Part shown: in pieces, positions 1-64,000 of the stretch
Position numbering within the stretch: position 1 is the stretch's first letter
How the letters are laid out: each line of letters starts with the position of its first letter
Assembly: GCF_030824455.1 (NCBI RefSeq)
Contig: NZ_JAVBXR010000010.1
Location: forward strand, 62,001-126,000
Direction: 5' to 3'
From: Desulfobulbus sp.
GTDB lineage: Bacteria > Desulfobacterota > Desulfobulbia > Desulfobulbales > Desulfobulbaceae
Length of the DNA: 64,000 bases
Made by a program: the position numbers and the translations under genes
Notes under the pieces: generated by a model
What the model saw: the letters and a program-made list of their open reading frames with translations, nothing else
What the model was told of the DNA's origin: nothing
Databases searched by the model: none

Positions 1-1
1 T

Positions 2-1966
2 ACCAATCGTAAATTGGCTGAGTTCGCGCTTATGGAGAGCGAAAGGCGCTACCGAACCCTGTTTGAATCAGGCAGCGACGCTATTTTTATCCTCAAGGAG
101 GATGTGGTTGTTGATTGCAACATCAAGACCCTGGAGATGTTCAGGGGGAGTCGCGATCAGTTCGTTGGCATGTCGCCGCAATTCTTTTCACCGAGGCTCC
201 AGCCGGACGGACGTACCTTTGCCGAACACGGCATGGGCTACATCCACGAGGCGCTGCAGGGCCGTCCCCAACAATTTGAATGGGTACACCTCCGGCTCGA
301 TGGCGCCCTGTTCCATTCCGATATGCGCATGAGCGCCGTTGACCTCACGGGCGAGACCTGCCTGCAGTGCATTGTCCGCGACATTACCGAATGGAAGCAA
401 ACGGAATCTGCCCTGCGTGAAAGCGAATTCCGGTTCCGTTCTTTTTTCAACACCAACCCTGACGGTATCCTGCTCGTTAACTTTCACGGGACGATTTTGG
501 ATGTCAACCGGGCATTCTTGCGGGAAAGTGGCTACTGCCATGAGGAAATGGTCCAGCAACACTTCAGGGAGTTCGTGCCTTCCGAGGATCAGGCCCGGAT
601 CGTCGAGGCCATCCTCGCCTTCAAGTCGGGAATTGCCCAGGATCAGCCGATCCGGTTTTCATACACGACAAAGGACGGCGCCCTCGTGCCGGTGATGGCC
701 AAGGGCTGGCTGGTGGTCGACGAGCAAAGCAACCCGATTTACATAGGGGTTTTTATCCACAACTTGAGCAAGGAACTGGCCCTGGCCGAAGAAAAGGCCG
801 CTCTCGAAAAACAGGTGATCCATGCCCAGAGGAGCGAGGCCATCGGGACGCTGGCCGGTGGAATTGCCCATGATTTCAACAATATTTTAGGTGGGATCAT
901 CGGCTACACCGAGTTGGCGCTCTATCGGGCCGATTCGGCCATGGATGCAAAAATTCGCGACAACCTGCAAAGGGTGCTGGAGGGCGGCAACCGGGCAAAA
1001 AACCTGGTCCAGCAGATCCTGCGCTTCAGCCGCCACACCGCCACGGTCATGGAACCGTTCGACCTTGTGCCGGTGATTGAAGAATCCATCCAATTGCTGA
1101 GTTCGACCTTGCCGAGCACGATCACCATCCGGCAGCAAATGGCGCAGGTGTCAGGCCGTATTCTTGGTGATTCCACCCAGATGCATCAGGTGGTGATGAA
1201 TCTGGCCACCAATGCCCTCCATGCAATGGGGGAGAAGGGCGGTCAATTGACCATAGCCCTGGATAAAATATTCCTTGATGAACCTCGCCAGTTCCTGTCC
1301 ATGGCCATCCCAGCGGGGGAGTATATCCAACTTCAGGTGATCGATACAGGTTGCGGCATGTCCCCGGCGGTACTGGAACGAATCTTCGAGCCCTATTTCA
1401 CCACAAAGAACGTCAACGAGGGCACCGGGTTGGGCATGGCGGTGGTCTTGGGTATCATCAAGAGCCATCAGGGCCTGATTGAGATTGAATCCGCAATCGG
1501 TACGGGGACGCGGTTCGATATCTATCTGCCGCTCACCCAAGAAAACGCGGCCCCTAATGGCGGCATTTTGCCGCCGCTCCCCATGGGAAGGGGCGAACGT
1601 GTGCTGCTGGTCGATGACGAACCCTTTTTCCTGGAAGTTATTCAAGAAAGTTTGCAACTGCTTGGTTACCATGTCACTGCCAGCCTGAGCAGCACCAATG
1701 TCTTGCAAATGTTTGCCGCCGCGCCTCATAACTATGACCTGCTGATTACCGATCAAACCATGCCCGAGATGACCGGCGTGCAACTTGTCCGGGAAGTGAG
1801 ACAAATCGACAAAGATCTGCCGATCATTCTCTGCACCGGGTACAGTGAAATCGTCAGTAAGCAGTCTGCAGCATACCATGGCATCCATCAATTTCTCATG
1901 AAACCCGTCAACACCAGCGACTTGGCTCAGGCTGTGGCCGCAGCGCTGCACAGTAGAACTTGTTGA
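2..1966 (+). CDS. PAS-PAS hybrid sensor histidine kinase with C-terminal receiver (5' partial)
   Basis: Signal-transduction kinase. The reading frame is open to the left edge, so the true start and any N-terminal sensor or membrane segment lie outside the window; a TTG at 14 is only the first in-frame start-like codon. Numbered from that TTG, two PAS domains occupy about residues 8-125 and 134-255. A HisKA dimerisation helix follows, with the phospho-acceptor His at residue 286 in an AHDFNN context. The ATPase domain shows an N box (NLATNALHAM), a DTGCGMS G1 box and a GTGLGMAV G2 box. A receiver domain ends the protein, with an acidic VDDE pocket, phospho-acceptor Asp at 580 and a KP loop. 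The AHDFNN style belongs to kinases common in Desulfobacterota. No DNA-binding output domain is present, and no partner is encoded in the next 2 kb. The class is certain; the signal is unknown. Confidence 0.9.
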   Translation, partial: TNRKLAEFALMESERRYRTLFESGSDAIFILKEDVVVDCNIKTLEMFRGSRDQFVGMSPQFFSPRLQPDGRTFAEHGMGYIHEALQGRPQQFEWVHLRLDGALFHSDMRMSAVDLTGETCLQCIVRDITEWKQTESALRESEFRFRSFFNTNPDGILLVNFHGTILDVNRAFLRESGYCHEEMVQQHFREFVPSEDQARIVEAILAFKSGIAQDQPIRFSYTTKDGALVPVMAKGWLVVDEQSNPIYIGVFIHNLSKELALAEEKAALEKQVIHAQRSEAIGTLAGGIAHDFNNILGGIIGYTELALYRADSAMDAKIRDNLQRVLEGGNRAKNLVQQILRFSRHTATVMEPFDLVPVIEESIQLLSSTLPSTITIRQQMAQVSGRILGDSTQMHQVVMNLATNALHAMGEKGGQLTIALDKIFLDEPRQFLSMAIPAGEYIQLQVIDTGCGMSPAVLERIFEPYFTTKNVNEGTGLGMAVVLGIIKSHQGLIEIESAIGTGTRFDIYLPLTQENAAPNGGILPPLPMGRGERVLLVDDEPFFLEVIQESLQLLGYHVTASLSSTNVLQMFAAAPHNYDLLITDQTMPEMTGVQLVREVRQIDKDLPIILCTGYSEIVSKQSAAYHGIHQFLMKPVNTSDLAQAVAAALHSRTC

Positions 1967-2160
1967 ACATGTGATCTTGTGCAGACAGGCGCCATTCGTT
2001 GCGCTGTGTCTGGTATGGAGATCTCGGGAGTGTGGTGGTTTGTTCATTGAACCGTCAGGCCGGGTTCAGGGAAGGGGCCACAGATGCCCCCTGATCCCTT
2101 GCAATGCGCATGGGCTCAATCGCGCTGTTGCAGTGCAACAACAGGCTTGAAAAACAAAAA

Positions 2161-2198
2161 CGCGGGAGAGGCTGTGTGAAGCGCCTCTCCCGCGTTTT
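2161..2198. terminator. Bidirectional rho-independent terminator
   Basis: A perfect 12-bp inverted repeat (arms 2161-2172 and 2183-2194) is followed on the plus strand by TTTT and preceded by an A-rich tract (2152-2160) that becomes a U-tract on the minus strand. It lies between the convergent kinase gene and the minus-strand barrel gene and can serve both. Nothing else is visible in the 322-base gap between 1967 and 2288. Confidence 0.85.
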
Positions 2199-2288
2199 AC
2201 CTTTGCATGGGTTGCTGCAATTTAATCAGGTTTTTTTGCTGTGTGCGCCAATGCTCCTGCAGCGTCCCAAGTACGGCTGGCTGGCGGG

Positions 2289-3650
2289 TTAAAACTTGAT
2301 GCAGCCGAAAAGCATCATGTATGACCAGGTGTCGTCGCCGAAAATCTCGGCTGCAGCGTCGTCGGGATCAGCAATGGCGCCGACAACGGAAACCGAGAGG
2401 TGGGGGTTGACGGTCCAGTCGACAATTAAGTTATATTCATCGGCAAGGCTGTCGCTTGTTACTGTCTTGCTATATATGTCTGAAGCTGTAGCTGTATCAT
2501 CAATCATGAACTTGTAGTAAATCAAATTGACGGCAACCGATTCGGTTGGCTGAACCTTCAATTTAATCATGTGCGACTTAAGGTTGGAGTTGTCTATGAT
2601 GTACTCGCCCAGAATTTCCCCCTGATACCAGTTGCCCCAATCAGACGAGCCATAGAAGAGGGAATCGTAATTCTCGTTAAAACTTGCGTAACGATAGGTG
2701 AGGGTCGGTGTCCACGGCATTGCTTCAAACTGATAGCTGGGCGCAATGTACCAGGCGTTGCCGTTGTCATAGTTGCCGTCAGCCGCTTCATGCACATACT
2801 CGGCGTCAATCTTGAACGTCTTGAGAGCCGGCGCGCCGTCCGCCAAAGCAAATGGATAAATGCCGCCGCGGACGTTGTAGACTTTCATCGAATCCCTGGA
2901 CTCGAGGTCGGAACTGATGGAGTAGAATCCGCCGCCGATGTTGGCGACTTTCTCAACCGCATAGTTCAGGTTGCCGCCACCGACCTGCGTGTCGGTTTCC
3001 TTTCTGTCGTCAGCCTCGAAGTAGACTAGGTCGCCCGACCAGTTGCCGCTTTTCATCCGTGCAATGCCGGCGTATTCAGCGCTTTTGCGGCCACCAATCC
3101 AGTAGGCGGCGCGGTTGAATCCGCCGTATCCCTGGCTGGCGAAAAGAAAGCCGTCGCCTGCAACATAATTCTGGCGGCCAAAGGAAAGATCCAGAAAATC
3201 TTCCCCGAGCGAATTGAAAAGATTGCCTGAACGCCATCCAACATAGGCATGGTCGATACGGAGATCATGGACGTCGCCCTGTGCCCAATCGGATGCATTG
3301 GTGCCGCCGGCGTCGATGCCGCCAAAGGTGTTGGCCTGCACGGCGTCAATGAGTCCGTAGATTCTCTGGCTGCTGGGCAGCGTGTAGCTGACGTCAAGGC
3401 CCGGACGGATCAGTGATTCCCACCAGGAGTCTGAATCCGTAGACGCTCCGAAATTGGAGTTGCCCTGGGTGAAAAATCCCAGGTCAGCCTCCAGAGTCAC
3501 TTTTGCATAGCTGCCGTTATCTCCGGTGTAGAACTGGAGCGGATTGGCTTCGGTTGCTTCTTCCGCCTGAACGTGCCCTGCCATGAGCGTGGCTGAGAGC
3601 AAAACTGAGGCGCAAGCTGCCGATAAGGGGTGTTTGACGAGGGTGTTCAT
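2289..3650 (-). CDS. Outer-membrane beta-barrel protein (porin; alginate-export-like barrel possible)
   Basis: Likely outer-membrane channel of 453 residues. The start chosen is the ATG at 3650 because a strong AAAGGAG ribosome site sits just upstream and a Sec signal peptide begins there, with a basic n-region, a hydrophobic core and cleavage near GHVQA-EE around residue 28. The reading frame extends upstream to 3743, but that part lacks a signal-like sequence. The mature protein is rich in alternating aromatic/polar segments with Gly and Asn turns and ends in Phe, the usual outer-membrane assembly signal. The strand pattern and phrases such as LDLSFGRQNYV and EILGEYIIDNSNLKSHMIKLK recall AlgE-like alginate-export barrels. 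The substrate cannot be read from sequence. It is monocistronic, with a terminator downstream and an AT-rich promoter region upstream. Barrel assignment is confident, family assignment moderate. Confidence 0.75.
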   Translation of the reverse strand: MNTLVKHPLSAACASVLLSATLMAGHVQAEEATEANPLQFYTGDNGSYAKVTLEADLGFFTQGNSNFGASTDSDSWWESLIRPGLDVSYTLPSSQRIYGLIDAVQANTFGGIDAGGTNASDWAQGDVHDLRIDHAYVGWRSGNLFNSLGEDFLDLSFGRQNYVAGDGFLFASQGYGGFNRAAYWIGGRKSAEYAGIARMKSGNWSGDLVYFEADDRKETDTQVGGGNLNYAVEKVANIGGGFYSISSDLESRDSMKVYNVRGGIYPFALADGAPALKTFKIDAEYVHEAADGNYDNGNAWYIAPSYQFEAMPWTPTLTYRYASFNENYDSLFYGSSDWGNWYQGEILGEYIIDNSNLKSHMIKLKVQPTESVAVNLIYYKFMIDDTATASDIYSKTVTSDSLADEYNLIVDWTVNPHLSVSVVGAIADPDDAAAEIFGDDTWSYMMLFGCIKF

Positions 3651-3978
3651 TGGTCGTAGCTCTCCTTTAGTGGGTTGAAATTGTTCTGTGTAAGAGTGCG
3701 CAGCAATATCCAGACGTTTTTGTTCAAAAAACTGAGACGTCAATGCTGTAATTTTTTAATAACATCAGTATGTTAATTAAACATCTGCTGCTATTAAGTG
3801 AAAAAATGGCCAAAATACCATACTAATGCACTCCTAACAAGAAACAAAAACAATCACAAGTTCCTCTGACATGAAACCCAACGATAGGCGCATTCCGCTT
3901 CGGCGTTTTCTGTGTGTCTCGCCCTTATGCGTTCCCTTGATCGTGGCTCAGTGGGAGGTTTGGAGGGGAGAGAGGGCG
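3651..3978. other. AT-rich intergenic region with a 16-bp palindrome
   Basis: This 328-base non-coding stretch lies between the barrel gene and the HD-GYP gene, both on the minus strand. Its AT-rich half (3744-3860) presumably holds the barrel promoter. A perfect palindrome at 3760-3775, TAACAT-CAGT-ATGTTA, lies about 110 bases upstream of the barrel start codon and could be an operator. No RNA gene or open frame with a ribosome site was seen. Confidence 0.45.
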
Positions 3979-4665
3979 TTAACTGCAGAGTGTTGCCGGA
4001 ATTTCCATTGCCGTGCCTCTTGAATTGAACGGGACGTAACCTGTGGAATACATTTGAACATATTCGTGGGTCATGGCGGCCAGTTTGTCTTGATTGGCCC
4101 CAAACAGATCGATGAACAAATCGCAGAGGTCGGGATGAAATTGCGTTCCCCGGTTCCTCTCAATTTCAGCTAGGGCCTGTTCGGCCGTCATGGCCCGCTT
4201 GTACGGCCGGAACGTGGTCATGGCGTCAAACGAATCGGCAATGGCAATGATGGCCGATTCCAGGGGGATTTCGTCATGCCGGAGATGGTCGGGATATCCT
4301 TTGCCGTCAAAGCGTTCGTGATGATGCCGGATGATTTTCCCCATTTTTTCCAGACCAGGGAGGTTTTCAAAAATTGAGGCCCCAATTTCCGAATGCTGCT
4401 GCATCAGGTAGTATTCAGCTTTGCTCAATTTTCCCGATTTCATCAGTATGCCTTCGGCTATGCCAATTTTGCCAATATCGTGGAGATGACCAACAACATG
4501 CAAATAATCGCAATGCTGGTCGGACATGTGCAATCCCTTGCACATGAGTTCCGCAATTTCTGACACTCGTCTGGAATGACCGGCAGTATACATGTCTTTG
4601 ATCTCGATGGTGCGAATGAGACTCTCAATAAAAAGATGAAAGTCTAGGTCTTTAAAGCAGGTCAT
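3979..4665 (-). CDS. HD-GYP domain protein (probable cyclic-di-GMP phosphodiesterase)
   Basis: A stand-alone HD-GYP domain of 228 residues, expected to hydrolyse cyclic di-GMP in the cytoplasm. The ATG at 4665 was chosen because GGAG lies seven bases upstream; a longer frame to 4809 encodes a low-complexity basic stretch with no ribosome site. Visible motifs in order: an H-x-RR segment (AGHSRRV), the HDIGK metal-binding core, HSEIGA, and the diagnostic HHERFDGKGYP near the middle, then IADSFDAMT with the terminal metal ligand. All catalytic residues of the family appear present. No receiver or PAS domain is attached, so control must come from a partner or from expression. The flavodoxin gene lies 169 bases upstream on the same strand, and cotranscription is possible. 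No GGDEF cyclase is encoded in this window. Confidence 0.85.
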   Translation of the reverse strand: MTCFKDLDFHLFIESLIRTIEIKDMYTAGHSRRVSEIAELMCKGLHMSDQHCDYLHVVGHLHDIGKIGIAEGILMKSGKLSKAEYYLMQQHSEIGASIFENLPGLEKMGKIIRHHHERFDGKGYPDHLRHDEIPLESAIIAIADSFDAMTTFRPYKRAMTAEQALAEIERNRGTQFHPDLCDLFIDLFGANQDKLAAMTHEYVQMYSTGYVPFNSRGTAMEIPATLCS

Positions 4666-4834
4666 GCAAATCTCCGCCCAAACGACGTTTTGCCGTTTGG
4701 ATACTATTTGTTTTGACGACTGTCGCCCAGGTGGTTCCCCTGCGTGTTCACCGCGACAGGCCTTTTGTAGGCATGGTTCCGGCTTGAGCGAAAACCGTCG
4801 CGTGAGCAAGCGGCAACCGTTGCCTTGCGAGGCG

Positions 4835-5317
4835 TCACTCTAACTGTATTGGCGGCGCCGACGCCTGGCAGGTTTCGCTGGCCACGTCCAAGGCCCACTG
4901 GATGATGGTCGCCAAGGCTGCCTGGGGATCGCCATCGACCCGCAAGGATTCATTAACGACTATGCCGCCGAGATCCCCAATTTTTTCTTGGAGCAAATCA
5001 ACCGCGCCGCAAAAATATTCGCGCGTGGAGTCGCCGCAGCCAAAGAGCGCCACTTTTTGATTTTTAATGTCGGCCTTGCGGATGTCTTCATAAAGAGGGG
5101 CAAAATCCTCCTGGAATGCAATCGTGTCAATATTGCCCCTGCTCGAAGCTCCCAGCAGCGTTATGTCAAAACTACGCCCCACCTCTTCTGTCTTTATGGT
5201 GCGGACATTTTGGATGCGCACGTCTATTCCCTCTTGCGTGAAAATGTGTCCGATTTGCCTGGCAACCGTTGCCGTGTTGCCCGTGGTGGAGCCAAAAACA
5301 ATAAGTGCTTTTGCCAT
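4835..5317 (-). CDS. Flavodoxin
   Basis: Small FMN electron carrier of 160 residues in the cytoplasm, able to replace ferredoxin in low-potential reactions. The FMN phosphate-binding loop GSTTGNT is at residues 9-15. The two isoalloxazine-contact loops correspond to GASSRGN near residue 57 and GCGDSTREYFCGAVD near residue 92. Length and motif order match short-chain flavodoxins, as in Desulfovibrio-type organisms. AAGGAA lies upstream of the ATG. It is upstream of and codirectional with the HD-GYP gene. Flavodoxins are typically induced on iron limitation, and a porin of siderophore-uptake type and the feo operon lie just upstream; no clear Fur box was seen directly before this gene. A link to the NADH-module-less complex I of this window is possible but is inference. 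Confidence 0.92.
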   Translation of the reverse strand: MAKALIVFGSTTGNTATVARQIGHIFTQEGIDVRIQNVRTIKTEEVGRSFDITLLGASSRGNIDTIAFQEDFAPLYEDIRKADIKNQKVALFGCGDSTREYFCGAVDLLQEKIGDLGGIVVNESLRVDGDPQAALATIIQWALDVASETCQASAPPIQLE

Positions 5318-5440
5318 GATCTGTTCCTTGATCTACGTTTTGCGCAATGTGTTGCCGAACAAGGTCTCCGGTGGTTATCGACGGGAGGCGCTGTTCATAA
5401 CTCCCCAAAGTTTTTAGCTTTGGCTAATCACAGAGTTCCA

Positions 5441-5474
5441 AAAAAAGCTCTGGGAAAAGAGCTTTTCCCAGAGC
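5441..5474 (-). terminator. Rho-independent terminator of the LbtU-like porin gene
   Basis: Arms GCTCTGGGAAAA and TTTTCCCAGAGC (5447-5474) form a 12-bp hairpin with a short loop. On the minus strand it is followed by TTTTTT (complement of 5441-5446). It lies 32 bases past the stop codon of the porin gene. Confidence 0.85.
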
Positions 5475-5505
5475 AGAAGAGTTGCCTTAAATTATTTAAA
5501 AAACG

Positions 5506-6756
5506 TTAAAATTCGTAGGCTAATCTGGTGGTGAAGCCGTAGCCGTCGTCATTGATTGCATCAGGATCTTGATCGTAGAACTCGTCGAGGTAGTACTCAA
5601 GAATAACCTTGGTTCCTTCGAAAACAGTCATCGACGCCGAGGTGATGTAGCGGTGTTCGGGAGTGTCCAACGCATAGGCCTCCCAGGATTTCTGGTATCC
5701 AACGGCAAAGACGGTTTCCTTGTCCATTATGGCGGTGGTGTAGGCGAGTTCGCTGTTCCAGGCGCTGGGCTCGGCCCCGTTGTCGCCAAAGGCAAGTTCA
5801 GCGGCGGTAAAACTGTCGAGAGCGGTTGTGTATTCGGTGATCAGCGAGAAGGCCCCGTAGCTGCCGCCAAGATTGAGGCTCAGGCCGGGCACTTCGTCCG
5901 TGATGGAAGAGATGGCCGTCTTGCCGTCTTCATCGCTTTCTAGATAATCGGTGATGCCGCTGGAATCGCCAATGTTGCTCACCCAGGAAACCCCGGCCTG
6001 AAGGGATTTGCCTTCTTCTTCATAACTGTATCCCAGCGATGCGCCAAATCCGTTGATGGTGTCGTTGTCTTCGTCGCCTTCGTCCATGCCGTTGTAACTG
6101 AAGACGGTTGCCGTGATGCCGTTGTGTTCGTAGCCGGCAATAACGCCCTTCGGATTAATTTCGCCCACCGTTTGCGTCAGGGGATCTTGAATCATGTTGG
6201 TGGAGTAATCGCCAAAGGGCGCATAAATTTTGCCGCCGGTCAGGAAGAAAGGGAATTCCTCGGTATTGCCAAGGGTGATGTGGCCTTCGTCAAGGTACAG
6301 GCGATCCTCGTCGTCGCCGTCGTAATCGACAACAATTTTACCAGTGGCCCAATCGGTGAGCTTGGCGTCTAAAATCAGCTCGACGGTGTCAAGGACAAAC
6401 TCGCTCTTGTTCGCGCCGTCCCGGCCTTGCGACAGTTTGTAATCTCCCTCGATGGAACCGCTTAAACTGACATACTCATTGATGTTTGGGCCGCTCTTTT
6501 TTTCTTTGAGCTGACGGGCGACTTCTTCCTCGATGACCGCTTTTTCGGGCGTTGTGGCGGGCTTGCTCTGCATGCCCTTTTCCATGTCGGTGAGTCGCTG
6601 ATTCAGTTGTTGATTCTGCTGCATCAACATTTGCACCTGTTGTTTCAGCTGTTCTATCTCGCTCTTCGCGGGAGCCGCTTGAGCGGGAAGGGTGTTCAGC
6701 AGGCACAGCATGCCGGCCGTTGTCAAAGCAAGGCGTCGATGGAGTTTTTTGGTCAT
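5506..6756 (-). CDS. LbtU-family outer-membrane porin (putative siderophore/iron-related)
   Basis: A predicted outer-membrane protein of 416 residues. A signal peptide covers about residues 1-27 (basic n-region, hydrophobic core, AQA cleavage). Next comes a Gln-rich coiled coil at about 30-60, in the style of the periplasmic trimerising helix of some porins. From about 90 there is a barrel with acidic loops, ending in a terminal Phe. The coiled coil plus a barrel beginning NEYVSLSGSIEGDY resembles the LbtU family, named for the Legionella legiobactin uptake channel. That is recognition of protein style; siderophore transport is not demonstrated for most relatives. The gene sits between flavodoxin and the feo operon, so an iron role is plausible. 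A GATAAT-containing AT-rich segment at 6815-6835 lies in its promoter region but is at best a half Fur site. A strong terminator follows. Confidence 0.75.
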   Translation of the reverse strand: MTKKLHRRLALTTAGMLCLLNTLPAQAAPAKSEIEQLKQQVQMLMQQNQQLNQRLTDMEKGMQSKPATTPEKAVIEEEVARQLKEKKSGPNINEYVSLSGSIEGDYKLSQGRDGANKSEFVLDTVELILDAKLTDWATGKIVVDYDGDDEDRLYLDEGHITLGNTEEFPFFLTGGKIYAPFGDYSTNMIQDPLTQTVGEINPKGVIAGYEHNGITATVFSYNGMDEGDEDNDTINGFGASLGYSYEEEGKSLQAGVSWVSNIGDSSGITDYLESDEDGKTAISSITDEVPGLSLNLGGSYGAFSLITEYTTALDSFTAAELAFGDNGAEPSAWNSELAYTTAIMDKETVFAVGYQKSWEAYALDTPEHRYITSASMTVFEGTKVILEYYLDEFYDQDPDAINDDGYGFTTRLAYEF

Positions 6757-6856
6757 TGGTTGTTCCTCTTTGTTGATGGTGTTATTTTTTTAATTTATGT
6801 AATAACTTCAAATCTGTTTGATAATAAATAAAATTTTTCAGCGCAATCCCAAAAAA

Positions 6857-7078
6857 TCAGTCGATCCATTCATAGGTTTCCACGGTCGCAGGATCGCATT
6901 TGCAGCAGCCTTTGCAGGCTCCGCCGGTTTCGCTGCGTTTGTGCACCTTGCCTTTGGCGATCCAGACATTGAGCAAGGGTCGGATTGTTTCGACGTCGAC
7001 CTTGAAATGGTAGGCGGCATCCTGCAAGGGGGTGATTTTTCGTTCGCGCAGATAGCGTTTCAACTGGATTAAATCCAT
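6857..7078 (-). CDS. feoC: FeoC-like small winged-helix protein
   Basis: A 73-residue cytoplasmic protein that closes the feo operon. The ATG at 7078 is preceded by GAGAGG and lies 10 bases after the feoB stop codon. The N-terminal part is a short winged-helix fold (LKRYLRERKITPLQD...). A Cys cluster, C55-x2-C58-C59-x-C61, follows in the wing region, where enterobacterial FeoC carries its iron-sulfur or redox-sensing cysteines. Known roles proposed for FeoC are protection of FeoB from proteolysis and iron-dependent regulation; which applies here is not visible. Translational coupling to feoB is likely. Size, location and Cys cluster make the family call firm. Confidence 0.85.
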   Translation of the reverse strand: MDLIQLKRYLRERKITPLQDAAYHFKVDVETIRPLLNVWIAKGKVHKRSETGGACKGCCKCDPATVETYEWID

Positions 7079-7088
7079 GGGTTGCCTC

Positions 7089-9452
7089 TCATTGCTTGCC
7101 GGCAAGGCCTGGGGCGGCGGTCGCCGCATTGGCCAAGGCCCCTTGCGGCGTGCGTCGGCCTGCGCTCAGGAATTTCATCACGAAGATCGCGCTGGCAAAG
7201 ACGCCCAGGTCGGCGGCAATCACCAGCAGGGAGTAGCCGGGATGGGCCGAAAAATTTGCCGTCTGGTAAAACAGGGTGGAGGCCAGATACGCCAGGAAGG
7301 TGGTCCAAAATCCGGCAAAAGCGGTCCAGGCCAGGGTTGTTTCCCGATAGACCGCTGCAATCGCGGCGCTGCAGGGAAAATAGAGCAGAACAAAGAGCAG
7401 ATAGGCAAAGGCGGCGCTTTGGCTGCCGAACAGTTTCACCATGGAGCCAAAGGTGGCGACGCTGACCTCCTGTTCCTCGGCGGCAACGGAGGTGTCGCTG
7501 AGGTCGCCTACCGAGAGCCCGAGCGGATCGGCAACGGTGTCGAGCACGCCCAGCAGGTTTTCCGGGATAGTGGCAAAGGCGGAGCTAATGCCGCCCCAAA
7601 AATCAAAGGCCTCTTGTTCAGGCGCGTCCTCACTTGTCGCCGCTTGCTGGTCAAGGCCCGTATATAGGGCGTCCAGCGTCCCAACCACTGCTTCCTTGGC
7701 AAAAATGCCGGTAAATATGCCAACCGTGGCCGGCCAATTCTCTTCGGTTACGCCCAAAGGTTTGAGCACCGGGGTGATCACCTTGCTCATCGAGGCCAGG
7801 GCGGATTTGTCGGTGTCCTCGTTGCCGAAACTGCCGTCCGTGCCCAGAGAGTTGAGGAACGACAGCACCATGATCACCGGAATCAGCACCTTGCCGGCCC
7901 GGAACAGAAAGGTCTTGAGGCGATCATAGGCCCGAAGCAGCACCGACTGCGCGGTGGGCAGGTGGTAGGGCGGCATCTCCATGACAAAGGGGGTGACCTC
8001 GCCCTTGAGTAGGGTGTTTTTAAGAATCAATCCGGTGAGCACCGCGAATCCGATCCCCACCAGGTAGAGCAGAAACACCAGATTCTGCCCGCCGGTGGGG
8101 AAAAAGGCGGCGGCAAAGAGCGCGTACACCGGTAGGCGGGCGCCGCAGGACATGAACGGGTTCATCATCACGGTCAGGGTGCGGTCGCGCTCGTTCTCGA
8201 GGGTGCGGGTGGCCATGATCGCCGGCACGTTGCAGCCAAATCCCACCAGCATCGGCACAAAGGCCTTGCCCGGCAGGCCGATGAAGCGCATGAACCGGTC
8301 CATGACAAAGGCGGCGCGGGCCATGTAGCCCGAATCCTCGAGGAAGGAGAGAAAGAGAAACATAAAGCCGATCGGCGGGATAAAGGTGGCCATGGTCTGG
8401 ACGCCGCCGCCGATCCCGGTGGCCAGCGCCGCAATCAGCCACTCAGGTGCGCCCAAGCCGCCCAAAACCTCGGCAAAGCCGTCAACAAAAATGGTCCCGG
8501 CCAGCTGATCGAAAAAGTCGATGAAGGCCCCGCCGAGATTGATGGTGAACATGAACATCAGGTACATGGCCGCCAGAAAAATGGGGATGCCGAAAATCCG
8601 GCTGAGCACGACCCGGTCGATCCGGTCGGAAAGGGTGGTGTTGAGTTGGCCCCGGTTTTTGATCAAATCCTGGGTGAGCCAGGAGATAAAACCGTAGCGG
8701 GCCGAGGCGATGACAATGTCGATCTCCTCGTCCTCCTGCTGTTCGACGGCGGCGCGAAGCGTGGCGATTCGGGTTGCAATGGTTTCGCCCAAAACGATGT
8801 GTTTGGCCGGTTGCTCGTCGCCTTCAAGCAGTTTCAGGGCCAGCCAGCTCGGATCGATTCTGTTGACCGCGCAGATATCCTGGAGATCCTTCGCCAATTG
8901 TTCCCGGGCCTCCTGAACCAGCGGCGGGTAGAGGGTTTCGGCGATTGGCAGGTCGGTTTTTCCGGCGGCGTCGCGGATGGCGGCCTTGAGTTCGTCAATG
9001 CCCTGATTTTTTGAGGCGGTCAGCGGAACCACCGGGCAACCCAGGCGTTGCGCCAAGCCCTGCACGTCGATTTCCAGCCGCCGCTCCGCCGCCATATCCA
9101 TCATATTGAGGGCGATGAGCATCGGAACCCGCATCTCCAGCAGCTGACTGGTGAGATACAGATTGCGTTCGATGTTGGAGGCGTCCACGATGTTGACGAT
9201 CAGATCGGCCTCGCGCGACAGAATGAAATCCCGGGTTACTTGTTCGTCCAGGGACGAGGCCGCCAGGGAATAAATGCCCGGCGTGTCGATAACCTCAACC
9301 TTGCCGTCTTCAAACCGGTAGGCCCCGGATTTGCGGTCCACGGTGACGCCAGGCCAGTTGCCGACCCGCTGTTTTGCCCCGGTAAAGCAGTTGAACAGGG
9401 TGGTTTTGCCGCAGTTGGGGTTGCCGACCACACCGATGACAAGCTGTTTCAT
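7089..9452 (-). CDS. feoB: Ferrous iron transporter FeoB
   Basis: Inner-membrane Fe(II) permease of 787 residues with a cytoplasmic G-domain. The G1 P-loop GNPNCGKTT is at residues 10-18, the G3 motif DTPG follows near 57, and a NMMD G4-like motif lies near 115. A helical GDI-like spacer precedes the membrane part, which starts about residue 290. The two Gate regions carry conserved cysteines (GFGCNVPAIMATR and the later PCSAA segment). Length is normal for the family. The ATG overlaps the feoA stop codon by four bases, and feoC follows after 10 bases, so the four genes form one operon reading feoA-feoA-feoB-feoC. All GTPase and Gate motifs looked for are present. Confidence 0.97.
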   Translation of the reverse strand: MKQLVIGVVGNPNCGKTTLFNCFTGAKQRVGNWPGVTVDRKSGAYRFEDGKVEVIDTPGIYSLAASSLDEQVTRDFILSREADLIVNIVDASNIERNLYLTSQLLEMRVPMLIALNMMDMAAERRLEIDVQGLAQRLGCPVVPLTASKNQGIDELKAAIRDAAGKTDLPIAETLYPPLVQEAREQLAKDLQDICAVNRIDPSWLALKLLEGDEQPAKHIVLGETIATRIATLRAAVEQQEDEEIDIVIASARYGFISWLTQDLIKNRGQLNTTLSDRIDRVVLSRIFGIPIFLAAMYLMFMFTINLGGAFIDFFDQLAGTIFVDGFAEVLGGLGAPEWLIAALATGIGGGVQTMATFIPPIGFMFLFLSFLEDSGYMARAAFVMDRFMRFIGLPGKAFVPMLVGFGCNVPAIMATRTLENERDRTLTVMMNPFMSCGARLPVYALFAAAFFPTGGQNLVFLLYLVGIGFAVLTGLILKNTLLKGEVTPFVMEMPPYHLPTAQSVLLRAYDRLKTFLFRAGKVLIPVIMVLSFLNSLGTDGSFGNEDTDKSALASMSKVITPVLKPLGVTEENWPATVGIFTGIFAKEAVVGTLDALYTGLDQQAATSEDAPEQEAFDFWGGISSAFATIPENLLGVLDTVADPLGLSVGDLSDTSVAAEEQEVSVATFGSMVKLFGSQSAAFAYLLFVLLYFPCSAAIAAVYRETTLAWTAFAGFWTTFLAYLASTLFYQTANFSAHPGYSLLVIAADLGVFASAIFVMKFLSAGRRTPQGALANAATAAPGLAGKQ

Positions 9453-9688
9453 TGACCAGCCCTCCCCACCAGCAGCGCCTTGGCCTCGTCCTTGCGCAGG
9501 CTGAGGTTGAACCCCCGCACCCGAATTTCAACCGGGTCGCCCATGGGGGCCACCCGCGCCACCTGAAATTCCGCGCCTTTGATCAATCCCATGGCCAGCA
9601 GTTTTTGTCGATACGCCTGCGTGCCCTTGACAAAGCCAAGGACCGTGCCTGTCTCCCCCACGGAGATGTCAGCCAATGTCTGTTCCAT
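9449..9688 (-). CDS. feoA: FeoA, cytoplasmic SH3-like partner of FeoB (second copy)
   Basis: A 79-residue cytoplasmic protein with the FeoA SH3-like barrel signature: an ISVGETGTV opening, the LLAMGLIKGAEF core, and the GDPVEIRVRGFNLSLR ending. FeoA proteins bind FeoB and are needed for Fe(II) uptake. The stop codon overlaps the feoB start by four bases, so translation is coupled. Another FeoA-like gene ends three bases upstream of this start. Two tandem feoA copies before feoB are common in Desulfobacterota. Confidence 0.93.
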   Translation of the reverse strand: MEQTLADISVGETGTVLGFVKGTQAYRQKLLAMGLIKGAEFQVARVAPMGDPVEIRVRGFNLSLRKDEAKALLVGRAGQ

Positions 9689-9691
9689 GTT

Positions 9692-9964
9692 TTAACACCT
9701 GATTACGTTGATTTTATGGGCCATTCCGCCGCCAAGGGCGTACCGGGTGCCCGATTTTTCGATGAGTGTGGCCCCACCGTTTTGTTTTTGGATCACCAGG
9801 ATCTCATCGTGAAGGTTGATGCCCATGCTGAGCAAGCGTTCCTGCATCATGGTTCCGCTGCGGAACAGCACGATCTGTACTCGTTCGCCTTCGCCGGCCA
9901 TGGCCAGGGGGAATGAAGGCGTCGTCGCGTTGTCGCGGCGCAAGGGACAATGTCTGCGGTGCAT
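9692..9964 (-). CDS. feoA: FeoA-domain protein (first copy)
   Basis: A 90-residue FeoA-like protein that opens the feo operon. The ATG at 9964 was chosen for its AGGAGA ribosome site; the longer frame reaching 10147 runs through the promoter. Compared with the second copy it has an N-terminal extension with His, Arg and one Cys (MHRRHCPLRRDN). The SH3-like core then contains RLLSMGINLHDEI and a final GMAHKINVIRC with a terminal Cys. The terminal and N-terminal cysteines could bind metal, but this is speculation. It precedes the second feoA by three bases. Confidence 0.87.
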   Translation of the reverse strand: MHRRHCPLRRDNATTPSFPLAMAGEGERVQIVLFRSGTMMQERLLSMGINLHDEILVIQKQNGGATLIEKSGTRYALGGGMAHKINVIRC

Positions 9965-10037
9965 TTTTTCTCCTGGTTTGAATCTCGGACTGCGACGCGT
10001 TGCGCGGCACTGTTTAGCTGTAACTAACACGGGGGCA

Positions 10038-10065
10038 AATCTACCTTGTTGGCGTAAGGTGTCAA
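10038..10065 (-). promoter_or_regulatory. Candidate sigma-70 promoter of the feo operon
   Basis: Read on the minus strand, TTGACA (complement of 10060-10065) is followed after 16 bases by TAGATT (complement of 10038-10043). It lies about 75 bases before the first feoA start codon and points toward it. The -35 matches consensus fully; the -10 matches four of six. No convincing Fur box was identified beside it. Confidence 0.5.
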
Positions 10066-10331
10066 GATATTTTATAGGCATGGCTAAAATTATTTTAACG
10101 TAGAAATTAAATGTGGCGTCGGTAACGGGAGGGTTGGCCAGCGCCAACCCTGTGGCGCCAAAAAGGTGTGGACAATGCGGGATAGCCTGCTTGATGGTGG
10201 GTTTGTGGAGGGGAAGTTCCTTGCCTCAGGAGCGCGCTATTCTGTTGAATTTTTTTTTCTGACCTGTATCCTGAACTGCCGTCAGGGTGGTGATCCTGAA
10301 ATACCATTCCAGGTCGATTGGTTACAAACAA

Positions 10332-10350
10332 CGTTCAATTTAATTGAACG
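10332..10350. promoter_or_regulatory. Perfect 19-bp palindrome, candidate operator
   Basis: CGTTCAATT-T-AATTGAACG is a perfect inverted repeat with 9-base arms around one base. It lies in the divergent region between feo (minus) and the molybdopterin-nuo operon (plus), about 320 bases before the latter. The form suits a dimeric regulator. It does not match the FNR, CRP or Fur consensus. An overlapping role as an RNA hairpin is possible. Confidence 0.4.
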
Positions 10351-10378
10351 CAATCTAAGGCAAAATAGATTGTCTTTT
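10351..10378 (+). terminator. Terminator-like hairpin next to the palindrome
   Basis: CAATCTA and TAGATTG (10351-10357 and 10366-10372) form a 7-bp stem with an 8-base loop, followed by TCTTTTT. No plus-strand gene ends here. It may end a short unannotated transcript or be part of the operator region. The stem is short, so confidence is low. Confidence 0.35.
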
Positions 10379-10464
10379 TATGGGCAAGTTTTGTAGAAAT
10401 AACAGTCACTTTTAAGTATTATTTTGCTTAATGTTAGTTTTTTATCAATTACACTGATTTGAAA

Positions 10465-10578
10465 CCGGGCGGAACACGGCTGTGGTTTTCAGCGGAATCG
10501 CGATTCCTGGCGATGCTCCGTCATTTACCGTCGTGAAGCGTGACGGGATGGTTCCTGGTTTTTTTTGTTGTCGCCCGG
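10465..10578 (+). ncRNA. Candidate structured leader before the molybdopterin-nuo operon
   Basis: A possible folded 5' leader 95-208 bases before the start codon at 10673. CCGGGCG (10465-10471) can close with CGCCCGG (10572-10578) as an outer 7-bp stem. Inside lie a perfect palindrome GGAATCG-CGATTCC (10494-10507) and a CCGTCA/TGACGG stem (10518-10523 with 10541-10546). The CCGTC word occurs twice (10518 and 10528) and both copies could pair with the same GACGG, which would allow alternative folds. Eight T residues (10559-10566) follow. It does not match the Moco riboswitch pattern as I know it. Whether it is transcribed or conserved is unknown. Confidence 0.3.
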
Positions 10579-10672
10579 ATTGAATTGTTCTATCAAATTT
10601 ACTTATAAAAGATGAGTTGTCGCCGGCAAGGATTTGCGTCGGTTTTCTGATAATGCGTGTGGGGTGGATTCT

Positions 10673-12757
10673 ATGAAAGAGACGAAATACAGCATTTGCG
10701 GCATGTGCGCCGTGCGCTGTCCAGTGGCTGTGCAGGTGGAAGACGGCAAACCGGTCTGGATCGAGGGCAACAGCCATGACGGCGGCATGGGCCGCAGTCT
10801 CTGCGCCAAGGGCGGGGCCGCTTTTGCCCAGCGGGCGGACAAACAGCGGCCGACCGCGCCGCTGCTGCGCATGGGCAAACGCGGCGAGGGGCAATGGAGG
10901 GAAGCCTCCTGGGACGAGGCCTACGACTACATCACCACACGCCTGAACGCCGTCATTGCCGAACACGGCGGGCGCTCGATCATGTTTTCCGACCGCGGCG
11001 GTCCCTTTGCCGATTTGCGTCAGGCCTTTGTCAAGGCCCTGGGCTCGCCCAATTACATCAATCATGACTGCACCTGCGGCCGCAACGTCCACCACGCCTC
11101 CAAATCGGTCTACGGCCTGGGGCGCAAGGATTTTTCCTACGATTACGCCAATGCGCGCCACATTGTGCTCTTTGGCCGCAACATCACCGAGGCGCTGAAG
11201 GTCAAGGAAGTGAAAAGCTTTCTCAAGGGCGTCAAGAACGGCGCACGGGTGACCTACATCGATCCGCGCGCCTCCGTCACCGCCGGCAAGGCCACCCGGT
11301 ACTGGCAGATCAAACCGGGAACCGATTACGCCCTGCTGCTCGGCATTGCCCATTGTGTGCTCTCCAACAACTATTACGACCTTGATTTTGCTGAACGCTA
11401 CATAACCGGCCTGTCCGAATTCAAAACCTTCCTCGCCCCGTACACGCCCGTATGGGCGGCCGAAGAAACCGGCATCGCCGCCTCTGAAATCGAGGCCTTC
11501 TGCCGCGAACTGAACGAAGACCGGCCCAAGGTGATCATCCATCCCGGCTGGATGCTGGCCCGGTATCGCGATTCCTTTCACGCCTCGCGGATCATCCACA
11601 TCCTCAACGCCCTGATGGGCAGCATCGAGCAGCCCGGCGGGCTCTTTTATCCCAAAGGCCCCAAAGACGTGGGCAAGTCGGGCCTCAAAAGTCTGGCTGC
11701 GCTGGTTCCGGCGGTCAGCGAAGAGCGGGCGGACGGCTGCGGTTCCCGTTTTCCCCAGTGGGACAAAGGCGCGGGCATGCTCCAGACCGCCTACGAAGCC
11801 ATTGAGACCGGCACGCCCTATCCGGTCAAAGCCTATTTTGTCCATCGCCACAATCCCTTCATCGCCCTGCCCGACACCAACGAACAGCGGCGCATCCTGG
11901 ACAAACTCGACCTGATCGTGGCGGTGGACGTCAACTTCAGCGAAACCGCCTGGTTTGCCGACGTCATCCTGCCGGAAAACACCTTCCTGGAGCGCGACGA
12001 CATCCTGCGCACCGAAAAAGGACTGAAACCCGGTTTCGGCCGGCGACAGCAGTGCGTCAAGCCCCTGAACAACACCAAGGCCGGCTGGGAAATTTATCTG
12101 GACCTGGCCAAACGCATGGGCAAGGGCGAATATTTCCCGTTCAAATCGATTGAAGACATCTGGCAGTTCCAGTTGCAGGACACCGGGCTTTCTGTTGCCG
12201 ATTTTGACGCCCAGGGTTTTGTCAAACTGAGCGACAAGGCCCTTTGGTTTGATCGCGACAAACTCAAATTCGGCACCGAGTCGGGCAAGATCGAGATCGT
12301 CAATCCCAAATGGGAGGCCATGGGCGTGGCCTCGCTGCCGCCGTACGAGGCTCCGGTTCCGCCGCCCGAGGGCAGTTTCCGGCTGCTGTTCGGCCGCAAC
12401 GGCTACCAGGCCCACGGCCAGCATCAGAACAACCCGATCCTGTGCGAACTGCTCAACGTCAATAAACTGTGGATCAACACCGCAGCCGCTAAAAAATTGG
12501 GCGTCAAAGACGGCGATCAGGTGCGGGTCGAGTCCGGCGATGAGCAGGGCACGATAACCGCCTACGTCACCGATCTGATCCATCCCCAGGCGGTGTTCAT
12601 GCTCCACGGTTTCGGCACCGACGTGCCCGCCAAAAAAAGGTCCGTTGGCAAGGGATTGGCCGATCAGATGTTCATGCAGGGCAAGCTCAAAGAGTGGGAC
12701 AAGGCCGGCGGCGGTCTCAATCTCGCGGAAAGTTTCGTCACCGTTACCCCGGTCTAA
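10673..12757 (+). CDS. Molybdopterin (bis-MGD) oxidoreductase, PhsA/PsrA/FDH superfamily, at head of nuo operon
   Basis: A Mo/W enzyme of 694 residues. The ATG at 10673 was chosen because the Fe-S motif starts right after it; the 13 codons upstream add nothing. A 4Fe-4S motif C9-x2-C12-x3-C16-x27-C44 is followed by CAKG, whose Lys46 is the usual electron relay to the pterin. The molybdopterin domain spans about 60-430 and a dinucleotide-binding domain about 570-690. C135, in an N-x3-H-x3-C setting, is the likely Mo ligand; C133 is an alternative. There is no twin-arginine or other signal peptide, so it is cytoplasmic, unlike periplasmic polysulfide or thiosulfate reductases. No TGA (selenocysteine) interrupts the frame. 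A four-cluster ferredoxin gene follows 16 bases later, then nuoA, without any membrane anchor subunit. I infer it feeds electrons to, or takes them from, the NADH-module-less complex I. The substrate is unknown. Confidence 0.88.
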   Translation: MKETKYSICGMCAVRCPVAVQVEDGKPVWIEGNSHDGGMGRSLCAKGGAAFAQRADKQRPTAPLLRMGKRGEGQWREASWDEAYDYITTRLNAVIAEHGGRSIMFSDRGGPFADLRQAFVKALGSPNYINHDCTCGRNVHHASKSVYGLGRKDFSYDYANARHIVLFGRNITEALKVKEVKSFLKGVKNGARVTYIDPRASVTAGKATRYWQIKPGTDYALLLGIAHCVLSNNYYDLDFAERYITGLSEFKTFLAPYTPVWAAEETGIAASEIEAFCRELNEDRPKVIIHPGWMLARYRDSFHASRIIHILNALMGSIEQPGGLFYPKGPKDVGKSGLKSLAALVPAVSEERADGCGSRFPQWDKGAGMLQTAYEAIETGTPYPVKAYFVHRHNPFIALPDTNEQRRILDKLDLIVAVDVNFSETAWFADVILPENTFLERDDILRTEKGLKPGFGRRQQCVKPLNNTKAGWEIYLDLAKRMGKGEYFPFKSIEDIWQFQLQDTGLSVADFDAQGFVKLSDKALWFDRDKLKFGTESGKIEIVNPKWEAMGVASLPPYEAPVPPPEGSFRLLFGRNGYQAHGQHQNNPILCELLNVNKLWINTAAAKKLGVKDGDQVRVESGDEQGTITAYVTDLIHPQAVFMLHGFGTDVPAKKRSVGKGLADQMFMQGKLKEWDKAGGGLNLAESFVTVTPV

Positions 12758-12773
12758 TCGCAGGAGAACAGAA

Positions 12774-13277
12774 ATGAGCAAATATATCGTCACCCAGAAC
12801 GTGGCCGACTGCATTGGCTGCCGGGCCTGCGAGGTCCATTGCAAAGATAAAAACAACAGCGGCCCCGGCGCCTTTTACTGCCGGATGATCGAGGTGACAT
12901 CAAGTGCTGGTTCGTTGCCGCGCATAGACTTTGTCTACCTTGCCTGCTTTCACTGCGAAAAGGCCTGGTGCGTTGACGCCTGCCCCACCGGGGCCATGCG
13001 CCGCCGCGACAAGGACGGCATCGTCTACGTCGAGGCCAAATCCTGCGTCGGCTGCAAGGCCTGCATCACCGCCTGCCCCTGGACCGTGCCCCAGTGGAAT
13101 CCCGAAACCGGCAAGGTCGGCAAGTGCGATCTGTGCATGGACCGGATCGATGAGGGTCTGGAACCGGCCTGCGTCAGCAAATGCACCACCGGTTGTTTGA
13201 GCTTCACCACGCCGGGCCAGGCCTCGGAGTCGGCGCGTCAGGCTTTTGCCGAGCAACTGCTGCGCAACAGGCGCTGA
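12774..13277 (+). CDS. Four-cluster 4Fe-4S ferredoxin subunit (DmsB/PsrB/HycB type)
   Basis: Electron-transfer subunit of 167 residues with no signal peptide. The ATG at 12774 follows AGGAGAACAG. Sixteen cysteines arrange as four 4Fe-4S sites. The first is C13-x2-C-x2-C-x3-C, the second C-x2-C-x4-C-x3-CP near residue 60, and the third CVGCKACITACPW near residue 90. The last is C-x2-C-x11-C-x3-C near 122. This is the standard beta subunit of complex iron-sulfur molybdoenzymes. It sits 16 bases after the molybdopterin subunit and 13 bases before nuoA, so it is the natural bridge between the Mo enzyme and the peripheral arm of complex I (NuoI/NuoB). That physical coupling is inference. Confidence 0.92.
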   Translation: MSKYIVTQNVADCIGCRACEVHCKDKNNSGPGAFYCRMIEVTSSAGSLPRIDFVYLACFHCEKAWCVDACPTGAMRRRDKDGIVYVEAKSCVGCKACITACPWTVPQWNPETGKVGKCDLCMDRIDEGLEPACVSKCTTGCLSFTTPGQASESARQAFAEQLLRNRR

Positions 13278-13290
13278 GAGGAGCGCGGCC

Positions 13291-13659
13291 ATGAACGCCA
13301 TGCCCCCGGAATACCTTGGCATCTTTTTGTTGTTGATCTTCGGCGTCCTCTTTGGGGTGCTGACCCTGTTTGTGGGCCGGTTTTTCCGCCTCAGCCGGCC
13401 GTACCGGGAGAAACTGATCGCCTACGAATCGGGCAACGAACCGAGCGAAGCGCCGCGCATGCGCTTTTCGGTCAAGTTTTACCTGATCGCCATCCTGTTC
13501 GTGATCTTCGACGTTGAGGCCATTTACCTCTATCCCTGGGCCGTGAGCTACGACCGGCTCGGTCTGTTCGCCCTGGTGGAGATGCTGCTGTTCATCGCGC
13601 TGCTGCTGGTCGGCTACGTCTACGCCTGGAAAAAGGGAGTCCTGCAATGGGAGAAATAA
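13291..13659 (+). CDS. nuoA: NADH-quinone oxidoreductase subunit A
   Basis: Small membrane subunit of complex I, 122 residues, with three membrane helices (about 10-30, 65-85, 92-112). The conserved loop [20 protein letters not shown] between helices 1 and 2 and the [12 protein letters not shown] segment are typical; this loop lies near the quinone cavity. The ATG at 13291 follows GAGAGGAG. Its end overlaps nuoB by 13 bases. It opens the nuo gene run directly after the molybdopterin/ferredoxin pair. Confidence 0.96.
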
Positions 13660-14168
13660 GCGAACCGTCCATGGTCCCGCTGGAAGAGGGGGTGCGTTAC
13701 ATCCCCGGCGCCAATGCCATTCTGGGGCCGCTCAACAAACTGGTCAACTGGGGCCGGTCCGGATCGATCTGGCCGGTGACCTTTGGCCTGGCCTGCTGCG
13801 CCATCGAGATGATGGATGCAGGGGCCTCAACCAACGATCTCGACCGCTTTGGCATCCTCTTCCGCGCCAGTCCGCGTCAGGCCGACTGCATGGTGGTGGC
13901 CGGCACCCTGACCAAAAAAATGGCGCCGGTGCTGCGTCGGGTCTACGATCAGATGCCCGAGCCCCGCTATGTGCTGGCCATGGGCAGCTGCGCCTGCAGC
14001 GGTGGCGTCTTCGACACCTACGCGGTCACCCAGGGCGTGGATCAGATCATCCCGGTGGACGTGTATGTGCCCGGATGTCCGCCCCGGCCCGAGGCCCTGA
14101 TGGAAGGGTTTCTTAAATTACAGGAAAAGATCCTCAAGGAGCAGTTCCGATGGAGCAGGTGGCGATAA
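13647..14168 (+). CDS. nuoB: NADH-quinone oxidoreductase subunit B (N2 cluster)
   Basis: Peripheral-arm subunit of 173 residues carrying the terminal N2 4Fe-4S cluster that reduces quinone. The tandem cysteines C50-C51 ([10 protein letters not shown]), C115 in GSCACSGG, and C144 in VPGCPPRPE supply the ligands; an additional C117 is present. Length is normal. The start overlaps nuoA by 13 bases and the end overlaps nuoC by 19 bases, so translation is tightly coupled. Confidence 0.97.
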
Positions 14169-14737
14169 CCGAGCGGATGCGGGCCGAGTTCCCCGACGAG
14201 ATATTGAGCAGCTATTCCAACCAGGGCCAGACGGCGGTGATTGTCCGGCCCGGTCGGATTGTCGAGATGCTCCGCTGGCTGCGCGATTCCGACGATCTGC
14301 GCATGAATCATCTGCGCTCGCTGTGCGGGGTCGACAACGCCCGCCGCAAGGATCCGGGGCTGTCGCGCTTTGAGGTGGTGTACAATCTCTATTCCATCCC
14401 GTTGCGTCACGAGATTCGCCTGCGGGCCGAGGTCGGCGACAAAGACCCGGCCATCGACTCGGTGGTTGGCCTTTGGTGCGGAGCTGATTGGCTGGAACGG
14501 GAAACCTATGATCTGATGGGCATTCGCTTCAACAATCATCCCGATCTGCGTCGGGTGCTCCTGCCCGAGGATTGGGTCGGGCATCCGCTGCGCAAGGAAT
14601 ACCCGCTCAAGGGCAAGGTGGAGTGGGCCGGCATGACTGAACTGCTGGAACAGGTCAAGGAACTCGATAAATTCGGTTTTGATCCGGAAGGGCATGCGCA
14701 CGGACAGGCAGGCCCGGATCAGGAGGAGGAAGAATGA
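14150..14737 (+). CDS. nuoC: NADH-quinone oxidoreductase subunit C
   Basis: Peripheral-arm subunit of 195 residues, without cofactors, in the hydrophilic connector of complex I. Family markers are the [10 protein letters not shown] segment, the [10 protein letters not shown] strand, and the signature [29 protein letters not shown]-type stretch (about residues 124-153), followed by GHPLRKEYP. The C-terminus is a short acidic and His-rich tail. It is a separate gene, not fused to nuoD as in Escherichia coli. It overlaps nuoB by 19 bases and nuoD by 4. Confidence 0.96.
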
Positions 14738-15960
14738 CCTCGCCCACGCAACAGACTCTTGAAGTTCCGGTGGCCGACGGCGAAGGCGAACGCTATTCGC
14801 TGCGCATGGGGCCACAACATCCGGCCACCCACGGCGTGCTGCGGGTCGATCTTGAACTGGACGGCGAAACCATCATCGAGTGCAAACCCCAGGTGGGCTA
14901 CCTCCATCGCGGCTTTGAAAAGCTGGCGGAAAACCGCACCTACGCCCAAGCCCTGATCCTCACCGACCGGTTGGACTACATCGCGGCCATGGCCAACAAC
15001 GTCGGCTACTGTTTGGCGGTGGAAAAGCTGCTGGGGATTTCCGTGCCGCTGCGGGCCAAGTACATCCGTACCTTGGTGTGCGAAATGTCGCGCCTCTGCT
15101 CGCATCTGTTGTGGCTGGCCACCCATGCCCTGGACATCGGGGCGATGACCGTCTTTTTGTACTGTTTCCGCGAACGCGAGATTCTGCTCGATCTGTTCGA
15201 GGAGTTGTGCGGGGCGCGGCTGACCTTCTCCTATCCCCGGATCGGCGGGGTGCGTCAGGACGTCACCTCCCATTTTATCAATGAATTGCAGCGGTTCCTC
15301 GACATCTTCCCGTCCAAAATCGAAGAATACGAAACCCTGATCGACACCAACCGCATCTGGCTTAAACGCACCGTCGGCGTCGGCAAACTCAGCGGCGAAG
15401 AAGCCCTGGCCCTTGGCCTCACCGGCGCCTGCCTGCGCGGTTCCGGGGTTGACTACGACCTGCGCAAACATCAGCCCTACGACGCCTACGATCAGGTGGA
15501 GTTCGAGGTGCCGCTGGGCAGCGACGGCGACATCTACGCCCGCTACCGTTGCCGCATGGAAGAGATGCACCAGTCGGCGCGCATCATCCAGCAGTGCATC
15601 GACCAATTGCCGCCCGGCCCGATCATCGGCCCGGACGCCCCGGATCTGGTCATGCCCAACAAAATTCCCGCCCGGATCGAGGCCGACAGCAGCGCCTACG
15701 GCACGGGCCTGATTCGTCTGATTCGCGACCGCACCCCCTATCTTACCGGCGACGTCTATCTGGCCACCGAGGTTCCCAAAGGCGAGCTGGGCTTTTATTT
15801 CATTTCCGACGGCAACAACCGACCCTACCGGATGCACATCCGCTCCCCATCGTTCATTCACATCGGGGCCTTGGCCGCCATTGCCAAGGGCGAGTTGATC
15901 GCCGATCTGATCGCCAACATCGGCAGCCTGGACGTGGTTCTGGGCGAATCCGACCGGTGA
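14734..15960 (+). CDS. nuoD: NADH-quinone oxidoreductase subunit D
   Basis: Peripheral-arm subunit of 408 residues that forms the quinone pocket with NuoB; evolutionarily a [NiFe]-hydrogenase large subunit without the metal site. Markers are MGPQHPATHGVLR near residue 23, the GYLHRGFEK segment with the quinone-ligating His, TRIGGVRQD-like IGGVRQDV near 170, and the C-terminal RSPSFIHIGAL and DVVLGESDR end. It overlaps nuoC by four bases. Normally nuoE or nuoH follows; here an AT-rich unrelated gene intervenes. Confidence 0.97.
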   Translation: MTSPTQQTLEVPVADGEGERYSLRMGPQHPATHGVLRVDLELDGETIIECKPQVGYLHRGFEKLAENRTYAQALILTDRLDYIAAMANNVGYCLAVEKLLGISVPLRAKYIRTLVCEMSRLCSHLLWLATHALDIGAMTVFLYCFREREILLDLFEELCGARLTFSYPRIGGVRQDVTSHFINELQRFLDIFPSKIEEYETLIDTNRIWLKRTVGVGKLSGEEALALGLTGACLRGSGVDYDLRKHQPYDAYDQVEFEVPLGSDGDIYARYRCRMEEMHQSARIIQQCIDQLPPGPIIGPDAPDLVMPNKIPARIEADSSAYGTGLIRLIRDRTPYLTGDVYLATEVPKGELGFYFISDGNNRPYRMHIRSPSFIHIGALAAIAKGELIADLIANIGSLDVVLGESDR

Positions 15961-15977
15961 AGGTTGTAAATTTTTTG

Positions 15978-16538
15978 ATGAGTGAAGCAACAATGAGTGA
16001 AACAGCTCTCATGATCAGTAGTTTTGCTTTATCATTCACTATTTTCAGCTTTTGGTGGATGAATTGGAGAAAAGGTTCTCTACTCGTGAGCAGTGTTCGA
16101 ACCTATGCTGCTGGGAAATTGGGGAATAAACTATTTGTCCGACTGCCTTTAATATTTTTTAATCCAGGTGCATTGCCAGTTCTGGTAGAAAATCTTCGTC
16201 TTACTTTTCTTAATATCGATAATACACGTTCTTTCTTGTTTTTTAATGCAACTGTAGAAAAATTAAAACCTGATGAAAAAATAAAAAATGACCTTGCTAC
16301 TCCATTTGCTGTTCATAAAGGGCAAGCACTGTTGCAAATCTGTGAATTTGTGCAGATGCCTTCGAGCTTTAAGTTTGAGTTGAAAAATTATGACTTCATT
16401 CTTGAAGCTCAGGTAGGAGGAGAAACCGATTGGAAAGAAATCAAGACGTTTCAACTCAAAATTCGGCCGTCACAGGTTCATGATTTGAATACCGCTTTTA
16501 TAATTCATGACAACGATCCTCAATTAAATCAACAATAA
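15978..16538 (+). CDS. Unrecognised single-pass membrane protein inserted in the nuo operon (AT-rich)
   Basis: I do not recognise this 186-residue protein. A hydrophobic helix at about residues 8-28 (ending FSFWWMNW) is followed by RKGS, so the positive-inside rule places the C-terminal domain in the cytoplasm. That domain, of about 155 residues, is beta-rich with alternating hydrophobic residues and few charged helices, perhaps an Ig-like or sandwich fold. Starts are possible at the ATG at 15978, the ATG at 15993, or a GTG at 15957 overlapping the nuoD stop codon; none has a good ribosome site. Base composition is unlike its neighbours: 16141-16320 holds only 55 G+C in 180 bases, against about 55% in nuoD. 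The codon use is A/T-ending. It splits nuoD from nuoH and is followed by terminator-like hairpins, which suggests a recent insertion. Confidence 0.75.
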   Translation: MSEATMSETALMISSFALSFTIFSFWWMNWRKGSLLVSSVRTYAAGKLGNKLFVRLPLIFFNPGALPVLVENLRLTFLNIDNTRSFLFFNATVEKLKPDEKIKNDLATPFAVHKGQALLQICEFVQMPSSFKFELKNYDFILEAQVGGETDWKEIKTFQLKIRPSQVHDLNTAFIIHDNDPQLNQQ

Positions 16539-16557
16539 CCAACTGACTCATTGTATT

Positions 16558-16608
16558 ATTACGAAGTAATGATTCAATAAAGTGTGCAACCATTCAAAAT
16601 GGTTTTTT
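16558..16608 (+). terminator. Two hairpins, the second terminator-like, between the AT-rich gene and nuoH
   Basis: ATTAC-GAA-GTAAT (16558-16570) is a short hairpin. AACCATT-CAA-AATGGTT (16588-16604) is a 7-bp hairpin followed by TTTT and lies 17 bases before nuoH. The second has the form of a weak intrinsic terminator inside an otherwise continuous nuo gene run, so it may reduce or regulate expression of nuoH-N. Confidence 0.5.
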
Positions 16609-16624
16609 AAGCAGAAGGAACCCT

Positions 16625-17593
16625 ATGAATATCCTGCTCCTGCTCGTGTGGATCATCATCCTCTTTGCCGTGGTCATGCTCCATGTGGCCTATGCAACCT
16701 ATTTTGAGCGCAAAATCATCGGCCACATGCAGGTGCGCCTTGGGCCGATGCGGGTGGGCTGGCACGGATTGCTCCAGCCCATCGCCGACGGGGTCAAATC
16801 CTTTTTCAAGGAAGACATTATCCCGGCCAACGCCGACCGGCCGACCTTCCTGGCCGCGCCGATCATCTGCCTGGTTGCGATGATGACCTCGCTGGCGGTG
16901 CTGCCCTTTGCCAAGGGCTGGGTACTGGCCGACATCAACATCGGCCTGCTGTTCATCTTTGCCATGAGTTCGCTGTCCAGCTACGGGGTGGTGCTGGCCG
17001 GCTGGGCCTCAAACTCGAAATTCAGCTTTCTCGGCGGCCTGCGCTCCATGGCCCAGGTGATCAGCTACGAAATTGCCATGGGGCTGAGCCTGGTGGGGGT
17101 GATGCTGCTCTCCGGTTCGCTCAACCTCAGCGAAATCGTCGAGGCCCAGGGCAACTCCATCCTGGGGATGTATCTCATTCCCCAGTGCATTGGTTTTTTT
17201 GTCTTTTTTATCAGCATGCTGGCCGAGACCAACCGGGTGCCCTTTGATCTGCCCGAGGCGGAAACCGAGCTGGTTTCCGGCTACTGCACCGAATACAGCG
17301 GCATGCGCTACGCCATCTTTTTCATGGCCGAGTACATCGGCATGATGGTCATGGCCTCCATCGGCACGGTCTGTTTTCTTGGCGGCTGGAACGGGCCTTT
17401 TGCGGTTCCCTTTTTTCCGCCGCTGTGGTTCGTGCTCAAGATCTACCTGTTTATGTTCATTTTTATCTGGATCCGGGCCACCCTGCCGCGCTACCGCTAC
17501 GATCAGCTGATGGATCTGGGCTGGAAGCTGCTCATTCCGCTGGCGCTGGCCAACATCGTCCTCACCGCCTGCCTCAAGGCGATGATCGGGTAA
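16625..17593 (+). CDS. nuoH: NADH-quinone oxidoreductase subunit H
   Basis: Membrane subunit of 322 residues with about eight helices, joining the peripheral arm to the proton-pumping arm and lining the quinone tunnel. Markers include TYFERKIIGHMQVRLGPMRVG near residue 26, the acidic loop AETNRVPFDLPEAETELVSGY near residue 205 (E/D-rich quinone and proton channel), and RATLPRYRYDQLM near the end. AAGGAA precedes the ATG. It is the first gene after the AT-rich insertion. Confidence 0.97.
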   Translation: MNILLLLVWIIILFAVVMLHVAYATYFERKIIGHMQVRLGPMRVGWHGLLQPIADGVKSFFKEDIIPANADRPTFLAAPIICLVAMMTSLAVLPFAKGWVLADINIGLLFIFAMSSLSSYGVVLAGWASNSKFSFLGGLRSMAQVISYEIAMGLSLVGVMLLSGSLNLSEIVEAQGNSILGMYLIPQCIGFFVFFISMLAETNRVPFDLPEAETELVSGYCTEYSGMRYAIFFMAEYIGMMVMASIGTVCFLGGWNGPFAVPFFPPLWFVLKIYLFMFIFIWIRATLPRYRYDQLMDLGWKLLIPLALANIVLTACLKAMIG

Positions 17594-17618
17594 GGGGAGG
17601 GGAGAGCTCTCAAAAAAT

Positions 17619-18257
17619 ATGCAGATTCAATACAAACCCAAACGGGGCTGGTTGGCGACCATCTTCCAGGCCGAGATCGTGCAGGGCATGACCCTGACTC
17701 TGAAGCGACTGTTTTCCAAGCCGATCACCCGCCAGTATCCCGATGAAAAACCCAAGATACGGCCCGGTTTTCGCGGCCAGCATGCCCTAGTGCGCGATCC
17801 CGAGACCGGCGATTGCAAGTGCATCGGTTGCATGCGCTGCGCCATGGCCTGCCCGTCGCGCTGCATCCGCATCCGTTCGCACAAGGACAAGGAACCGGGC
17901 AGCCGCCGGGTGATCGACTGCTACCGGATTGATTCCCTGCGCTGCGTCTACTGCGGCTACTGCGAGGAGGTCTGCCCGGTCAACGCCATCGTCCTCACCG
18001 AGGTCTATGAGTACGGCTCATACACCCGCCCCTCGCTCTATTTCACCAAAGAGCAATTGCTGGCCAATTGGGATCGGTTCGCAGCCGAATTAGACACGCC
18101 GGTCGAAGAATACGTCAATCCCTTCTGGCGGCCGCGCGGCCTGTCCGAACAGGATCTGCCCGCGCCCAAACGGTTGCCGGTGTCGCCCGAATGGAGCGGC
18201 GAGCAGCAGGTGGTGGGCAGAAAATGGCGGCAGCACCATACGCCGGAACAATCCTGA
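17619..18257 (+). CDS. nuoI: NADH-quinone oxidoreductase subunit I (2x 4Fe-4S)
   Basis: Peripheral-arm ferredoxin subunit of 212 residues. Two 4Fe-4S sites, CIGCMRCAMACPSRC and CVYCGYCEEVCPVN, lie near residues 68 and 108 and hold clusters N6a and N6b, which pass electrons to NuoB. In canonical complex I these receive electrons from NuoG. As nuoG is missing here, this subunit is the likely docking point for the upstream polyferredoxin or for a soluble ferredoxin/flavodoxin. The C-terminal tail of about 60 residues is Pro- and Arg-rich. Confidence 0.96.
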   Translation: MQIQYKPKRGWLATIFQAEIVQGMTLTLKRLFSKPITRQYPDEKPKIRPGFRGQHALVRDPETGDCKCIGCMRCAMACPSRCIRIRSHKDKEPGSRRVIDCYRIDSLRCVYCGYCEEVCPVNAIVLTEVYEYGSYTRPSLYFTKEQLLANWDRFAAELDTPVEEYVNPFWRPRGLSEQDLPAPKRLPVSPEWSGEQQVVGRKWRQHHTPEQS

Positions 18258-18268
18258 GGAGGGAGTGC

Positions 18269-18853
18269 ATGTTTATCCAGATCTTTTTTGGCTACTGCGC
18301 GCTGATGATTACGCTAAGCGGCATCCTGGCCATCAGCCTGCGCAACCCGGTGCACTGCGTGCTCATGGTGCTGGTGCTGTTTTTTCACATGGCCGGGCTC
18401 TATCTGACCCTCAACGCCGAGTTTCTGGCGGCGGTGCAGATCATCGTCTACGCCGGGGCCATCCTGGTGCTCTATCTTTTTGTCCTCTTTCTGGTCAGCC
18501 TGCGCGAGGAACTGCACCTGGACGCCTTTATCGCCAACCCCTGGATCGGGCGAGTCATTGCCGGCGGTCTGGCCGCAGCGCTGCTCTACGTGATTCCGGC
18601 CTTTACCCTGGGCGAAAAAGGGGTCTGGTCGGTGGAAGCGATCAAGCAAGTCACCCACACCAAGGCCCTGGGCCAGGAGATGTATTCCACCTATCTGTTG
18701 CCTTTTGAGATCGGCGGCCTGATCCTGCTGGTGGCCCTGATCGGCGGTTTGGCGCTGGCGCGACGCGACGAGGGCGCAACCGAAGCAAACGCAGCGGACG
18801 AGGCGACAACCCCGCTCCCAGCCCAGTCCGACCACAAGGAGGCGGCGCAATGA
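18269..18853 (+). CDS. nuoJ: NADH-quinone oxidoreductase subunit J
   Basis: Membrane subunit of 194 residues with five predicted helices. Family markers are the NPVHCVLMVLVLFFHMAGLYL helix, the LNAEFLAAVQIIVYAGAILVL-like third helix (about residues 48-70, with the pi-bulge seen in structures), and a helix ending in ALARRD. A charged, alanine-rich cytoplasmic tail of about 30 residues follows. The ATG at 18269 follows GAGGAGGGAG. The stop codon overlaps nuoK by four bases. Confidence 0.95.
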   Translation: MFIQIFFGYCALMITLSGILAISLRNPVHCVLMVLVLFFHMAGLYLTLNAEFLAAVQIIVYAGAILVLYLFVLFLVSLREELHLDAFIANPWIGRVIAGGLAAALLYVIPAFTLGEKGVWSVEAIKQVTHTKALGQEMYSTYLLPFEIGGLILLVALIGGLALARRDEGATEANAADEATTPLPAQSDHKEAAQ

Positions 18854-19152
18854 TTCCCCTTTCCTGGTACATGGCTCTGTCCGCCATCCTGTTCTGCATC
18901 GGCGTCTGCGGATTTCTCACCCGGCGCAATGTGATCATCATGTTTTTATCGCTTGAGCTGATGCTCAACGGCGTCAACCTCAATCTGGTGGCGCTCAGCC
19001 ATTTCCTGGAGAGTCTGCGCGGTCAGGCCTTCACCTTCTTCATCATCACCGTGGCTGCAGCCGAGGCCGCCATCGGACTCGGCATTGCCATTGCCCTGTA
19101 CCGAAGCCGGCGCAGCGTTCACGTCGACACCGTCAACCAACTCAAAGGATGA
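18850..19152 (+). CDS. nuoK: NADH-quinone oxidoreductase subunit K
   Basis: Membrane subunit of 100 residues with three helices, related to MrpC. The conserved buried glutamates needed for proton translocation are present in FLSLELMLNGVNL (helix 2) and in AAAEAAIGLGIA (helix 3). Overlaps nuoJ and nuoL by four bases each, so the three are translationally coupled. Confidence 0.97.
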   Translation: MIPLSWYMALSAILFCIGVCGFLTRRNVIIMFLSLELMLNGVNLNLVALSHFLESLRGQAFTFFIITVAAAEAAIGLGIAIALYRSRRSVHVDTVNQLKG

Positions 19153-21080
19153 ACACCATGCCGGCCTCCTTGCTTGCCATCCCGCTTCTGCCGCTGGCCT
19201 CCTTTGTCCTGACCCTGCTGCTGGGCAAACGCTGGGGAACCAGGGCGCACTGGCTGCCGATCATCACGGTTCTGCTCTCGTTTTGCTGCGCCTTGGCCGC
19301 CTTTTTCCGAGTGCGCTCCGGCGAGATCGTCAATCAGGATCTCTACACCTGGATCGCCTCGGGCAACCTGACTGTCTCGGTGGGTTTTCTGGTGGATCAG
19401 CTCACCTCGGTGATGCTGATCGTGGTCACCAGCGTCAGCTCCCTGGTGCACATCTATTCGGTGGGCTACATGAAGGGCGAAGACGGCTATTACCGCTTTT
19501 TCGCCTACCTGAGCCTGTTTACCTTTTCCATGCTCATGCTGGTGCTGGGCAACAACTTCCTGCAGCTCTTTTTCGGCTGGGAAGCGGTGGGGCTGTCGTC
19601 CTACCTGCTGATCGGCTTTTACTACCAAAAGCAATCCGCCTCGGATGCGGGGAAAAAGGCCTTTATCGTCAATAGGTTCGGCGATTTCGGCTTTATCCTT
19701 GGCCTGTTTTTGATCTTCACCCAGTTTGGCAGCCTCCATTATCATGAGGTGTTCAGCCGGGTGGACGGCATTGCCGGCCAGACTGTCTCCCTGTTCGGCG
19801 GTCAGGCAAGTCTGGCCACGGTGATTGCCCTGTTGCTGTTTTGCGGGGCGATCGGCAAGTCAGCGCAGATTCCGCTGCACGTCTGGCTGCCCGACGCCAT
19901 GGAAGGGCCGACCCCGGTCAGCGCCCTGATCCACGCCGCCACCATGGTCACTGCCGGCGTATTCCTGGTGGCCCGCTGCAACCCGATTTTTGAGCTCTCC
20001 CACTTTGCCCTCAACCTGATCACCGTGCTGGGCGCAATCACCGCCCTGTTTGCCGCCACCATCGCCCTGGTGCAGACCGACATCAAACGGGTGGTCGCCT
20101 ATTCCACGGTCAGTCAGTTGGCCTACATGTTCATCGGTTGCGGGGTCGGGGCCTATTCCGCCGGCATTTTCCATCTGTTCACCCATGCTTTTTTCAAGGC
20201 GCTGCTCTTTCTCGGCTGCGGCTCGGTGATCCTGGGCATGCACCACGAACAGGACGTCCGCTCCATGGGCGGCCTGAAAGACAAAATGCCAATCACCTAC
20301 TGGACCTTTCTCCTCGCCTCGCTCTCCATTTCCGGCGTTCCCGGACTGGCCGGATTTTTCAGCAAGGACGAGATCCTGCTCATGGCCTTTAACACCGAAC
20401 TCGGGGCCGGCAAGTTTGCCTGGGCCATCGGCGTGCTGGTGGCCTTCATGACCGCCTTCTACTCCTTCCGCCTCTTTTTCCTCATCTTTCACGGCGAATT
20501 TCGCGGCACGGACCATCAGCGCGACCATCTCCACGAATCCCCGGCGGTGGTCACCCTGCCGCTGATTCTGCTGGCCGTCGGAGCCGTGGGCGCAGGCTGG
20601 TTCGGCGTACCCAAGATCATCGGCGGCGACAATCACTGGGCCCATTTTCTTGAGCCGGTGCTCGGCCATCCCCATGTCCATGTTTCCGGGCTGACCGAGG
20701 GGCTGCTGATGCTCGGCTCCATCCTGGCTGGAGTCTGCGGCATTGGCTTGGCCTTTTACATGTACCGGCTCAAGCCGCATCTGCCCGCAATCGTGGCCGA
20801 GCGTCTGGCCTTTTGTCATCGCCTCCTGCTCAATAAATACTACATCGACGAGATCTACATCGGCGGCATCGTCAAACCGACCCTGGCGTTCAGTCGCGGG
20901 GTGCTGCTGCGGGTGGTGGATCTGGCCTGCATAGACGGCGTGGTCAACGGCGTTCCCAGGGCCATCGGCGTTTTCTCCGAAAAATTGCGTCTCATCCAGG
21001 ACGGGCAGGTCTCGCATTATCTTGCCTGGATGGGCGGCGGCGCCGTGGCGCTGGTTGTCGTCCTCTTGGTCAGCATCTAA
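19149..21080 (+). CDS. nuoL: NADH-quinone oxidoreductase subunit L (antiporter-like)
   Basis: Largest proton-pumping subunit of complex I, 643 residues, related to MrpA. The conserved GWEAVGLSSYLLIGFYY segment (with the key Glu) is near residue 140. The ALIHAATMVTAGVFLV lysine/histidine channel segment is near 256, and the FKALLFLGCGSVILGMHHEQD segment is near 344. The C-terminal part, from about 500, includes the long lateral amphipathic helix region. Length is normal. It overlaps nuoK by four bases; nuoM starts 30 bases later. Confidence 0.97.
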   Translation: MNTMPASLLAIPLLPLASFVLTLLLGKRWGTRAHWLPIITVLLSFCCALAAFFRVRSGEIVNQDLYTWIASGNLTVSVGFLVDQLTSVMLIVVTSVSSLVHIYSVGYMKGEDGYYRFFAYLSLFTFSMLMLVLGNNFLQLFFGWEAVGLSSYLLIGFYYQKQSASDAGKKAFIVNRFGDFGFILGLFLIFTQFGSLHYHEVFSRVDGIAGQTVSLFGGQASLATVIALLLFCGAIGKSAQIPLHVWLPDAMEGPTPVSALIHAATMVTAGVFLVARCNPIFELSHFALNLITVLGAITALFAATIALVQTDIKRVVAYSTVSQLAYMFIGCGVGAYSAGIFHLFTHAFFKALLFLGCGSVILGMHHEQDVRSMGGLKDKMPITYWTFLLASLSISGVPGLAGFFSKDEILLMAFNTELGAGKFAWAIGVLVAFMTAFYSFRLFFLIFHGEFRGTDHQRDHLHESPAVVTLPLILLAVGAVGAGWFGVPKIIGGDNHWAHFLEPVLGHPHVHVSGLTEGLLMLGSILAGVCGIGLAFYMYRLKPHLPAIVAERLAFCHRLLLNKYYIDEIYIGGIVKPTLAFSRGVLLRVVDLACIDGVVNGVPRAIGVFSEKLRLIQDGQVSHYLAWMGGGAVALVVVLLVSI

Positions 21081-21110
21081 CCCGAAACCTTACCTGCGGA
21101 AGCGTCTTCG

Positions 21111-22622
21111 ATGTCCATACCTCTTTTGAGCACCCTGATTTTTTTCCCGATTCTCGGCGGTCTTTCGCTCTTGATAGTGCCCAGGCAGCAGACCGCAACC
21201 ATCAAGATCATGGCCCTGATCGTCAGTTTGATCGAGTTCGCGCTCTGCGCGCCGATCTTCCTGCTGTTCGACAAGACCACCTTTGCGATGCAGTTTGTCG
21301 AAGTCCACCCTTGGATCAAGGCGCTGCACATCAACTATGCCCTGGGCATCGACGGCATCAGCGTGCTCTTCCTCCTGCTCACCGCGCTGATCATCGTGCT
21401 GTCCATCCTGGTGTCCTGGCAATCCATCACCACCAAAGTGCAGGAATTCTTCATCAGCCTGCTGCTGCTCGAAGGGGCGATGATGGGGGTGTTCTGCGCC
21501 ACCGACTTTTTCCTCTTCTACATCTTTTGGGAGGCCATGCTGATTCCGATGTTTCTGATCATCGGCGTCTGGGGCGGGCCGAACCGGATTTACGCCACGG
21601 TCAAGTTTTTCCTTTTCACCCTGGTCGGCAGTCTGCTGATGCTGGTGGGCGTCATCCTGCTCTATCAGAACGGCGGGCACACCTTTGACATCCTCAAACT
21701 GGCCGGGCAGCCCTATTCGCTCAAACTGCAGTTGATTCTGTTCTGGGCCTTCTTTGCCGCCTTTGCGGTCAAGGTGCCGATGTGGCCCGTGCACACCTGG
21801 TTGCCCGACGCCCACACCGAGGCCCCGGCCGCCGGTTCGGTCATCCTCGCCGGGGTGCTGATCAAGATGGGGGCTTACGGATTCCTCCGCTTTTCCCTGC
21901 CCATCCTGCCCGACGCCACCCGCGAGATGATGCTGCCGATGCTGGTGCTGTCGGTGATCGCCATTGTCTACGGGGCCATTATCTGCCTGGCCCAGACCGA
22001 TCTCAAGCGCTTGATCGCCTACAGTTCGGTCAGCCACATGGGGTTTGTCACCCTGGGGATGTTCGCCCTTAACCAGCATGGGTTGGAAGGGGCCATTTTG
22101 CAGATGATTAACCACGGCGTGGTCACCGGCGCTCTGTTCCTTGCTATCGGCATGGTTTATGAGCGGACCCACACCCGCGAGATTACAGCCTACGGCGGAC
22201 TGGCCACCACCATGCCGGTCTTTGCCGGCTTTTTTCTCCTTTTCACCCTAGCTGCGGTCGGTCTGCCGGGAACCAACGGTTTTATCGGCGAATTTCTGAT
22301 CCTTTTGGGCAGTTTTGAGCGCGCCCCCTGGACGGCGGTGGTTGCCGCTTCCGGCCTGATCCTGGGCGCTTGGTACATGCTGTGGCTCTACCAGCGGATC
22401 TTTTTCAACGAGGTCAACGAGGCCATGCACGGGTTGAAACCGCTTGATCTGCGCGAAATTCTCACCCTGCTGCCGATGGTGCTGCTGATCTTCTGGATCG
22501 GCCTCTACCCCAACGCCCTGCTCGGATTCCTCCACGTCTCGGTGGGCCATCTGCTTGATCAGGTCAACGGCCTGGGGCTGGCCGGTCAGGCGGCGCCGCT
22601 TACTCTTGCCCTGCATCCTTGA
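21111..22622 (+). CDS. nuoM: NADH-quinone oxidoreductase subunit M (antiporter-like)
   Basis: Proton-pumping subunit of 503 residues, related to MrpD. Markers: FWEAMLIPMFLIIGVWGG near residue 140 with the conserved Glu, the VPMWPVHTWLPDAHTEAPAAGS stretch near 224, LAQTDLKRLIAYSSVSHMG near 296, and GLPGTNGFIGEFLIL near 384. About 14 membrane helices are expected. nuoN follows after 49 bases. Confidence 0.97.
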   Translation: MSIPLLSTLIFFPILGGLSLLIVPRQQTATIKIMALIVSLIEFALCAPIFLLFDKTTFAMQFVEVHPWIKALHINYALGIDGISVLFLLLTALIIVLSILVSWQSITTKVQEFFISLLLLEGAMMGVFCATDFFLFYIFWEAMLIPMFLIIGVWGGPNRIYATVKFFLFTLVGSLLMLVGVILLYQNGGHTFDILKLAGQPYSLKLQLILFWAFFAAFAVKVPMWPVHTWLPDAHTEAPAAGSVILAGVLIKMGAYGFLRFSLPILPDATREMMLPMLVLSVIAIVYGAIICLAQTDLKRLIAYSSVSHMGFVTLGMFALNQHGLEGAILQMINHGVVTGALFLAIGMVYERTHTREITAYGGLATTMPVFAGFFLLFTLAAVGLPGTNGFIGEFLILLGSFERAPWTAVVAASGLILGAWYMLWLYQRIFFNEVNEAMHGLKPLDLREILTLLPMVLLIFWIGLYPNALLGFLHVSVGHLLDQVNGLGLAGQAAPLTLALHP

Positions 22623-22671
22623 GCATTGAACACCCCATGAACACTTTCGCCAACGTGCAAAAGGAGCGATC

Positions 22672-24117
22672 ATGATTGCATCTGTGGCCGTCAACTGGAC
22701 CGCCCTGGAACCTGTCCTTCCGGAACTGCTGCTGATCGGCGTCGCCGTGCTGCTGATCGGTTTTGATCTGTTTTTGCCCCGGCAGCGGCAACTGCTGCCC
22801 TGGTTGACCGTGATCGGCTGCCTCACCGCCCTGGCCATGGTTTTGGGGGCGCGGCCGGCCATCGGCTTTGGCGGCATGCTGCTGGCCGACGGTTACGCCA
22901 TGGTGTTCAAGAGCATCTGCCTGGGAACGGTGATTCTGACCACCTTGATGAGCGAGCGTTTTTGCGCCGTTATCAACCTGCGCCAGGGCGAATATTACAG
23001 CCTGACCCTCCTTTCCCTGGTCGGCATGCTGCTCATGGCCGCCGCCGGCGATCTGATGACCCTGTATCTCGGTTTGGAATTGATGGCTCTGCCGATCTAC
23101 GCCCTGGTGGGGCTGCACAAGCGCGACGGCCGCACCAGCGAGGCGGCGATCAAATATTTTCTCATGGGCGGGTTCGCTTCAGCCTTGCTCTTGTTTGGCA
23201 TGTCGCTGGTGTACGGGTTGACCGGGACCACCGAGATCGCCCGGATTGCGGAAGAGATCACTGCCCGGCAGTTGACCGCCAACCCGGCCCTGCTGCTTGC
23301 TCTGGGCCTGTTGCTGACCGGCTTCGGTTTCAAGGTGGCGGCGGCGCCGTTTCACCTCTGGACTCCGGACGTCTACGAGGGCGCGCCGACCATCCTCACC
23401 GCCTTTATGTCGGTGGCGCCCAAGGCGGCCGGGTTTGCCGTGTTTGGCCGGGTGCTTTACCTTGGCCTGCCGGCGCTTCATGACCAGTGGGGACCTATCC
23501 TGGCGGTGCTGGCGCTGTTGACCATGGCGGTGGGCAACATCACCGCGCTGTGCCAGCAGAGCCTCAAGCGGATGTTGGCCTATTCCTCCATTGCCCATGC
23601 GGGGTACGCCCTGCTCGGCCTGCTTACCGGAACCATTGAAGGTCTGGCGGCCGCCATGACCTATCTGGTGATGTATCTGTTCATGAACATCGGGGCCTTT
23701 GCCGTGCTAATGCTGCTGGCCGCGCCCGGACGCGCCGGCGAGTCGCTGGACGACTGCAAAGGGCTCGCCGCCCGCAATCCCATGGCCGCCGCCCTGATGC
23801 TGGTCTTTCTGTTCTCCCTCACCGGCATCCCGCCCACCGGCGGGTTCATTGGCAAGTTCTATCTGCTCAAAGCGGCCTTTGCCGCCGGGTACACCGCCAC
23901 CGTGGTAGGCGCGGTGCTGTTCAGCGCCATTTCCGCCTATTTTTACCTGCGGGTGGTTCGCTACATGTACATGGACGAGCCGCGGCAGACCGACGTCCTG
24001 CACGTTTCCCCCGGCATGAGCGCCGCCCTCGGCCTGTGTCTGCTCGGGGTGCTGGGCCTTGGCGTGTTCCCCGGTTCGCTCCTTGATTGGACCCTGGCCG
24101 CCCTGTCGGGCATGTAA
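22672..24117 (+). CDS. nuoN: NADH-quinone oxidoreductase subunit N (antiporter-like)
   Basis: Proton-pumping subunit of 481 residues. Markers: YLGLELMALPIYALVGLHKRD near residue 127 with the conserved Glu, a GFGFKVAAAPFHLWTPDVYEG segment near 220, QQSLKRMLAYSSIAHAGYALLG near 297, and GIPPTGGFIGKFYLLKAAF near 386. AAAGGAG precedes the ATG. It ends the complex I gene set: A, B, C, D, H, I, J, K, L, M and N are all present and E, F and G are not found in this window. Confidence 0.97.
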   Translation: MIASVAVNWTALEPVLPELLLIGVAVLLIGFDLFLPRQRQLLPWLTVIGCLTALAMVLGARPAIGFGGMLLADGYAMVFKSICLGTVILTTLMSERFCAVINLRQGEYYSLTLLSLVGMLLMAAAGDLMTLYLGLELMALPIYALVGLHKRDGRTSEAAIKYFLMGGFASALLLFGMSLVYGLTGTTEIARIAEEITARQLTANPALLLALGLLLTGFGFKVAAAPFHLWTPDVYEGAPTILTAFMSVAPKAAGFAVFGRVLYLGLPALHDQWGPILAVLALLTMAVGNITALCQQSLKRMLAYSSIAHAGYALLGLLTGTIEGLAAAMTYLVMYLFMNIGAFAVLMLLAAPGRAGESLDDCKGLAARNPMAAALMLVFLFSLTGIPPTGGFIGKFYLLKAAFAAGYTATVVGAVLFSAISAYFYLRVVRYMYMDEPRQTDVLHVSPGMSAALGLCLLGVLGLGVFPGSLLDWTLAALSGM

Positions 24118-24174
24118 AGCTTCGGCCAATCAAGGTCTTTGATTCCAACCCTTAACCAGGAAAAAGGCGCCCAG

Positions 24175-25101
24175 ATGATTGCACCAAAACCTTGCCGCGC
24201 GCTGCCCATGCAGGCCGCCGCTCTGTTCACTGCCTGCCTGTTGGTGGTGTTGACGCTGATTGCCTTGCCGGCCCAGGCGAGCACCCCATCCGTCTGGCCG
24301 CAGACGGCGGTTTCCAAGGACGGCGTCCCCATTGCCTATGAACAGTACGGCACCGGTGAGCCGACCCTGGTCTTTGTTCACGGCTGGAGCTGCGATTCGC
24401 GCTATTGGCGCGCCCAGATTGATCATTTTGCCAAGAAATATCGGGTGGTTGTTTTGGATCTCGCCGGGCACGGCCATTCGGGGCTGACCCGCTACCGCTA
24501 CACCATGCAGGCCTTTGGCCAGGACGTGCGCGCGGTCGTCGAGGCTGTGGGCGGCAAGACCGTCATCCTCGTCGGCCATTCCATGGGCGGCCAGGTGATT
24601 GCCGAGGCGGGCCGTTTGATGCCGGATCGGGTAATCGGCCTGATTGGGGTCGACACCTTCGACAACATTGAATACCCCCTGACCCGCAAGGAGTTGGAGC
24701 AGATGATCGCGCCGCTGGTCGACGATTTCCAGGTCGGGACCCGCGCCTTTGTGGAAGGCATGATCCGGCCCGACACCGACCCCCGAATTCGCGACTGGAT
24801 ACTCGCCGACATGTCCTCGGCCCCGCCCTGGGTGGCGCTGAGCGCACTCGAGGAAATGATGCAGCAGTACATTGCCGGCGACGCCGCCAAGATCTTTGAG
24901 CAGATCAAAGCGCCGGTGGTCTGCGTCAGTGGCGACCTCTGGCCGATCAACGCAGAGGCCAATCGTCGTCACATGCAGTCGTTTGACGCGGTGGTCGTGC
25001 CGAACGCGGACCATTTTTTGATGCTTGATCGGCCCTATGCCTTTAATCAGGGCTTAGAGCAGGCCGTGCATACAATCCTGCGCAAGGCTGCCCAACAGTG
25101 A
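24175..25101 (+). CDS. Secreted or membrane-anchored alpha/beta hydrolase
   Basis: A serine hydrolase of 308 residues with an N-terminal export signal (about residues 13-35, ending ALPAQAS). The ATG at 24175 follows AGGAAAAAGG; an ATG 12 codons upstream is less favoured. The oxyanion HGW motif is near residue 74, the nucleophile elbow GHSMGG is near 136, the acid is probably the Asp of VSGDLWP, and the catalytic His lies in PNADHFLMLD near 280. The fold is that of haloperoxidase/epoxide-hydrolase-like esterases; the substrate is not evident. It starts 57 bases after nuoN and shares its strand, with no terminator between, so it may ride on the nuo transcript. A strong terminator follows. Confidence 0.85.
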   Translation: MIAPKPCRALPMQAAALFTACLLVVLTLIALPAQASTPSVWPQTAVSKDGVPIAYEQYGTGEPTLVFVHGWSCDSRYWRAQIDHFAKKYRVVVLDLAGHGHSGLTRYRYTMQAFGQDVRAVVEAVGGKTVILVGHSMGGQVIAEAGRLMPDRVIGLIGVDTFDNIEYPLTRKELEQMIAPLVDDFQVGTRAFVEGMIRPDTDPRIRDWILADMSSAPPWVALSALEEMMQQYIAGDAAKIFEQIKAPVVCVSGDLWPINAEANRRHMQSFDAVVVPNADHFLMLDRPYAFNQGLEQAVHTILRKAAQQ

Positions 25102-25213
25102 ACCCTGCTCGTTGTGTTTTGGCGCCGAATGGGTGCGGGCGGTTACCCTGAACGGTTGTCGGCGAGCCGGCCATCTCCCCCGTGCATTTCTTCGGTTTCA
25201 ATGCTCCTTTGAC

Positions 25214-25256
25214 GCCGTCGCAGCGTTGGCAACCAACCTTGCGGCGGCTTTTTTTT
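25214..25256 (+). terminator. Strong rho-independent terminator
   Basis: GCCGtCGCA..GTTGG pairs with CCAAC..TGCGgCGGC across 25214-25248, and eight T residues follow. It closes the nuo/hydrolase gene run. The remaining non-coding part of this 358-base gap (25102-25459) shows no further gene; a short frame at 25182-25421 overlaps the terminator and has no ribosome site. Confidence 0.85.
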
Positions 25257-25459
25257 CGACCCCAAGCCGTTCTCTTTTTGACCGCGTCAGACCTGCAGGC
25301 TGCACGTCAGCAACCGGATCTGCGCCTTGACGGCCCCGTTGTTGATGCAAGACAAAGATATGCTTCGTTTTTGTCGAAGAATACGGTAAGGTTGCCCCAA
25401 AGAGTCGGGCCGGGCGCATAATGCTCCTGGTCGGCAAGAGATGATCAGCGGACCTCGCA

Positions 25460-26425
25460 ATGGAAAACGAGCCTGTCGTCACCATCATAACCGATCCCGC
25501 CTTTAACCGGCACGACACCGGCGGCGGCGAACATCCGGAAACTCCTGAGCGGTTGCAGGTGATCAACGAGCGGCTTGCCGAGGGACACCTAGCCAAGCGG
25601 ATTCGCCGTCTCCCCACCCGGCCGGCCACGCGCGCCCAGCTGCTTGCCTTTCACACCGAAGGCTGGCTGTTTCGCTTCGAAGAGGCCGTGCTCTCCGGCC
25701 GCACGTACATCGATCATCCCGACAATCAGGTTTGCTACGAGTCCTACGATATCGCCACGCTGTCAGCCGGTTCCGGCCTAGTCGGGGTGGACGCGGTCGA
25801 GCAGGCGCCGGGCTCGGTGGTCTTCTGCCAAACCCGGCCGCCGGGACATCACGCCGAACCCAATCAGCCCTATGGCTTCTGCTTTTTCAACAACTGCGTG
25901 ATTGCTGCCCGTTACTGGCAGCAGCAGTACAACCGTCGCCGCGTCTGCGTGTTTGATTTTGACGCCCACCACGGCAACGGCATCCAGACCGCCTTTGAAG
26001 AGGAGCCGGAAACCGCCTACGTCTCGATTCACGAGCACCCCAGTTTCAGCTATCCCGGAACCGGTTGGGCCGAGGACAAAGGCATCGGGGCAGGGAAGGG
26101 CACCATTCTCAACCTGCCGCTGTCGCCTGGCGCCGGCCCCGAGCAGGTGCTGCGACTGTTTCCCAAAATCAGAAGCTTTCTCGACCTTGTTCAGCCCGAG
26201 GTCCTGATCGTCGGGGCCGGATTTGACGCCCACCGCGAGGACGACATGTCAGGCCTGGCCTTTACGGTCGACCTCTATCGGCAGTTGGGCGTCTTTGTTA
26301 TGGAACTTGCCCGCGACTACACCGAGGGCCGTCTGCTCTCGATCCTGGAAGGCGGGTATTGTCTTGAAAAACTTGGCAGTTGCGTTGAAGCCTATTTGTC
26401 CGGGCTTGTGGAGAAAGATGCATGA
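25460..26425 (+). CDS. Histone-deacetylase-family protein, AcuC-like lysine deacetylase
   Basis: A zinc-dependent deacetylase-family protein of 321 residues, cytoplasmic. Active-site motifs: RPPGHHAEP near residue 131 (tandem His charge relay), DFDAHHGNG near 171 (zinc ligands Asp and His), and GFDAHRED near 255 (third zinc ligand). A GGY motif near 304 supplies the catalytic Tyr. The set is complete. In Bacillus, AcuC removes acetyl groups from acetyl-CoA synthetase. Here an AcuB-like CBS protein follows after 34 bases. An ADP-forming acyl-CoA synthetase and a GNAT-fused CoA-transferase come next, which strongly suggests an acu-type acetylation circuit. Other class II relatives act on acetylpolyamines or acetoin-linked substrates, so the target is inferred from context. 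Confidence 0.88.
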   Translation: MENEPVVTIITDPAFNRHDTGGGEHPETPERLQVINERLAEGHLAKRIRRLPTRPATRAQLLAFHTEGWLFRFEEAVLSGRTYIDHPDNQVCYESYDIATLSAGSGLVGVDAVEQAPGSVVFCQTRPPGHHAEPNQPYGFCFFNNCVIAARYWQQQYNRRRVCVFDFDAHHGNGIQTAFEEEPETAYVSIHEHPSFSYPGTGWAEDKGIGAGKGTILNLPLSPGAGPEQVLRLFPKIRSFLDLVQPEVLIVGAGFDAHREDDMSGLAFTVDLYRQLGVFVMELARDYTEGRLLSILEGGYCLEKLGSCVEAYLSGLVEKDA

Positions 26426-26459
26426 GTTCATTGTGCAATAAGGCCAGGGGAGCATTGCG

Positions 26460-27116
26460 ATGTTCATTTACGAGCATATGACGCCAAAGCCGGTCACGGT
26501 CACGCCGGATCAGACCGTTGCCGAGGCAATCGACATCCTGCAGCAGTACAACATCCGGCATCTGCCGGTGGTGGACGACCAGGGCGTCCTCCGGGGGGTT
26601 TTGTCGGATCGGGATCTTCGTTCCGCCCGCCCTTCGACCGTGGCGCAGAGCAAGGAACGAGGCACGGTCGAGGAAAAGGTCAACAATACGCCCATTGCCG
26701 TCTTGATGAGTCGGGATTGTCTTTTCCTGACCCCAAACGCCACCCTGGACGACGCCCTGTTGTTGTTTCAGTCGCGCAAGATCGGGGCCTTGCCGGTGGT
26801 CAACGAGGAGGAAAAGGTGGTGGGGGTGTTTACCACCGCCGATTTGATGAACGCCTACCGCGACCTGTTCGGGCTGGGCGCCAAGGGTTCGGTGCTGGTG
26901 TCCATCGAAGACGCCGGCGATCCTCAGGCGCTGAGCAAACTGGTCAGGATTATGGAAGAAAAACAGGTGCAATTCACCCGTCTGGTGCGGGTTGAGGGGT
27001 CCGACAAGCGCAAGGCCATGATCTATCTGCGCATCAACACCTACAACATCCGGTCCGTGTACAAGGCCCTTGAAGCCGAGGGGTTTACCGTCCATGTCCC
27101 GGAAACATCGATCTGA
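26460..27116 (+). CDS. CBS-CBS-ACT protein, AcuB-like
   Basis: A cytoplasmic sensor protein of 218 residues. Two CBS domains (about residues 5-60 and 77-135) start with the typical MTPKPVTVTPDQT and MSRDCLFLTPNAT phrases. An ACT-like domain (about 142-212) includes SVLVSIEDAGDPQALSKLV. This domain order is that of Bacillus AcuB, whose CBS pair is thought to sense an adenylate-type ligand. GGGGAGC precedes the ATG. It sits between the AcuC-like deacetylase and the ADP-forming synthetase, 11 bases before the latter. Ligand and partner are not visible in sequence. Confidence 0.88.
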   Translation: MFIYEHMTPKPVTVTPDQTVAEAIDILQQYNIRHLPVVDDQGVLRGVLSDRDLRSARPSTVAQSKERGTVEEKVNNTPIAVLMSRDCLFLTPNATLDDALLLFQSRKIGALPVVNEEEKVVGVFTTADLMNAYRDLFGLGAKGSVLVSIEDAGDPQALSKLVRIMEEKQVQFTRLVRVEGSDKRKAMIYLRINTYNIRSVYKALEAEGFTVHVPETSI

Positions 27117-27127
27117 ACGAGGCGGCT

Positions 27128-29266
27128 ATGCTGAATAGACTGTTTTCTCCCTCCTCGATTGCAGTGATCGGGGCCTCCAAGACCGTCGGCAAGGTTGGCT
27201 ACGAGACGGTGCACAACCTGGTCAGAAGCGGTTTTGAAGGCCCGATTGTGCCTATCAATTCCGCCGGCGGCGAGTTGTTTGGCCGCACGGTGTATCCGCA
27301 GCTCAGCGACTATCCCAAGTCGATTGATTTGGTGGTGATCGCGGTGCCCGCTGAGATGGTGCCGGCGGCGGCTCGCGACGCGGTCAAGAAGAGGGCGGGC
27401 GCCGTGGTGGTCGTGGCCTCTGGCTTCAAGGAGATTGGCCGGCAGGGCCGCGAGCTCGAAGACGAGTTGACCGAGATCTGCCGCGCGGGCGGGGTGCGCC
27501 TGCTTGGGCCCAACTGCCTGGGCGTGATCAACACCGCAATCAAGCTCAACGCCTCGTTTTCCAAGCGCATTCCCCAGCCTGGCTCGCTGGCTATTTTTTC
27601 CCAGTCCGGGGCCCTGTGCACCGCGATGATGGACATTGCCGACGAACGCGAACTCGGGGTGTCGAAATCAATCTCCATCGGCAACAAGGCCGACATCACC
27701 GAGGTCGACGTGCTTGCCGCCCTGGCCCACGACGACGAGACCAAGGTCATCGTCGGCTACCTGGAAGACATCAGCGACGGCGACAAGTTCGTCAAGGCGG
27801 CCCAGGAGGCGAGCATCAACAAGCCGGTAGTTATTCTCAAGGCCGGCACCACCCAGGCAGGGTCCAAGGCGGCGGCCAACCACACCGGGGTGCTGGCCGG
27901 CAAGGACACCGCCTATGGCGCGGCCTTCAAACGGGCCGGCATCTGCCGCGCCGACTCCTTTGAGGCCCTGTTCGATTACGCCACCGCCCTGGTGCTGCAA
28001 CCCACCCCCAAGGGCGACCGGGTGCTGATCATCACCAATTCCGGCGGTTCCGGCACCATGGCCGCCGACGCGGTGGAAAAATCGGGCCTGACCGTCACCG
28101 GGTTGAGCGCGCCGCTGGCCGCGCGGTTGCGGGCCGAACTGCCGCCCGCCGCCTTTATCGACAATCCCATCGACATCTCCGCCGACGCCGAGCCCCGTCA
28201 CTACGCGGCCGCCATCGACATTGCCGTGGCCGACGGCTCCATCGACGCCATCCTGGTGGTGCTGGCGCCGCAGTACATGACCCAGCCCGCAGCCACGGTT
28301 CGGGCCATTGTCGCCCATCTCGACGAAACCACCCCGGTGCTGGCCTCCTTCCTGGGCGGCAGCGACGTCATGCCCTCGCGCAAGGAACTGGCCGCCGCCG
28401 GGCTGCCCTTCTACGATTCGCCCGAGCGGGCGGTGGGCGCGCTCAAGGCGATGCACGAGTACGGGGTGTGGAAACGGCGTCCGGCCCGGCATGTGGTCCG
28501 CTTTCCGGTCAACCGCCGCCGGGTGGAACGGATCATCACCCGCCGTCAGCGCACCGGCCGGCTCCGGCTGGGCGAGGTTAAATCCAAGGACATCCTCAAG
28601 GCTTACGGTTTCCATACCATGGAGGGCCGACTGACCACCACCCCCGAGGAGGCGGTGGAGATCGCCCGATTCATTGGTTTTCCGGTGGCGATGAAGATCG
28701 TCTCGCCAAGCATCGTCCACAAGTCGGATCTGGGCGGGGTGCGGCTCAACATCGGCTCCAGCCAGGAGGTCGCCGACGCCTTTGACCTGATGATGCTGCG
28801 GATCAACAAGCACGCGCCCAACGCCATTGTCGAAGGCATCTATGTGGAAAAGATGGCGGAAAAAGGGCTGGAGGTGATCATCGGCATGACCCGCGACCGC
28901 CAGTTCGGCCCGATGCTGATGTTTGGTCTGGGCGGCATCTTTGTCGAGGTGATGAAGGACGTCACCTTCCATCTGGCCCCGATCACGGAAAACGAGGCGG
29001 TGCAGATGCTCAAGTCGACCCGTTCCTATGAACTGCTGGAGGGCAAGCGCGGCCTCAAGGAGGTCGACATCAGCGCCATCGCCGTGGCCCTGCAGCGCAT
29101 CAGCCAGCTGACCACCGATTTTCCCCAGATCGTTGAACTGGACATCAACCCCCTGATTGTCGGCGAGGTCGGCAACGAACCGGTGGTGGCCGACGCCCGC
29201 ATGACCTTTGCGCCGCTGCTGACCGACGCCCGTCCGACCTTCGCGCCGCTGCTGACCGGCGCCTGA
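27128..29266 (+). CDS. ADP-forming acetate/acyl-CoA ligase, fused alpha-beta form
   Basis: Converts acyl-CoA, ADP and phosphate to acid, CoA and ATP, or the reverse; 712 residues in one chain. The N-terminal CoA-binding Rossmann domain starts LFSPSSIAVIGASKTVGKVGY-like at residue 4. The ligase-CoA domain contains FSQSGAL near 157 and the phospho-acceptor His in AANHTG near 257. The C-terminal ATP-grasp part starts about 480 (KDILKAYGF, PVAMKIVSPSIVHKSDLGGV) and contains GLGGIFVEVMKDV. The end carries an 11-residue tandem duplication (ARMTFAPLLTD / ARPTFAPLLTG) from a 33-base repeat. It is flanked by AcuC/AcuB-like genes upstream and a GNAT-fused CoA-transferase downstream. The acyl substrate could be acetate or propionate. 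Confidence 0.93.
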   Translation: MLNRLFSPSSIAVIGASKTVGKVGYETVHNLVRSGFEGPIVPINSAGGELFGRTVYPQLSDYPKSIDLVVIAVPAEMVPAAARDAVKKRAGAVVVVASGFKEIGRQGRELEDELTEICRAGGVRLLGPNCLGVINTAIKLNASFSKRIPQPGSLAIFSQSGALCTAMMDIADERELGVSKSISIGNKADITEVDVLAALAHDDETKVIVGYLEDISDGDKFVKAAQEASINKPVVILKAGTTQAGSKAAANHTGVLAGKDTAYGAAFKRAGICRADSFEALFDYATALVLQPTPKGDRVLIITNSGGSGTMAADAVEKSGLTVTGLSAPLAARLRAELPPAAFIDNPIDISADAEPRHYAAAIDIAVADGSIDAILVVLAPQYMTQPAATVRAIVAHLDETTPVLASFLGGSDVMPSRKELAAAGLPFYDSPERAVGALKAMHEYGVWKRRPARHVVRFPVNRRRVERIITRRQRTGRLRLGEVKSKDILKAYGFHTMEGRLTTTPEEAVEIARFIGFPVAMKIVSPSIVHKSDLGGVRLNIGSSQEVADAFDLMMLRINKHAPNAIVEGIYVEKMAEKGLEVIIGMTRDRQFGPMLMFGLGGIFVEVMKDVTFHLAPITENEAVQMLKSTRSYELLEGKRGLKEVDISAIAVALQRISQLTTDFPQIVELDINPLIVGEVGNEPVVADARMTFAPLLTDARPTFAPLLTGA
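29191..29256 (+). repeat. 33-bp in-frame tandem duplication at the 3' end of the ligase gene
   Basis: The units 29191-29223 and 29224-29256 are near-identical and in frame; they differ at four positions. Each encodes 11 residues ending in FAPLLT. The reading frame then stops in a GGCGCC-rich inverted repeat (29259-29279) followed by ATTTTTA. Confidence 0.85.
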
Positions 29267-29307
29267 ACGGCCGGCGCCATTTTTATCCAACCCACAAGGG
29301 GTTTGTC

Positions 29308-31188
29308 ATGGAATACGAGAAAGACTGGCAGGAAAAATACAGCGACATGATCGCCACTTCAACCCAGGCTCTGAGTCACCTCAAGCCTGGGCAGCGGGTG
29401 TTCATCGGCACGGGTTGCGGCGCGCCGCAGGAGCTGATCGCGGCCATGACCAAACGGTCCCGGTCGCTGACCAATGTTGAGATTATCCAGCTGATCACCA
29501 AAGGCGAGGCCCCCTATGCCGACAAAAAGATGTCGGACAGCTTTGCGATCAACGCCTTTTTCATCAGTTCCAACATCCGCGACGTGATCCAGGAAGGATT
29601 TGGCGACTACACCCCGATCCTGCTCTCCGACGTGCCCAAGCTGTTTGATTCCGGCAGCCTGCCGATCGACGTGGCCCTGATCCAGGTGACCCCGCCGGAC
29701 ACCCGCGGCCGGGTGAGTCTGGGGATTTCGGTGGACATTGTCCGCAGCGCCACCGAGAACGCCTCGCTGGTCATTGCCGAGGTCAATCCCAACATGCCCT
29801 GGACCCACGGCGACACCCTGGTCGACGTCTTTGACCTCGACATCCTGGTGCCGGTGGACCGACCGATTCTGGAACGGGAGATTGATCCGCCCAACCCGAT
29901 CAGCCGCAAGATCGCCCAAACCGCCGCCGCCCTGATTCCCAACGGTTCCACCATTGAACTGGGGTTGGGCCGGGTGCCCGGCTACGGCCGCATCCCCCAG
30001 GTGGTGATGGAGTTTCTGCTCGACCGCAAGGACATCGGCTTCCACACCGAGATGATCTCCGACACCATCATCCCCCTGATCGAATCCGGGGCCGTGACCG
30101 GAGCCTGCAAGACCATCGACAAGGGCAAGATCACCGCCAGCTTCTGTATGGGCACCAAGCGGCTCTACGACTACATCCACGACAACCCCCTGTTCAGCTT
30201 CCGGCCCACGGAATACATCAACGACGCCAACGTCATCGGCAAACACAAGCGGATGGTGGCGGTCAACATGGCCCTGGAGATCGACCTCACCGGCCAGGTC
30301 TGTTCCGATTCGGTGGGCGGCCGCTTCTATTCCGGCATCGGCGGCCAGATCGATTTCAATCGCGGCGCCGCCAAGTCCGAGAGCGGCCGGGCAATCATCA
30401 CCCTGCCGTCGCTCAACAAGGAGGGCGACCAGTCGCGCATTGTCTGCACCCTGCAGCCCGGTTCCGGCGTGGTCATCAACCGGGCCAGCGTCCACTATGT
30501 GGTCACCGAACACGGGGTGGCCTATCTGCACGGCAAGTCGATCCAGGAGCGGGTCATGGCCTTGATCTCCATTGCCCATCCTGATTTTCGCGAGCAGCTG
30601 TTCCGCGAGGCGGTGGCCGCCAAATACCTGCGCCCCGGTCTGGCCCGCTTTGGCAACCGGTTCACCATTCCGGTGGAGGAATCGATCCGCGCCTCCCTGC
30701 TCCTGGAAGACGGCCTGGAGGTCGACTTCCGCTCGATCAAGCCCACCGACGAGCCGCACATGCGCGACCTGATCTACAATCTCAGCCAGGAGACCATCTA
30801 CTACCGGTTCATGAGCCGGCAGCAGCACTTCACCACCCGCCAGATCCAGGATTTCGTCTACATCGATCATCGCCGCGACGTGGCGGTGGTGGGCACCGTG
30901 CCCGAGGCCCACGGCGAGCAGATCATCGCGGTCGGCACCTACTACCTCAATGAAAAGACCAACCTGGCCGAGGTTGCCTTTGTGGTCCGCGACGGGTGGC
31001 AGAACAAGGGCTTGGGCACCTTCCTTTTCCAGCATCTGATCAAGATCGCCAAACGCAACGGCATCTCTGGCTTCACCGCCGAGGTCCTGCGCGAGAACGA
31101 ACGGATGCAGAACGTGTTCAACCATTCCGGGCTTAAGGTGAGCAGCCAGCTGGAAGAGGGCGTGTTCAGTTTTCACATGGAATTTTAG
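29308..31188 (+). CDS. Acetyl-CoA hydrolase/CoA-transferase fused to a GNAT acetyltransferase domain
   Basis: A two-domain protein of 626 residues. About residues 10-445 form a class I CoA-transferase/hydrolase of the Ach1/4-hydroxybutyrate-CoA-transferase family (FIGTGCGAPQELI near 32; GLGRVPGYGRIPQVV near 213; the acid-rich IGGQIDFNRGAAKSESGRAI near 340). From about 475 a GNAT domain follows (FRSIKPTDEPHMRDLIYNLS; acetyl-CoA loop VRDGWQNKGLGTFLFQHL near 564; ENERMQNVFNHSGL). GNAT domains of this type resemble AcuA/Pat protein acetylases. It is the last of the acu-like run and starts 41 bases after the ligase with a good AAGGGG site. The combination implies a CoA-transferase that also acetylates a protein, perhaps the neighbouring ligase; that target is inferred. 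Confidence 0.9.
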   Translation: MEYEKDWQEKYSDMIATSTQALSHLKPGQRVFIGTGCGAPQELIAAMTKRSRSLTNVEIIQLITKGEAPYADKKMSDSFAINAFFISSNIRDVIQEGFGDYTPILLSDVPKLFDSGSLPIDVALIQVTPPDTRGRVSLGISVDIVRSATENASLVIAEVNPNMPWTHGDTLVDVFDLDILVPVDRPILEREIDPPNPISRKIAQTAAALIPNGSTIELGLGRVPGYGRIPQVVMEFLLDRKDIGFHTEMISDTIIPLIESGAVTGACKTIDKGKITASFCMGTKRLYDYIHDNPLFSFRPTEYINDANVIGKHKRMVAVNMALEIDLTGQVCSDSVGGRFYSGIGGQIDFNRGAAKSESGRAIITLPSLNKEGDQSRIVCTLQPGSGVVINRASVHYVVTEHGVAYLHGKSIQERVMALISIAHPDFREQLFREAVAAKYLRPGLARFGNRFTIPVEESIRASLLLEDGLEVDFRSIKPTDEPHMRDLIYNLSQETIYYRFMSRQQHFTTRQIQDFVYIDHRRDVAVVGTVPEAHGEQIIAVGTYYLNEKTNLAEVAFVVRDGWQNKGLGTFLFQHLIKIAKRNGISGFTAEVLRENERMQNVFNHSGLKVSSQLEEGVFSFHMEF

Positions 31189-31275
31189 GGCAGGGGAGGC
31201 GGCGCGGTTGCGCATCGGATCGGTTGGGGGTATCTTGCGCGCTCCATTACCGCAACCCAGAGGAATCCGCATCCC

Positions 31276-33313
<2,038 letters not shown>

Positions 33314-33321
<8 letters not shown>

Positions 33322-34012
33322 TTTTTGGTATACATGTTCGTTGGTTGCGGCCCCGCGACTGGTGCTGTGGTTGTTGCGGCTGTGGTTTGCCAGCTGCCGG
33401 GTCAAGGTGCGGGACGGCGCGTCCTTTCGCGCTTATGCCGAGCGTGACACCGGCATCGCCGCCTTCTGGCACTATTCGTTTCTCTACAACATGTTTTATT
33501 TGGGGCGCTATCCGGCGGCGGTCATGGTCAGCGCCTCCAAGGACGGCGAATACATTGCCCGGTTGGCCCAACTGATGGGCCATGTGCCGGTGCGCGGCTC
33601 CTCCAACCGGGGCGGGGTCAAGGCGCTGCGGGAGATGATCGACCACCTGCGGCACGGCAAAAACAGCGCCATCGTCGCCGACGGCTCGCAGGGGCCGGCC
33701 CGGCGGGCGCAGGCGGGCGTGATTCTGATGGCCAGCAAGTCGGGCAAACCGATCTTCCCCATCGCCTGGGCCGCCAACCGAACCCTGAAGTTCCGCAGTT
33801 GGGATCGCACCCTGGTTCCGTTGCCCTTTGCCGCCATTGTGGTGCGCCACGGCGAGCCCCTGAGGGTGCCGCCGGCAGTGACCCCGGAGCAGATCGAAGC
33901 CTATCGGCTTGAGCTGGAGCATCGGCTCAACCGGGCCTATGAAGCGGCCTGGAACGAAATCGGCCTGCCTCCGCATGATCTGGGCGTGCCGCAGCGCACC
34001 CAAAAAGTCTGA
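33314..34012 (+). CDS. DUF374-type lysophospholipid/lipid A acyltransferase family protein
   Basis: A probable membrane-associated acyltransferase of 232 residues. The TTG at 33314 is the likely start: GGAG lies seven bases upstream and it overlaps the uvrB stop codon, giving coupled translation. No ATG or GTG is available without losing the conserved start. A hydrophobic segment (about residues 8-28) precedes the DUF374 pattern. That pattern consists of FWHYSFLY near residue 52, [16 protein letters not shown] near 93, and [15 protein letters not shown] near 125. DUF374 proteins relate to LpxL-like late acyltransferases of lipid A in some Gram-negatives; the exact substrate is unknown. Confidence 0.8.
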
Positions 34013-34027
34013 GCAGACAAGGGATTC

Positions 34028-34053
34028 AACGGTCACCGGGAAGACTGTTTTTT
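34028..34053 (+). terminator. Probable rho-independent terminator
   Basis: AACGGTC (34028-34034) pairs with GACTGTT (34043-34049), with one G-U pair, and is followed by TTTT. It lies 15 bases past the acyltransferase stop codon and before the CbiA gene. Confidence 0.55.
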
Positions 34054-34100
34054 GAGGCCCATATTCATATTGATACGAGCAATAGTTAAGGAAGACGGAT

Positions 34101-35513
34101 TTGGAACGAGTAAATAGTTTGGTGCTGGCCGGACTCAGTGGCGGTTCGGGGAAATCGGTGGTGTCGGTGGGCTTGATTGCCGCCCTGAAAAATCGGGGCA
34201 GGGGCGTGGCCGCGTTCAAAAAGGGACCGGATTACATCGACGCCGGCTGGATGAGCAAGGCTGCCGGCCAGCCCTGTTACAACCTTGATCCCTATTTGAT
34301 GTCGCCTGCGGCCATTGTCTCCACCTTTCAGGGCCACATCAACGGCTGCGATTACGCCGTGGTCGAAGGCAATCGGGGCATCTTCGACGGCGTCAACGCC
34401 GGCGGCGAATTTTCTACTGCCGAATTGGCTCAGTTGCTCGAGTTGCCGGTGCTGCTGGTGGTCAACTGCTCGAAAACCACCCGGACCGTGGCGGCCCTGG
34501 TGCTGGGCTGTCAGGCCTTTGATCCGCGCATCAAGTTTGCCGGCGTCATTCTCAACCAGATCGCCACCAACCGGCACGAGTCGATCATCCGCCAATCCCT
34601 GGAACGATACACCGACCTGCCGGTGCTGGGGATCATGCCTCGGTTGAAGCAGGACATCTTTCCCATGCGGCATCTCGGGGTGACGCCCCACCAGGAGTAT
34701 GCCGCCGCCGGTGATGCAGTCGACAGGCTGGCGGCCCTGGCCGAGACCCATTTCGATCTGGACGCCATTGTCGCTCGGATGCGGGGGATCGTGCCTCTGC
34801 CGCCGGCACATTCCTCCTCGGTCAAGCCGCGCCTGACCATCGGCGTGCTGCGTGACGCCGCCTTTCAGTTTTATTACGAAGAAAACCTGGAAGCCCTGCA
34901 GAGCGGCGGGGCGCGACTGGTGATGATCGACGCTCTCCATTCCAGAGAACTGCCGCCGGAGATCGACGGCCTCTACATCGGCGGCGGTTTTCCCGAAACC
35001 AGCGCCCAGCAGTTGGCCGACAACGCAACGTTTCGTCAGTCGGTCCGCTACCGCATTGACGCCGGTCTACCGGTCTATGCCGAGTGCGGCGGCCTGATTT
35101 TTCTCGGTCGCTCAATTATCCTTGAGGGCTGCGAGTATCCGCTGGCCGGGGTTTTTCCGGTGACCTTCACCCTGGGTGCTAAACCCCAGGCCCACGGCTA
35201 TTCAACCTTTACCGTGGAAAAGGCCAACAGTTTTTACCCGGTGGGCGCCCGGATCAAGGGCCATGAATTTCGCTATTCGATGGTCCACCAGTGGGACGGC
35301 GTCACCGAGGACTTGGCCTTGAGCATGGAACGGGGCGCAGGATTTTACGGGGGCCGCGACGGGCTGGTGAAAAACAATGTCCTGGCCCTGTACACCCATG
35401 TGCTGGCTTCGGGAACACCCCAATGGGCGCCGGGATTCATTGCCGCCGCACGCGAACATGCAATGCGGCGGGCCTCTGCCGGTTGCTCTGCCGAGTGCGG
35501 CGGCTTGTGCTGA
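34101..35513 (+). CDS. cbiA: Cobyrinate a,c-diamide synthase
   Basis: Glutamine-dependent amidase that adds two amides to cobyrinate in anaerobic B12 synthesis; 470 residues. It starts with TTG at 34101 after AAGGAAG. The ATP-binding P-loop GLSGGSGKS is at residues 11-19 and the DTBS-like nucleotide domain covers 1-240. The C-terminal class I glutamine amidotransferase domain has its nucleophile Cys329 in YAECGGLIFLG. It stands alone, apart from other cobalamin genes, but the window also encodes a B12-dependent mutase and a cobalamin adenosyltransferase. HgcB-type and hydrogenobyrinate relatives exist, so symbols vary. Confidence 0.93.
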   Translation: MERVNSLVLAGLSGGSGKSVVSVGLIAALKNRGRGVAAFKKGPDYIDAGWMSKAAGQPCYNLDPYLMSPAAIVSTFQGHINGCDYAVVEGNRGIFDGVNAGGEFSTAELAQLLELPVLLVVNCSKTTRTVAALVLGCQAFDPRIKFAGVILNQIATNRHESIIRQSLERYTDLPVLGIMPRLKQDIFPMRHLGVTPHQEYAAAGDAVDRLAALAETHFDLDAIVARMRGIVPLPPAHSSSVKPRLTIGVLRDAAFQFYYEENLEALQSGGARLVMIDALHSRELPPEIDGLYIGGGFPETSAQQLADNATFRQSVRYRIDAGLPVYAECGGLIFLGRSIILEGCEYPLAGVFPVTFTLGAKPQAHGYSTFTVEKANSFYPVGARIKGHEFRYSMVHQWDGVTEDLALSMERGAGFYGGRDGLVKNNVLALYTHVLASGTPQWAPGFIAAAREHAMRRASAGCSAECGGLC

Positions 35514-35658
35514 GACTTGCGCTATGTGCCGCAGTCGTGAAACGCCCGTCTGCAGGGTCCAGGAACCCAGCATTCGGGCAAGCTGTTTTTGACAAGCTCC
35601 GGGCCTGCCTATATAATAACCCAACTCTTTTCTTCCCTCTGAATGGATTGTCGCCATT

Positions 35659-37659
35659 GTGAACAAACGACTGCTGATCACTGGTTGTCTCCTTTTTCTC
35701 CCGCCTCAGGCCGCCCAGGCGGCTCAAGACGCCGCAGTTTCCGTTGCAGCGGCGCCGGCGTTGTATGGCTCGCTTGCCGTGTTGCTCGTGGTTGCTGGCG
35801 GGCTGTGGACGCGACTGCGGCGCTGTGAACGGGAAAAGCAGGACGCCCTGGGCCGGTGGCGTTTGATGCGGCAGATTGTCGAACATGCTCCCCTGCCCAT
35901 TGTCGAGGTCGACGGCGGGTTGCGTGTTGTCGAGGCAAACCCGGCAGCCTGCGCCGCGTATGGCAAGGATACGCTGATCGGCTGCAGCCTGCTGGAACTG
36001 GAGCCGGAACTGGCCGATGAGCGGGCTGCAGCGACGATGCAATCCACCGATCAGGCCGCCCCGGCAACAGACCTGAGCGGCCGGAATGGCGCAATCGGCG
36101 CACGCGGCGTTCTCAACTGGCTGGTGGTTGACGACCAATCCCTTGGTCTCTGGTTCGGGTCGCCGTCGACCGCCGGGTTGCAGGCTGCAACGGCAGCCGG
36201 TGCGCTCTCCCTGGCCGAGGAATCGGCCAATCGGATGAAAAGCGAGTTCATCGCCAACATCAACCATGAGGTGCGCACGCCGATGAACGCCATCATCGGC
36301 TACGCCGAGATGCTGGCCAACTCCGCGCTTGGGCCCAAAGAAAAACGTTTTGTCGCCATTATTCATAAAAGCAGCATGGCGCTTGTTTCCATCTTCAACG
36401 ACATTATGGAATTGTCCAAAATCGATTCCGGCCGGTTGCAGATCATGGTCAGTTCGATCCGTTTGCCGCCGATCATCAATGAAGTCCAAGGATTGTTCAA
36501 CGACTTGGCCGAAGAGAAAGGTATTCATCTCTACTGCCGGATCGCCAAGAACCTGCCTCAATCCTTTATTTTGGACGGGGTGCGACTCAAACAGATTTTG
36601 CAGAATTTGGTGAGCAACGCCATCAAATTCACCACAGAGGGCATGGTTGAACTGACGGTGGACGGCGAGCCTTCGGCGGCCCCGGATGGCGGCTACGATC
36701 TGCGTTTCACCGTCCAGGACAGCGGCATTGGCATTCCGGTTGTTGACCAGGAAAAGATTTTTGAACTGTTTCGGCAACGGGAAGACACCATTGCCAAGCA
36801 ATATGGCGGAGTCGGTTTGGGGCTGACCCTGTGCAGCCGCCTGACCACCATGATGGGCGGCCGGATCGATCTGTTCAGCAATGAAGGCCAAGGCGCCCGC
36901 TTCACCGTGTATCTCAACGGCATCCAGTTGGCCGAACACCCGCCGTCTGAACAATCTGCTCCCCTCTGCGGGATTGTGACGGCTCGCGAACAGGAACTCA
37001 CCATCCTGGTGGTTGACGATGTTGATCTGATCAAAGACGTGTTTGTTGATTTCTTCCAGGACAGCCCCTACAGGGTGCTCACCGCCAACAACGGCGACGA
37101 GGCCATGTCTTTGGCCCTTGTCGAACACCCTGACCTTATTTTCATGGATCTCAATCTGAGCGGCACTAACGGGCGGAGCATCACCGAACAGCTGCGCCAA
37201 AACCCGGAGACCTCAGCCATTCCAGTGGTGGTGATGACCGGCGAGATGCTGGAAGAGGAAGATTACAAACCGCTGTTCGACGATTTCCTCCAGAAGCCCT
37301 TTCGCCTCGAGGTGTTGAAAGAGATTGTCGCCCGATACGCCAAGGTTGCCTCCGTATCGGAGCCGCAACCGCCGGATGGGGACGACCTTGCCGACGAGGA
37401 ACACGCCTTGTCTGCCTGTGTGGCCGGGGTCTGGAACGAGGATTTGGAACAATTGCGCTGTCAGGCCGTGCGTTCCGGCAGCCTGACCGACGCCGCTTCC
37501 CTGGGCGCGGCCATTGGCCAACACGGGAAAACCGAGCAACAGCCTGTGTTGACCGCCCTGGGTCGGGATCTGTTCCTTTTTGCTAACGAACCCAATATTT
37601 TGGGTGTGGATCGTTTACTTGCCAAGTTGTCCAGAGCCGTCAACCGGAAAAATTCATGA
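35659..37659 (+). CDS. Membrane-anchored PAS hybrid histidine kinase with receiver
   Basis: Sensor kinase of 666 residues starting with GTG at 35659. Hydrophobic segments at about 4-22 and 34-50 suggest a signal anchor with a short periplasmic loop. A degenerate PAS domain (about 70-160) follows. The HisKA phospho-acceptor His203 is in NHEVRTPMNAIIGY; the ATPase domain has NLVSNAIKF, DSGIGIP and GVGLGLTL. A receiver with phospho-acceptor Asp497 (FMDLNLSG) follows, then a tail of about 90 residues. The stop codon overlaps the next gene by four bases, so it and the receiver/HD-GYP protein are a functional pair. The signal is unknown. Confidence 0.9.
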   Translation: MNKRLLITGCLLFLPPQAAQAAQDAAVSVAAAPALYGSLAVLLVVAGGLWTRLRRCEREKQDALGRWRLMRQIVEHAPLPIVEVDGGLRVVEANPAACAAYGKDTLIGCSLLELEPELADERAAATMQSTDQAAPATDLSGRNGAIGARGVLNWLVVDDQSLGLWFGSPSTAGLQAATAAGALSLAEESANRMKSEFIANINHEVRTPMNAIIGYAEMLANSALGPKEKRFVAIIHKSSMALVSIFNDIMELSKIDSGRLQIMVSSIRLPPIINEVQGLFNDLAEEKGIHLYCRIAKNLPQSFILDGVRLKQILQNLVSNAIKFTTEGMVELTVDGEPSAAPDGGYDLRFTVQDSGIGIPVVDQEKIFELFRQREDTIAKQYGGVGLGLTLCSRLTTMMGGRIDLFSNEGQGARFTVYLNGIQLAEHPPSEQSAPLCGIVTAREQELTILVVDDVDLIKDVFVDFFQDSPYRVLTANNGDEAMSLALVEHPDLIFMDLNLSGTNGRSITEQLRQNPETSAIPVVVMTGEMLEEEDYKPLFDDFLQKPFRLEVLKEIVARYAKVASVSEPQPPDGDDLADEEHALSACVAGVWNEDLEQLRCQAVRSGSLTDAASLGAAIGQHGKTEQQPVLTALGRDLFLFANEPNILGVDRLLAKLSRAVNRKNS

Positions 37660-38720
37660 ACCGGAAAAAACCGCTGATTTTTATTGTCGACGATGTGCCG
37701 GAGAATATTCAGATCGCGATGTCGCATTTGAAGGAACTGAATTGCGATTTTGCCTACGCCACTTCGGGCGAACAGGCGCTGGAGCGGATTGCCGCCACCC
37801 AGCCTGAACTGATCCTCATGGATGTGATGATGCCGGGCATGAGCGGCTTTCAGACCGTGGAGACGCTCAACCACGGCAAGGAAACCCGGTCAATTCCAGT
37901 GATCTTTCTCACCGCCAGGGCGGAATCCGAGGATGTGGTCCATGGGTTCAACCTTGGCGGCGTCGACTACATCACCAAGCCTTTCAAAGGGGTGGAATTG
38001 CGGTCGCGGGTGCGCAATCACCTCGAATTGCACGCCTACCGCAGCAACCTTGAGCGGCTGGTCGAGGAACGGAGCCAAGAGGCGGAACTGCTCAAGGACG
38101 TGATCATCGAGGCCATGGGCGAACTCGCCGAGTATCGCGACCCCGAAACCGGCAGCCACATTCATCGCACCCGCGCCTATGTTGAGTTGCTGGCCGAGAC
38201 GCTGGTCGCCCAAGGGCATTTTCACGACAAACTGACCCCTGAGTACATAGTTTTGCTGCGGAAATCTGCTCCTTTGCACGACATCGGCAAGGTGGCCATC
38301 CGCGACTCCATCCTGCTCAAGCCCGGCAAGCTGACCCCCGAGGAATTTGAGGAAATGAAAATGCACACCCTGTTCGGCGAAGAGGTTATCGCCAACCTTG
38401 AGCAGATGGCCGGACAGCCCACCTCTTTTCTCAGCTGCGCCAAGGAGATTGCCGGCAGCCATCACGAAAAATTCGACGGCAGCGGCTATCCGCGCGGGCT
38501 GTCGGGCGGCGTCATCCCTGTGGCTGGGCGCATTATGGCCATTGCCGACGTCTACGACGCCCTTATTTCCAAGCGGGTCTACAAGAATTCGATGTCCCAC
38601 GAAGAGGCCATGAAAATCATGCTCGAGGGAACGGGAACCCATTTCGACCCGATCCTGATCGACGCCTTTGTGGCGGTCGAACCGCAATTCAGCCAGATCG
38701 CAGCCAGCAACCTTGATTGA
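37656..38720 (+). CDS. Response regulator with HD-GYP output (RpfG-like)
   Basis: A receiver/phosphodiesterase of 354 residues. The receiver domain (1-120) has the acidic pair VDD and phospho-acceptor Asp56 in LMDVMMPG. A short coiled-coil linker (about 125-150) leads to an HD-GYP domain with PLHDIGK near 211, and HHEKFDGSGYPRGL near 269. This architecture, as in RpfG, degrades cyclic di-GMP when phosphorylated. It overlaps the upstream hybrid kinase by four bases, so that kinase is its probable activator. All catalytic motifs are intact. Confidence 0.92.
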   Translation: MNRKKPLIFIVDDVPENIQIAMSHLKELNCDFAYATSGEQALERIAATQPELILMDVMMPGMSGFQTVETLNHGKETRSIPVIFLTARAESEDVVHGFNLGGVDYITKPFKGVELRSRVRNHLELHAYRSNLERLVEERSQEAELLKDVIIEAMGELAEYRDPETGSHIHRTRAYVELLAETLVAQGHFHDKLTPEYIVLLRKSAPLHDIGKVAIRDSILLKPGKLTPEEFEEMKMHTLFGEEVIANLEQMAGQPTSFLSCAKEIAGSHHEKFDGSGYPRGLSGGVIPVAGRIMAIADVYDALISKRVYKNSMSHEEAMKIMLEGTGTHFDPILIDAFVAVEPQFSQIAASNLD

Positions 38721-38774
38721 CGGTCGTTGCTGATCCTGCCCCCTTTTTTTCAAGCAAAACAGCTAGAAACACCC

Positions 38775-39191
38775 ATGAAAAGCTATCACAAGGAACTGTG
38801 GTTTGACGTGCCGACGCGGCGCGCCTTTGTCAACATCACCCTGGAGGTCGAGCAGTGTCTGGCGGAAAGCGGCATCCAGGAAGGATTGCTGCTGTGCAAC
38901 GCCATGCACATCACCGCTTCAGTGTTCATCAACGACGACGAATCGGGCTTGCACTCTGATTATGAGCAGTGGTTGGAGCGTCTGGCCCCACACGAGCCGG
39001 TCAACCAGTATCGTCACAACGGCTACGAAGACAACGCCGACGCCCACATGAAACGCCAGATCATGGGCCGGGAGGTGGTGGTGGCTGTGACCAACGGCAA
39101 ACTCCATTTCGGGACCTGGGAGCAGATTTTTTACGGCGAGTTTGACGGCCGGCGCAAAAAGCGGGTGTTGGTCAAGATTATTGGCGAATGA
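38775..39191 (+). CDS. YjbQ/UPF0047 family protein
   Basis: A small cytoplasmic protein of 138 residues. The ATG at 38775 starts the conserved region; the frame runs further upstream without a ribosome site. Family markers are the [20 protein letters not shown]-like segment near residue 38 (His/Asp active site), and the C-terminal [29 protein letters not shown] region with the conserved GxWQ-like loop. Some YjbQ proteins have been reported to complement thiamine phosphate synthase, but their cellular role is open. It is codirectional with the HD-GYP regulator, 54 bases after it. Confidence 0.88.
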
Positions 39192-39218
39192 CCGCAGAGG
39201 CCGCGAGTCACTATTATT

Positions 39219-40274
39219 ATGAAACCAATGGGTTGTACTGTTATGTTGTGGTCCGGTAGGCAACGCCCGGCGGCATTGGCGCTGCTGTTGCTGCTGTTGA
39301 CCGGGGTTACCGGTTGTTTTGATCAGGGAGAGAAAAAAAACGACGTCGGAGCGCTGACCCTGTACGGCAATGTCGACATCCGCGAGGTGCAATTGGCCTT
39401 TCAGGATGCGGGCAGAATTCTCAGGCTGGGAGTGGATGAGGGCGATAGGGTAAAAAAAGGGCAGGAAGTCGCTCGATTGGATCCTGTCCGATTTCAACTG
39501 GAGGCTGATCGTTTGGGCGGAGAGGCGACGGCGCAGGGGCAATTGCTGGACCGGCTCAAGAGCGGCAGCCGTCCCCAGGATATTGAAAAAACTCGGGCGG
39601 CGGTGGTTGCTGCGCGCGCTAATCTCAGAGAGGCCGAACTCTACTTGGCCCGCAAGCAAACCTTGCTGCAGACCAACCGCATCTCTCAGCAGGAGATCGA
39701 CAGCGCCAAGGCTCGAGTGGCGACCTTGGCTGCAACTCTTAAGACCGCCGAAGAAGAGCAGTCGCTGGCGCTTGAGGGCCCGCGCAAAGAGGATATTGCC
39801 GCTGCCGAGGCCACCCTGATCGCCCTTCAATCCGCCAAGGAATTGGCCGAGCAACGGTTGGCCGACACCCGCTTGCTGGCCCCGGCCGCCGGGTTCATTC
39901 GCAACCGCATCCTTGAGCCCGGCGCCATGGCCTCGACCGGAGCGCCGGTTTTAACCTTGGCGCTGATCGACCCGCTCTGGGTTCGCGCCTACATCAGCGA
40001 GCCGGATCTCGGCAAGGTGCGGGAAGGGATGCCGGCCGAACTGCGCAGCGACAGTTTGCCCGGCAAGGTCTACAAAGGTTGGGTTGGTTTCATCTCTTCA
40101 ACTGCCGAGTTTACTCCAAAAACGGTGGAAACTACGGAGTTGCGCACCAAGTTGGTTTACCGCGCCCGCATCTTTGCCTGCGATCCCCAGCAGGAGTTGC
40201 GACTGGGCATGCCGGTGACAGTGAACATCGACACCGCCAAGGGAGGAGCCAGCGACGCGGCCCGGTGCGAGTGA
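39219..40274 (+). CDS. HlyD/YbhG-type membrane-fusion lipoprotein (efflux periplasmic adaptor)
   Basis: A periplasmic adaptor of 351 residues. A lipoprotein signal ends in LTGVTGC with the lipidated Cys33; in-frame ATGs at residues 4 and 9 are alternative starts. A barrel-sandwich half (about 48-90, LGVDEGDRVKKGQEVARLDP) is followed by a long coiled-coil hairpin (about 90-215), the second lipoyl half (LLAPAAGFIRNRILEPG near 225), and a beta-barrel domain. The layout matches YbhG-like adaptors of ABC exporters. No ABC permease or ATPase gene lies next to it; a terminator follows, so it is an orphan adaptor here. Confidence 0.87.
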   Translation: MKPMGCTVMLWSGRQRPAALALLLLLLTGVTGCFDQGEKKNDVGALTLYGNVDIREVQLAFQDAGRILRLGVDEGDRVKKGQEVARLDPVRFQLEADRLGGEATAQGQLLDRLKSGSRPQDIEKTRAAVVAARANLREAELYLARKQTLLQTNRISQQEIDSAKARVATLAATLKTAEEEQSLALEGPRKEDIAAAEATLIALQSAKELAEQRLADTRLLAPAAGFIRNRILEPGAMASTGAPVLTLALIDPLWVRAYISEPDLGKVREGMPAELRSDSLPGKVYKGWVGFISSTAEFTPKTVETTELRTKLVYRARIFACDPQQELRLGMPVTVNIDTAKGGASDAARCE

Positions 40275-40321
40275 GGGGTGGTTGACGAACGGAAAAGGTA
40301 TTTTTTAAGGGCAAAGGTGTG

Positions 40322-40351
40322 ACGGGAAGACCGATTGGTCTTCCCGTTTTT
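40322..40351 (+). terminator. Rho-independent terminator
   Basis: ACGGGAAGACC-GATT-GGTCTTCCCGT (40322-40347) is a perfect 11-bp hairpin followed by TTTT. It closes the membrane-fusion gene against the convergent citrate synthase gene. Confidence 0.9.
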
Positions 40352-40384
40352 GTTGGCGCAAAAAAACTCTGCCGACGAAAGCGT

Positions 40385-41533
40385 CTATGAACGGGAGCCG
40401 ATGTCGACATACGGCGTCAGTGCAGGTCCGGTATAGTGGGCGTTGGGGCGGATCAGCCGGTTGTTTTTCCATTGCTCCAGAATGTGCGCGGTCCAACCCA
40501 CGGCCCGACTGACGGCGAAGATCGGGGTGAACAGTTCCGCAGGAATGCCCATGGCGTGATACAGCGGGGCGGAATAAAAATCGACGTTGGGATAGACCTT
40601 GGAGTTGGCGCGCATGAGTTCTTCCACAGCCAGGGCGATTTCGTAATAGCGGGTTTCGCCAGTGAGCGCGGTGATTTTTTCAACCTCTCCCCGCAGCACC
40701 GTGGCTCTGGGGTCTTCGCAGCGATAAACCCGGTGCCCGAAACCTGGTATTTTTTTCTTTTCGGCCAAGCGGGGCACAACCCAGTCCGCCGCCTGTTCCG
40801 GCTTGCCGATCTCCTCCAGCATTTTCATCACCTCGGCGTTGGCGCCGCCGTGCAGGGGGCCTTTGAGGGCTGCAATGGCGCTGGTCATGGCCGAATAGAT
40901 GTCGGTCATCGTGGCTGCGGTCACTCGGGCGGCAAAGGTCGAAGCATTGAGTTCGTGATCGGCGTGGAGGATCAGCGCTGTGTCCATGGCCTTGACCATG
41001 ATCGGGTCCGGCTCCCTGCCCTGGAGAGTGTACAGGAAATTGAAGGCAATGCCGGAGTTGGAGCGGGGTTCGATCGGTTCCTTGCCGTCGCGCAGCCGTT
41101 GATGCGAGGCGATGATCATGGGAATGCGTTCGGTGAGCCGCTGGGCCTTGCGCAGGCAGGCGTCAAGCCTTGTGTTGCCGCTGTCCGGATCCCAGTGGCC
41201 CAGGGACGAAACCGCTGTTCGCAGCACCTCCATCGGGGTGGCGGCGTGGGGAAACATGCGCAGAATCATAACCGTTTCCACCGGCAATTTCATGCAGCCG
41301 GTGAAACCGTCGAGAAAGGCTTGGAATTCAACAAATCCGGGCAGACGGCCGTACCAGAGCAGGTAGGCCACCTCCTCAAAGGTGGAGTGTTCGGCAAGAT
41401 CGACGATGTCGTAGCCGCGATAGAGCAGGCGGCAGTTGTCGCCGTCCACCAGGCAGATGGAAGAGTTGCAGGCAATGACGTCGGCCAGACCGGCCTCGGA
41501 TGGTTTGGCGGGGGCAATGGATGGGGCGGCCAT
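40385..41533 (-). CDS. gltA: Citrate synthase
   Basis: Condenses oxaloacetate and acetyl-CoA to citrate; 382 residues. The ATG at 41533 follows AGGAGAAC; a longer frame reaching 41572 has no better site. Catalytic features: ILHADHELNAST near residue 190, LHGGANAEV near 230 (His), GFGHRVYRCEDPR near 270 (His, Arg), and the catalytic Asp in YPNVDFYSAPLYHAMG near 325. The length fits the dimeric, Gram-positive/archaeal type rather than the hexameric enterobacterial one. It is monocistronic. In incomplete-oxidising sulfate reducers this enzyme mainly supplies glutamate precursors. Confidence 0.93.
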   Translation of the reverse strand: MAAPSIAPAKPSEAGLADVIACNSSICLVDGDNCRLLYRGYDIVDLAEHSTFEEVAYLLWYGRLPGFVEFQAFLDGFTGCMKLPVETVMILRMFPHAATPMEVLRTAVSSLGHWDPDSGNTRLDACLRKAQRLTERIPMIIASHQRLRDGKEPIEPRSNSGIAFNFLYTLQGREPDPIMVKAMDTALILHADHELNASTFAARVTAATMTDIYSAMTSAIAALKGPLHGGANAEVMKMLEEIGKPEQAADWVVPRLAEKKKIPGFGHRVYRCEDPRATVLRGEVEKITALTGETRYYEIALAVEELMRANSKVYPNVDFYSAPLYHAMGIPAELFTPIFAVSRAVGWTAHILEQWKNNRLIRPNAHYTGPALTPYVDIGSRS

Positions 41534-41673
41534 TTGTTCTCCTGGGACCGATTGTAGTGCGTGTTGTTGCACAGGATTGAATCTATGGTTCTAGATCGAT
41601 TTCTTTTTTGTAAGCATGGGCTGCGGGAATGCAAGGGCACCCATGTTGTGATTTTGTCGTGCTGGGATGGATT

Positions 41674-42564
41674 TTAATCTGGGACACGTTCGCGTTCCGG
41701 GCGGGTGGACTGATTGGCTACGCTGGCCCAGGTTTTCAGGATACCGGCGGCAATGATCAACGAGCAGCCGGCCAGTTGCACCCAGGATAGGGATTCGGAG
41801 AAAAGTGACCAGCCAAAAAAGACCACGGCGATGGGCTCAAAATAAGCAAGCGCGCCAAAGGTTGCCGCCGGCAAACGACTGAGGGCGCTGACCGCGCACA
41901 GGATGGCGAGAAAGCCGGGAATCAGGCCAATCGCAGCCAACCAGGGCCAAATCTGCAGCGGCAGTTCGGGGCGACGCCAGAGGCAGAGCGGCAGCATCAT
42001 GATTGCACCGACCAGCAGTTGGTAGAAGGTGCGTGTGAACACGTGGATATTCTGATCAATCACCCGATTGATCAGAATGAAGGCCGCATAGCAGAGCATA
42101 GACAAGAGGCCTAAGCCAATCCCCAGGAGATGGTAGCCGCCGGCAAAATCAACGTGGAATTCCATCATCATGGCAAAGCCGAACAAAGCCAGGGCTATGA
42201 GGGCGGCGCTGGCGCAGGTCAAGCGTTCGCCAAGAAAGAAATGCGCGTATATTGAGGAGGTCAGGGGGGCCAGGTAGACCAGCATGATGGCGTTGGCCAT
42301 GGTGGTGTATTCCATGGCCTGGACATAGAAAATGATAAAGCCGGCCAGCATGGTCCCGTTGAGGAGAACCGGCCAGGAAGGCCAGATAAGAATTTTCCGT
42401 CCTTGACCGGTGATCAGCAGCAGAAGCAGCATGAACGCCGCGCCCAGTCCTAGGCGAAAAAAAGTAATCGCCTCTGCGCCGAGGCCGGTAATCTTGGCGA
42501 ACACGCCCACGGTTCCCATAAACAGGGCGGAGAGGATGGCGGTGACGATGCCGGTCAAGTCCAT
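41674..42564 (-). CDS. EamA-family (DMT) transporter
   Basis: Inner-membrane transporter of 296 residues with ten predicted helices in two EamA repeats (about 5-140 and 150-280). Typical features are FMGTVGVFAKI at the start, the EYTTMANAIMLVYLAPL helix near 85, and FGALAYFEPIAVVFFGWSLFSESLSWVQLAG near the end. Members export amino acids or other metabolites; no substrate can be read from the sequence. No strong ribosome site precedes the ATG. It stands 140 bases upstream of citrate synthase on the same strand. Confidence 0.87.
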   Translation of the reverse strand: MDLTGIVTAILSALFMGTVGVFAKITGLGAEAITFFRLGLGAAFMLLLLLITGQGRKILIWPSWPVLLNGTMLAGFIIFYVQAMEYTTMANAIMLVYLAPLTSSIYAHFFLGERLTCASAALIALALFGFAMMMEFHVDFAGGYHLLGIGLGLLSMLCYAAFILINRVIDQNIHVFTRTFYQLLVGAIMMLPLCLWRRPELPLQIWPWLAAIGLIPGFLAILCAVSALSRLPAATFGALAYFEPIAVVFFGWSLFSESLSWVQLAGCSLIIAAGILKTWASVANQSTRPERERVPD

Positions 42565-42637
42565 TCGCGGAAGGGGGGAAAGCAGGTGGTCGGAGGAGCA
42601 ACGCGTTGATGAGGCGCCGTTCTCAATCGCGTTGTAA

Positions 42638-42874
42638 ATGCCCCGCTATAACTGGAATGCGTGGCTGATTGGATTGGAGGAAGGTCGCCGGCAAAAAAAA
42701 ATTTCTATACGCGGAAGGCGTAGGCTCGTGCGCCAAGAAAGAAAACAGCGCAACCGCTGGCGCCACTACGCTGAACAAAGCCTCAAAGCGTGTTCGTTGC
42801 CGACGGGAATTCGATATAAAGACGATGTTGAGATGAAACCAGACGATAACAACGGCCGGCGCTTCAGCAACTGA
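42638..42874 (+). CDS. Doubtful small basic ORF
   Basis: A 78-codon frame in the 400-base gap between the EamA gene and the tRNAs. The product would be strongly basic (GRRQKKISIRGRRR) with no recognisable domain. There is no clear ribosome site and the frame overlaps a comparable frame on the other strand. Listed only because it is the sole candidate in this gap; it may well be non-coding. Confidence 0.2.
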   Translation: MPRYNWNAWLIGLEEGRRQKKISIRGRRRLVRQERKQRNRWRHYAEQSLKACSLPTGIRYKDDVEMKPDDNNGRRFSN

Positions 42875-42921
42875 AATCCTACCGCTCTTCATTGTCGTTT
42901 TTGCCAGAAAGCCCCCTGGAC

Positions 42922-42956
42922 AAAAAAAACGGGTAGTTGGATTGCTCCAACTACCC
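42922..42956 (-). terminator. Terminator of the tRNA-Val/tRNA-Asp transcript
   Basis: GGGTAGTTGG and CCAACTACCC (42931-42940, 42947-42956) form a perfect 10-bp hairpin. On the minus strand it is followed by G and then TTTTTTTT (complement of 42922-42929). It starts nine bases after the tRNA-Asp CCA end. Confidence 0.9.
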
Positions 42957-42964
42957 TCATATAC

Positions 42965-43041
<77 letters not shown>

Positions 43042-43050
43042 AGTATTCTT

Positions 43051-43126
43051 TGGTGGGCGAAACAGGGCTCGAACCTGTGACCCTCGGCTTGTAAGGCCGA
43101 TGCTCTCCCAGCTGAGCTATTCGCCC
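43051..43126 (-). tRNA. tRNA-Val (TAC)
   Basis: A 76-nt cloverleaf with encoded CCA. Acceptor GGGCGAA/TTCGCCC, D arm AGCTCAGCTGGGAGAGC, anticodon loop CTTACAA giving anticodon TAC (Val), and T arm ACAGGTTCGAGCCCTGT. It is the first gene of the tRNA pair. Confidence 0.96.
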
Positions 43127-43141
43127 CAAATCGTGAGGACC

Positions 43142-43170
43142 TTTATATCAGAGGGAGCCTCTTGCGTCAA
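43142..43170 (-). promoter_or_regulatory. Sigma-70-type promoter of the tRNA-Val/tRNA-Asp transcript
   Basis: On the minus strand TTGACG (complement of 43165-43170) is followed after exactly 17 bases by TATAAA (complement of 43142-43147). The -10 element is 15 bases before the mature tRNA-Val 5' end. Confidence 0.75.
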
Positions 43171-43238
43171 GCAAAAAACAGAAACGCCATGAAGTATTAT
43201 CAGGTTTCTCAGCCCTTTGCCCGTCTCTTACAATCCGG

Positions 43239-45653
43239 CTATTGCGCCGGGGTGTTGTGCGAAGAGAGGGTAAAGTCGTTGTAAATGGACTCTATGGATA
43301 CATCCTTGAACAGGGTTTCGCCTGTTTTAATGATCAACGCCCGCTGCAACACCTCGTCAACATCGTCGACCAGTTCAATAACCAAGCTGTTGCGGACCTT
43401 CTGGGGCACATCGCGGAGATTGCGCTCATTCTCGCGCGGGATGAGCACGTTGGTGATGTTGCCCCGTTTGGCGGCCAGCAATTTTTCAGTCAGACCGCCA
43501 ATGGGCAGGACTCGACCGCGCAGGGTGATCTCGCCGGTCATGGCAAGTTTGCGGTCCACCGGCAGTTTAAGAATGGCGGAGACAATCGAGGTGGCGATGG
43601 TGATGCCCGCCGACGGGCCATCTTTGGGGATGGCCCCTTCCGGCACATGCACGTGGATGTCGATTTTCTGATAAAAATCGGCGTCCAGCCCCAGGCGCAT
43701 GGCACGCGAACGCACATAGGACATGGCCGCCTGGGCCGACTCTTGCATCACGTCGCCGAGTTTGCCGGTGATGGTCAATTTGCCGGAGCCGGGCATAATG
43801 GTGGACTCGATCTGCAGCAGTTCGCCGCCGACCTCAGTCCAGGCCATGCCGGTGGTCAGGCCGATTTCGTCGTGCTCTTCGGCAAGACCAAAGCGATACT
43901 TGGGCACGCCGAGATAGCGTTCAATCGCCTGCGGCGAAATCCGGTATTTTTTCTTAGGCTCTTTGTTCTTCAGTCGTTCACGGGCCACCTTGCGGCACAC
44001 GCTGGCAATGGTTCGCTCCAGGCTGCGCACCCCGGCTTCCCTGGTGTAGCGGCGGACAATTTCGAGAATGGCCTTGTCGTTGAGGGTAATCTCATCTGAC
44101 TTGAAACCGTTGGCCTCCAACTGTTTGGGCAGAAGAAAATCCAAGCCGATATGGAGTTTTTCCTCCTCGGTGTAGCCGCTCAGTTGGATGATCTCCATGC
44201 GATCCTGCAGGGGCGCAGGAATGCCGTGCAGGTTGTTGGCGGTGGTGATGAAAAAGATTTCCGACAAGTCGTAGTCAACGTCCAGGTAGTGATCGTTGAA
44301 GGCGTAATTTTGCTCCGGATCCAGCACCTCTAGCAGGGCCGCCGATGGATCGCCGCGAAAATCGACGCTCATTTTGTCGACCTCGTCCAGGCAAAACACC
44401 GGGTTGATCACACCGGCCTTTTGCATGGAGAGAATGATTTTGCCGGGCATGGCGCCGATATAGGTCCGCCGATGACCACGGATCTCGGCTTCGTCGCGGA
44501 CGCCGCCAAGCGAGAGGCGCACGAATTCACGGCCCATGGCCCGGGCGATGGAACGACAGACCGAGGTTTTGCCCACGCCGGGAGGACCGACCAGACAGAG
44601 GATCGGGCCACGAATTTTTTTCACCTGGGTTTGCACCGCCAGGTATTCGAGTATGCGCTCTTTGGGTTTTTCCAGGCCATAATGGTCTTCGTTGAGCACC
44701 GTTTCAGCGCGTTCGATGTCGATTTTGGCGCGGGATTTCTTTTTCCAGGGCAGGCTGATGATCGCATCGATGTAGTTGCGCACCACCGTGGTCTCGGCGG
44801 ACATGGGCGGCATCTGGCGGAGTTTTTTGAACTCCTTGGCCACCTGTTCCTTCACCGCCTTGGGCAGACTTTTTTTATCGATGGCCTGCTGCAACTCGGT
44901 GAGATCGTCGCCGCCTTCGCCCTGCCCCATCTCTTCCTGGATGACCCGCATCTTTTCGGAGAGATAGTAGTTGCGCTGGGTGGCGCCCATTTTTTTCTTT
45001 ACCTTGGCGTGGATGTCTTTTTCCATCTCCGAGAGATCCATCTCCCGGTACAGAATTTCCAGCACCTTGGCAATGCGCTGCGGCAGAGACACCAGTTCAA
45101 GGATCGATTGTTTCTCCTCGGTTCGCAACTGGATGTGCGAGGTGATCAGATCCACCATCCGCGCCGGATCTTCCAGGGAGGTGATTGATTTCAGCACCTC
45201 GCGCGGCAGTTTTTTGTTGGTTTGGGTGTACAGGTCAAAGGCCTTGCGCAGTTCGCGGAGATAGGCGGGCACATCCTCCCGCTCAATGTCGGTGTCCAGC
45301 GCCTCAACCAGCCTGACCGAGTAAAAAGAGTCTGCCGCGCCGCCTTCAAAGGCGCCGACGATTATGGCCCGGCGCTTGCCTTCGACTAGAGCTTTGATGG
45401 TGCCGTCGGGCAGACGCAGCAACTGCATCACCGTGGCCAGCGTTCCCAGCGAATACAGGTGGTCCTGTTCAGGCTCATCGACCCGGGCGTCCTTCTGGGT
45501 GACGAGAAAGATGAGGGAACGGTTTTCCATGGCCGATTCAAGGGCCATGATCGATTTTTTGCGGCCAACCACAAGGGGGGCCACCATGCCAGGGAACAGA
45601 ACAATGTCCCGGAGTGGCATTAACGGATAGGTTTCGGCAGTCAGGTCACTCAT
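43239..45653 (-). CDS. lon: ATP-dependent protease Lon
   Basis: Cytoplasmic AAA+ protease of 804 residues for misfolded and regulatory proteins. The N-terminal substrate domain (about 8-200) starts [22 protein letters not shown]-like. A coiled coil leads to the ATPase module with Walker [10 protein letters not shown] near 355 and Walker B CLDEVDK near 418. The protease domain has its Ser nucleophile in PKDGPSAG near 680 and the catalytic Lys in LLAAKRGN near 723. The gene lies nine bases after clpX on the same strand, completing tig-clpP-clpX-lon, a common bacterial order. Confidence 0.97.
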
Positions 45654-45662
45654 AGGCGCATC

Positions 45663-46934
45663 TTAGGCGAGTTTTTTCGTTTCAGCGTTGTCGTAGAGAA
45701 TGACCGGATACTCGCCAAGGGTGACGACCTGCTCGTTGATGACGCATTCGGTGGCCAGTTCGTCCGAGGGCAGTTCGTACATGACGTCGAGCATGCATTC
45801 CTCCATCACCGACCGCAGACCGCGGGCCCCGGATTTGCGGGCCAAGGCCTTCTGGGCAATGGCTTTAAACGCGCCTTCGGTGAACCGCAGGGTGACTCCT
45901 TCGTAGCCAAACAGTTTTTCATACTGTTTGCTCAGGGCGTTTTTTGGTTCCTTAAGGATGCGAATCAGATCTTCCTCGACCAGTTCCTCCATGGTGGCGA
46001 TCACCGGCAGGCGACCGACAAGCTCAGGAATGAGGCCGAACTTGAGCAGATCGCCGGGCTGGATCGAAGCCAGGACCTCGCCGATGGTTCGTTCTTTTTG
46101 GCTGACCACCTTGGCGCCAAAGCCCATGGCCTGGGTGCCGGTCCGTCGCTTGATCACGTTGTCCAGGCCGACAAAGGCCCCGCCGACGATAAAGAGGATA
46201 TTGGTGGTGTCGATCCGCACCAATTCCTGCTGAGGATGCTTGCGGCCGCCCTTGGGCGGCACCGAGGCCATGGTGCCCTCGATGATTTTAAGCAGGGCCT
46301 GTTGCACCCCTTCGCCGGAGACGTCGCGGGTCAGCGAGGCGGAGTCGGATTTGCGGGCAATTTTGTCGATCTCGTCGATGTAAATGATCCCGCGTTGGGC
46401 CTTTTCAATGTCGTAATCGGCGGCCTGCAGCAGGCTGACCAGGATGTTTTCCACATCCTCGCCCACATAGCCGGCCTCGGTAAGGGTGGTGGCGTCGGCA
46501 ATGGTGAACGGCACATTAAGCAGTTTGGCCAGGGTCTGGGCCACCAGGGTCTTGCCGCTGCCGGTCGGGCCAATCAGGATGATGTTCGACTTCTGCAGCT
46601 CGACCTCGTCGGTTGCGGCGGGCGGCACATTGATCCGTTTGTAGTGGTTGTGCACCGCCACCGAAAGGATGCGTTTGGCGTGCTCCTGACCGATCACGTA
46701 CTGGTCGAGGTAGGCCTTGATCTCCTTGGGTTTGAGCACCTGCTTGACGCCAAAGTCGGCCTGGGCGGTCTCATCCTCGGAGGAATCGGTCATGATTTCG
46801 TTGCACAGCCCGATGCATTCGTCGCAGATGTAGACATTGGGGCCGGCAATCAGCTTGCCGACCTCTTCCTGACCTTTGCCGCAGAACGAACAGACGCAGG
46901 CAATATTGTGCTCGTCTTGAAAATCGTTGCTCAC
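45663..46934 (-). CDS. clpX: ATP-dependent Clp protease ATP-binding subunit ClpX
   Basis: AAA+ unfoldase of 423 residues that feeds proteins to ClpP. It starts with GTG at 46934, two bases after the clpP stop codon, with GGAG upstream. The N-terminal zinc-binding domain has C-x2-C...C-x2-C (CSFCGKGQ and CDECIGLC, residues 15-45). Walker A GPTGSGKT is near 122, Walker [10 protein letters not shown] near 185, the RKSDS pore-2 region follows, and the IGF-type ClpP-contact loop is seen as MGFGAK near 272. Length is normal. Confidence 0.97.
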
Positions 46935-46936
46935 CG

Positions 46937-47539
46937 TTACTTCTCCCCGTCCAGTTCCCCGCGGCTGGTCAAGACTTTATCGATAATGCCGTACTGGCAC
47001 GCCTCGGCGGCGCTCATGAAATTGTCGCGCTCGGTGTCGGCCTGGACCTTTTTTAATGATTTGCCGGTATGCAAGGACAGAATGGTGTTGAGATCGTGCC
47101 GCATCCGCAGGATCTCGCGGGCGTGGATGTCGATGTCCGTTGCCTGCCCCTGGTAGCCGCCCATGGGTTGATGAATCATGATGCGCGAGTTGGGCAGGGC
47201 GAATCGTTTGCCGGCGGCGCCGCTGGCCAGCAACAGGGCGCCCATGGAGGCCGCTTGCCCCATGCACAGCGTGGCCACGTCGCAACGGATGTACTGCATG
47301 GTGTCGTAGATGGCCATGCCGGCGGTCACCGATCCCCCCGGGGAGTTGATGTAAAAGGTGATGTCCTTGTCGGGGTCGTCGGCTTCGAGAAACAGCAGCT
47401 GGGCGACGACCACGCTGGCTACGTCGTCGTTGACCTGGGAGCCGAGGAAAATAATCCGCTCTTTCAGCAGTCGGGAATAGATATCAAAAGCCCGCTCGCC
47501 GCGCGGACTCTGTTCAACAACCATGGGGACCAAATTCAT
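46937..47539 (-). CDS. clpP: ATP-dependent Clp protease proteolytic subunit
   Basis: Serine protease of 200 residues that forms the tetradecameric Clp chamber. The ATG at 47539 follows GGAGAAAAAAG; the frame extends upstream without signal. The catalytic triad is Ser in [12 protein letters not shown] near 98, His in MIHQPMGG near 123, and Asp in [10 protein letters not shown] near 172. It lies between tig and clpX; the 88-base gap to tig carries a very strong GC hairpin. Confidence 0.97.
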
Positions 47540-47576
47540 GCTTTTTTCTCCGAAAAACACGTGAAAACCACGTCGT

Positions 47577-47602
47577 GGCGGCGGGCTTGCGAGCCCGCCG
47601 CC
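47577..47602 (-). other. Perfect 11-bp GC hairpin between tig and clpP, without U-tract
   Basis: GGCGGCGGGCT-TGCG-AGCCCGCCGCC (47577-47602) forms a perfect 11-bp stem with a 4-base loop in the tig-clpP spacer. No T-run follows in the clpP direction, so it is not a typical terminator. It may be an mRNA-processing or stability element that sets the tig/clpP ratio. Confidence 0.6.
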
Positions 47603-47627
47603 GGGTAAGTGCAATGGGCGGCGGCGA

Positions 47628-48944
47628 TCAGGCCTCGGCCTGCGAAGGCTCGGTCGGGGCCGCGTCGGTAAAGTTGGCTTGCTCGCGCAGGAAATTAAGA
47701 ACCTTCTCATTGTGCAGTTCATTCATGAACGGCAGAATTTCCTCGCGGCGCTTGAAATACTTTTTCACCTCGTCAAGGGTCATTCGATACTGATCGGCAA
47801 TGCGCTGATAGCCGCGCTGGATATCTTCGTCGGCAATCTTGATTTCCTCGATCTCGGCGATTTTTTTCAGCAGAAAATCGCCCTTGACCCTTTTTTCCGC
47901 CACTTCCTTGTTCTTGTTGACCAAGTCGTCAAGATTGATGCCTGCGGATTCAAAGGTAAGGCCGCTGCGTTTGAGGTTTTCCTCGGTCTGCTTGAGCATC
48001 TCCTGGATCTCGTAATTCACCAGACGCTGCGGCACCTCAAAGGGGTTAAGCTCGATCAGTTTGTGCATCAGCTTGTCGTCGATGTCGCCTTTGAGGGCGT
48101 CGTCCTTGGTCTTCTGCAGACGGGTGCGGATGTCCTGCTTAAGATCCTCCAGGCTGGTCAGTTCAGGCTTGATGTCCTTGGCGAACTCGTCGTCAAGTTC
48201 CGGTTTGATGCGCACCTTGACGTCCTTGATGTCCACCTTGAATTCGACGTTCTTGCCGGCCAGCATGGGGTTGGGATAATCGGCGGGAAAGGTGATCTCG
48301 TAGAGGGTTTTGTCGCCTTTTTTCAGGCCAAGAAGTTTTTCTTCAAAATCCTTGCCCAACCGGTGCATGCCGATGTCGACGCTGAAGTTCTGGTTCTGGA
48401 CCTCTTTCATGGCCTTGCCGTCGTGGAATCCTTGGAAATCAACGATGGCCACATCGTCCATGGCAATGCCGTGATCCGCGTCCGCAGTCTGCAAAACAGC
48501 CTGATGCCGTTGCAGCAGGTCGATTTCCTTGTTGATTTCCTCTTCGCTGACCGTGGACACCGGTCGTTCCACCTCGAGTCCCTTGTAGGCGGTCAAGTCA
48601 AACTGCGGCTTGATGTCGACCAGCGCCACGTAGACAAACGTGCCGTTTTCGGGGAAGGAATGCTCGGTGATTTCAGGGTGCACCACCGGCTCGAGCTTCT
48701 CTTTCTCGACGGCGTCGAAATAAGAGTCCTGCACCAGCTTTTCGCCAACCTCAGCCTGCACCTGCTCCCCAAAATTCTTCACCAGGACGCTTTGCGGAAT
48801 TTTGCCGCGGCGAAACCCTTTCAGTTTGACCTCTTTGTTGATCTTGGCAAAGGCCTTGTCAAGGGCCGGGCCAACGGTTTCCTTGGAGAGGGTAATGGTC
48901 AGTTTTCTTGTCAGGTCTGAGAGATTTTCGACGACGATTTCCAT
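47628..48944 (-). CDS. tig: Trigger factor
   Basis: Ribosome-bound chaperone of 438 residues. The N-terminal ribosome-binding domain contains [11 protein letters not shown] near 44 (the FRxGxxP signature). A PPIase domain (about 150-240) follows, with [20 protein letters not shown]-like residues. The C-terminal arm domain is helical and highly charged. Length is normal. It starts the tig-clpP-clpX-lon run, with tRNA-Leu 115 bases upstream. Confidence 0.96.
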
Positions 48945-49058
48945 GGACTGCGGTTCCTTTTGGTTCGTGTTGCCGCGGCTGTGACCCCGACGGCGTAGTT
49001 ATTGTTAGCCCGCTTTTCGTCTCCGTCCGCGCGCTGTGCTTGATATGCCAAGGAGGGA

Positions 49059-49144
49059 TGGTGCGAGAGGGGGGAGTCGAACCCCCATGAGCCAGGCCCG
49101 CTGGCTCCTAAGGCCAGTGCGTCTACCAATTTCGCCACTCTCGC
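49059..49144 (-). tRNA. tRNA-Leu (TAG)
   Basis: An 86-nt class II tRNA with a long variable arm and encoded CCA (complement of 49059-49061). Acceptor GCGAGAG/CTCTCGC, D arm TGGCGAAATTGGTAGACGC, anticodon loop CTTAGGA giving TAG (Leu), variable arm CGGGCCTGGCTCATGG, T arm GGGGGTTCGACTCCCCC. It lies between the MFS gene and tig. Confidence 0.95.
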
Positions 49145-49162
49145 AGTTGCGTTAAACTGCAA

Positions 49163-49191
49163 CTAATAACCAGAATAACGAATCCCGTCAA
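49163..49191 (-). promoter_or_regulatory. Sigma-70-type promoter of tRNA-Leu
   Basis: On the minus strand TTGACG (complement of 49186-49191) is separated by 17 bases from TATTAG (complement of 49163-49168). It is placed 18 bases before the mature tRNA-Leu 5' end. The -35 is the same hexamer as in the tRNA-Val promoter. Confidence 0.65.
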
Positions 49192-49237
49192 GTGATCGAT
49201 AGGGGGAAAAAGTTGTATTATCAACAAATTTAACTGA

Positions 49238-50443
49238 TTAAACGGAGGTATGGGGCTGCGGTTGAGTGGCGTTGCATTCACCAGCCGCCTCGCCGGCGCG
49301 GATCAAAACAGCGGCAAGCGCGGTCAACGCCAACAGGGCGACGGCGGTGCCGGCAAAAGCCTGGCGAATGCCGAAAGAGTCCATGCTGAGACCGGCAAGC
49401 ATGGCCCCGGTGAAGACGCCGGCGCTCATCGCCAGGTTGAACACGCCCATCATGGCGCCGTGGCCAAAATGAGCGCGGCCCTCTTCTGCGGCATAGGCGC
49501 CCAGCACGGGCCAGAGCACGGCTTCGCCCAAACCGAGAAACAGATAGACGCCGACCATGGCGGCAAAGCTTGCGGCCGAGGGAATGAGCATGAGCGCAAC
49601 GCTCATGCAGATGCAGCCGACAAGCATCAACCGCACCTTGTCGCAGCGGTCCGCCAGTTTGCCAAAAGGGTACTGGAGCAGGGCGTTGACCAGGGTGCGG
49701 CCGGCGATGACCACACCGGTCTGCAGGCCGCTGCTGCCCGGCCATTCGGCCATCATCACCGGCAGGAAGGCCATGGTCGGCACCATCATCAGCACCGTGG
49801 CAAAGCGGGCGACGAGAATGCCCACGGTTCGCCGCCGGCGCAGCATCGAGCGGATGTTGACCCACAATCCGACCTGTTGGCGTCGATCCATGGGGCAGCA
49901 GGCGGGCATGACCAACAGCACCAGCAGGAAGGCGAAAAAACAGAGCGCGGCCATGATCGAGAACACCGAGGACAGGCCCCAGAGGTCAGAAAAAAGGCCG
50001 CCGATCACCGGCCCGCAGCCGATGCCGCAGAAGATGGCGATGTTGATCGTCCCCATATAACGGCCTTCTTGGCCGACCGGGGCGAGGAAGCTGGCGTAGG
50101 CCATGGCCACCGGCACGATCATTGCCGCGCCCACGCCCTGGAAGAGGCGGATGCAGATCAGCTGCGCCACGTTGTTGGCGTTGGGGATCAGCAAGCCGAC
50201 CAAGCCGTAGATAAACAGGCCGGCGACGAGAAACCCCTTGCGTCCCCAGCGGTCGGAAAGGCTGCCCACTATCGGTTGCAACAGGCCGCGGCTGAGGGAA
50301 AAGGCGGCGGTAATCAGGCCTAGCGAGAAGCCGGAGGCCCCCAATTTTGTGGCCAGCAGCGGCAACACCGGAATGATGACGCCGACGCCGAGGAGGGCAA
50401 TAAACACCGAGAGCATCACGGTGACGAGGATGCGGTTCAGCAT
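49238..50443 (-). CDS. Major facilitator superfamily (MFS) transporter
   Basis: Inner-membrane transporter of 401 residues with 12 predicted helices. The motif between helices 2 and 3, GSLSDRWGRKGFLVAGL near residue 61, is the MFS signature; its counterpart, GKLADRCDKVRLMLVG, is near 260. Motif C-like FCGIGCGPVIGGLFSD near 138 suggests an antiporter of the drug-efflux type. No ribosome site is well placed, but the N-terminus starts normally. No regulator gene is adjacent, and the substrate is unknown. Confidence 0.88.
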   Translation of the reverse strand: MLNRILVTVMLSVFIALLGVGVIIPVLPLLATKLGASGFSLGLITAAFSLSRGLLQPIVGSLSDRWGRKGFLVAGLFIYGLVGLLIPNANNVAQLICIRLFQGVGAAMIVPVAMAYASFLAPVGQEGRYMGTINIAIFCGIGCGPVIGGLFSDLWGLSSVFSIMAALCFFAFLLVLLVMPACCPMDRRQQVGLWVNIRSMLRRRRTVGILVARFATVLMMVPTMAFLPVMMAEWPGSSGLQTGVVIAGRTLVNALLQYPFGKLADRCDKVRLMLVGCICMSVALMLIPSAASFAAMVGVYLFLGLGEAVLWPVLGAYAAEEGRAHFGHGAMMGVFNLAMSAGVFTGAMLAGLSMDSFGIRQAFAGTAVALLALTALAAVLIRAGEAAGECNATQPQPHTSV

Positions 50444-50713
50444 GGAACAGACAGAATCCTCTCAAGGAAAGAACGGGTTGAGGGGAGGGACGCGGTCGGG
50501 AAACGAGGGCTTTCCACTCGTGATCTTTTCCTTCTTACCATCCGCCACAGCGAAAGCAACACCTGTTTCCCCTGTCTGCAGGAACAAACGCGCGTTGATC
50601 GATCAAACCGGGGCACAGCGCTGGAACGCCTTGAACGGCAAGGGGAAACCCCGTATACTGGGCCAATTATTCGTCAGCTCTTGCCCCGTTGCGACCACTT
50701 TCAGGAGGAAGAC

Positions 50714-51718
50714 ATGGATGACATTGCATTTAAGGCCATGATTGTCGAAGAAACCGCCGACAAACACTTTGTTCGCAGGATTGGCGAAAGGCGTGTCCGT
50801 GATTTGCCCGAAGGCCAGGTGCTGATCCAGGTGCGCTATTCTTCGCTCAATTACAAGGACGCTCTGTCCGCCTCGGGCAACAAGGGCGTGACCCGGAAAT
50901 ATCCGCACACCCCCGGCATCGACGCGGCCGGCGTTGTGGTTGACAGCAGCGAGCCAGCCTGTCAACCGGGCGACCAGGTGCTGGTGACCGGTTTTGATTT
51001 GGGGATGAACACCAGCGGCGGCTATGCCGAATATATTCGGGTTCCGGCCGCCTGGGTGGTTCCGTTGCCTGCGAATCTGAGCCTGCGCGAGAGCATGATC
51101 TACGGCACCGCCGGATTTACCGCCGCGCTTTCCTGCTGTCGGTTGCTTGAGAGCGGCGTTGCCCCGGATCAGGGACCGGTGCTGGTGACCGGGGCCACCG
51201 GCGGCGTTGGCTCCATCGCGGTGGCCATTCTGGCCAAGGCGGGTTTTGCTGTGGCTGCAGTTACCACCAAGCCGGGCGAAGCGCCGTATTTGCACCAGAT
51301 CGGCGCCCAAGAAATCATTGCCGCCGCCGATGCCGACGACCAAAGCGGACGGCCCATGCTCAAGCCGCGCTGGGCTGGAGTGGTCGATACGGTGGGCGGC
51401 AACATCCTGGCCACGGCCATTAAAACCACACGCTACGGCGGCACAGTCACCTGTTGCGGCAATGTGACTTCCGGCGAGCTGCACACCTCGATCTACCCCT
51501 TTATCCTCAACGGCGTCAGCCTGTTGGGCATTGATTCGGTGAATTGTCCGACCCCGCTTCGCCTGCGGGTCTGGGAGAAACTGGCCGACGCCTGGAAGCT
51601 GGAACATCTGGAAACCATCACCACCGAGTTGCCCAATCTCGAAGCCCTGGACGAGCGCATTGGTCTCCTCCTCCAGGGGAAAAGCCGGGGGCGGGCCATT
51701 GTTAAAATCAGCGATTGA
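50714..51718 (+). CDS. acuI: AcuI/YhdH-family NADPH-dependent reductase (acrylyl-CoA reductase-like)
   Basis: Zinc-free medium-chain reductase of 334 residues. The ATG at 50714 follows AGGAGGAAG. The N-terminal GroES-like domain contains YSSLNYKDALSASGNKGVTRKYPHTPGIDAAG, here named by its parts NYKDAL and PGIDAAG near 46-75. The Rossmann NADPH fold has GATGGVGSIAVAIL near 153. The catalytic zinc cysteines are absent, as expected. Close characterised members reduce acrylyl-CoA to propionyl-CoA, which would suit an organism with a methylmalonyl-CoA pathway, though the family also holds quinone-reductase-like enzymes. The next gene starts 84 bases downstream on the same strand. Confidence 0.85.
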   Translation: MDDIAFKAMIVEETADKHFVRRIGERRVRDLPEGQVLIQVRYSSLNYKDALSASGNKGVTRKYPHTPGIDAAGVVVDSSEPACQPGDQVLVTGFDLGMNTSGGYAEYIRVPAAWVVPLPANLSLRESMIYGTAGFTAALSCCRLLESGVAPDQGPVLVTGATGGVGSIAVAILAKAGFAVAAVTTKPGEAPYLHQIGAQEIIAAADADDQSGRPMLKPRWAGVVDTVGGNILATAIKTTRYGGTVTCCGNVTSGELHTSIYPFILNGVSLLGIDSVNCPTPLRLRVWEKLADAWKLEHLETITTELPNLEALDERIGLLLQGKSRGRAIVKISD

Positions 51719-51802
51719 TTGCCGCCCAACCTGGATTCAAGGCAGGAGCCACCGGTCCGTCTCGAATGTTTTTCCCTCAACCCCTTAACCACGTCAGCCC
51801 CT

Positions 51803-54289
51803 ATGCTTCTTGCCGATCACAACAAAACCGCCTTGATTCTGCCCGATCAAAGCTACACCTACGCCCAACTGCTGGCCATGGCCCACAGCTATGCCCGACG
51901 TCTCCCCGCCGGCTTGCAACGGGTGCTGATTTTTTCAGAGAATCGCGCCGAATGGATCCATGCCCTGTACGCCGCCTGGATTGCCGGCGCGGCCGTGGTT
52001 CCGGTGGATTTCCAGGCCACGGCCGCTGAGGTTGCGTTTATTCTCAACGATTGTCGGCCGACAACGCTGTTTTGTTCCCTGGAGCGCAAACCAGTGCTGG
52101 AAGAGGCCTTGGCCGGGCTTGATTATGTGCCGCAATTGCTGGTGTTTGAGTCCATGCCGGCTGAGGCGGAACCTTCGACGGAACCGGTTGCCGCCGCCGA
52201 TCCCCAGGCAACGGCCCTTCTGATCTACACCTCCGGCACCACCGGCACGCCCAAAGGGGTGATGCTCTCCTTTGCAAACCTGCTGGCAAACGTCGAGGCG
52301 GTCACCGTCGGCGCGCCGATTTACGGCCCAGACGAGCGGGTGCTGATGCTCCTGCCCCTGCATCACATCTTTCCGTTATTGGGCACCCTGGTGATCCCCT
52401 TTCAGATTGGGGCCACGGTGGCCTTGTCGCCCTCGCTGCTGGCCGAGGACATTGTCCGCACCCTGCAGCGCAACAAGATCACCATCCTTATCGGCGTGCC
52501 CCGGCTCTACAGCCTGATCATGCAGTCGATCCAGAACAAGATCGCGGCCAGCAGGATCGCAACCCTGTTGTTCCGACTGGCGGAACAGGCGAACTCGCCG
52601 CAGTTGTCCAAGGTGCTGTTTCGCTCGGTGCATCAGAAATTCGGCGGCTGTCTCAAATTTCTGGTCAGCGGCGGGGCTGCCCTGGATCCGGTGGTGGGGC
52701 GGCGGTTCACCACCCTGGGGTTTGAGATTCTGGAGGGCTACGGCATGACCGAGGCTGCGCCGATGATCGCCTTTACCCGACCTGGGCAGGTGCTAATCGG
52801 TTCGGCAGGCACGGCCATGAGTTGCACCACTGTTGCAATTCGCGACGGCGAGATTGTTGCGGCCGGCGCAAACATCATGCAGGGCTACTGGAACCGACCC
52901 GAGGAGACCGCCGAGGTGCTCCGGGATGGTTGGCTCTACACCGGCGACCTGGGTCGTCTCGACGAGAAAGGGCGATTGTTCATCACCGGCCGCAAGAAAG
53001 AGATCATTGTGCTGGCCAACGGCAAAAACATCAATCCGGCCTTGATCGAGCAGGAACTGGAAGCAAAGTACGGGGCCATTGCCGAGGTCGGCGTTTTTCT
53101 CAATGACGACGTTCTCCAGGCCGTGATCCGCCCCAATCTGGCTCTGATCCGCGAAAAGGGCGTCGCCCGGATGGACGAGTATTTCCGCTGGCAGGTGATC
53201 GACCGCTACAACCAAAGTGCGTCGCCGGCCAAGCGGCTCCACCATTTCACCCTGGTGGAGAGCGAGCTGCCCCGCACCCGGTTGTCGAAGCTCAAACGCT
53301 TCCGGCTGCCGGGTCTGGTTGCGGCCCGGGAGCAACGCAAGGCAGAGTGCGAGCATCCGAGCGGCGAGGAATATCAAATCCTTCGCCAGTTCCTGGAAAA
53401 CCACACCGCCCGGACCATTGCCCCAGACGATCATCTGGAGATCGACGCGGCCCTCGACAGCCTGGACAAGGTCAGCCTGCTGGTGTTCATCAAGAAAACT
53501 TTTGGCGTCGAGATCGCCGAGGATAAACTGATGCACATTCCGACGCTGCGTCAACTGAGCGCCTTCATCAGCGAGCGCAAAGAGCGGATTGCGGTGGAGT
53601 TGATCAACTGGCGCGACATCCTGCGGGAGCGGGTCGACAGCGGCCTGCCGCGCGCCTGGTTCACCATCAACCTGATCAAAAACGCCAGCCGTGTTCTCTT
53701 GCGGTGTTATTTTCGTTTTCGCACCGAAGGCCGTGAAAACATCCCGGACACGCCCTGCATCCTGGCTCCGAACCACCAGAGTTTTATCGACGGCCTGTTG
53801 GTCGCCGCCGGGCTGAAAAATGATCTGATGCAACGCACCTGCTTCTACGCCAAGGCCAAGCACCTGCAAAATCGCTGGCTGCGGTTTCTCGCCGACCGCA
53901 ACAATGTGGTGATCATGGACATCAACGCCGACGTGCGGGAGTCGATCCAGCGGGTCGCCACCCTGCTGGCAAGCGGCAGGAACGTCATCATCTTTCCGGA
54001 AGGCACCCGGACGCCCGACGGCGCGGTGGGCGAGTTCAAGAAAACCTTTGCCATCCTCAGCAAGGAACTCAACGTGCCGGTGGTGCCAGTGGCCATCCGC
54101 GGCGCCTTCGAGGCCCTGCCCGCCGGCTCGATCCTGCCCCGCCCGTTCCGGCGGATATCGGTGCGATTCCAGCCGCCTGTCTTTCCGCACGATCACACCT
54201 ACGAATCCCTCAAGGATTTGGTGCGGCAAAAGGTCGGGGAGTGTTTGAGTGAGACGGCCCCTCGGCGGCAAACGACGACAGCGTCATGA
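51803..54289 (+). CDS. Acyl-AMP ligase-ACP-like-acyltransferase fusion protein
   Basis: A three-module lipid enzyme of 828 residues. The ATG at 51803 starts the ligase; a TTG at 51719 would add 28 codons of unconserved sequence. The AMP-forming ligase (about 1-490) has YTSGTTGTPKGV near 142 and YTGDLGRLDEKG near 380. An ACP-like module (about 530-600) follows, with Ser553 in a DSLDKVS pocket at the phosphopantetheine position. A PlsC-type acyltransferase (about 625-820) then has NHQSFID (H-x4-D) near 658 and FPEGTRTPDG near 731. It resembles Aas-type acyl-ACP synthetase/lysophospholipid acyltransferases with reversed domain order. The likely role is to activate fatty acids and transfer them to a lysolipid at the inner membrane. 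Confidence 0.9.
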   Translation: MLLADHNKTALILPDQSYTYAQLLAMAHSYARRLPAGLQRVLIFSENRAEWIHALYAAWIAGAAVVPVDFQATAAEVAFILNDCRPTTLFCSLERKPVLEEALAGLDYVPQLLVFESMPAEAEPSTEPVAAADPQATALLIYTSGTTGTPKGVMLSFANLLANVEAVTVGAPIYGPDERVLMLLPLHHIFPLLGTLVIPFQIGATVALSPSLLAEDIVRTLQRNKITILIGVPRLYSLIMQSIQNKIAASRIATLLFRLAEQANSPQLSKVLFRSVHQKFGGCLKFLVSGGAALDPVVGRRFTTLGFEILEGYGMTEAAPMIAFTRPGQVLIGSAGTAMSCTTVAIRDGEIVAAGANIMQGYWNRPEETAEVLRDGWLYTGDLGRLDEKGRLFITGRKKEIIVLANGKNINPALIEQELEAKYGAIAEVGVFLNDDVLQAVIRPNLALIREKGVARMDEYFRWQVIDRYNQSASPAKRLHHFTLVESELPRTRLSKLKRFRLPGLVAAREQRKAECEHPSGEEYQILRQFLENHTARTIAPDDHLEIDAALDSLDKVSLLVFIKKTFGVEIAEDKLMHIPTLRQLSAFISERKERIAVELINWRDILRERVDSGLPRAWFTINLIKNASRVLLRCYFRFRTEGRENIPDTPCILAPNHQSFIDGLLVAAGLKNDLMQRTCFYAKAKHLQNRWLRFLADRNNVVIMDINADVRESIQRVATLLASGRNVIIFPEGTRTPDGAVGEFKKTFAILSKELNVPVVPVAIRGAFEALPAGSILPRPFRRISVRFQPPVFPHDHTYESLKDLVRQKVGECLSETAPRRQTTTAS

Positions 54290-54434
54290 AATCGTAACGC
54301 TCGCCAAATAATGCCGAATTGAATCCGCCCGGCTCAAAGTCTGGCAAACGAGCGAAGACGCCTTTGCAATGGTGCATCGGTTCGCGCTTCGCTCAACCGA
54401 CGCATTTTTACTGATTAATGGAAGGAATGACCGC

Positions 54435-55817
54435 ATGCAGCATGACGTGATCGACGCCCGCATCAGCCCCAACGGCAGCCTGGACGTGATGTCCCGGCTG
54501 GAAGTGGGCAAATTGCTCAACGCCAGCCGGGGCGAGCTCTATCCGCTTTTTCGCAACTCTTCGCTCGCGGTGCTCAACTACGGCGGCTATCTCGACGACG
54601 GGCGCGAACTGCTTGAGCGTTACAAGGATTTCGACATTCGGGTGATCCAGGAGGAGCGCGGCATCAAGCTTGACCTACGCAACGCCCCGGCCACCGCCTT
54701 TGTCGACGGCAAGATGATTCGGGGCATCAACGAACATCTGTTTGCGGTGCTGCGCGACATCGTTTACGTCGACGACACGATTAACAACAACCCGCGTTTT
54801 GATCTGCAGACCACGGACGGCATCACCAACGCTGTGTTCCATATCCTGCGCAACGCCGGCATCATGCGACCGCGCACCAACCCACGCCTGGTGGTCTGCT
54901 GGGGCGGGCACTCGATAACGCCTGCCGAATACGATTACAGCAAGGAGGTCGGCTACCAGTTGGGCTTGCGGGGGCTTGACATCTGCACCGGCTGCGGGCC
55001 CGGGGCGATGAAAGGGCCAATGAAGGGCGCCACCATCGGCCACGCCAAACAGCGGATGTACACCGGACAGTATCTGGGCATTACCGAGCCCGGCATCATC
55101 GCTTCGGAATCGCCCAACCCGATCGTCAACGATTTGGTGATCATGCCGGACATTGAAAAACGGCTGGAGGCCTTTGTCCGCGTCGGCCATGCGGTGATTG
55201 TTTTTCCCGGCGGCGTCGGCACCGCCGAAGAAATTCTCTATATCCTCAGCATATTGCTTGATCCGGAAAATTCGCGCATCCCTCTGCCGCTGATTTTCAC
55301 CGGCCCGGCGAGCGCGGCTGGCTATTTCGAGCAGATCGACCATTTCATCACCGAGACCCTGGGGCCGGCGACCCGGCAACTGTACCGGATCATCATCAAC
55401 GATCCCGAGGCGGTGGCCAGAAAGACTCTGGAGGGGGTGGACAAGGTCCGCCAATTCCGGCTCAAAACCGACGACGCCTATTATTTCAACTGGATGCTCA
55501 ACATCGACCTCAGCCTGCAGCGCCCTTTCGTCCCTCGCCACGAAAACATGCGCGCCTTGGATCTGCACAAAAATCAGGCTCCCCATCTGCTGGCCTCGAA
55601 CCTGCGTCGAGCCTTTTCCGGGATAGTGGCCGGCAACGTCAAAGAGGCCGGCATCCGCGCCATTGAGGAAGAAGGTCTCTTTGAACTGTTCGGGGACGCG
55701 CGCATTATGCAGCCGCTCGACGTCCTGCTCAACGCCTTTGTCGAACAGAAGCGGATGAAACTGCCGACCAGCGCCTACAATCCATGCTACCGATTGGTTG
55801 CGGAGGGAGAGGGCTGA
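54435..55817 (+). CDS. ppnN: Pyrimidine/purine 5'-monophosphate nucleosidase (PpnN/YgdH-like)
   Basis: A LOG-family nucleotide hydrolase of 460 residues. The ATG at 54435 follows AAGGAATG. The Rossmann-like core contains the CTGCGPGAMKGPMKGA segment near 197 and the diagnostic PGGVGTAEEIL near 260. An N-terminal extension of about 140 residues and a C-terminal helical domain match Escherichia coli PpnN in length and layout. That enzyme cleaves nucleotide 5'-monophosphates to base and ribose phosphate and is controlled by (p)ppGpp. A strong terminator follows. Confidence 0.92.
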   Translation: MQHDVIDARISPNGSLDVMSRLEVGKLLNASRGELYPLFRNSSLAVLNYGGYLDDGRELLERYKDFDIRVIQEERGIKLDLRNAPATAFVDGKMIRGINEHLFAVLRDIVYVDDTINNNPRFDLQTTDGITNAVFHILRNAGIMRPRTNPRLVVCWGGHSITPAEYDYSKEVGYQLGLRGLDICTGCGPGAMKGPMKGATIGHAKQRMYTGQYLGITEPGIIASESPNPIVNDLVIMPDIEKRLEAFVRVGHAVIVFPGGVGTAEEILYILSILLDPENSRIPLPLIFTGPASAAGYFEQIDHFITETLGPATRQLYRIIINDPEAVARKTLEGVDKVRQFRLKTDDAYYFNWMLNIDLSLQRPFVPRHENMRALDLHKNQAPHLLASNLRRAFSGIVAGNVKEAGIRAIEEEGLFELFGDARIMQPLDVLLNAFVEQKRMKLPTSAYNPCYRLVAEGEG

Positions 55818-55843
55818 GGTTGCACGCACTGACTGCAACGAAT

Positions 55844-55880
55844 AAAAGCCGGTCGTCTGCAGAGACGACCGGCTTTTTTA
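55844..55880. terminator. Strong bidirectional terminator after ppnN
   Basis: AAAAGCCGGTCGTCT and AGACGACCGGCTTTT (55844-55876) pair perfectly around GCAG, and the T-run extends to 55879. The A4 at the left arm gives a U-tract on the other strand too. Confidence 0.92.
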
Positions 55881-56183
55881 TTGGATGTTCTGGATGTGGG
55901 AGAGGAGAGAGGAAATGCGCCAGAAGGGAAAATGCTCATGGAGACTGGTTTCGGAATCGAACCAAACAGCTCCCCTTTCACAGGCAGCTCAACGGGGTTG
56001 AAGCCCGCGGTCGGCGCCAGCCAACTCAACCAGTCCTATCGCCTTTATATATAGCATCGATTGTATTAATCAATGAAAAAGGTGATGCGATCAAGCCGGC
56101 AAGGGGCTGCAACAACCCTTGAGCACAGGGAATTGCTAACGTTTGAGCCGGTGCGCCGGTCTGGCAGCGACACAGGTTGAGCC

Positions 56184-56229
56184 TAAAACAAAACCGCCTC
56201 CGCTGCCGAGTAAGCGGACAGGGGAGGCG
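56184..56229 (-). terminator. Terminator of the methylmalonyl-CoA run
   Basis: CGCCTCC pairs with GGAGGCG (56195-56201, 56223-56229), with an inner CCGCT/AGCGG pairing. The minus-strand transcript continues into GTTTTGTTTTAG. It lies 56 bases past the meaB stop codon. The rest of the 467-base gap between ppnN and meaB holds only the ppnN terminator and no gene that I can support. Confidence 0.7.
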
Positions 56230-56284
56230 AGAAAATTCGGACGAGAAGAGGTTGTACAGTCAGGGACGCGGTATGCGCGTGCGT

Positions 56285-57274
56285 TTACAGCAGAAGATCC
56301 TTGCCCAAAATGGAGACCAGATCGTCGGCGGCCCGGGTGGGCGCGATCTTGCCGACTTCGACGTCGTGTTTGATTCCAGGCAAGAGTTTTTGAATTTCAG
56401 GATGCTGATAGAACCAGCGTTCCAACCCTTCGTTGACCAGAAACCACATCCACGACATGGCCTGATCCTGGCGTTTCTTTTCCAGTTCGCCGGAGGCCGT
56501 CATGATTTCTTTGTGACTCATGATGGTCTCCCAGACCTCCATGAGCCCCCGCTGTTCCAGGGCACTGCAGGTCATGACCGGCACCGACCAGTTGGGCGAG
56601 GAGGGGGTGACAAGGTGAAGCGCGGTTTCATATTGTTTTTTGGCGAGTTTGGCTCGGTTGACGTTGTCGCCGTCGGCTTTGTTGACCACAATGGCGTCCG
56701 CGACTTCCAGCACGCCTTTTTTAATGCCCTGCAATTCGTCGCCTGCGCCGGAAATCTGCAAGACGAGAAAGAAATCGACCATGGAGGCAACCGTGGTTTC
56801 GGATTGACCGACGCCGACGGTTTCAACAATGATGACGTCGAATCCGGCCGCTTCGCAAACCAGCATGGTCTCGCGGGTTTTACGGGCAACGCCTCCCAGG
56901 CTGCCGCCGGAAGGGGAAGGGCGGATAAAGGCCAAATCGTTGACCGCCAATTTTTCCATTCGGGTTTTGTCGCCTAAAATAGAGCCGCCGCTGCGGGTGC
57001 TGCTTGGGTCGATGGCCAGAACCGCAACCCGATGTCCCAGCCCAGTGAGCATGGTGCCAAAACTCTCAATAAAAGTGCTCTTGCCGGCGCCGGGCACGCC
57101 GGTGATGCCTAAGCGTACCGCTTTGCCCGTATGGGGGAGCAATTCATTGATGACATGTTTGGCGATCTCCTGATGCGTGGAAAGGATGCTTTCAACCAAG
57201 GTAATGGTGCGGGCGAGCATCAGGCGATTGCTATCCATAACGCCCTGGATGTAATAACTGGGATCTTTATGCAT
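56285..57274 (-). CDS. meaB: Methylmalonyl-CoA mutase-associated GTPase MeaB
   Basis: G-protein chaperone of 329 residues that guards and reloads the B12 cofactor of methylmalonyl-CoA mutase. The P-loop GVPGAGKST is at residues 59-67, a DPSSTRSGGSILGDKTRM segment (Mg-binding and switch region) is near 89, ETVGVGQSE near 151, and NKADGDN near 198 (G4). AAAGG precedes the ATG. It is downstream of the mutase on the same strand, 91 bases apart, with a strong hairpin between. It is the last gene of the run. Confidence 0.96.
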   Translation of the reverse strand: MHKDPSYYIQGVMDSNRLMLARTITLVESILSTHQEIAKHVINELLPHTGKAVRLGITGVPGAGKSTFIESFGTMLTGLGHRVAVLAIDPSSTRSGGSILGDKTRMEKLAVNDLAFIRPSPSGGSLGGVARKTRETMLVCEAAGFDVIIVETVGVGQSETTVASMVDFFLVLQISGAGDELQGIKKGVLEVADAIVVNKADGDNVNRAKLAKKQYETALHLVTPSSPNWSVPVMTCSALEQRGLMEVWETIMSHKEIMTASGELEKKRQDQAMSWMWFLVNEGLERWFYQHPEIQKLLPGIKHDVEVGKIAPTRAADDLVSILGKDLLL

Positions 57275-57310
57275 GTCTGGCCTTTGGTGGAGGTTTTTTC
57301 ATGCGAACAT

Positions 57311-57342
57311 GCAAACGGACGGATTTTAGCCCGTCCGTTTGC
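57311..57342 (-). other. Perfect 12-bp hairpin between mutase and meaB
   Basis: GCAAACGGACGG (57311-57322) pairs perfectly with CCGTCCGTTTGC (57331-57342) around an 8-base loop. No U-tract follows toward meaB, so read-through with 3'-end protection of the mutase mRNA is more likely than full termination. Confidence 0.65.
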
Positions 57343-57365
57343 AGTGTTGCCGTTATGTGGAGCTG

Positions 57366-59513
<2,148 letters not shown>

Positions 59514-59538
59514 GTCACTTACTCCTTGTAGTTAGCTC

Positions 59539-59677
59539 GGGGGAATATCCCCCATTGGAATTTAAAACACACCGGTCCAGCAACAACGCTGGGCGCAATT
59601 GGCCAAGCTTGTTGCTGGAGCCAGAGTCTTGAGCACCTTCAGGTCGTCGTTGCCGCGAAAACCTGAAGGTGTTTTTT
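59539..59677 (+). other. Three hairpins in the epimerase-mutase spacer; one is an intrinsic terminator facing the plus strand
   Basis: The 168-base spacer holds three inverted repeats: GGGGG-AATAT-CCCCC (59539-59553), TCCAGCAACAA with TTGTTGCTGGA (59576-59619), and CACCTTCAGGT with ACCTGAAGGTG (59634-59671). The last is followed on the plus strand by six T residues (59672-59677), the form of an intrinsic terminator for a plus-strand transcript, although both flanking genes are on the minus strand. On the minus strand the three would form a stable intercistronic block. Confidence 0.6.
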
Positions 59678-59681
59678 CATT

Positions 59682-60092
59682 TCAGCTCCGCTCGGAAATC
59701 TCCACCAGCACGCCGCCTGTTGCTTTGGGATGGAGGAAGGCGATTTTAGCGCCGCCGGCGCCGATGCGCGGAGTCTGGTCAATCAGGGCCACGCCTTTTT
59801 CCTTCAATTCGGCCAGCGCCGCTTCGATGTTCTCCACCCGGAAGGCCACATGCTGAAAGCCGCCCTTGCCGCCGTTTTTCTCGATGAACTTGGCGATAGG
59901 TCCGTCAGGAGAGGTGGAAATGAGTAACTCGACTTCGCTGTCGCCAACCGGCAAAAAGGCGGTGGTTACTTTTTGCTCTTCAACGGTTTCCGACCCCTCG
60001 ACTTTCAGGCCCATAACATCTGACCAGAATTTTTTGCCTTCTTCCATGCTGTTTACTGCGAGGCCGAGGTGATCGATTTTGAGAATTTTCAT
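59682..60092 (-). CDS. mce: Methylmalonyl-CoA epimerase
   Basis: Vicinal-oxygen-chelate enzyme of 136 residues that interconverts R- and S-methylmalonyl-CoA. Metal ligands are His8 (IDHLGLAVNSM), His near residue 79 (FQHVAFRVEN) and the Glu in VLVEISERS near the C-terminus. Two beta-alpha-beta3 modules are visible. AAAGGAG precedes the ATG. The mutase follows on the same strand after 168 bases. Confidence 0.95.
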   Translation of the reverse strand: MKILKIDHLGLAVNSMEEGKKFWSDVMGLKVEGSETVEEQKVTTAFLPVGDSEVELLISTSPDGPIAKFIEKNGGKGGFQHVAFRVENIEAALAELKEKGVALIDQTPRIGAGGAKIAFLHPKATGGVLVEISERS

Positions 60093-60201
60093 ACTGTCAG
60101 CTCCTTTCCGTCAAATATTGCCGGATATGTGTTGGTGTGCAAGGTAGCGTTGGGAACAGGAGGGCCGGGAAGACCCGGCTGTGCTCAACATAAAGTATGC
60201 C

Positions 60202-60222
60202 CATTGGTCGACAACCAATGGA
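60202..60222. promoter_or_regulatory. Inverted repeat upstream of the epimerase gene, candidate operator
   Basis: CCATTGGT-CGACA-ACCAATGG has perfect 8-base arms. It lies about 110 bases before the epimerase start codon and between it and the CoA-transferase terminator. A second hairpin, GCCGGG-AAGA-CCCGGC (60164-60179), follows toward the gene. The 305-base gap between the two genes contains no open frame that I can support. Confidence 0.4.
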
Positions 60223-60340
60223 CATCAGGGTATTTTAAATAATTTTTGCGCTAAAAAAACGCGCTTTTGCTTTTGATGCTGCATTTGGCGCAATGTTTTG
60301 CCGATGGTTCGAATCTCAACAGTTGCAAATGTGCTGCATA

Positions 60341-60383
60341 AAAAAACGTGAAAACGACAGTGCCGCCGATTGCGGCACTGTCG
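60341..60383 (-). terminator. Terminator of the CoA-transferase genes
   Basis: CGACAGTGCCGC and GCGGCACTGTCG (60355-60366, 60372-60383) form a perfect 12-bp hairpin. On the minus strand it is followed by TTTTCACGTTTTTT. It lies 15 bases past the beta-subunit stop codon and separates the CoA-transferase pair from the mce-mcm-meaB run. Confidence 0.85.
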
Positions 60384-60397
60384 AAAATATTGCCTGC

Positions 60398-61198
60398 TTA
60401 TTTTGCCGCGCGTTTGACAAAGACGCCGTTCGGATCGATTTCCTCACGGATCAAACGCACTTCCTCCACCGTCGGAGCTGGGAATTCGGTTACGTTGTCC
60501 GCGATCAACAGCTCGAAACCGGTTGCGGCTTGAATGCTTTCCACGGTTTCGCCGGGGAACATTTGAATCAAGCGCATTCTTTTGGTTTTCTCTTCAAAAT
60601 CGAAGATGCCTTTGGTGGTAATGAGACGGTACGGTCCTTTGCCCTGCATGCCTGCATTGTAGCGTGCATTGGGGCTGCCGTCGAGATGGCCGGGGCTGGT
60701 GACGTAGGACAGCTTCTCGTTGAACTTCTTCTTGTCGTGGGGAACGATAAGAATGGTTCGCTCGCAGGAAGCCGCCATGTCGCTTGCGCCGCCGGAACCC
60801 GGCAGGCGCACTTTCGGTTTTTGATAACCAGCCGGGAAATCGCCCATCATGGTGGAGTTGAGGTTGCCGTACATATCCACCTCGGCGCCGCCGATGAAGC
60901 CGAAATCGGCAAAACCGCGCTGGGTGAGTTCAAATGCGCCGTTCAGTCCTTTAACGTAGGAAGCGCCGGTAAAGGTGCGGGAGTCGCCGACTGAAACCGG
61001 CAGACCATGCTTCAGAGGGGGGCCAACGGCGCCGGCCTCGAAAACCGGAATCAGTCCGGGGGCGTGGGTCCGTGAGGCCAAAAGGGAAGCGACCATGGGC
61101 AGGCCGGTCCCGACAAAGACTATTTTATTGTCTTCCAATACTTTTGCTCCCGCCACAACGATAATTTCCTGGGCGGTGTAATCCGTTGAAACTGTCAT
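60398..61198 (-). CDS. CoA-transferase subunit beta (glutaconate CoA-transferase-like, class I)
   Basis: Beta subunit of a class I CoA-transferase, 266 residues. The catalytic glutamate is probably Glu54 in PVFEAGAVGP, the position that forms the glutamyl-CoA thioester in glutaconate CoA-transferase. Other family features are the VFVGTGLPMVASLLA region near 28, and the GGAEVDMYGNLNST segment near 115. AAGGAG precedes the ATG. The alpha subunit gene lies 63 bases upstream. Given the downstream methylmalonyl-CoA genes, propionate, succinate or a related acid is a likely substrate; this is inference. Confidence 0.88.
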   Translation of the reverse strand: MTVSTDYTAQEIIVVAGAKVLEDNKIVFVGTGLPMVASLLASRTHAPGLIPVFEAGAVGPPLKHGLPVSVGDSRTFTGASYVKGLNGAFELTQRGFADFGFIGGAEVDMYGNLNSTMMGDFPAGYQKPKVRLPGSGGASDMAASCERTILIVPHDKKKFNEKLSYVTSPGHLDGSPNARYNAGMQGKGPYRLITTKGIFDFEEKTKRMRLIQMFPGETVESIQAATGFELLIADNVTEFPAPTVEEVRLIREEIDPNGVFVKRAAK

Positions 61199-61261
61199 GT
61201 TGACTCCTTATCTTTGGGTTTCGAGAGAGATCAATACAGTAAAGATGTTCTCGTCTTGGAA

Positions 61262-62278
61262 TCAGACGAGACGCTCGCAATGCACAGCCTCGGCCGCCTT
61301 GTCCGCCAGCAGTTGCTTCACTCCGATCTTTGCAATATAGTCCTCAAATGACTCGACTCCGTAGATATTTTCGTCGTAGTAGGCTTTCAGTGCGTCAGGG
61401 GCGCCGCCCTTGCACATCGGTGCAATGCAGCCCAGGAGCTGGCGGACGTGGTCGCCGTTGAACCAGTAGTGCCGACGGCAGGCGCCCGGATAGGCGCCGT
61501 AGGGAACCTGGATGACGGCGTCGACAGCCGGGAAGGGTATCATGATGTCCTTCGGATTGCTGGTCAGCAGATCGTGGGAGACCAGTTGCTCGCAGGTGAC
61601 GATGGTGTGCGCGGAGGCCATGGCGATTTCAGCGCAGGTGGCGTCGGTGCCGCGGATGATGCAGTTGCCGTACATGTCGGCGGCCTGCACGTGGATGAGC
61701 GCCACGTTGGGATTGCTCGCCGGCAAGAGGGCGATCGGTCGTCCGGTGAACGGACAATCCATGATTTTGGTGCGGCTGGTGTTTTTAATGTCGCCGCCCA
61801 GCGGACCGCGGGTGGGAATGAAAGGCAGTCCCATGGCGCCGGCTTTGAAACGAGCCGACATGTTGTAGTTGCTCCAGTCCTCAAATTCAATCAAACCACG
61901 CTCGGCCAAGTAGCGCCACGCCGGGGACAAACCAAAGGCTTCATGCCCCCAGTAGGCCAGCTCCACTCTCTTGATGGAGAATTTGTCGGGATTTGCAATC
62001 ATAGCGCCGGCGAGAAGCTCCGGAGCCATACCTGCTGATTGAAAGGAGAGGGTAAGATCTTTGAAACCTTGGCGGATCATTTCGTGACAAATGGCGACAG
62101 GCTGACGAACGTTGACGAACCCGCCGATGCCGACGTTGTCCCCATTCTTGACAAAGCGGGAAACGGCCTCTTTCAAGGTCATCCGTTTATCTTTCATGGA
62201 CTTGTCTTTGTTGACAAGCGCTTCCCTCGCTTCATCGGGTGATAAACCTGTCCAGAACATTTTAGCGCTATTTTCCAA
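61262..62278 (-). CDS. CoA-transferase subunit alpha (glutaconate CoA-transferase-like, class I)
   Basis: Alpha subunit of the same enzyme, 338 residues. It starts with TTG at 62278 with AGAGG seven bases upstream; an internal ATG at codon 7 has no ribosome site. Family markers: MTLKEAVSRFVKNGDNVGIGGF near 33, GAMGLPFIPTRGPLGGD near 148, and IHVQAADMYGNCII near 190. The C-terminal third contains the conserved PGACRRHYWFNGDH-like region. Paired alpha and beta genes of this size form heterotetramers. It is the first gene of the minus-strand run toward the methylmalonyl-CoA genes. Confidence 0.88.
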   Translation of the reverse strand: MENSAKMFWTGLSPDEAREALVNKDKSMKDKRMTLKEAVSRFVKNGDNVGIGGFVNVRQPVAICHEMIRQGFKDLTLSFQSAGMAPELLAGAMIANPDKFSIKRVELAYWGHEAFGLSPAWRYLAERGLIEFEDWSNYNMSARFKAGAMGLPFIPTRGPLGGDIKNTSRTKIMDCPFTGRPIALLPASNPNVALIHVQAADMYGNCIIRGTDATCAEIAMASAHTIVTCEQLVSHDLLTSNPKDIMIPFPAVDAVIQVPYGAYPGACRRHYWFNGDHVRQLLGCIAPMCKGGAPDALKAYYDENIYGVESFEDYIAKIGVKQLLADKAAEAVHCERLV

Positions 62279-62355
62279 TTTGCTACCTCTTCCTGTTTAT
62301 CAAGCGTTTTTGTTGCCCAGCAGCCACCATGTGGCCGTCCGGGATCCCCCTATAC

Positions 62356-62412
62356 AAAAAAAAGACCGGGAAACAACTCAATTATCTTGAGTAGTTTCGC
62401 CGGCCTTTTTTT
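62356..62412. terminator. Long A-tract/hairpin/T-tract element upstream of the CoA-transferase genes
   Basis: An imperfect 18-bp inverted repeat (about 62364-62405, GACCGGGAAACAACTCAA against TTGAGTAGTTTCGCCGGCC) is bounded by A7 on the left and T7 on the right, the form of a bidirectional intrinsic terminator. It lies 78 bases before the alpha-subunit start codon, where no upstream gene ends. It could be a leader attenuator or end an unseen transcript. Confidence 0.55.
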
Positions 62413-63298
62413 CGACTCGATCGACACCGATATGCTGCAGCTATGAATGTTGTTTCCGCCATATATTGAGCCAATTTTCCTCAAATGGTTCTACCCCGAC
62501 CAAATCGGGATATGTACAGATGATTTGCTCTTCCCGCCAGACCATGCGGAGCGTTGGCGGAGAAGTTATTGCAAGGGAAAAACAAGCCGCTTTCTGATGC
62601 TGCCCTGAAAACGACCTTAGCTGAATTTCTTTTCTTTACTACCTCTTTCTTGCTTTCAACCCTACGCCGTGGGCGACAATGACGCAGGCAAAAAAATGTA
62701 AAAAACAATTTCCAGGGAAATCGTCACCCAGGTCCGACTGAGAAAAACCAATAACAAGCTAAAACTAATTAACTAAAAGTTAGCGTTTTCCTATTTGAGA
62801 TTAGCCTTTTTGTCAACAGCAAAAAAAAATAGATGAACTGGGAATGAATGGATATTCATAGGTAATCGCCGGTAAAATAGAGAGTTAATTAACAATGGTT
62901 CAAAATTGATTTTTTTGGCTTGCGCCAGGGCAGCACGATGCCGCAGGTCAGGGGCTGGTCTGCTTTTGCCAAATGTTGGGCTATGATTGAAAAATAGTTT
63001 TGATTTAGTGAGATACGATATTGTCGCGAATTTGCTTTTCGTGTACAACACCGTTTTTAAAGGGTGAGCGGCCCGATTTCTGATCCGTGCCGACGCATCA
63101 TGCTGCTGTTGTGTGGTTCCGGCAACGCGCCCCTTGGCGCGCCTCTCGTCAACACGCGTGCGCCTGTCATCAATGCCGCGTCTTCACCAACAGTCCTGTT
63201 TGCGGGACGCGCGAGTTGTTTTTCTGTAGTCTGTTTTATTCCTTGGCGCGTGAACAAGGCGTATGCCTGGCAATTATAACATACAAAGGAGTACTCGG
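62413..63298. other. Long non-coding region before the adenosyltransferase gene
   Basis: This 886-base stretch holds no open frame with a ribosome site. The part 62640-63055 is AT-rich with several A/T runs; 63060-63250 is GC-rich. I looked for a cobalamin riboswitch before the adenosyltransferase gene and saw no B12-box-like sequence. tmRNA, RNase P and 6S signatures were not seen either. It may hold divergent promoters or an unrecognised RNA. Confidence 0.4.
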
Positions 63299-63865
63299 AT
63301 GAAAGTGTACACTGGCGGCGGCGATAAAGGAAAAACCAGCCTTTTCTCAGGCGAGCGGGTGCCCAAACACCATATCCGCATTGAGGCGTATGGCGATCTC
63401 GACGAGCTCAATTCAATGCTGGGGGTTGTGTCCGCCTTGCTTCCCGAAGGAGAGCAGGCTGTCCGCGACGATTTGGAAGGCATGCAATCCCATTTGTTTC
63501 TCGCCGGCGCCTGGTTGGCCACCACGCCCGACTCCTCAGCCACCGGCTACCTCACTGCCTTGCCGGTCAACGTCTCCAAGGATTTGGAAAATCGCATCGA
63601 CGCCCTTTCCGAGGTGCTGCCGGCGCTCAAGGAATTTATTCTGCCCGGCGGACAACCGGTCGCCGCCTGGGCCCATGTGGCGCGCACGGTCTGTCGGCGC
63701 TGCGAGCGACGGTTGACCGAATTGATCGAGGCCTCCCCCAGCGGCGGCAACGGCGAGTTGGCGGCCATCCAGGTCTATCTCAACCGTTTGTCCGACTATC
63801 TCTTTGTCCTGGCTCGGTATCTGAATCAGGCGCTGGGGACCGCAGACAAGACGTGGAAGAAATAA
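63299..63865 (+). CDS. PduO-type ATP:cob(I)alamin adenosyltransferase
   Basis: Makes adenosylcobalamin from cob(I)alamin and ATP; 188 residues. The ATG at 63299 follows AAAGGAG; an ATG 12 codons upstream lacks a site. The N-terminal ATP-binding motif YTGGGDKGKTSLFSG starts at residue 4. HHIRIEAYGDLDELNSMLG follows near 24, and the trimer-core RTVCRRCERRLTEL is near 133, with NRLSDYLFVLARYLN at the end. The family is that of human MMAB. It supplies the cofactor for the methylmalonyl-CoA mutase encoded 4 kb away. The stop codon overlaps the next start by one base. Confidence 0.95.
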   Translation: MKVYTGGGDKGKTSLFSGERVPKHHIRIEAYGDLDELNSMLGVVSALLPEGEQAVRDDLEGMQSHLFLAGAWLATTPDSSATGYLTALPVNVSKDLENRIDALSEVLPALKEFILPGGQPVAAWAHVARTVCRRCERRLTELIEASPSGGNGELAAIQVYLNRLSDYLFVLARYLNQALGTADKTWKK

Positions 63866-64000
63866 TGCGGTCGGAGGCTCTCCCGCATGTAACCACCGTT
63901 CTGGGGCATGTTCGGCTCAACAGCGAGACCTTTGAGTTGATTTGCAGTCGTCCGGAAGGGTTCCAGTTTGTTGCCGGCCAGCACGTTACGCTTTCGTACG
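63865..64000 (+). CDS. FAD-binding oxidoreductase, FNR-like (3' partial)
   Basis: A reading frame that starts ATG at 63865, overlapping the adenosyltransferase stop codon by one base (TAATG), and remains open to the window edge. The 45 visible residues include HVTTVLGHVRLNSETFELIC and PEGFQFVAGQHVTLSY, the opening strands of an FAD-binding domain of the ferredoxin-NADP reductase family, with the G-Q phosphate loop. The tight coupling suggests a functional link. A cob(II)alamin or flavin reductase role that prepares cobalamin for adenosylation is possible but is inference from context. Confidence 0.7.
   Translation, partial: MRSEALPHVTTVLGHVRLNSETFELICSRPEGFQFVAGQHVTLSY

Follow-up and report, generated by a model that had tools for sequence, protein, structure and literature searches.

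Thirteen genes lie head to tail on the forward strand of the window (the whole 64,000-nt stretch of Desulfobulbus sp. DNA analyzed here). A Mo/W-bisPGD oxidoreductase subunit (A) and a four-cluster iron-sulfur subunit (B) are encoded directly upstream of 11 nuo genes, which run alphabetically from nuoA to nuoD and then from nuoH to nuoN and end at position 24117 (Table 1). The A-B gap is 16 bases, and the B-nuoA gap is 13 bases. All 11 core subunits of complex I are encoded and nuoE, nuoF, and nuoG are not in the operon, which places it with the 11-subunit complex I forms and not with the 14-subunit NADH:quinone oxidoreductase. No NrfD-type anchor, the subunit C of PsrABC and PhsABC, was found among the operon proteins scanned with NCBIfam and Pfam. 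NCBIfam assignments cover A, B, nuoA to nuoD, nuoH, nuoI, and nuoJ, and Pfam covers A, B, nuoK, nuoL, nuoM, and nuoN. Coordinates, spacers, nuo gene content, and the lack of a membrane anchor gene are all as the original prediction had them.

Table 1. Genes of the A-B-nuo block, with positions in the window.
Feature	Position	Strand	Basis
Mo/W-bisPGD oxidoreductase subunit A, PsrA/PhsA-like, 694 aa	10673..12757	+	Pfam, NCBIfam, PDB
Four-cluster [4Fe-4S] subunit B, PsrB/DmsB-like, 167 aa	12774..13277	+	Pfam Fer4_11, invariant Cys, tree
nuoA	13291..13659	+	NCBIfam
nuoB	13647..14168	+	NCBIfam; Cys residues for N2 spotted by eye
nuoC	14150..14737	+	NCBIfam
nuoD	14734..15960	+	NCBIfam
nuoH	16625..17593	+	NCBIfam
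nuoI, 212 aa, two 4Fe-4S motifs (by eye)	17619..18257	+	NCBIfam
nuoJ	18269..18853	+	NCBIfam (scan used 18263-18853)
nuoK	18850..19152	+	Pfam
nuoL	19149..21080	+	Pfam
nuoM	21111..22622	+	Pfam
nuoN	22672..24117	+	Pfam

An ORF of 186 aa (positions 15978-16538), overlooked in the first reading, sits between nuoD and nuoH. It had no match to Pfam or NCBIfam models. With a G+C content of 36% (versus about 60% for the operon) and no homologue in the loci compared, it was rejected as a substitute for NuoEFG.

By its sequence, subunit A is closest to PsrA and PhsA. It has the Pfam domains Molybdop_Fe4S4, Molybdopterin, and Molydop_binding, and its best NCBIfam model is PhsA (NF012032, 536.4 bits). This score is below the 694-bit equivalog cut-off, which we count against our preferred explanation. 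The closest PDB chain by sequence is PsrA (2vpw_A, 363 bits), and the same chain is nearest by fold to the predicted structure (TM 0.90). Three predicted features of A were borne out: the 4Fe-4S ligands (Cys 9/12/16/44), the CAKG motif, and a candidate Mo-ligand, Cys135, which is invariant in 210/210 aligned sequences (window included). Note that the HMMER alignment pairs Cys133 of A with Cys173 of Thermus PsrA, which we take to be the Mo ligand, and that a gapless shift by hand pairs Cys135 instead; Cys133 is poorly kept (62/210). Thus, A shares with PsrABC and PhsABC an N-terminal 4Fe-4S cluster and a conserved Cys at the presumed Mo-ligand place. The likeness extends to B, which contains 18 Cys. 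Sixteen of these, enough for the four predicted clusters, are invariant in 148/148 aligned B sequences (47 of the window's nuo-linked type and 101 not nuo-linked, with other nuo-linked B left out). Unlike those enzymes, the operon has complex I genes instead of an NrfD-type C, and A has no Tat signal: none was seen by eye in the window protein, and a simple Tat pattern occurred in 0/209 relatives.

The scores for A also bear on other identities. The NuoG model (TIGR01973) gave 47.1 bits against a cut-off of 470, and A as a NuoG relic was rejected on that score. The original prediction allowed for a dehydrogenase of the formate or aldehyde type as the driver of complex I. Such an enzyme would belong to the same superfamily and would fit the absence of a Tat signal, and the formate dehydrogenase alpha model (TIGR01591) does match A. 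However, that match (220.9 bits) is below its cut-off of 666 and far below the PhsA score, the best formate dehydrogenase PDB chains reach 135-136 bits, and sulfite-exporter-like genes lie near relatives of A. We rejected this identity as a first choice on the profile and PDB-chain scores and consider it very improbable.

The arrangement is conserved. The same block is present in 17/17 genomes of the genus from which the A region was retrieved, and B and A lie upstream of 22/23 window-type nuoB loci in an order-level sample (window included). Among 209 distinct relatives of A, 72 have nuo genes downstream, in Desulfobacterota and Nitrospirota; recurrence across two phyla argues that the block is not a product of chance. 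Public contigs of three cultured strains, Desulfobulbus elongatus DSM 2908 (L079), D. rhabdoformis DSM 8777 (L061), and D. alkaliphilus DSM 24258 (L056), also contain it. Neither nuo nor NuoF/E/G-like genes lie downstream of A in 98/209 relatives, a class in which some loci do carry nuo genes, but at other places (in L260, a nuoN-like gene lies upstream of A; in L250, L253, and L254, nuo genes are on the opposite strand), and some match a flavoprotein query (22/80). NuoF/E/G-like genes are downstream in 27. In other lineages, A and B adjoin NuoF/GltD-type flavoprotein genes; our two flavoprotein queries match 18/18 NuoF/E/G-type loci, which does not in itself show the GltD part, as one query (L266) includes a NuoF-like part. 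Two results count against our preferred explanation. On the A tree, nuo linkage must have changed 10 or more times and so has often been gained or lost, and one genome of the genus (G004/L341) retains nuoA to nuoN without A and B, so that the complex can function otherwise.

Subunit B follows the nuo genes rather than A. In the B tree, window B groups with nuo-linked B, and a clade of 20 rows (support 100/100) contains 19 that are nuo-linked, including six loci with a distant A (L130, L132, L135, L307, L308, and L312). Relative to the window, these six are only 42-51% identical in A, but 64-74% in B and 77-88% in NuoB. The A data reject forcing L130, L132, and L135 into the window's A clade (AU test, P = 8e-52; a group picked after seeing the identities). 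The B data do not reject a single clade of the six exchanged loci plus the core rows (P = 0.12), within which L292, a long branch that is not nuo-linked, falls in the free tree. For L307, the exchange of A is supported by the identity values and by starred branches in a quick tree, some of whose branches are long. Because these six loci combine a distant A with a close B and nuo, B looks like a fixed adapter, with NuoI as its proposed partner, while A is exchanged.

These patterns also weigh on the possibility that a free ferredoxin feeds complex I and that A and B form a soluble thiosulfate reductase that is merely co-transcribed. Ferredoxin input has been proposed (PMC3608642), and the retention of nuo without the pair in G004/L341 would fit, as would the many pairs with no nuo downstream, some of them beside flavoprotein genes. 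Nevertheless, B groups according to nuo rather than A, the pairing is nearly constant in the order-level sample, and the flavoprotein genes of other lineages suggest that the pair usually exchanges electrons with a partner of its own. We regard this possibility as rather unlikely.

A and B are thus the likely input of the 11-subunit complex, given their position at the nuoB loci and the company that B keeps where A differs. They do not replace the NADH input of the cell. Elsewhere in the same genome, contig C66 carries another complex I operon that includes nuoE, nuoF, and nuoG, and NuoG of this kind occurs in 19/23 genomes of the genus. Loss of NADH input by the genome was rejected on these grounds, and the window block is therefore a second machine.

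Several observations point to sulfur. TauE/SafE sulfite-exporter-like genes occur within 6 kb of A in 83/190 loci versus 0/40 loci of other Mo enzymes, although the controls are largely from other phyla, so that divergence of TauE sequences may account for part of the zero. These genes are no more common at nuo-linked loci (22/63) than at loci with neither gene type (45/91), and none was found in the window; both facts count against our preferred explanation. In Desulfolithobacter, PhsA-1 (GF1_30490), PhsB-1 (30500), Nuo (30510), and NuoB (30520) have consecutive tags, and the proteins Nuo 30510 and NuoB 30520 were detected only under thiosulfate disproportionation (PMC9751629). Genome G103 has A, B, nuoA, and nuoB in that order, with YedE- and TusA-like genes (by eye) six or seven genes past nuoN. 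Since this layout fits the YTD cluster tags in PMC9751629, we infer that G103 is the Desulfolithobacter proteome strain or a close relative, and the two thiosulfate-only Nuo proteins would then belong to an operon of the window type. A Desulfurivibrio nuo cluster without EFG also rises in sulfur disproportionation (PMC12142623), which we count against our preferred explanation. Of the substrates originally predicted, the sulfur type is supported in part, by the PsrA/PhsA similarity, the TauE/SafE neighbors of relatives, and the published proteomics.

We propose that the products of the 13 genes form a single membrane machine, a proton-coupled menaquinone:sulfur-oxyanion oxidoreductase in which complex I replaces the PhsC anchor, and we give this reading about an even chance. 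A cytoplasmic PsrAB/PhsAB-type pair, and not NuoEFG, would dock on the complex. Electrons would pass between the Mo site of A, the A cluster, the four B clusters, N6a/N6b of NuoI, N2 of NuoB, and menaquinone, with proton movement coupled through NuoHLMN, and complex I would stand in for the quinone-binding PhsC/PsrC. We infer this docking, as well as the substrate and direction of flow; what the sequences themselves show is the gene block and its conservation, the linkage of B to nuo, the different history of A, and its lack of a Tat signal. The substrate would most likely be a sulfur oxyanion, with thiosulfate as the leading candidate (thiosulfate + 2e- -> sulfide + sulfite). The thiosulfate couple lies at about -400 mV and menaquinone at about -70 mV, so the reductive direction must run the complex backwards. 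Proton motive force would then be spent in raising electrons from menaquinol. Only tentatively do we go further and suggest a proton motive force-driven menaquinol:thiosulfate reductase. In this view, sulfite oxidation by way of APS reductase and Qmo would supply the menaquinol, reverse complex I would raise its electrons to about -400 mV and let thiosulfate be cleaved, and the uphill step that is missing from thiosulfate disproportionation would thereby be provided. Complex I would be a general dock that exchanges catalytic Mo subunits through a fixed ferredoxin-like adapter.

The same docking could serve the opposite chemistry. A and B would then be a cytoplasmic oxidase of sulfite, or of another low-potential sulfur compound. 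Complex I would run forward, passing the electrons on to menaquinone and pumping protons, and the pair would fill the place of the sulfite oxidoreductase for which disproportionators have no assigned gene. Sulfite oxidation lies at about -516 mV, and SoeABC, a sulfite oxidase that resembles PSR, sets a precedent. Complex I usually runs forward, and the missing Tat signal and TauE/SafE neighbors of relatives are consistent with such an enzyme; moreover, PMC7117923, where it treats an organism carrying the block (L072), reports no sulfite oxidoreductase gene. However, PhsA and PsrA are the best family and structure matches, thiosulfate reduction also yields sulfite, so that TauE cannot tell the readings apart, and the proteomic authors name A a thiosulfate reductase-type protein (PMC9751629). 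We consider sulfite oxidation unlikely.

Our preferred reading, a menaquinone-linked machine built on complex I, has a forerunner. In Thermodesulfovibrio sp. N1, the cluster THER_0567-0582 holds A, B, and an EFG-less nuo together, and coupling of this cluster to sulfur compounds has been put forward in print (PMC5165239, 2016). To call the complex undescribed, as was originally done, is therefore too strong. The window likewise has A and B directly upstream of an EFG-less nuo, a layout also seen in L316 and other loci of the Thermodesulfovibrio class sample. In contrast, the window comes from Desulfobacterota, and its A shares 44-53% identity with nuo-linked A in that sample. No TauE/SafE adjoins the window genes, and their nuo order (A, B, C, D, H, I, J, K) differs from that of L316 (B, D, I, A, C, H, J, K). 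Other 11-subunit complex I-like enzymes, such as that of Desulfitobacterium, share nuoABCDHIJKLMN without EFG (PMC11238625), whereas the window also encodes a dedicated redox pair; the electron donor of such enzymes is termed an open question there. The PhsAB of Desulfobulbaceae are probably the same A-B pairs, and their missing C subunit is remarked on in PMC13047784 and PMC9751629, whose passages on PhsAB draw no tie to the adjoining nuo genes. What is new here is the breadth of the arrangement, the evidence for an adapter and exchange, and the proteomic link; the layout and the sulfur-coupling idea were already printed.

We find that an EFG-less complex I, putatively fed by A and B, is widespread in sulfate-reducing bacteria such as Desulfobulbus. 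Through complex I, the pair probably couples reactions of sulfur compounds to the energy supply at the membrane. For Desulfobulbaceae, one gene block would answer both the question of the electron donor and that of the missing PhsC. If flow is reductive, running backwards would be the normal job of this complex I, giving a concrete machine for an uphill step of sulfur disproportionation.

The gene block of the original prediction is present in full, with 11 nuo genes in the order described and with spacers of 16 bases between A and B and 13 bases between B and nuoA. The window comes from a 4.03-Mb genome, and Desulfobulbus and Desulfobulbaceae contigs are its nearest titled relatives at this locus (among the best 80 of 208 matches). 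Upstream of A, on the opposite strand, are feoA- and feoB-type genes (Pfam). The AT-rich open reading frame (ORF) inside the operon is probably a recent insertion; it starts with a hydrophobic stretch (by eye), belongs to no Pfam or NCBIfam family, and has no homologue in the loci compared.

Features of the A-B-nuo block and other genes in the window
Feature	Position	Strand	Remark
A, molybdopterin oxidoreductase, 694 aa	10673-12757	+	
B, four-cluster ferredoxin, 167 aa	12774-13277	+	
nuoA, B, C, D, H, I, J, K, L, M, N, in this order	13291-24117	+	
AT-rich ORF, 186 aa	15978-16538	+	between nuoD and nuoH; 36% G+C versus 60% for the operon
Apparent propionate/methylmalonyl-CoA pathway genes	56285-62278	-	by eye; expected for Desulfobulbus

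A is PhsA/PsrA-like. Its top NCBIfam match is PhsA (536 bits; cut-off, 694), followed by formate dehydrogenase alpha (221) and NuoG (47), and the nearest solved chains are the Thermus polysulfide reductase PsrA (2vpw, 363 bits), acetylene hydratase (181), and ArrA (152). The AlphaFold model of A (mean pLDDT, 92.6) is also closest to 2vpw (TM, 0.90), and Cys135 is unchanged in 210 of 210 sequences. A carries no Tat signal, and a simple Tat pattern occurs in 0 of 209 relatives, from which A is expected to reside in the cytoplasm, the side also faced by NuoI.

The linkage of A, B, and nuo is conserved. A match to A was found in 21 of 23 genus genomes, the other two being G020 (74% complete) and G004 (99% complete). 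All 17 genus genomes compared at this region have A followed by B, nuoA, and further nuo genes to the contig limit, a count that excludes G005, G013, and G016 (A present as fragments only). The block also lies on titled contigs (L051 to L079 and L088, except L062, where the contig stops at A), several of which also supplied genus loci; the organisms named in their titles include Ca. Desulfobulbus rimicarensis as well as Desulfobulbus and Desulfocapsa (among the best 80 of 208 matches). Relatives of A occur in 77 of 146 genomes of the order sample (E 1e-130 or better), 101 of 395 of the phylum sample, and 52 of 200 of the class sample of a Thermodesulfovibrio-titled genome (E 1e-90, more distant paralogues included). 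Conversely, nuoB was detected at E 1e-72 or better in 23 of the 146 order genomes, 11 of them from the window's genus (window included). B and A lie directly upstream in 22 of these 23 nuoB loci (window included).

The idea that A and B replace the cell's NADH input is contradicted by a separate complex I on contig C66 of the same genome. Here, nuoA, B, CD, E, F, G, H, I, J, K, L, and M-type genes stand in one row (K and M from search matches; the stretch covered stops short of any nuoN). This set is an ordinary NADH-type complex I, so A and B do not make up for a missing NADH input. NuoG of the C66 type is found in 19 of 23 genus genomes. A third nuo set, on contig C95 (L025, G000:C95:10000-29999), has no match to nuoE, F, or G or to A and B within that interval. 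NuoB/NuoCD/NuoL/NuoH-like genes of low identity on a further contig (L026, G000:C27) are perhaps an energy-converting hydrogenase. The single exception among the 23 nuoB loci, in G004 (L341, G004:C1:1583000-1602000), keeps nuoA to nuoN in a genome with no A, no B, and no C66-type NuoG, which counts against A and B being indispensable to the complex.

The arrangement had been put forward as a candidate undescribed complex, but it is already in print for Thermodesulfovibrio sp. (PMC5165239). Nuo sets lacking EFG are reported from Desulfobulbus propionicus and others, with ferredoxin suggested (PMC3608642), and from Thermosulfurimonas dismutans (PMC4911364); PhsAB without C is reported from Desulfobulbaceae (PMC13047784 and PMC9751629). 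In Desulfocapsa sulfexigens, the 13 tags of an "NADH hydrogenase" cluster (PMC3739170) would agree in number with a set of 11 nuo genes, A, and B. Mo oxidoreductases of disproportionators are treated with no link to nuo in the accessible parts of two papers (PMC12998232 and PMC8780430). In accessible literature, with subscription journals mostly uncovered, we found no account uniting A and B plus nuo (AB-Nuo), PhsAB without C, and EFG-less nuo. Given the Thermodesulfovibrio precedent and this coverage, we regard AB-Nuo as a variant within a known arrangement, not as categorically new.

Of 190 loci with 1.2 kb or more of upstream sequence, 83 have a TauE/SafE-like gene no farther than 6 kb from A (nuo-linked, 22 of 63; NuoF-type, 10 of 26; neither, 45 of 91; cut by a contig end, 6 of 10), an assignment matched by Pfam PF01925 in 5 of 10 neighbor proteins tested. 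Such genes were found in 0 of 40 control loci of other Mo enzymes. None stands beside A in the window; in L037, from the same genus, one sits immediately upstream of A. Published protein data from Desulfolithobacter dissulfuricans fit, within limits, a link of the block to sulfur metabolism (PMC9751629, accessible parts). There, the tags of PhsA-1 (GF1_30490), PhsB-1 (GF1_30500), Nuo (GF1_30510), and NuoB (GF1_30520) run consecutively. GF1_30510 and GF1_30520 are among 36 proteins detected only under thiosulfate disproportionation, as are two more Nuo subunits, tagged 31140 and 31220; PhsA-1 was slightly more abundant under that condition, and PhsB-1 was present in both. The authors question a major role for Phs and remark on the missing C subunit; these parts of the paper make no mention of the neighboring nuo genes. 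In genome G103, A, B, nuoA, and nuoB follow the window's order, another pair is free-standing, and YedE- and TusA-like genes come six or seven genes past nuoN (by eye). The published YTD cluster (tags 30690-30730; PMC9751629) would be separated from nuo by seven genes, counting by tags, if nuo continues from 30510. From this order and spacing, we infer that G103 is that strain or a close relative. YedE-, TusA-, and DsrE-like genes shortly downstream of nuoN in the Desulfolithobacter-like genome (L340, 9720-12384; by eye) resemble the YTD cluster. For Ca. D. rimicarensis, phsAB transcripts are the most abundant after aprAB and sat, and the transcript figure lists NuoABCDHIJKLM and a TauE/SafE permease (PMC7117923, accessible parts); among its contigs, L072 has a nuo-linked pair, and L080 has a pair with no nuo genes in the 11.9 kb covered.

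In our preferred reading, B would dock on NuoI, and complex I would take the place of the PhsC/PsrC anchor, making AB-Nuo a menaquinone:sulfur-oxyanion oxidoreductase. The thiosulfate/sulfide plus sulfite couple lies at about -400 mV. Menaquinone-8 lies at -70 mV (PMC9751629, accessible parts). Thiosulfate reduction by menaquinol would therefore run uphill by about 330 mV, a cost that four protons per two electrons could cover. Work on Salmonella suggests that periplasmic PhsABC meets the same uphill problem with the proton motive force. A serious rival keeps the docking and reverses the flow: electrons would come from sulfite, or from sulfide plus sulfite, and complex I would pump forward, a direction that is thermodynamically easier.

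Window-type nuo-linked B sequences form a clade with support of 100/100; 19 of its 20 rows are nuo-linked, and it takes in L130, L132, L135, L307, L308, and L312. Identity to the window in these six loci is 77 to 88% for NuoB, 64 to 74% for B, and 42 to 51% for A. In the A tree (62 representatives plus 6 outgroup rows; L308 and L312 left out), L130, L132, and L135 group with free-standing A from the same order, and L307 is placed next to a free-standing A from its own family. When L130, L132, and L135, a group picked after the identities were known, are constrained to join the clade of the window's A, the log-likelihood drops by 256 units (AU test, P = 8e-52). By mechanical start positions, the A-B gap is 58 to 130 bases in the six loci and mostly -4 to 24 elsewhere (exceptions: 42 in L216 and 191 in L068). 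These patterns are explained most simply if B is part of the complex I side and A has undergone at least one replacement, and probably two. Eight positions distinguish nuo-type from free B (cut-offs, 85% versus 15%), four of them in the C-terminal stretch. The nuo label changes at least 10 times on the A tree; thus, nuo linkage was gained or lost repeatedly.

Pooling all loci gave 223 distinct A-like sequences, from which 14 were removed (fragments or less than 41% identity). Among the remaining 209, with the window's own A outside this set, A is linked to nuo genes in 72 and to NuoF/E/G-like genes in 27, has neither in 98, and lies in a locus cut by a contig end in 12. The phylum sample alone gave 23 (window included), 22, 61, and 5, respectively, covering 111 of 112 rows (one of 34% identity omitted) with five duplicate-listed loci scored as nuo-linked. 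The nuo-linked loci L216 to L219 have two four-cluster ferredoxin matches between A and nuoA. One or the other of two flavoprotein queries (Pfam: one GltD-like and the other a fusion of NuoF with a GltD-like part) matched 18 of 18 NuoF/E/G-type loci and 22 of 80 loci with neither, all with 2 kb downstream. At L266 and L297, the A and B pair precedes a NuoF-GltD-like fusion or a GltD-like flavoprotein, and these pairs appear to be NAD(P)-linked forms of the same Mo module. Taken together, these neighborhoods make A and B look like a module whose electron partner can be exchanged, being either complex I or a soluble flavoprotein of the NAD(P) type.
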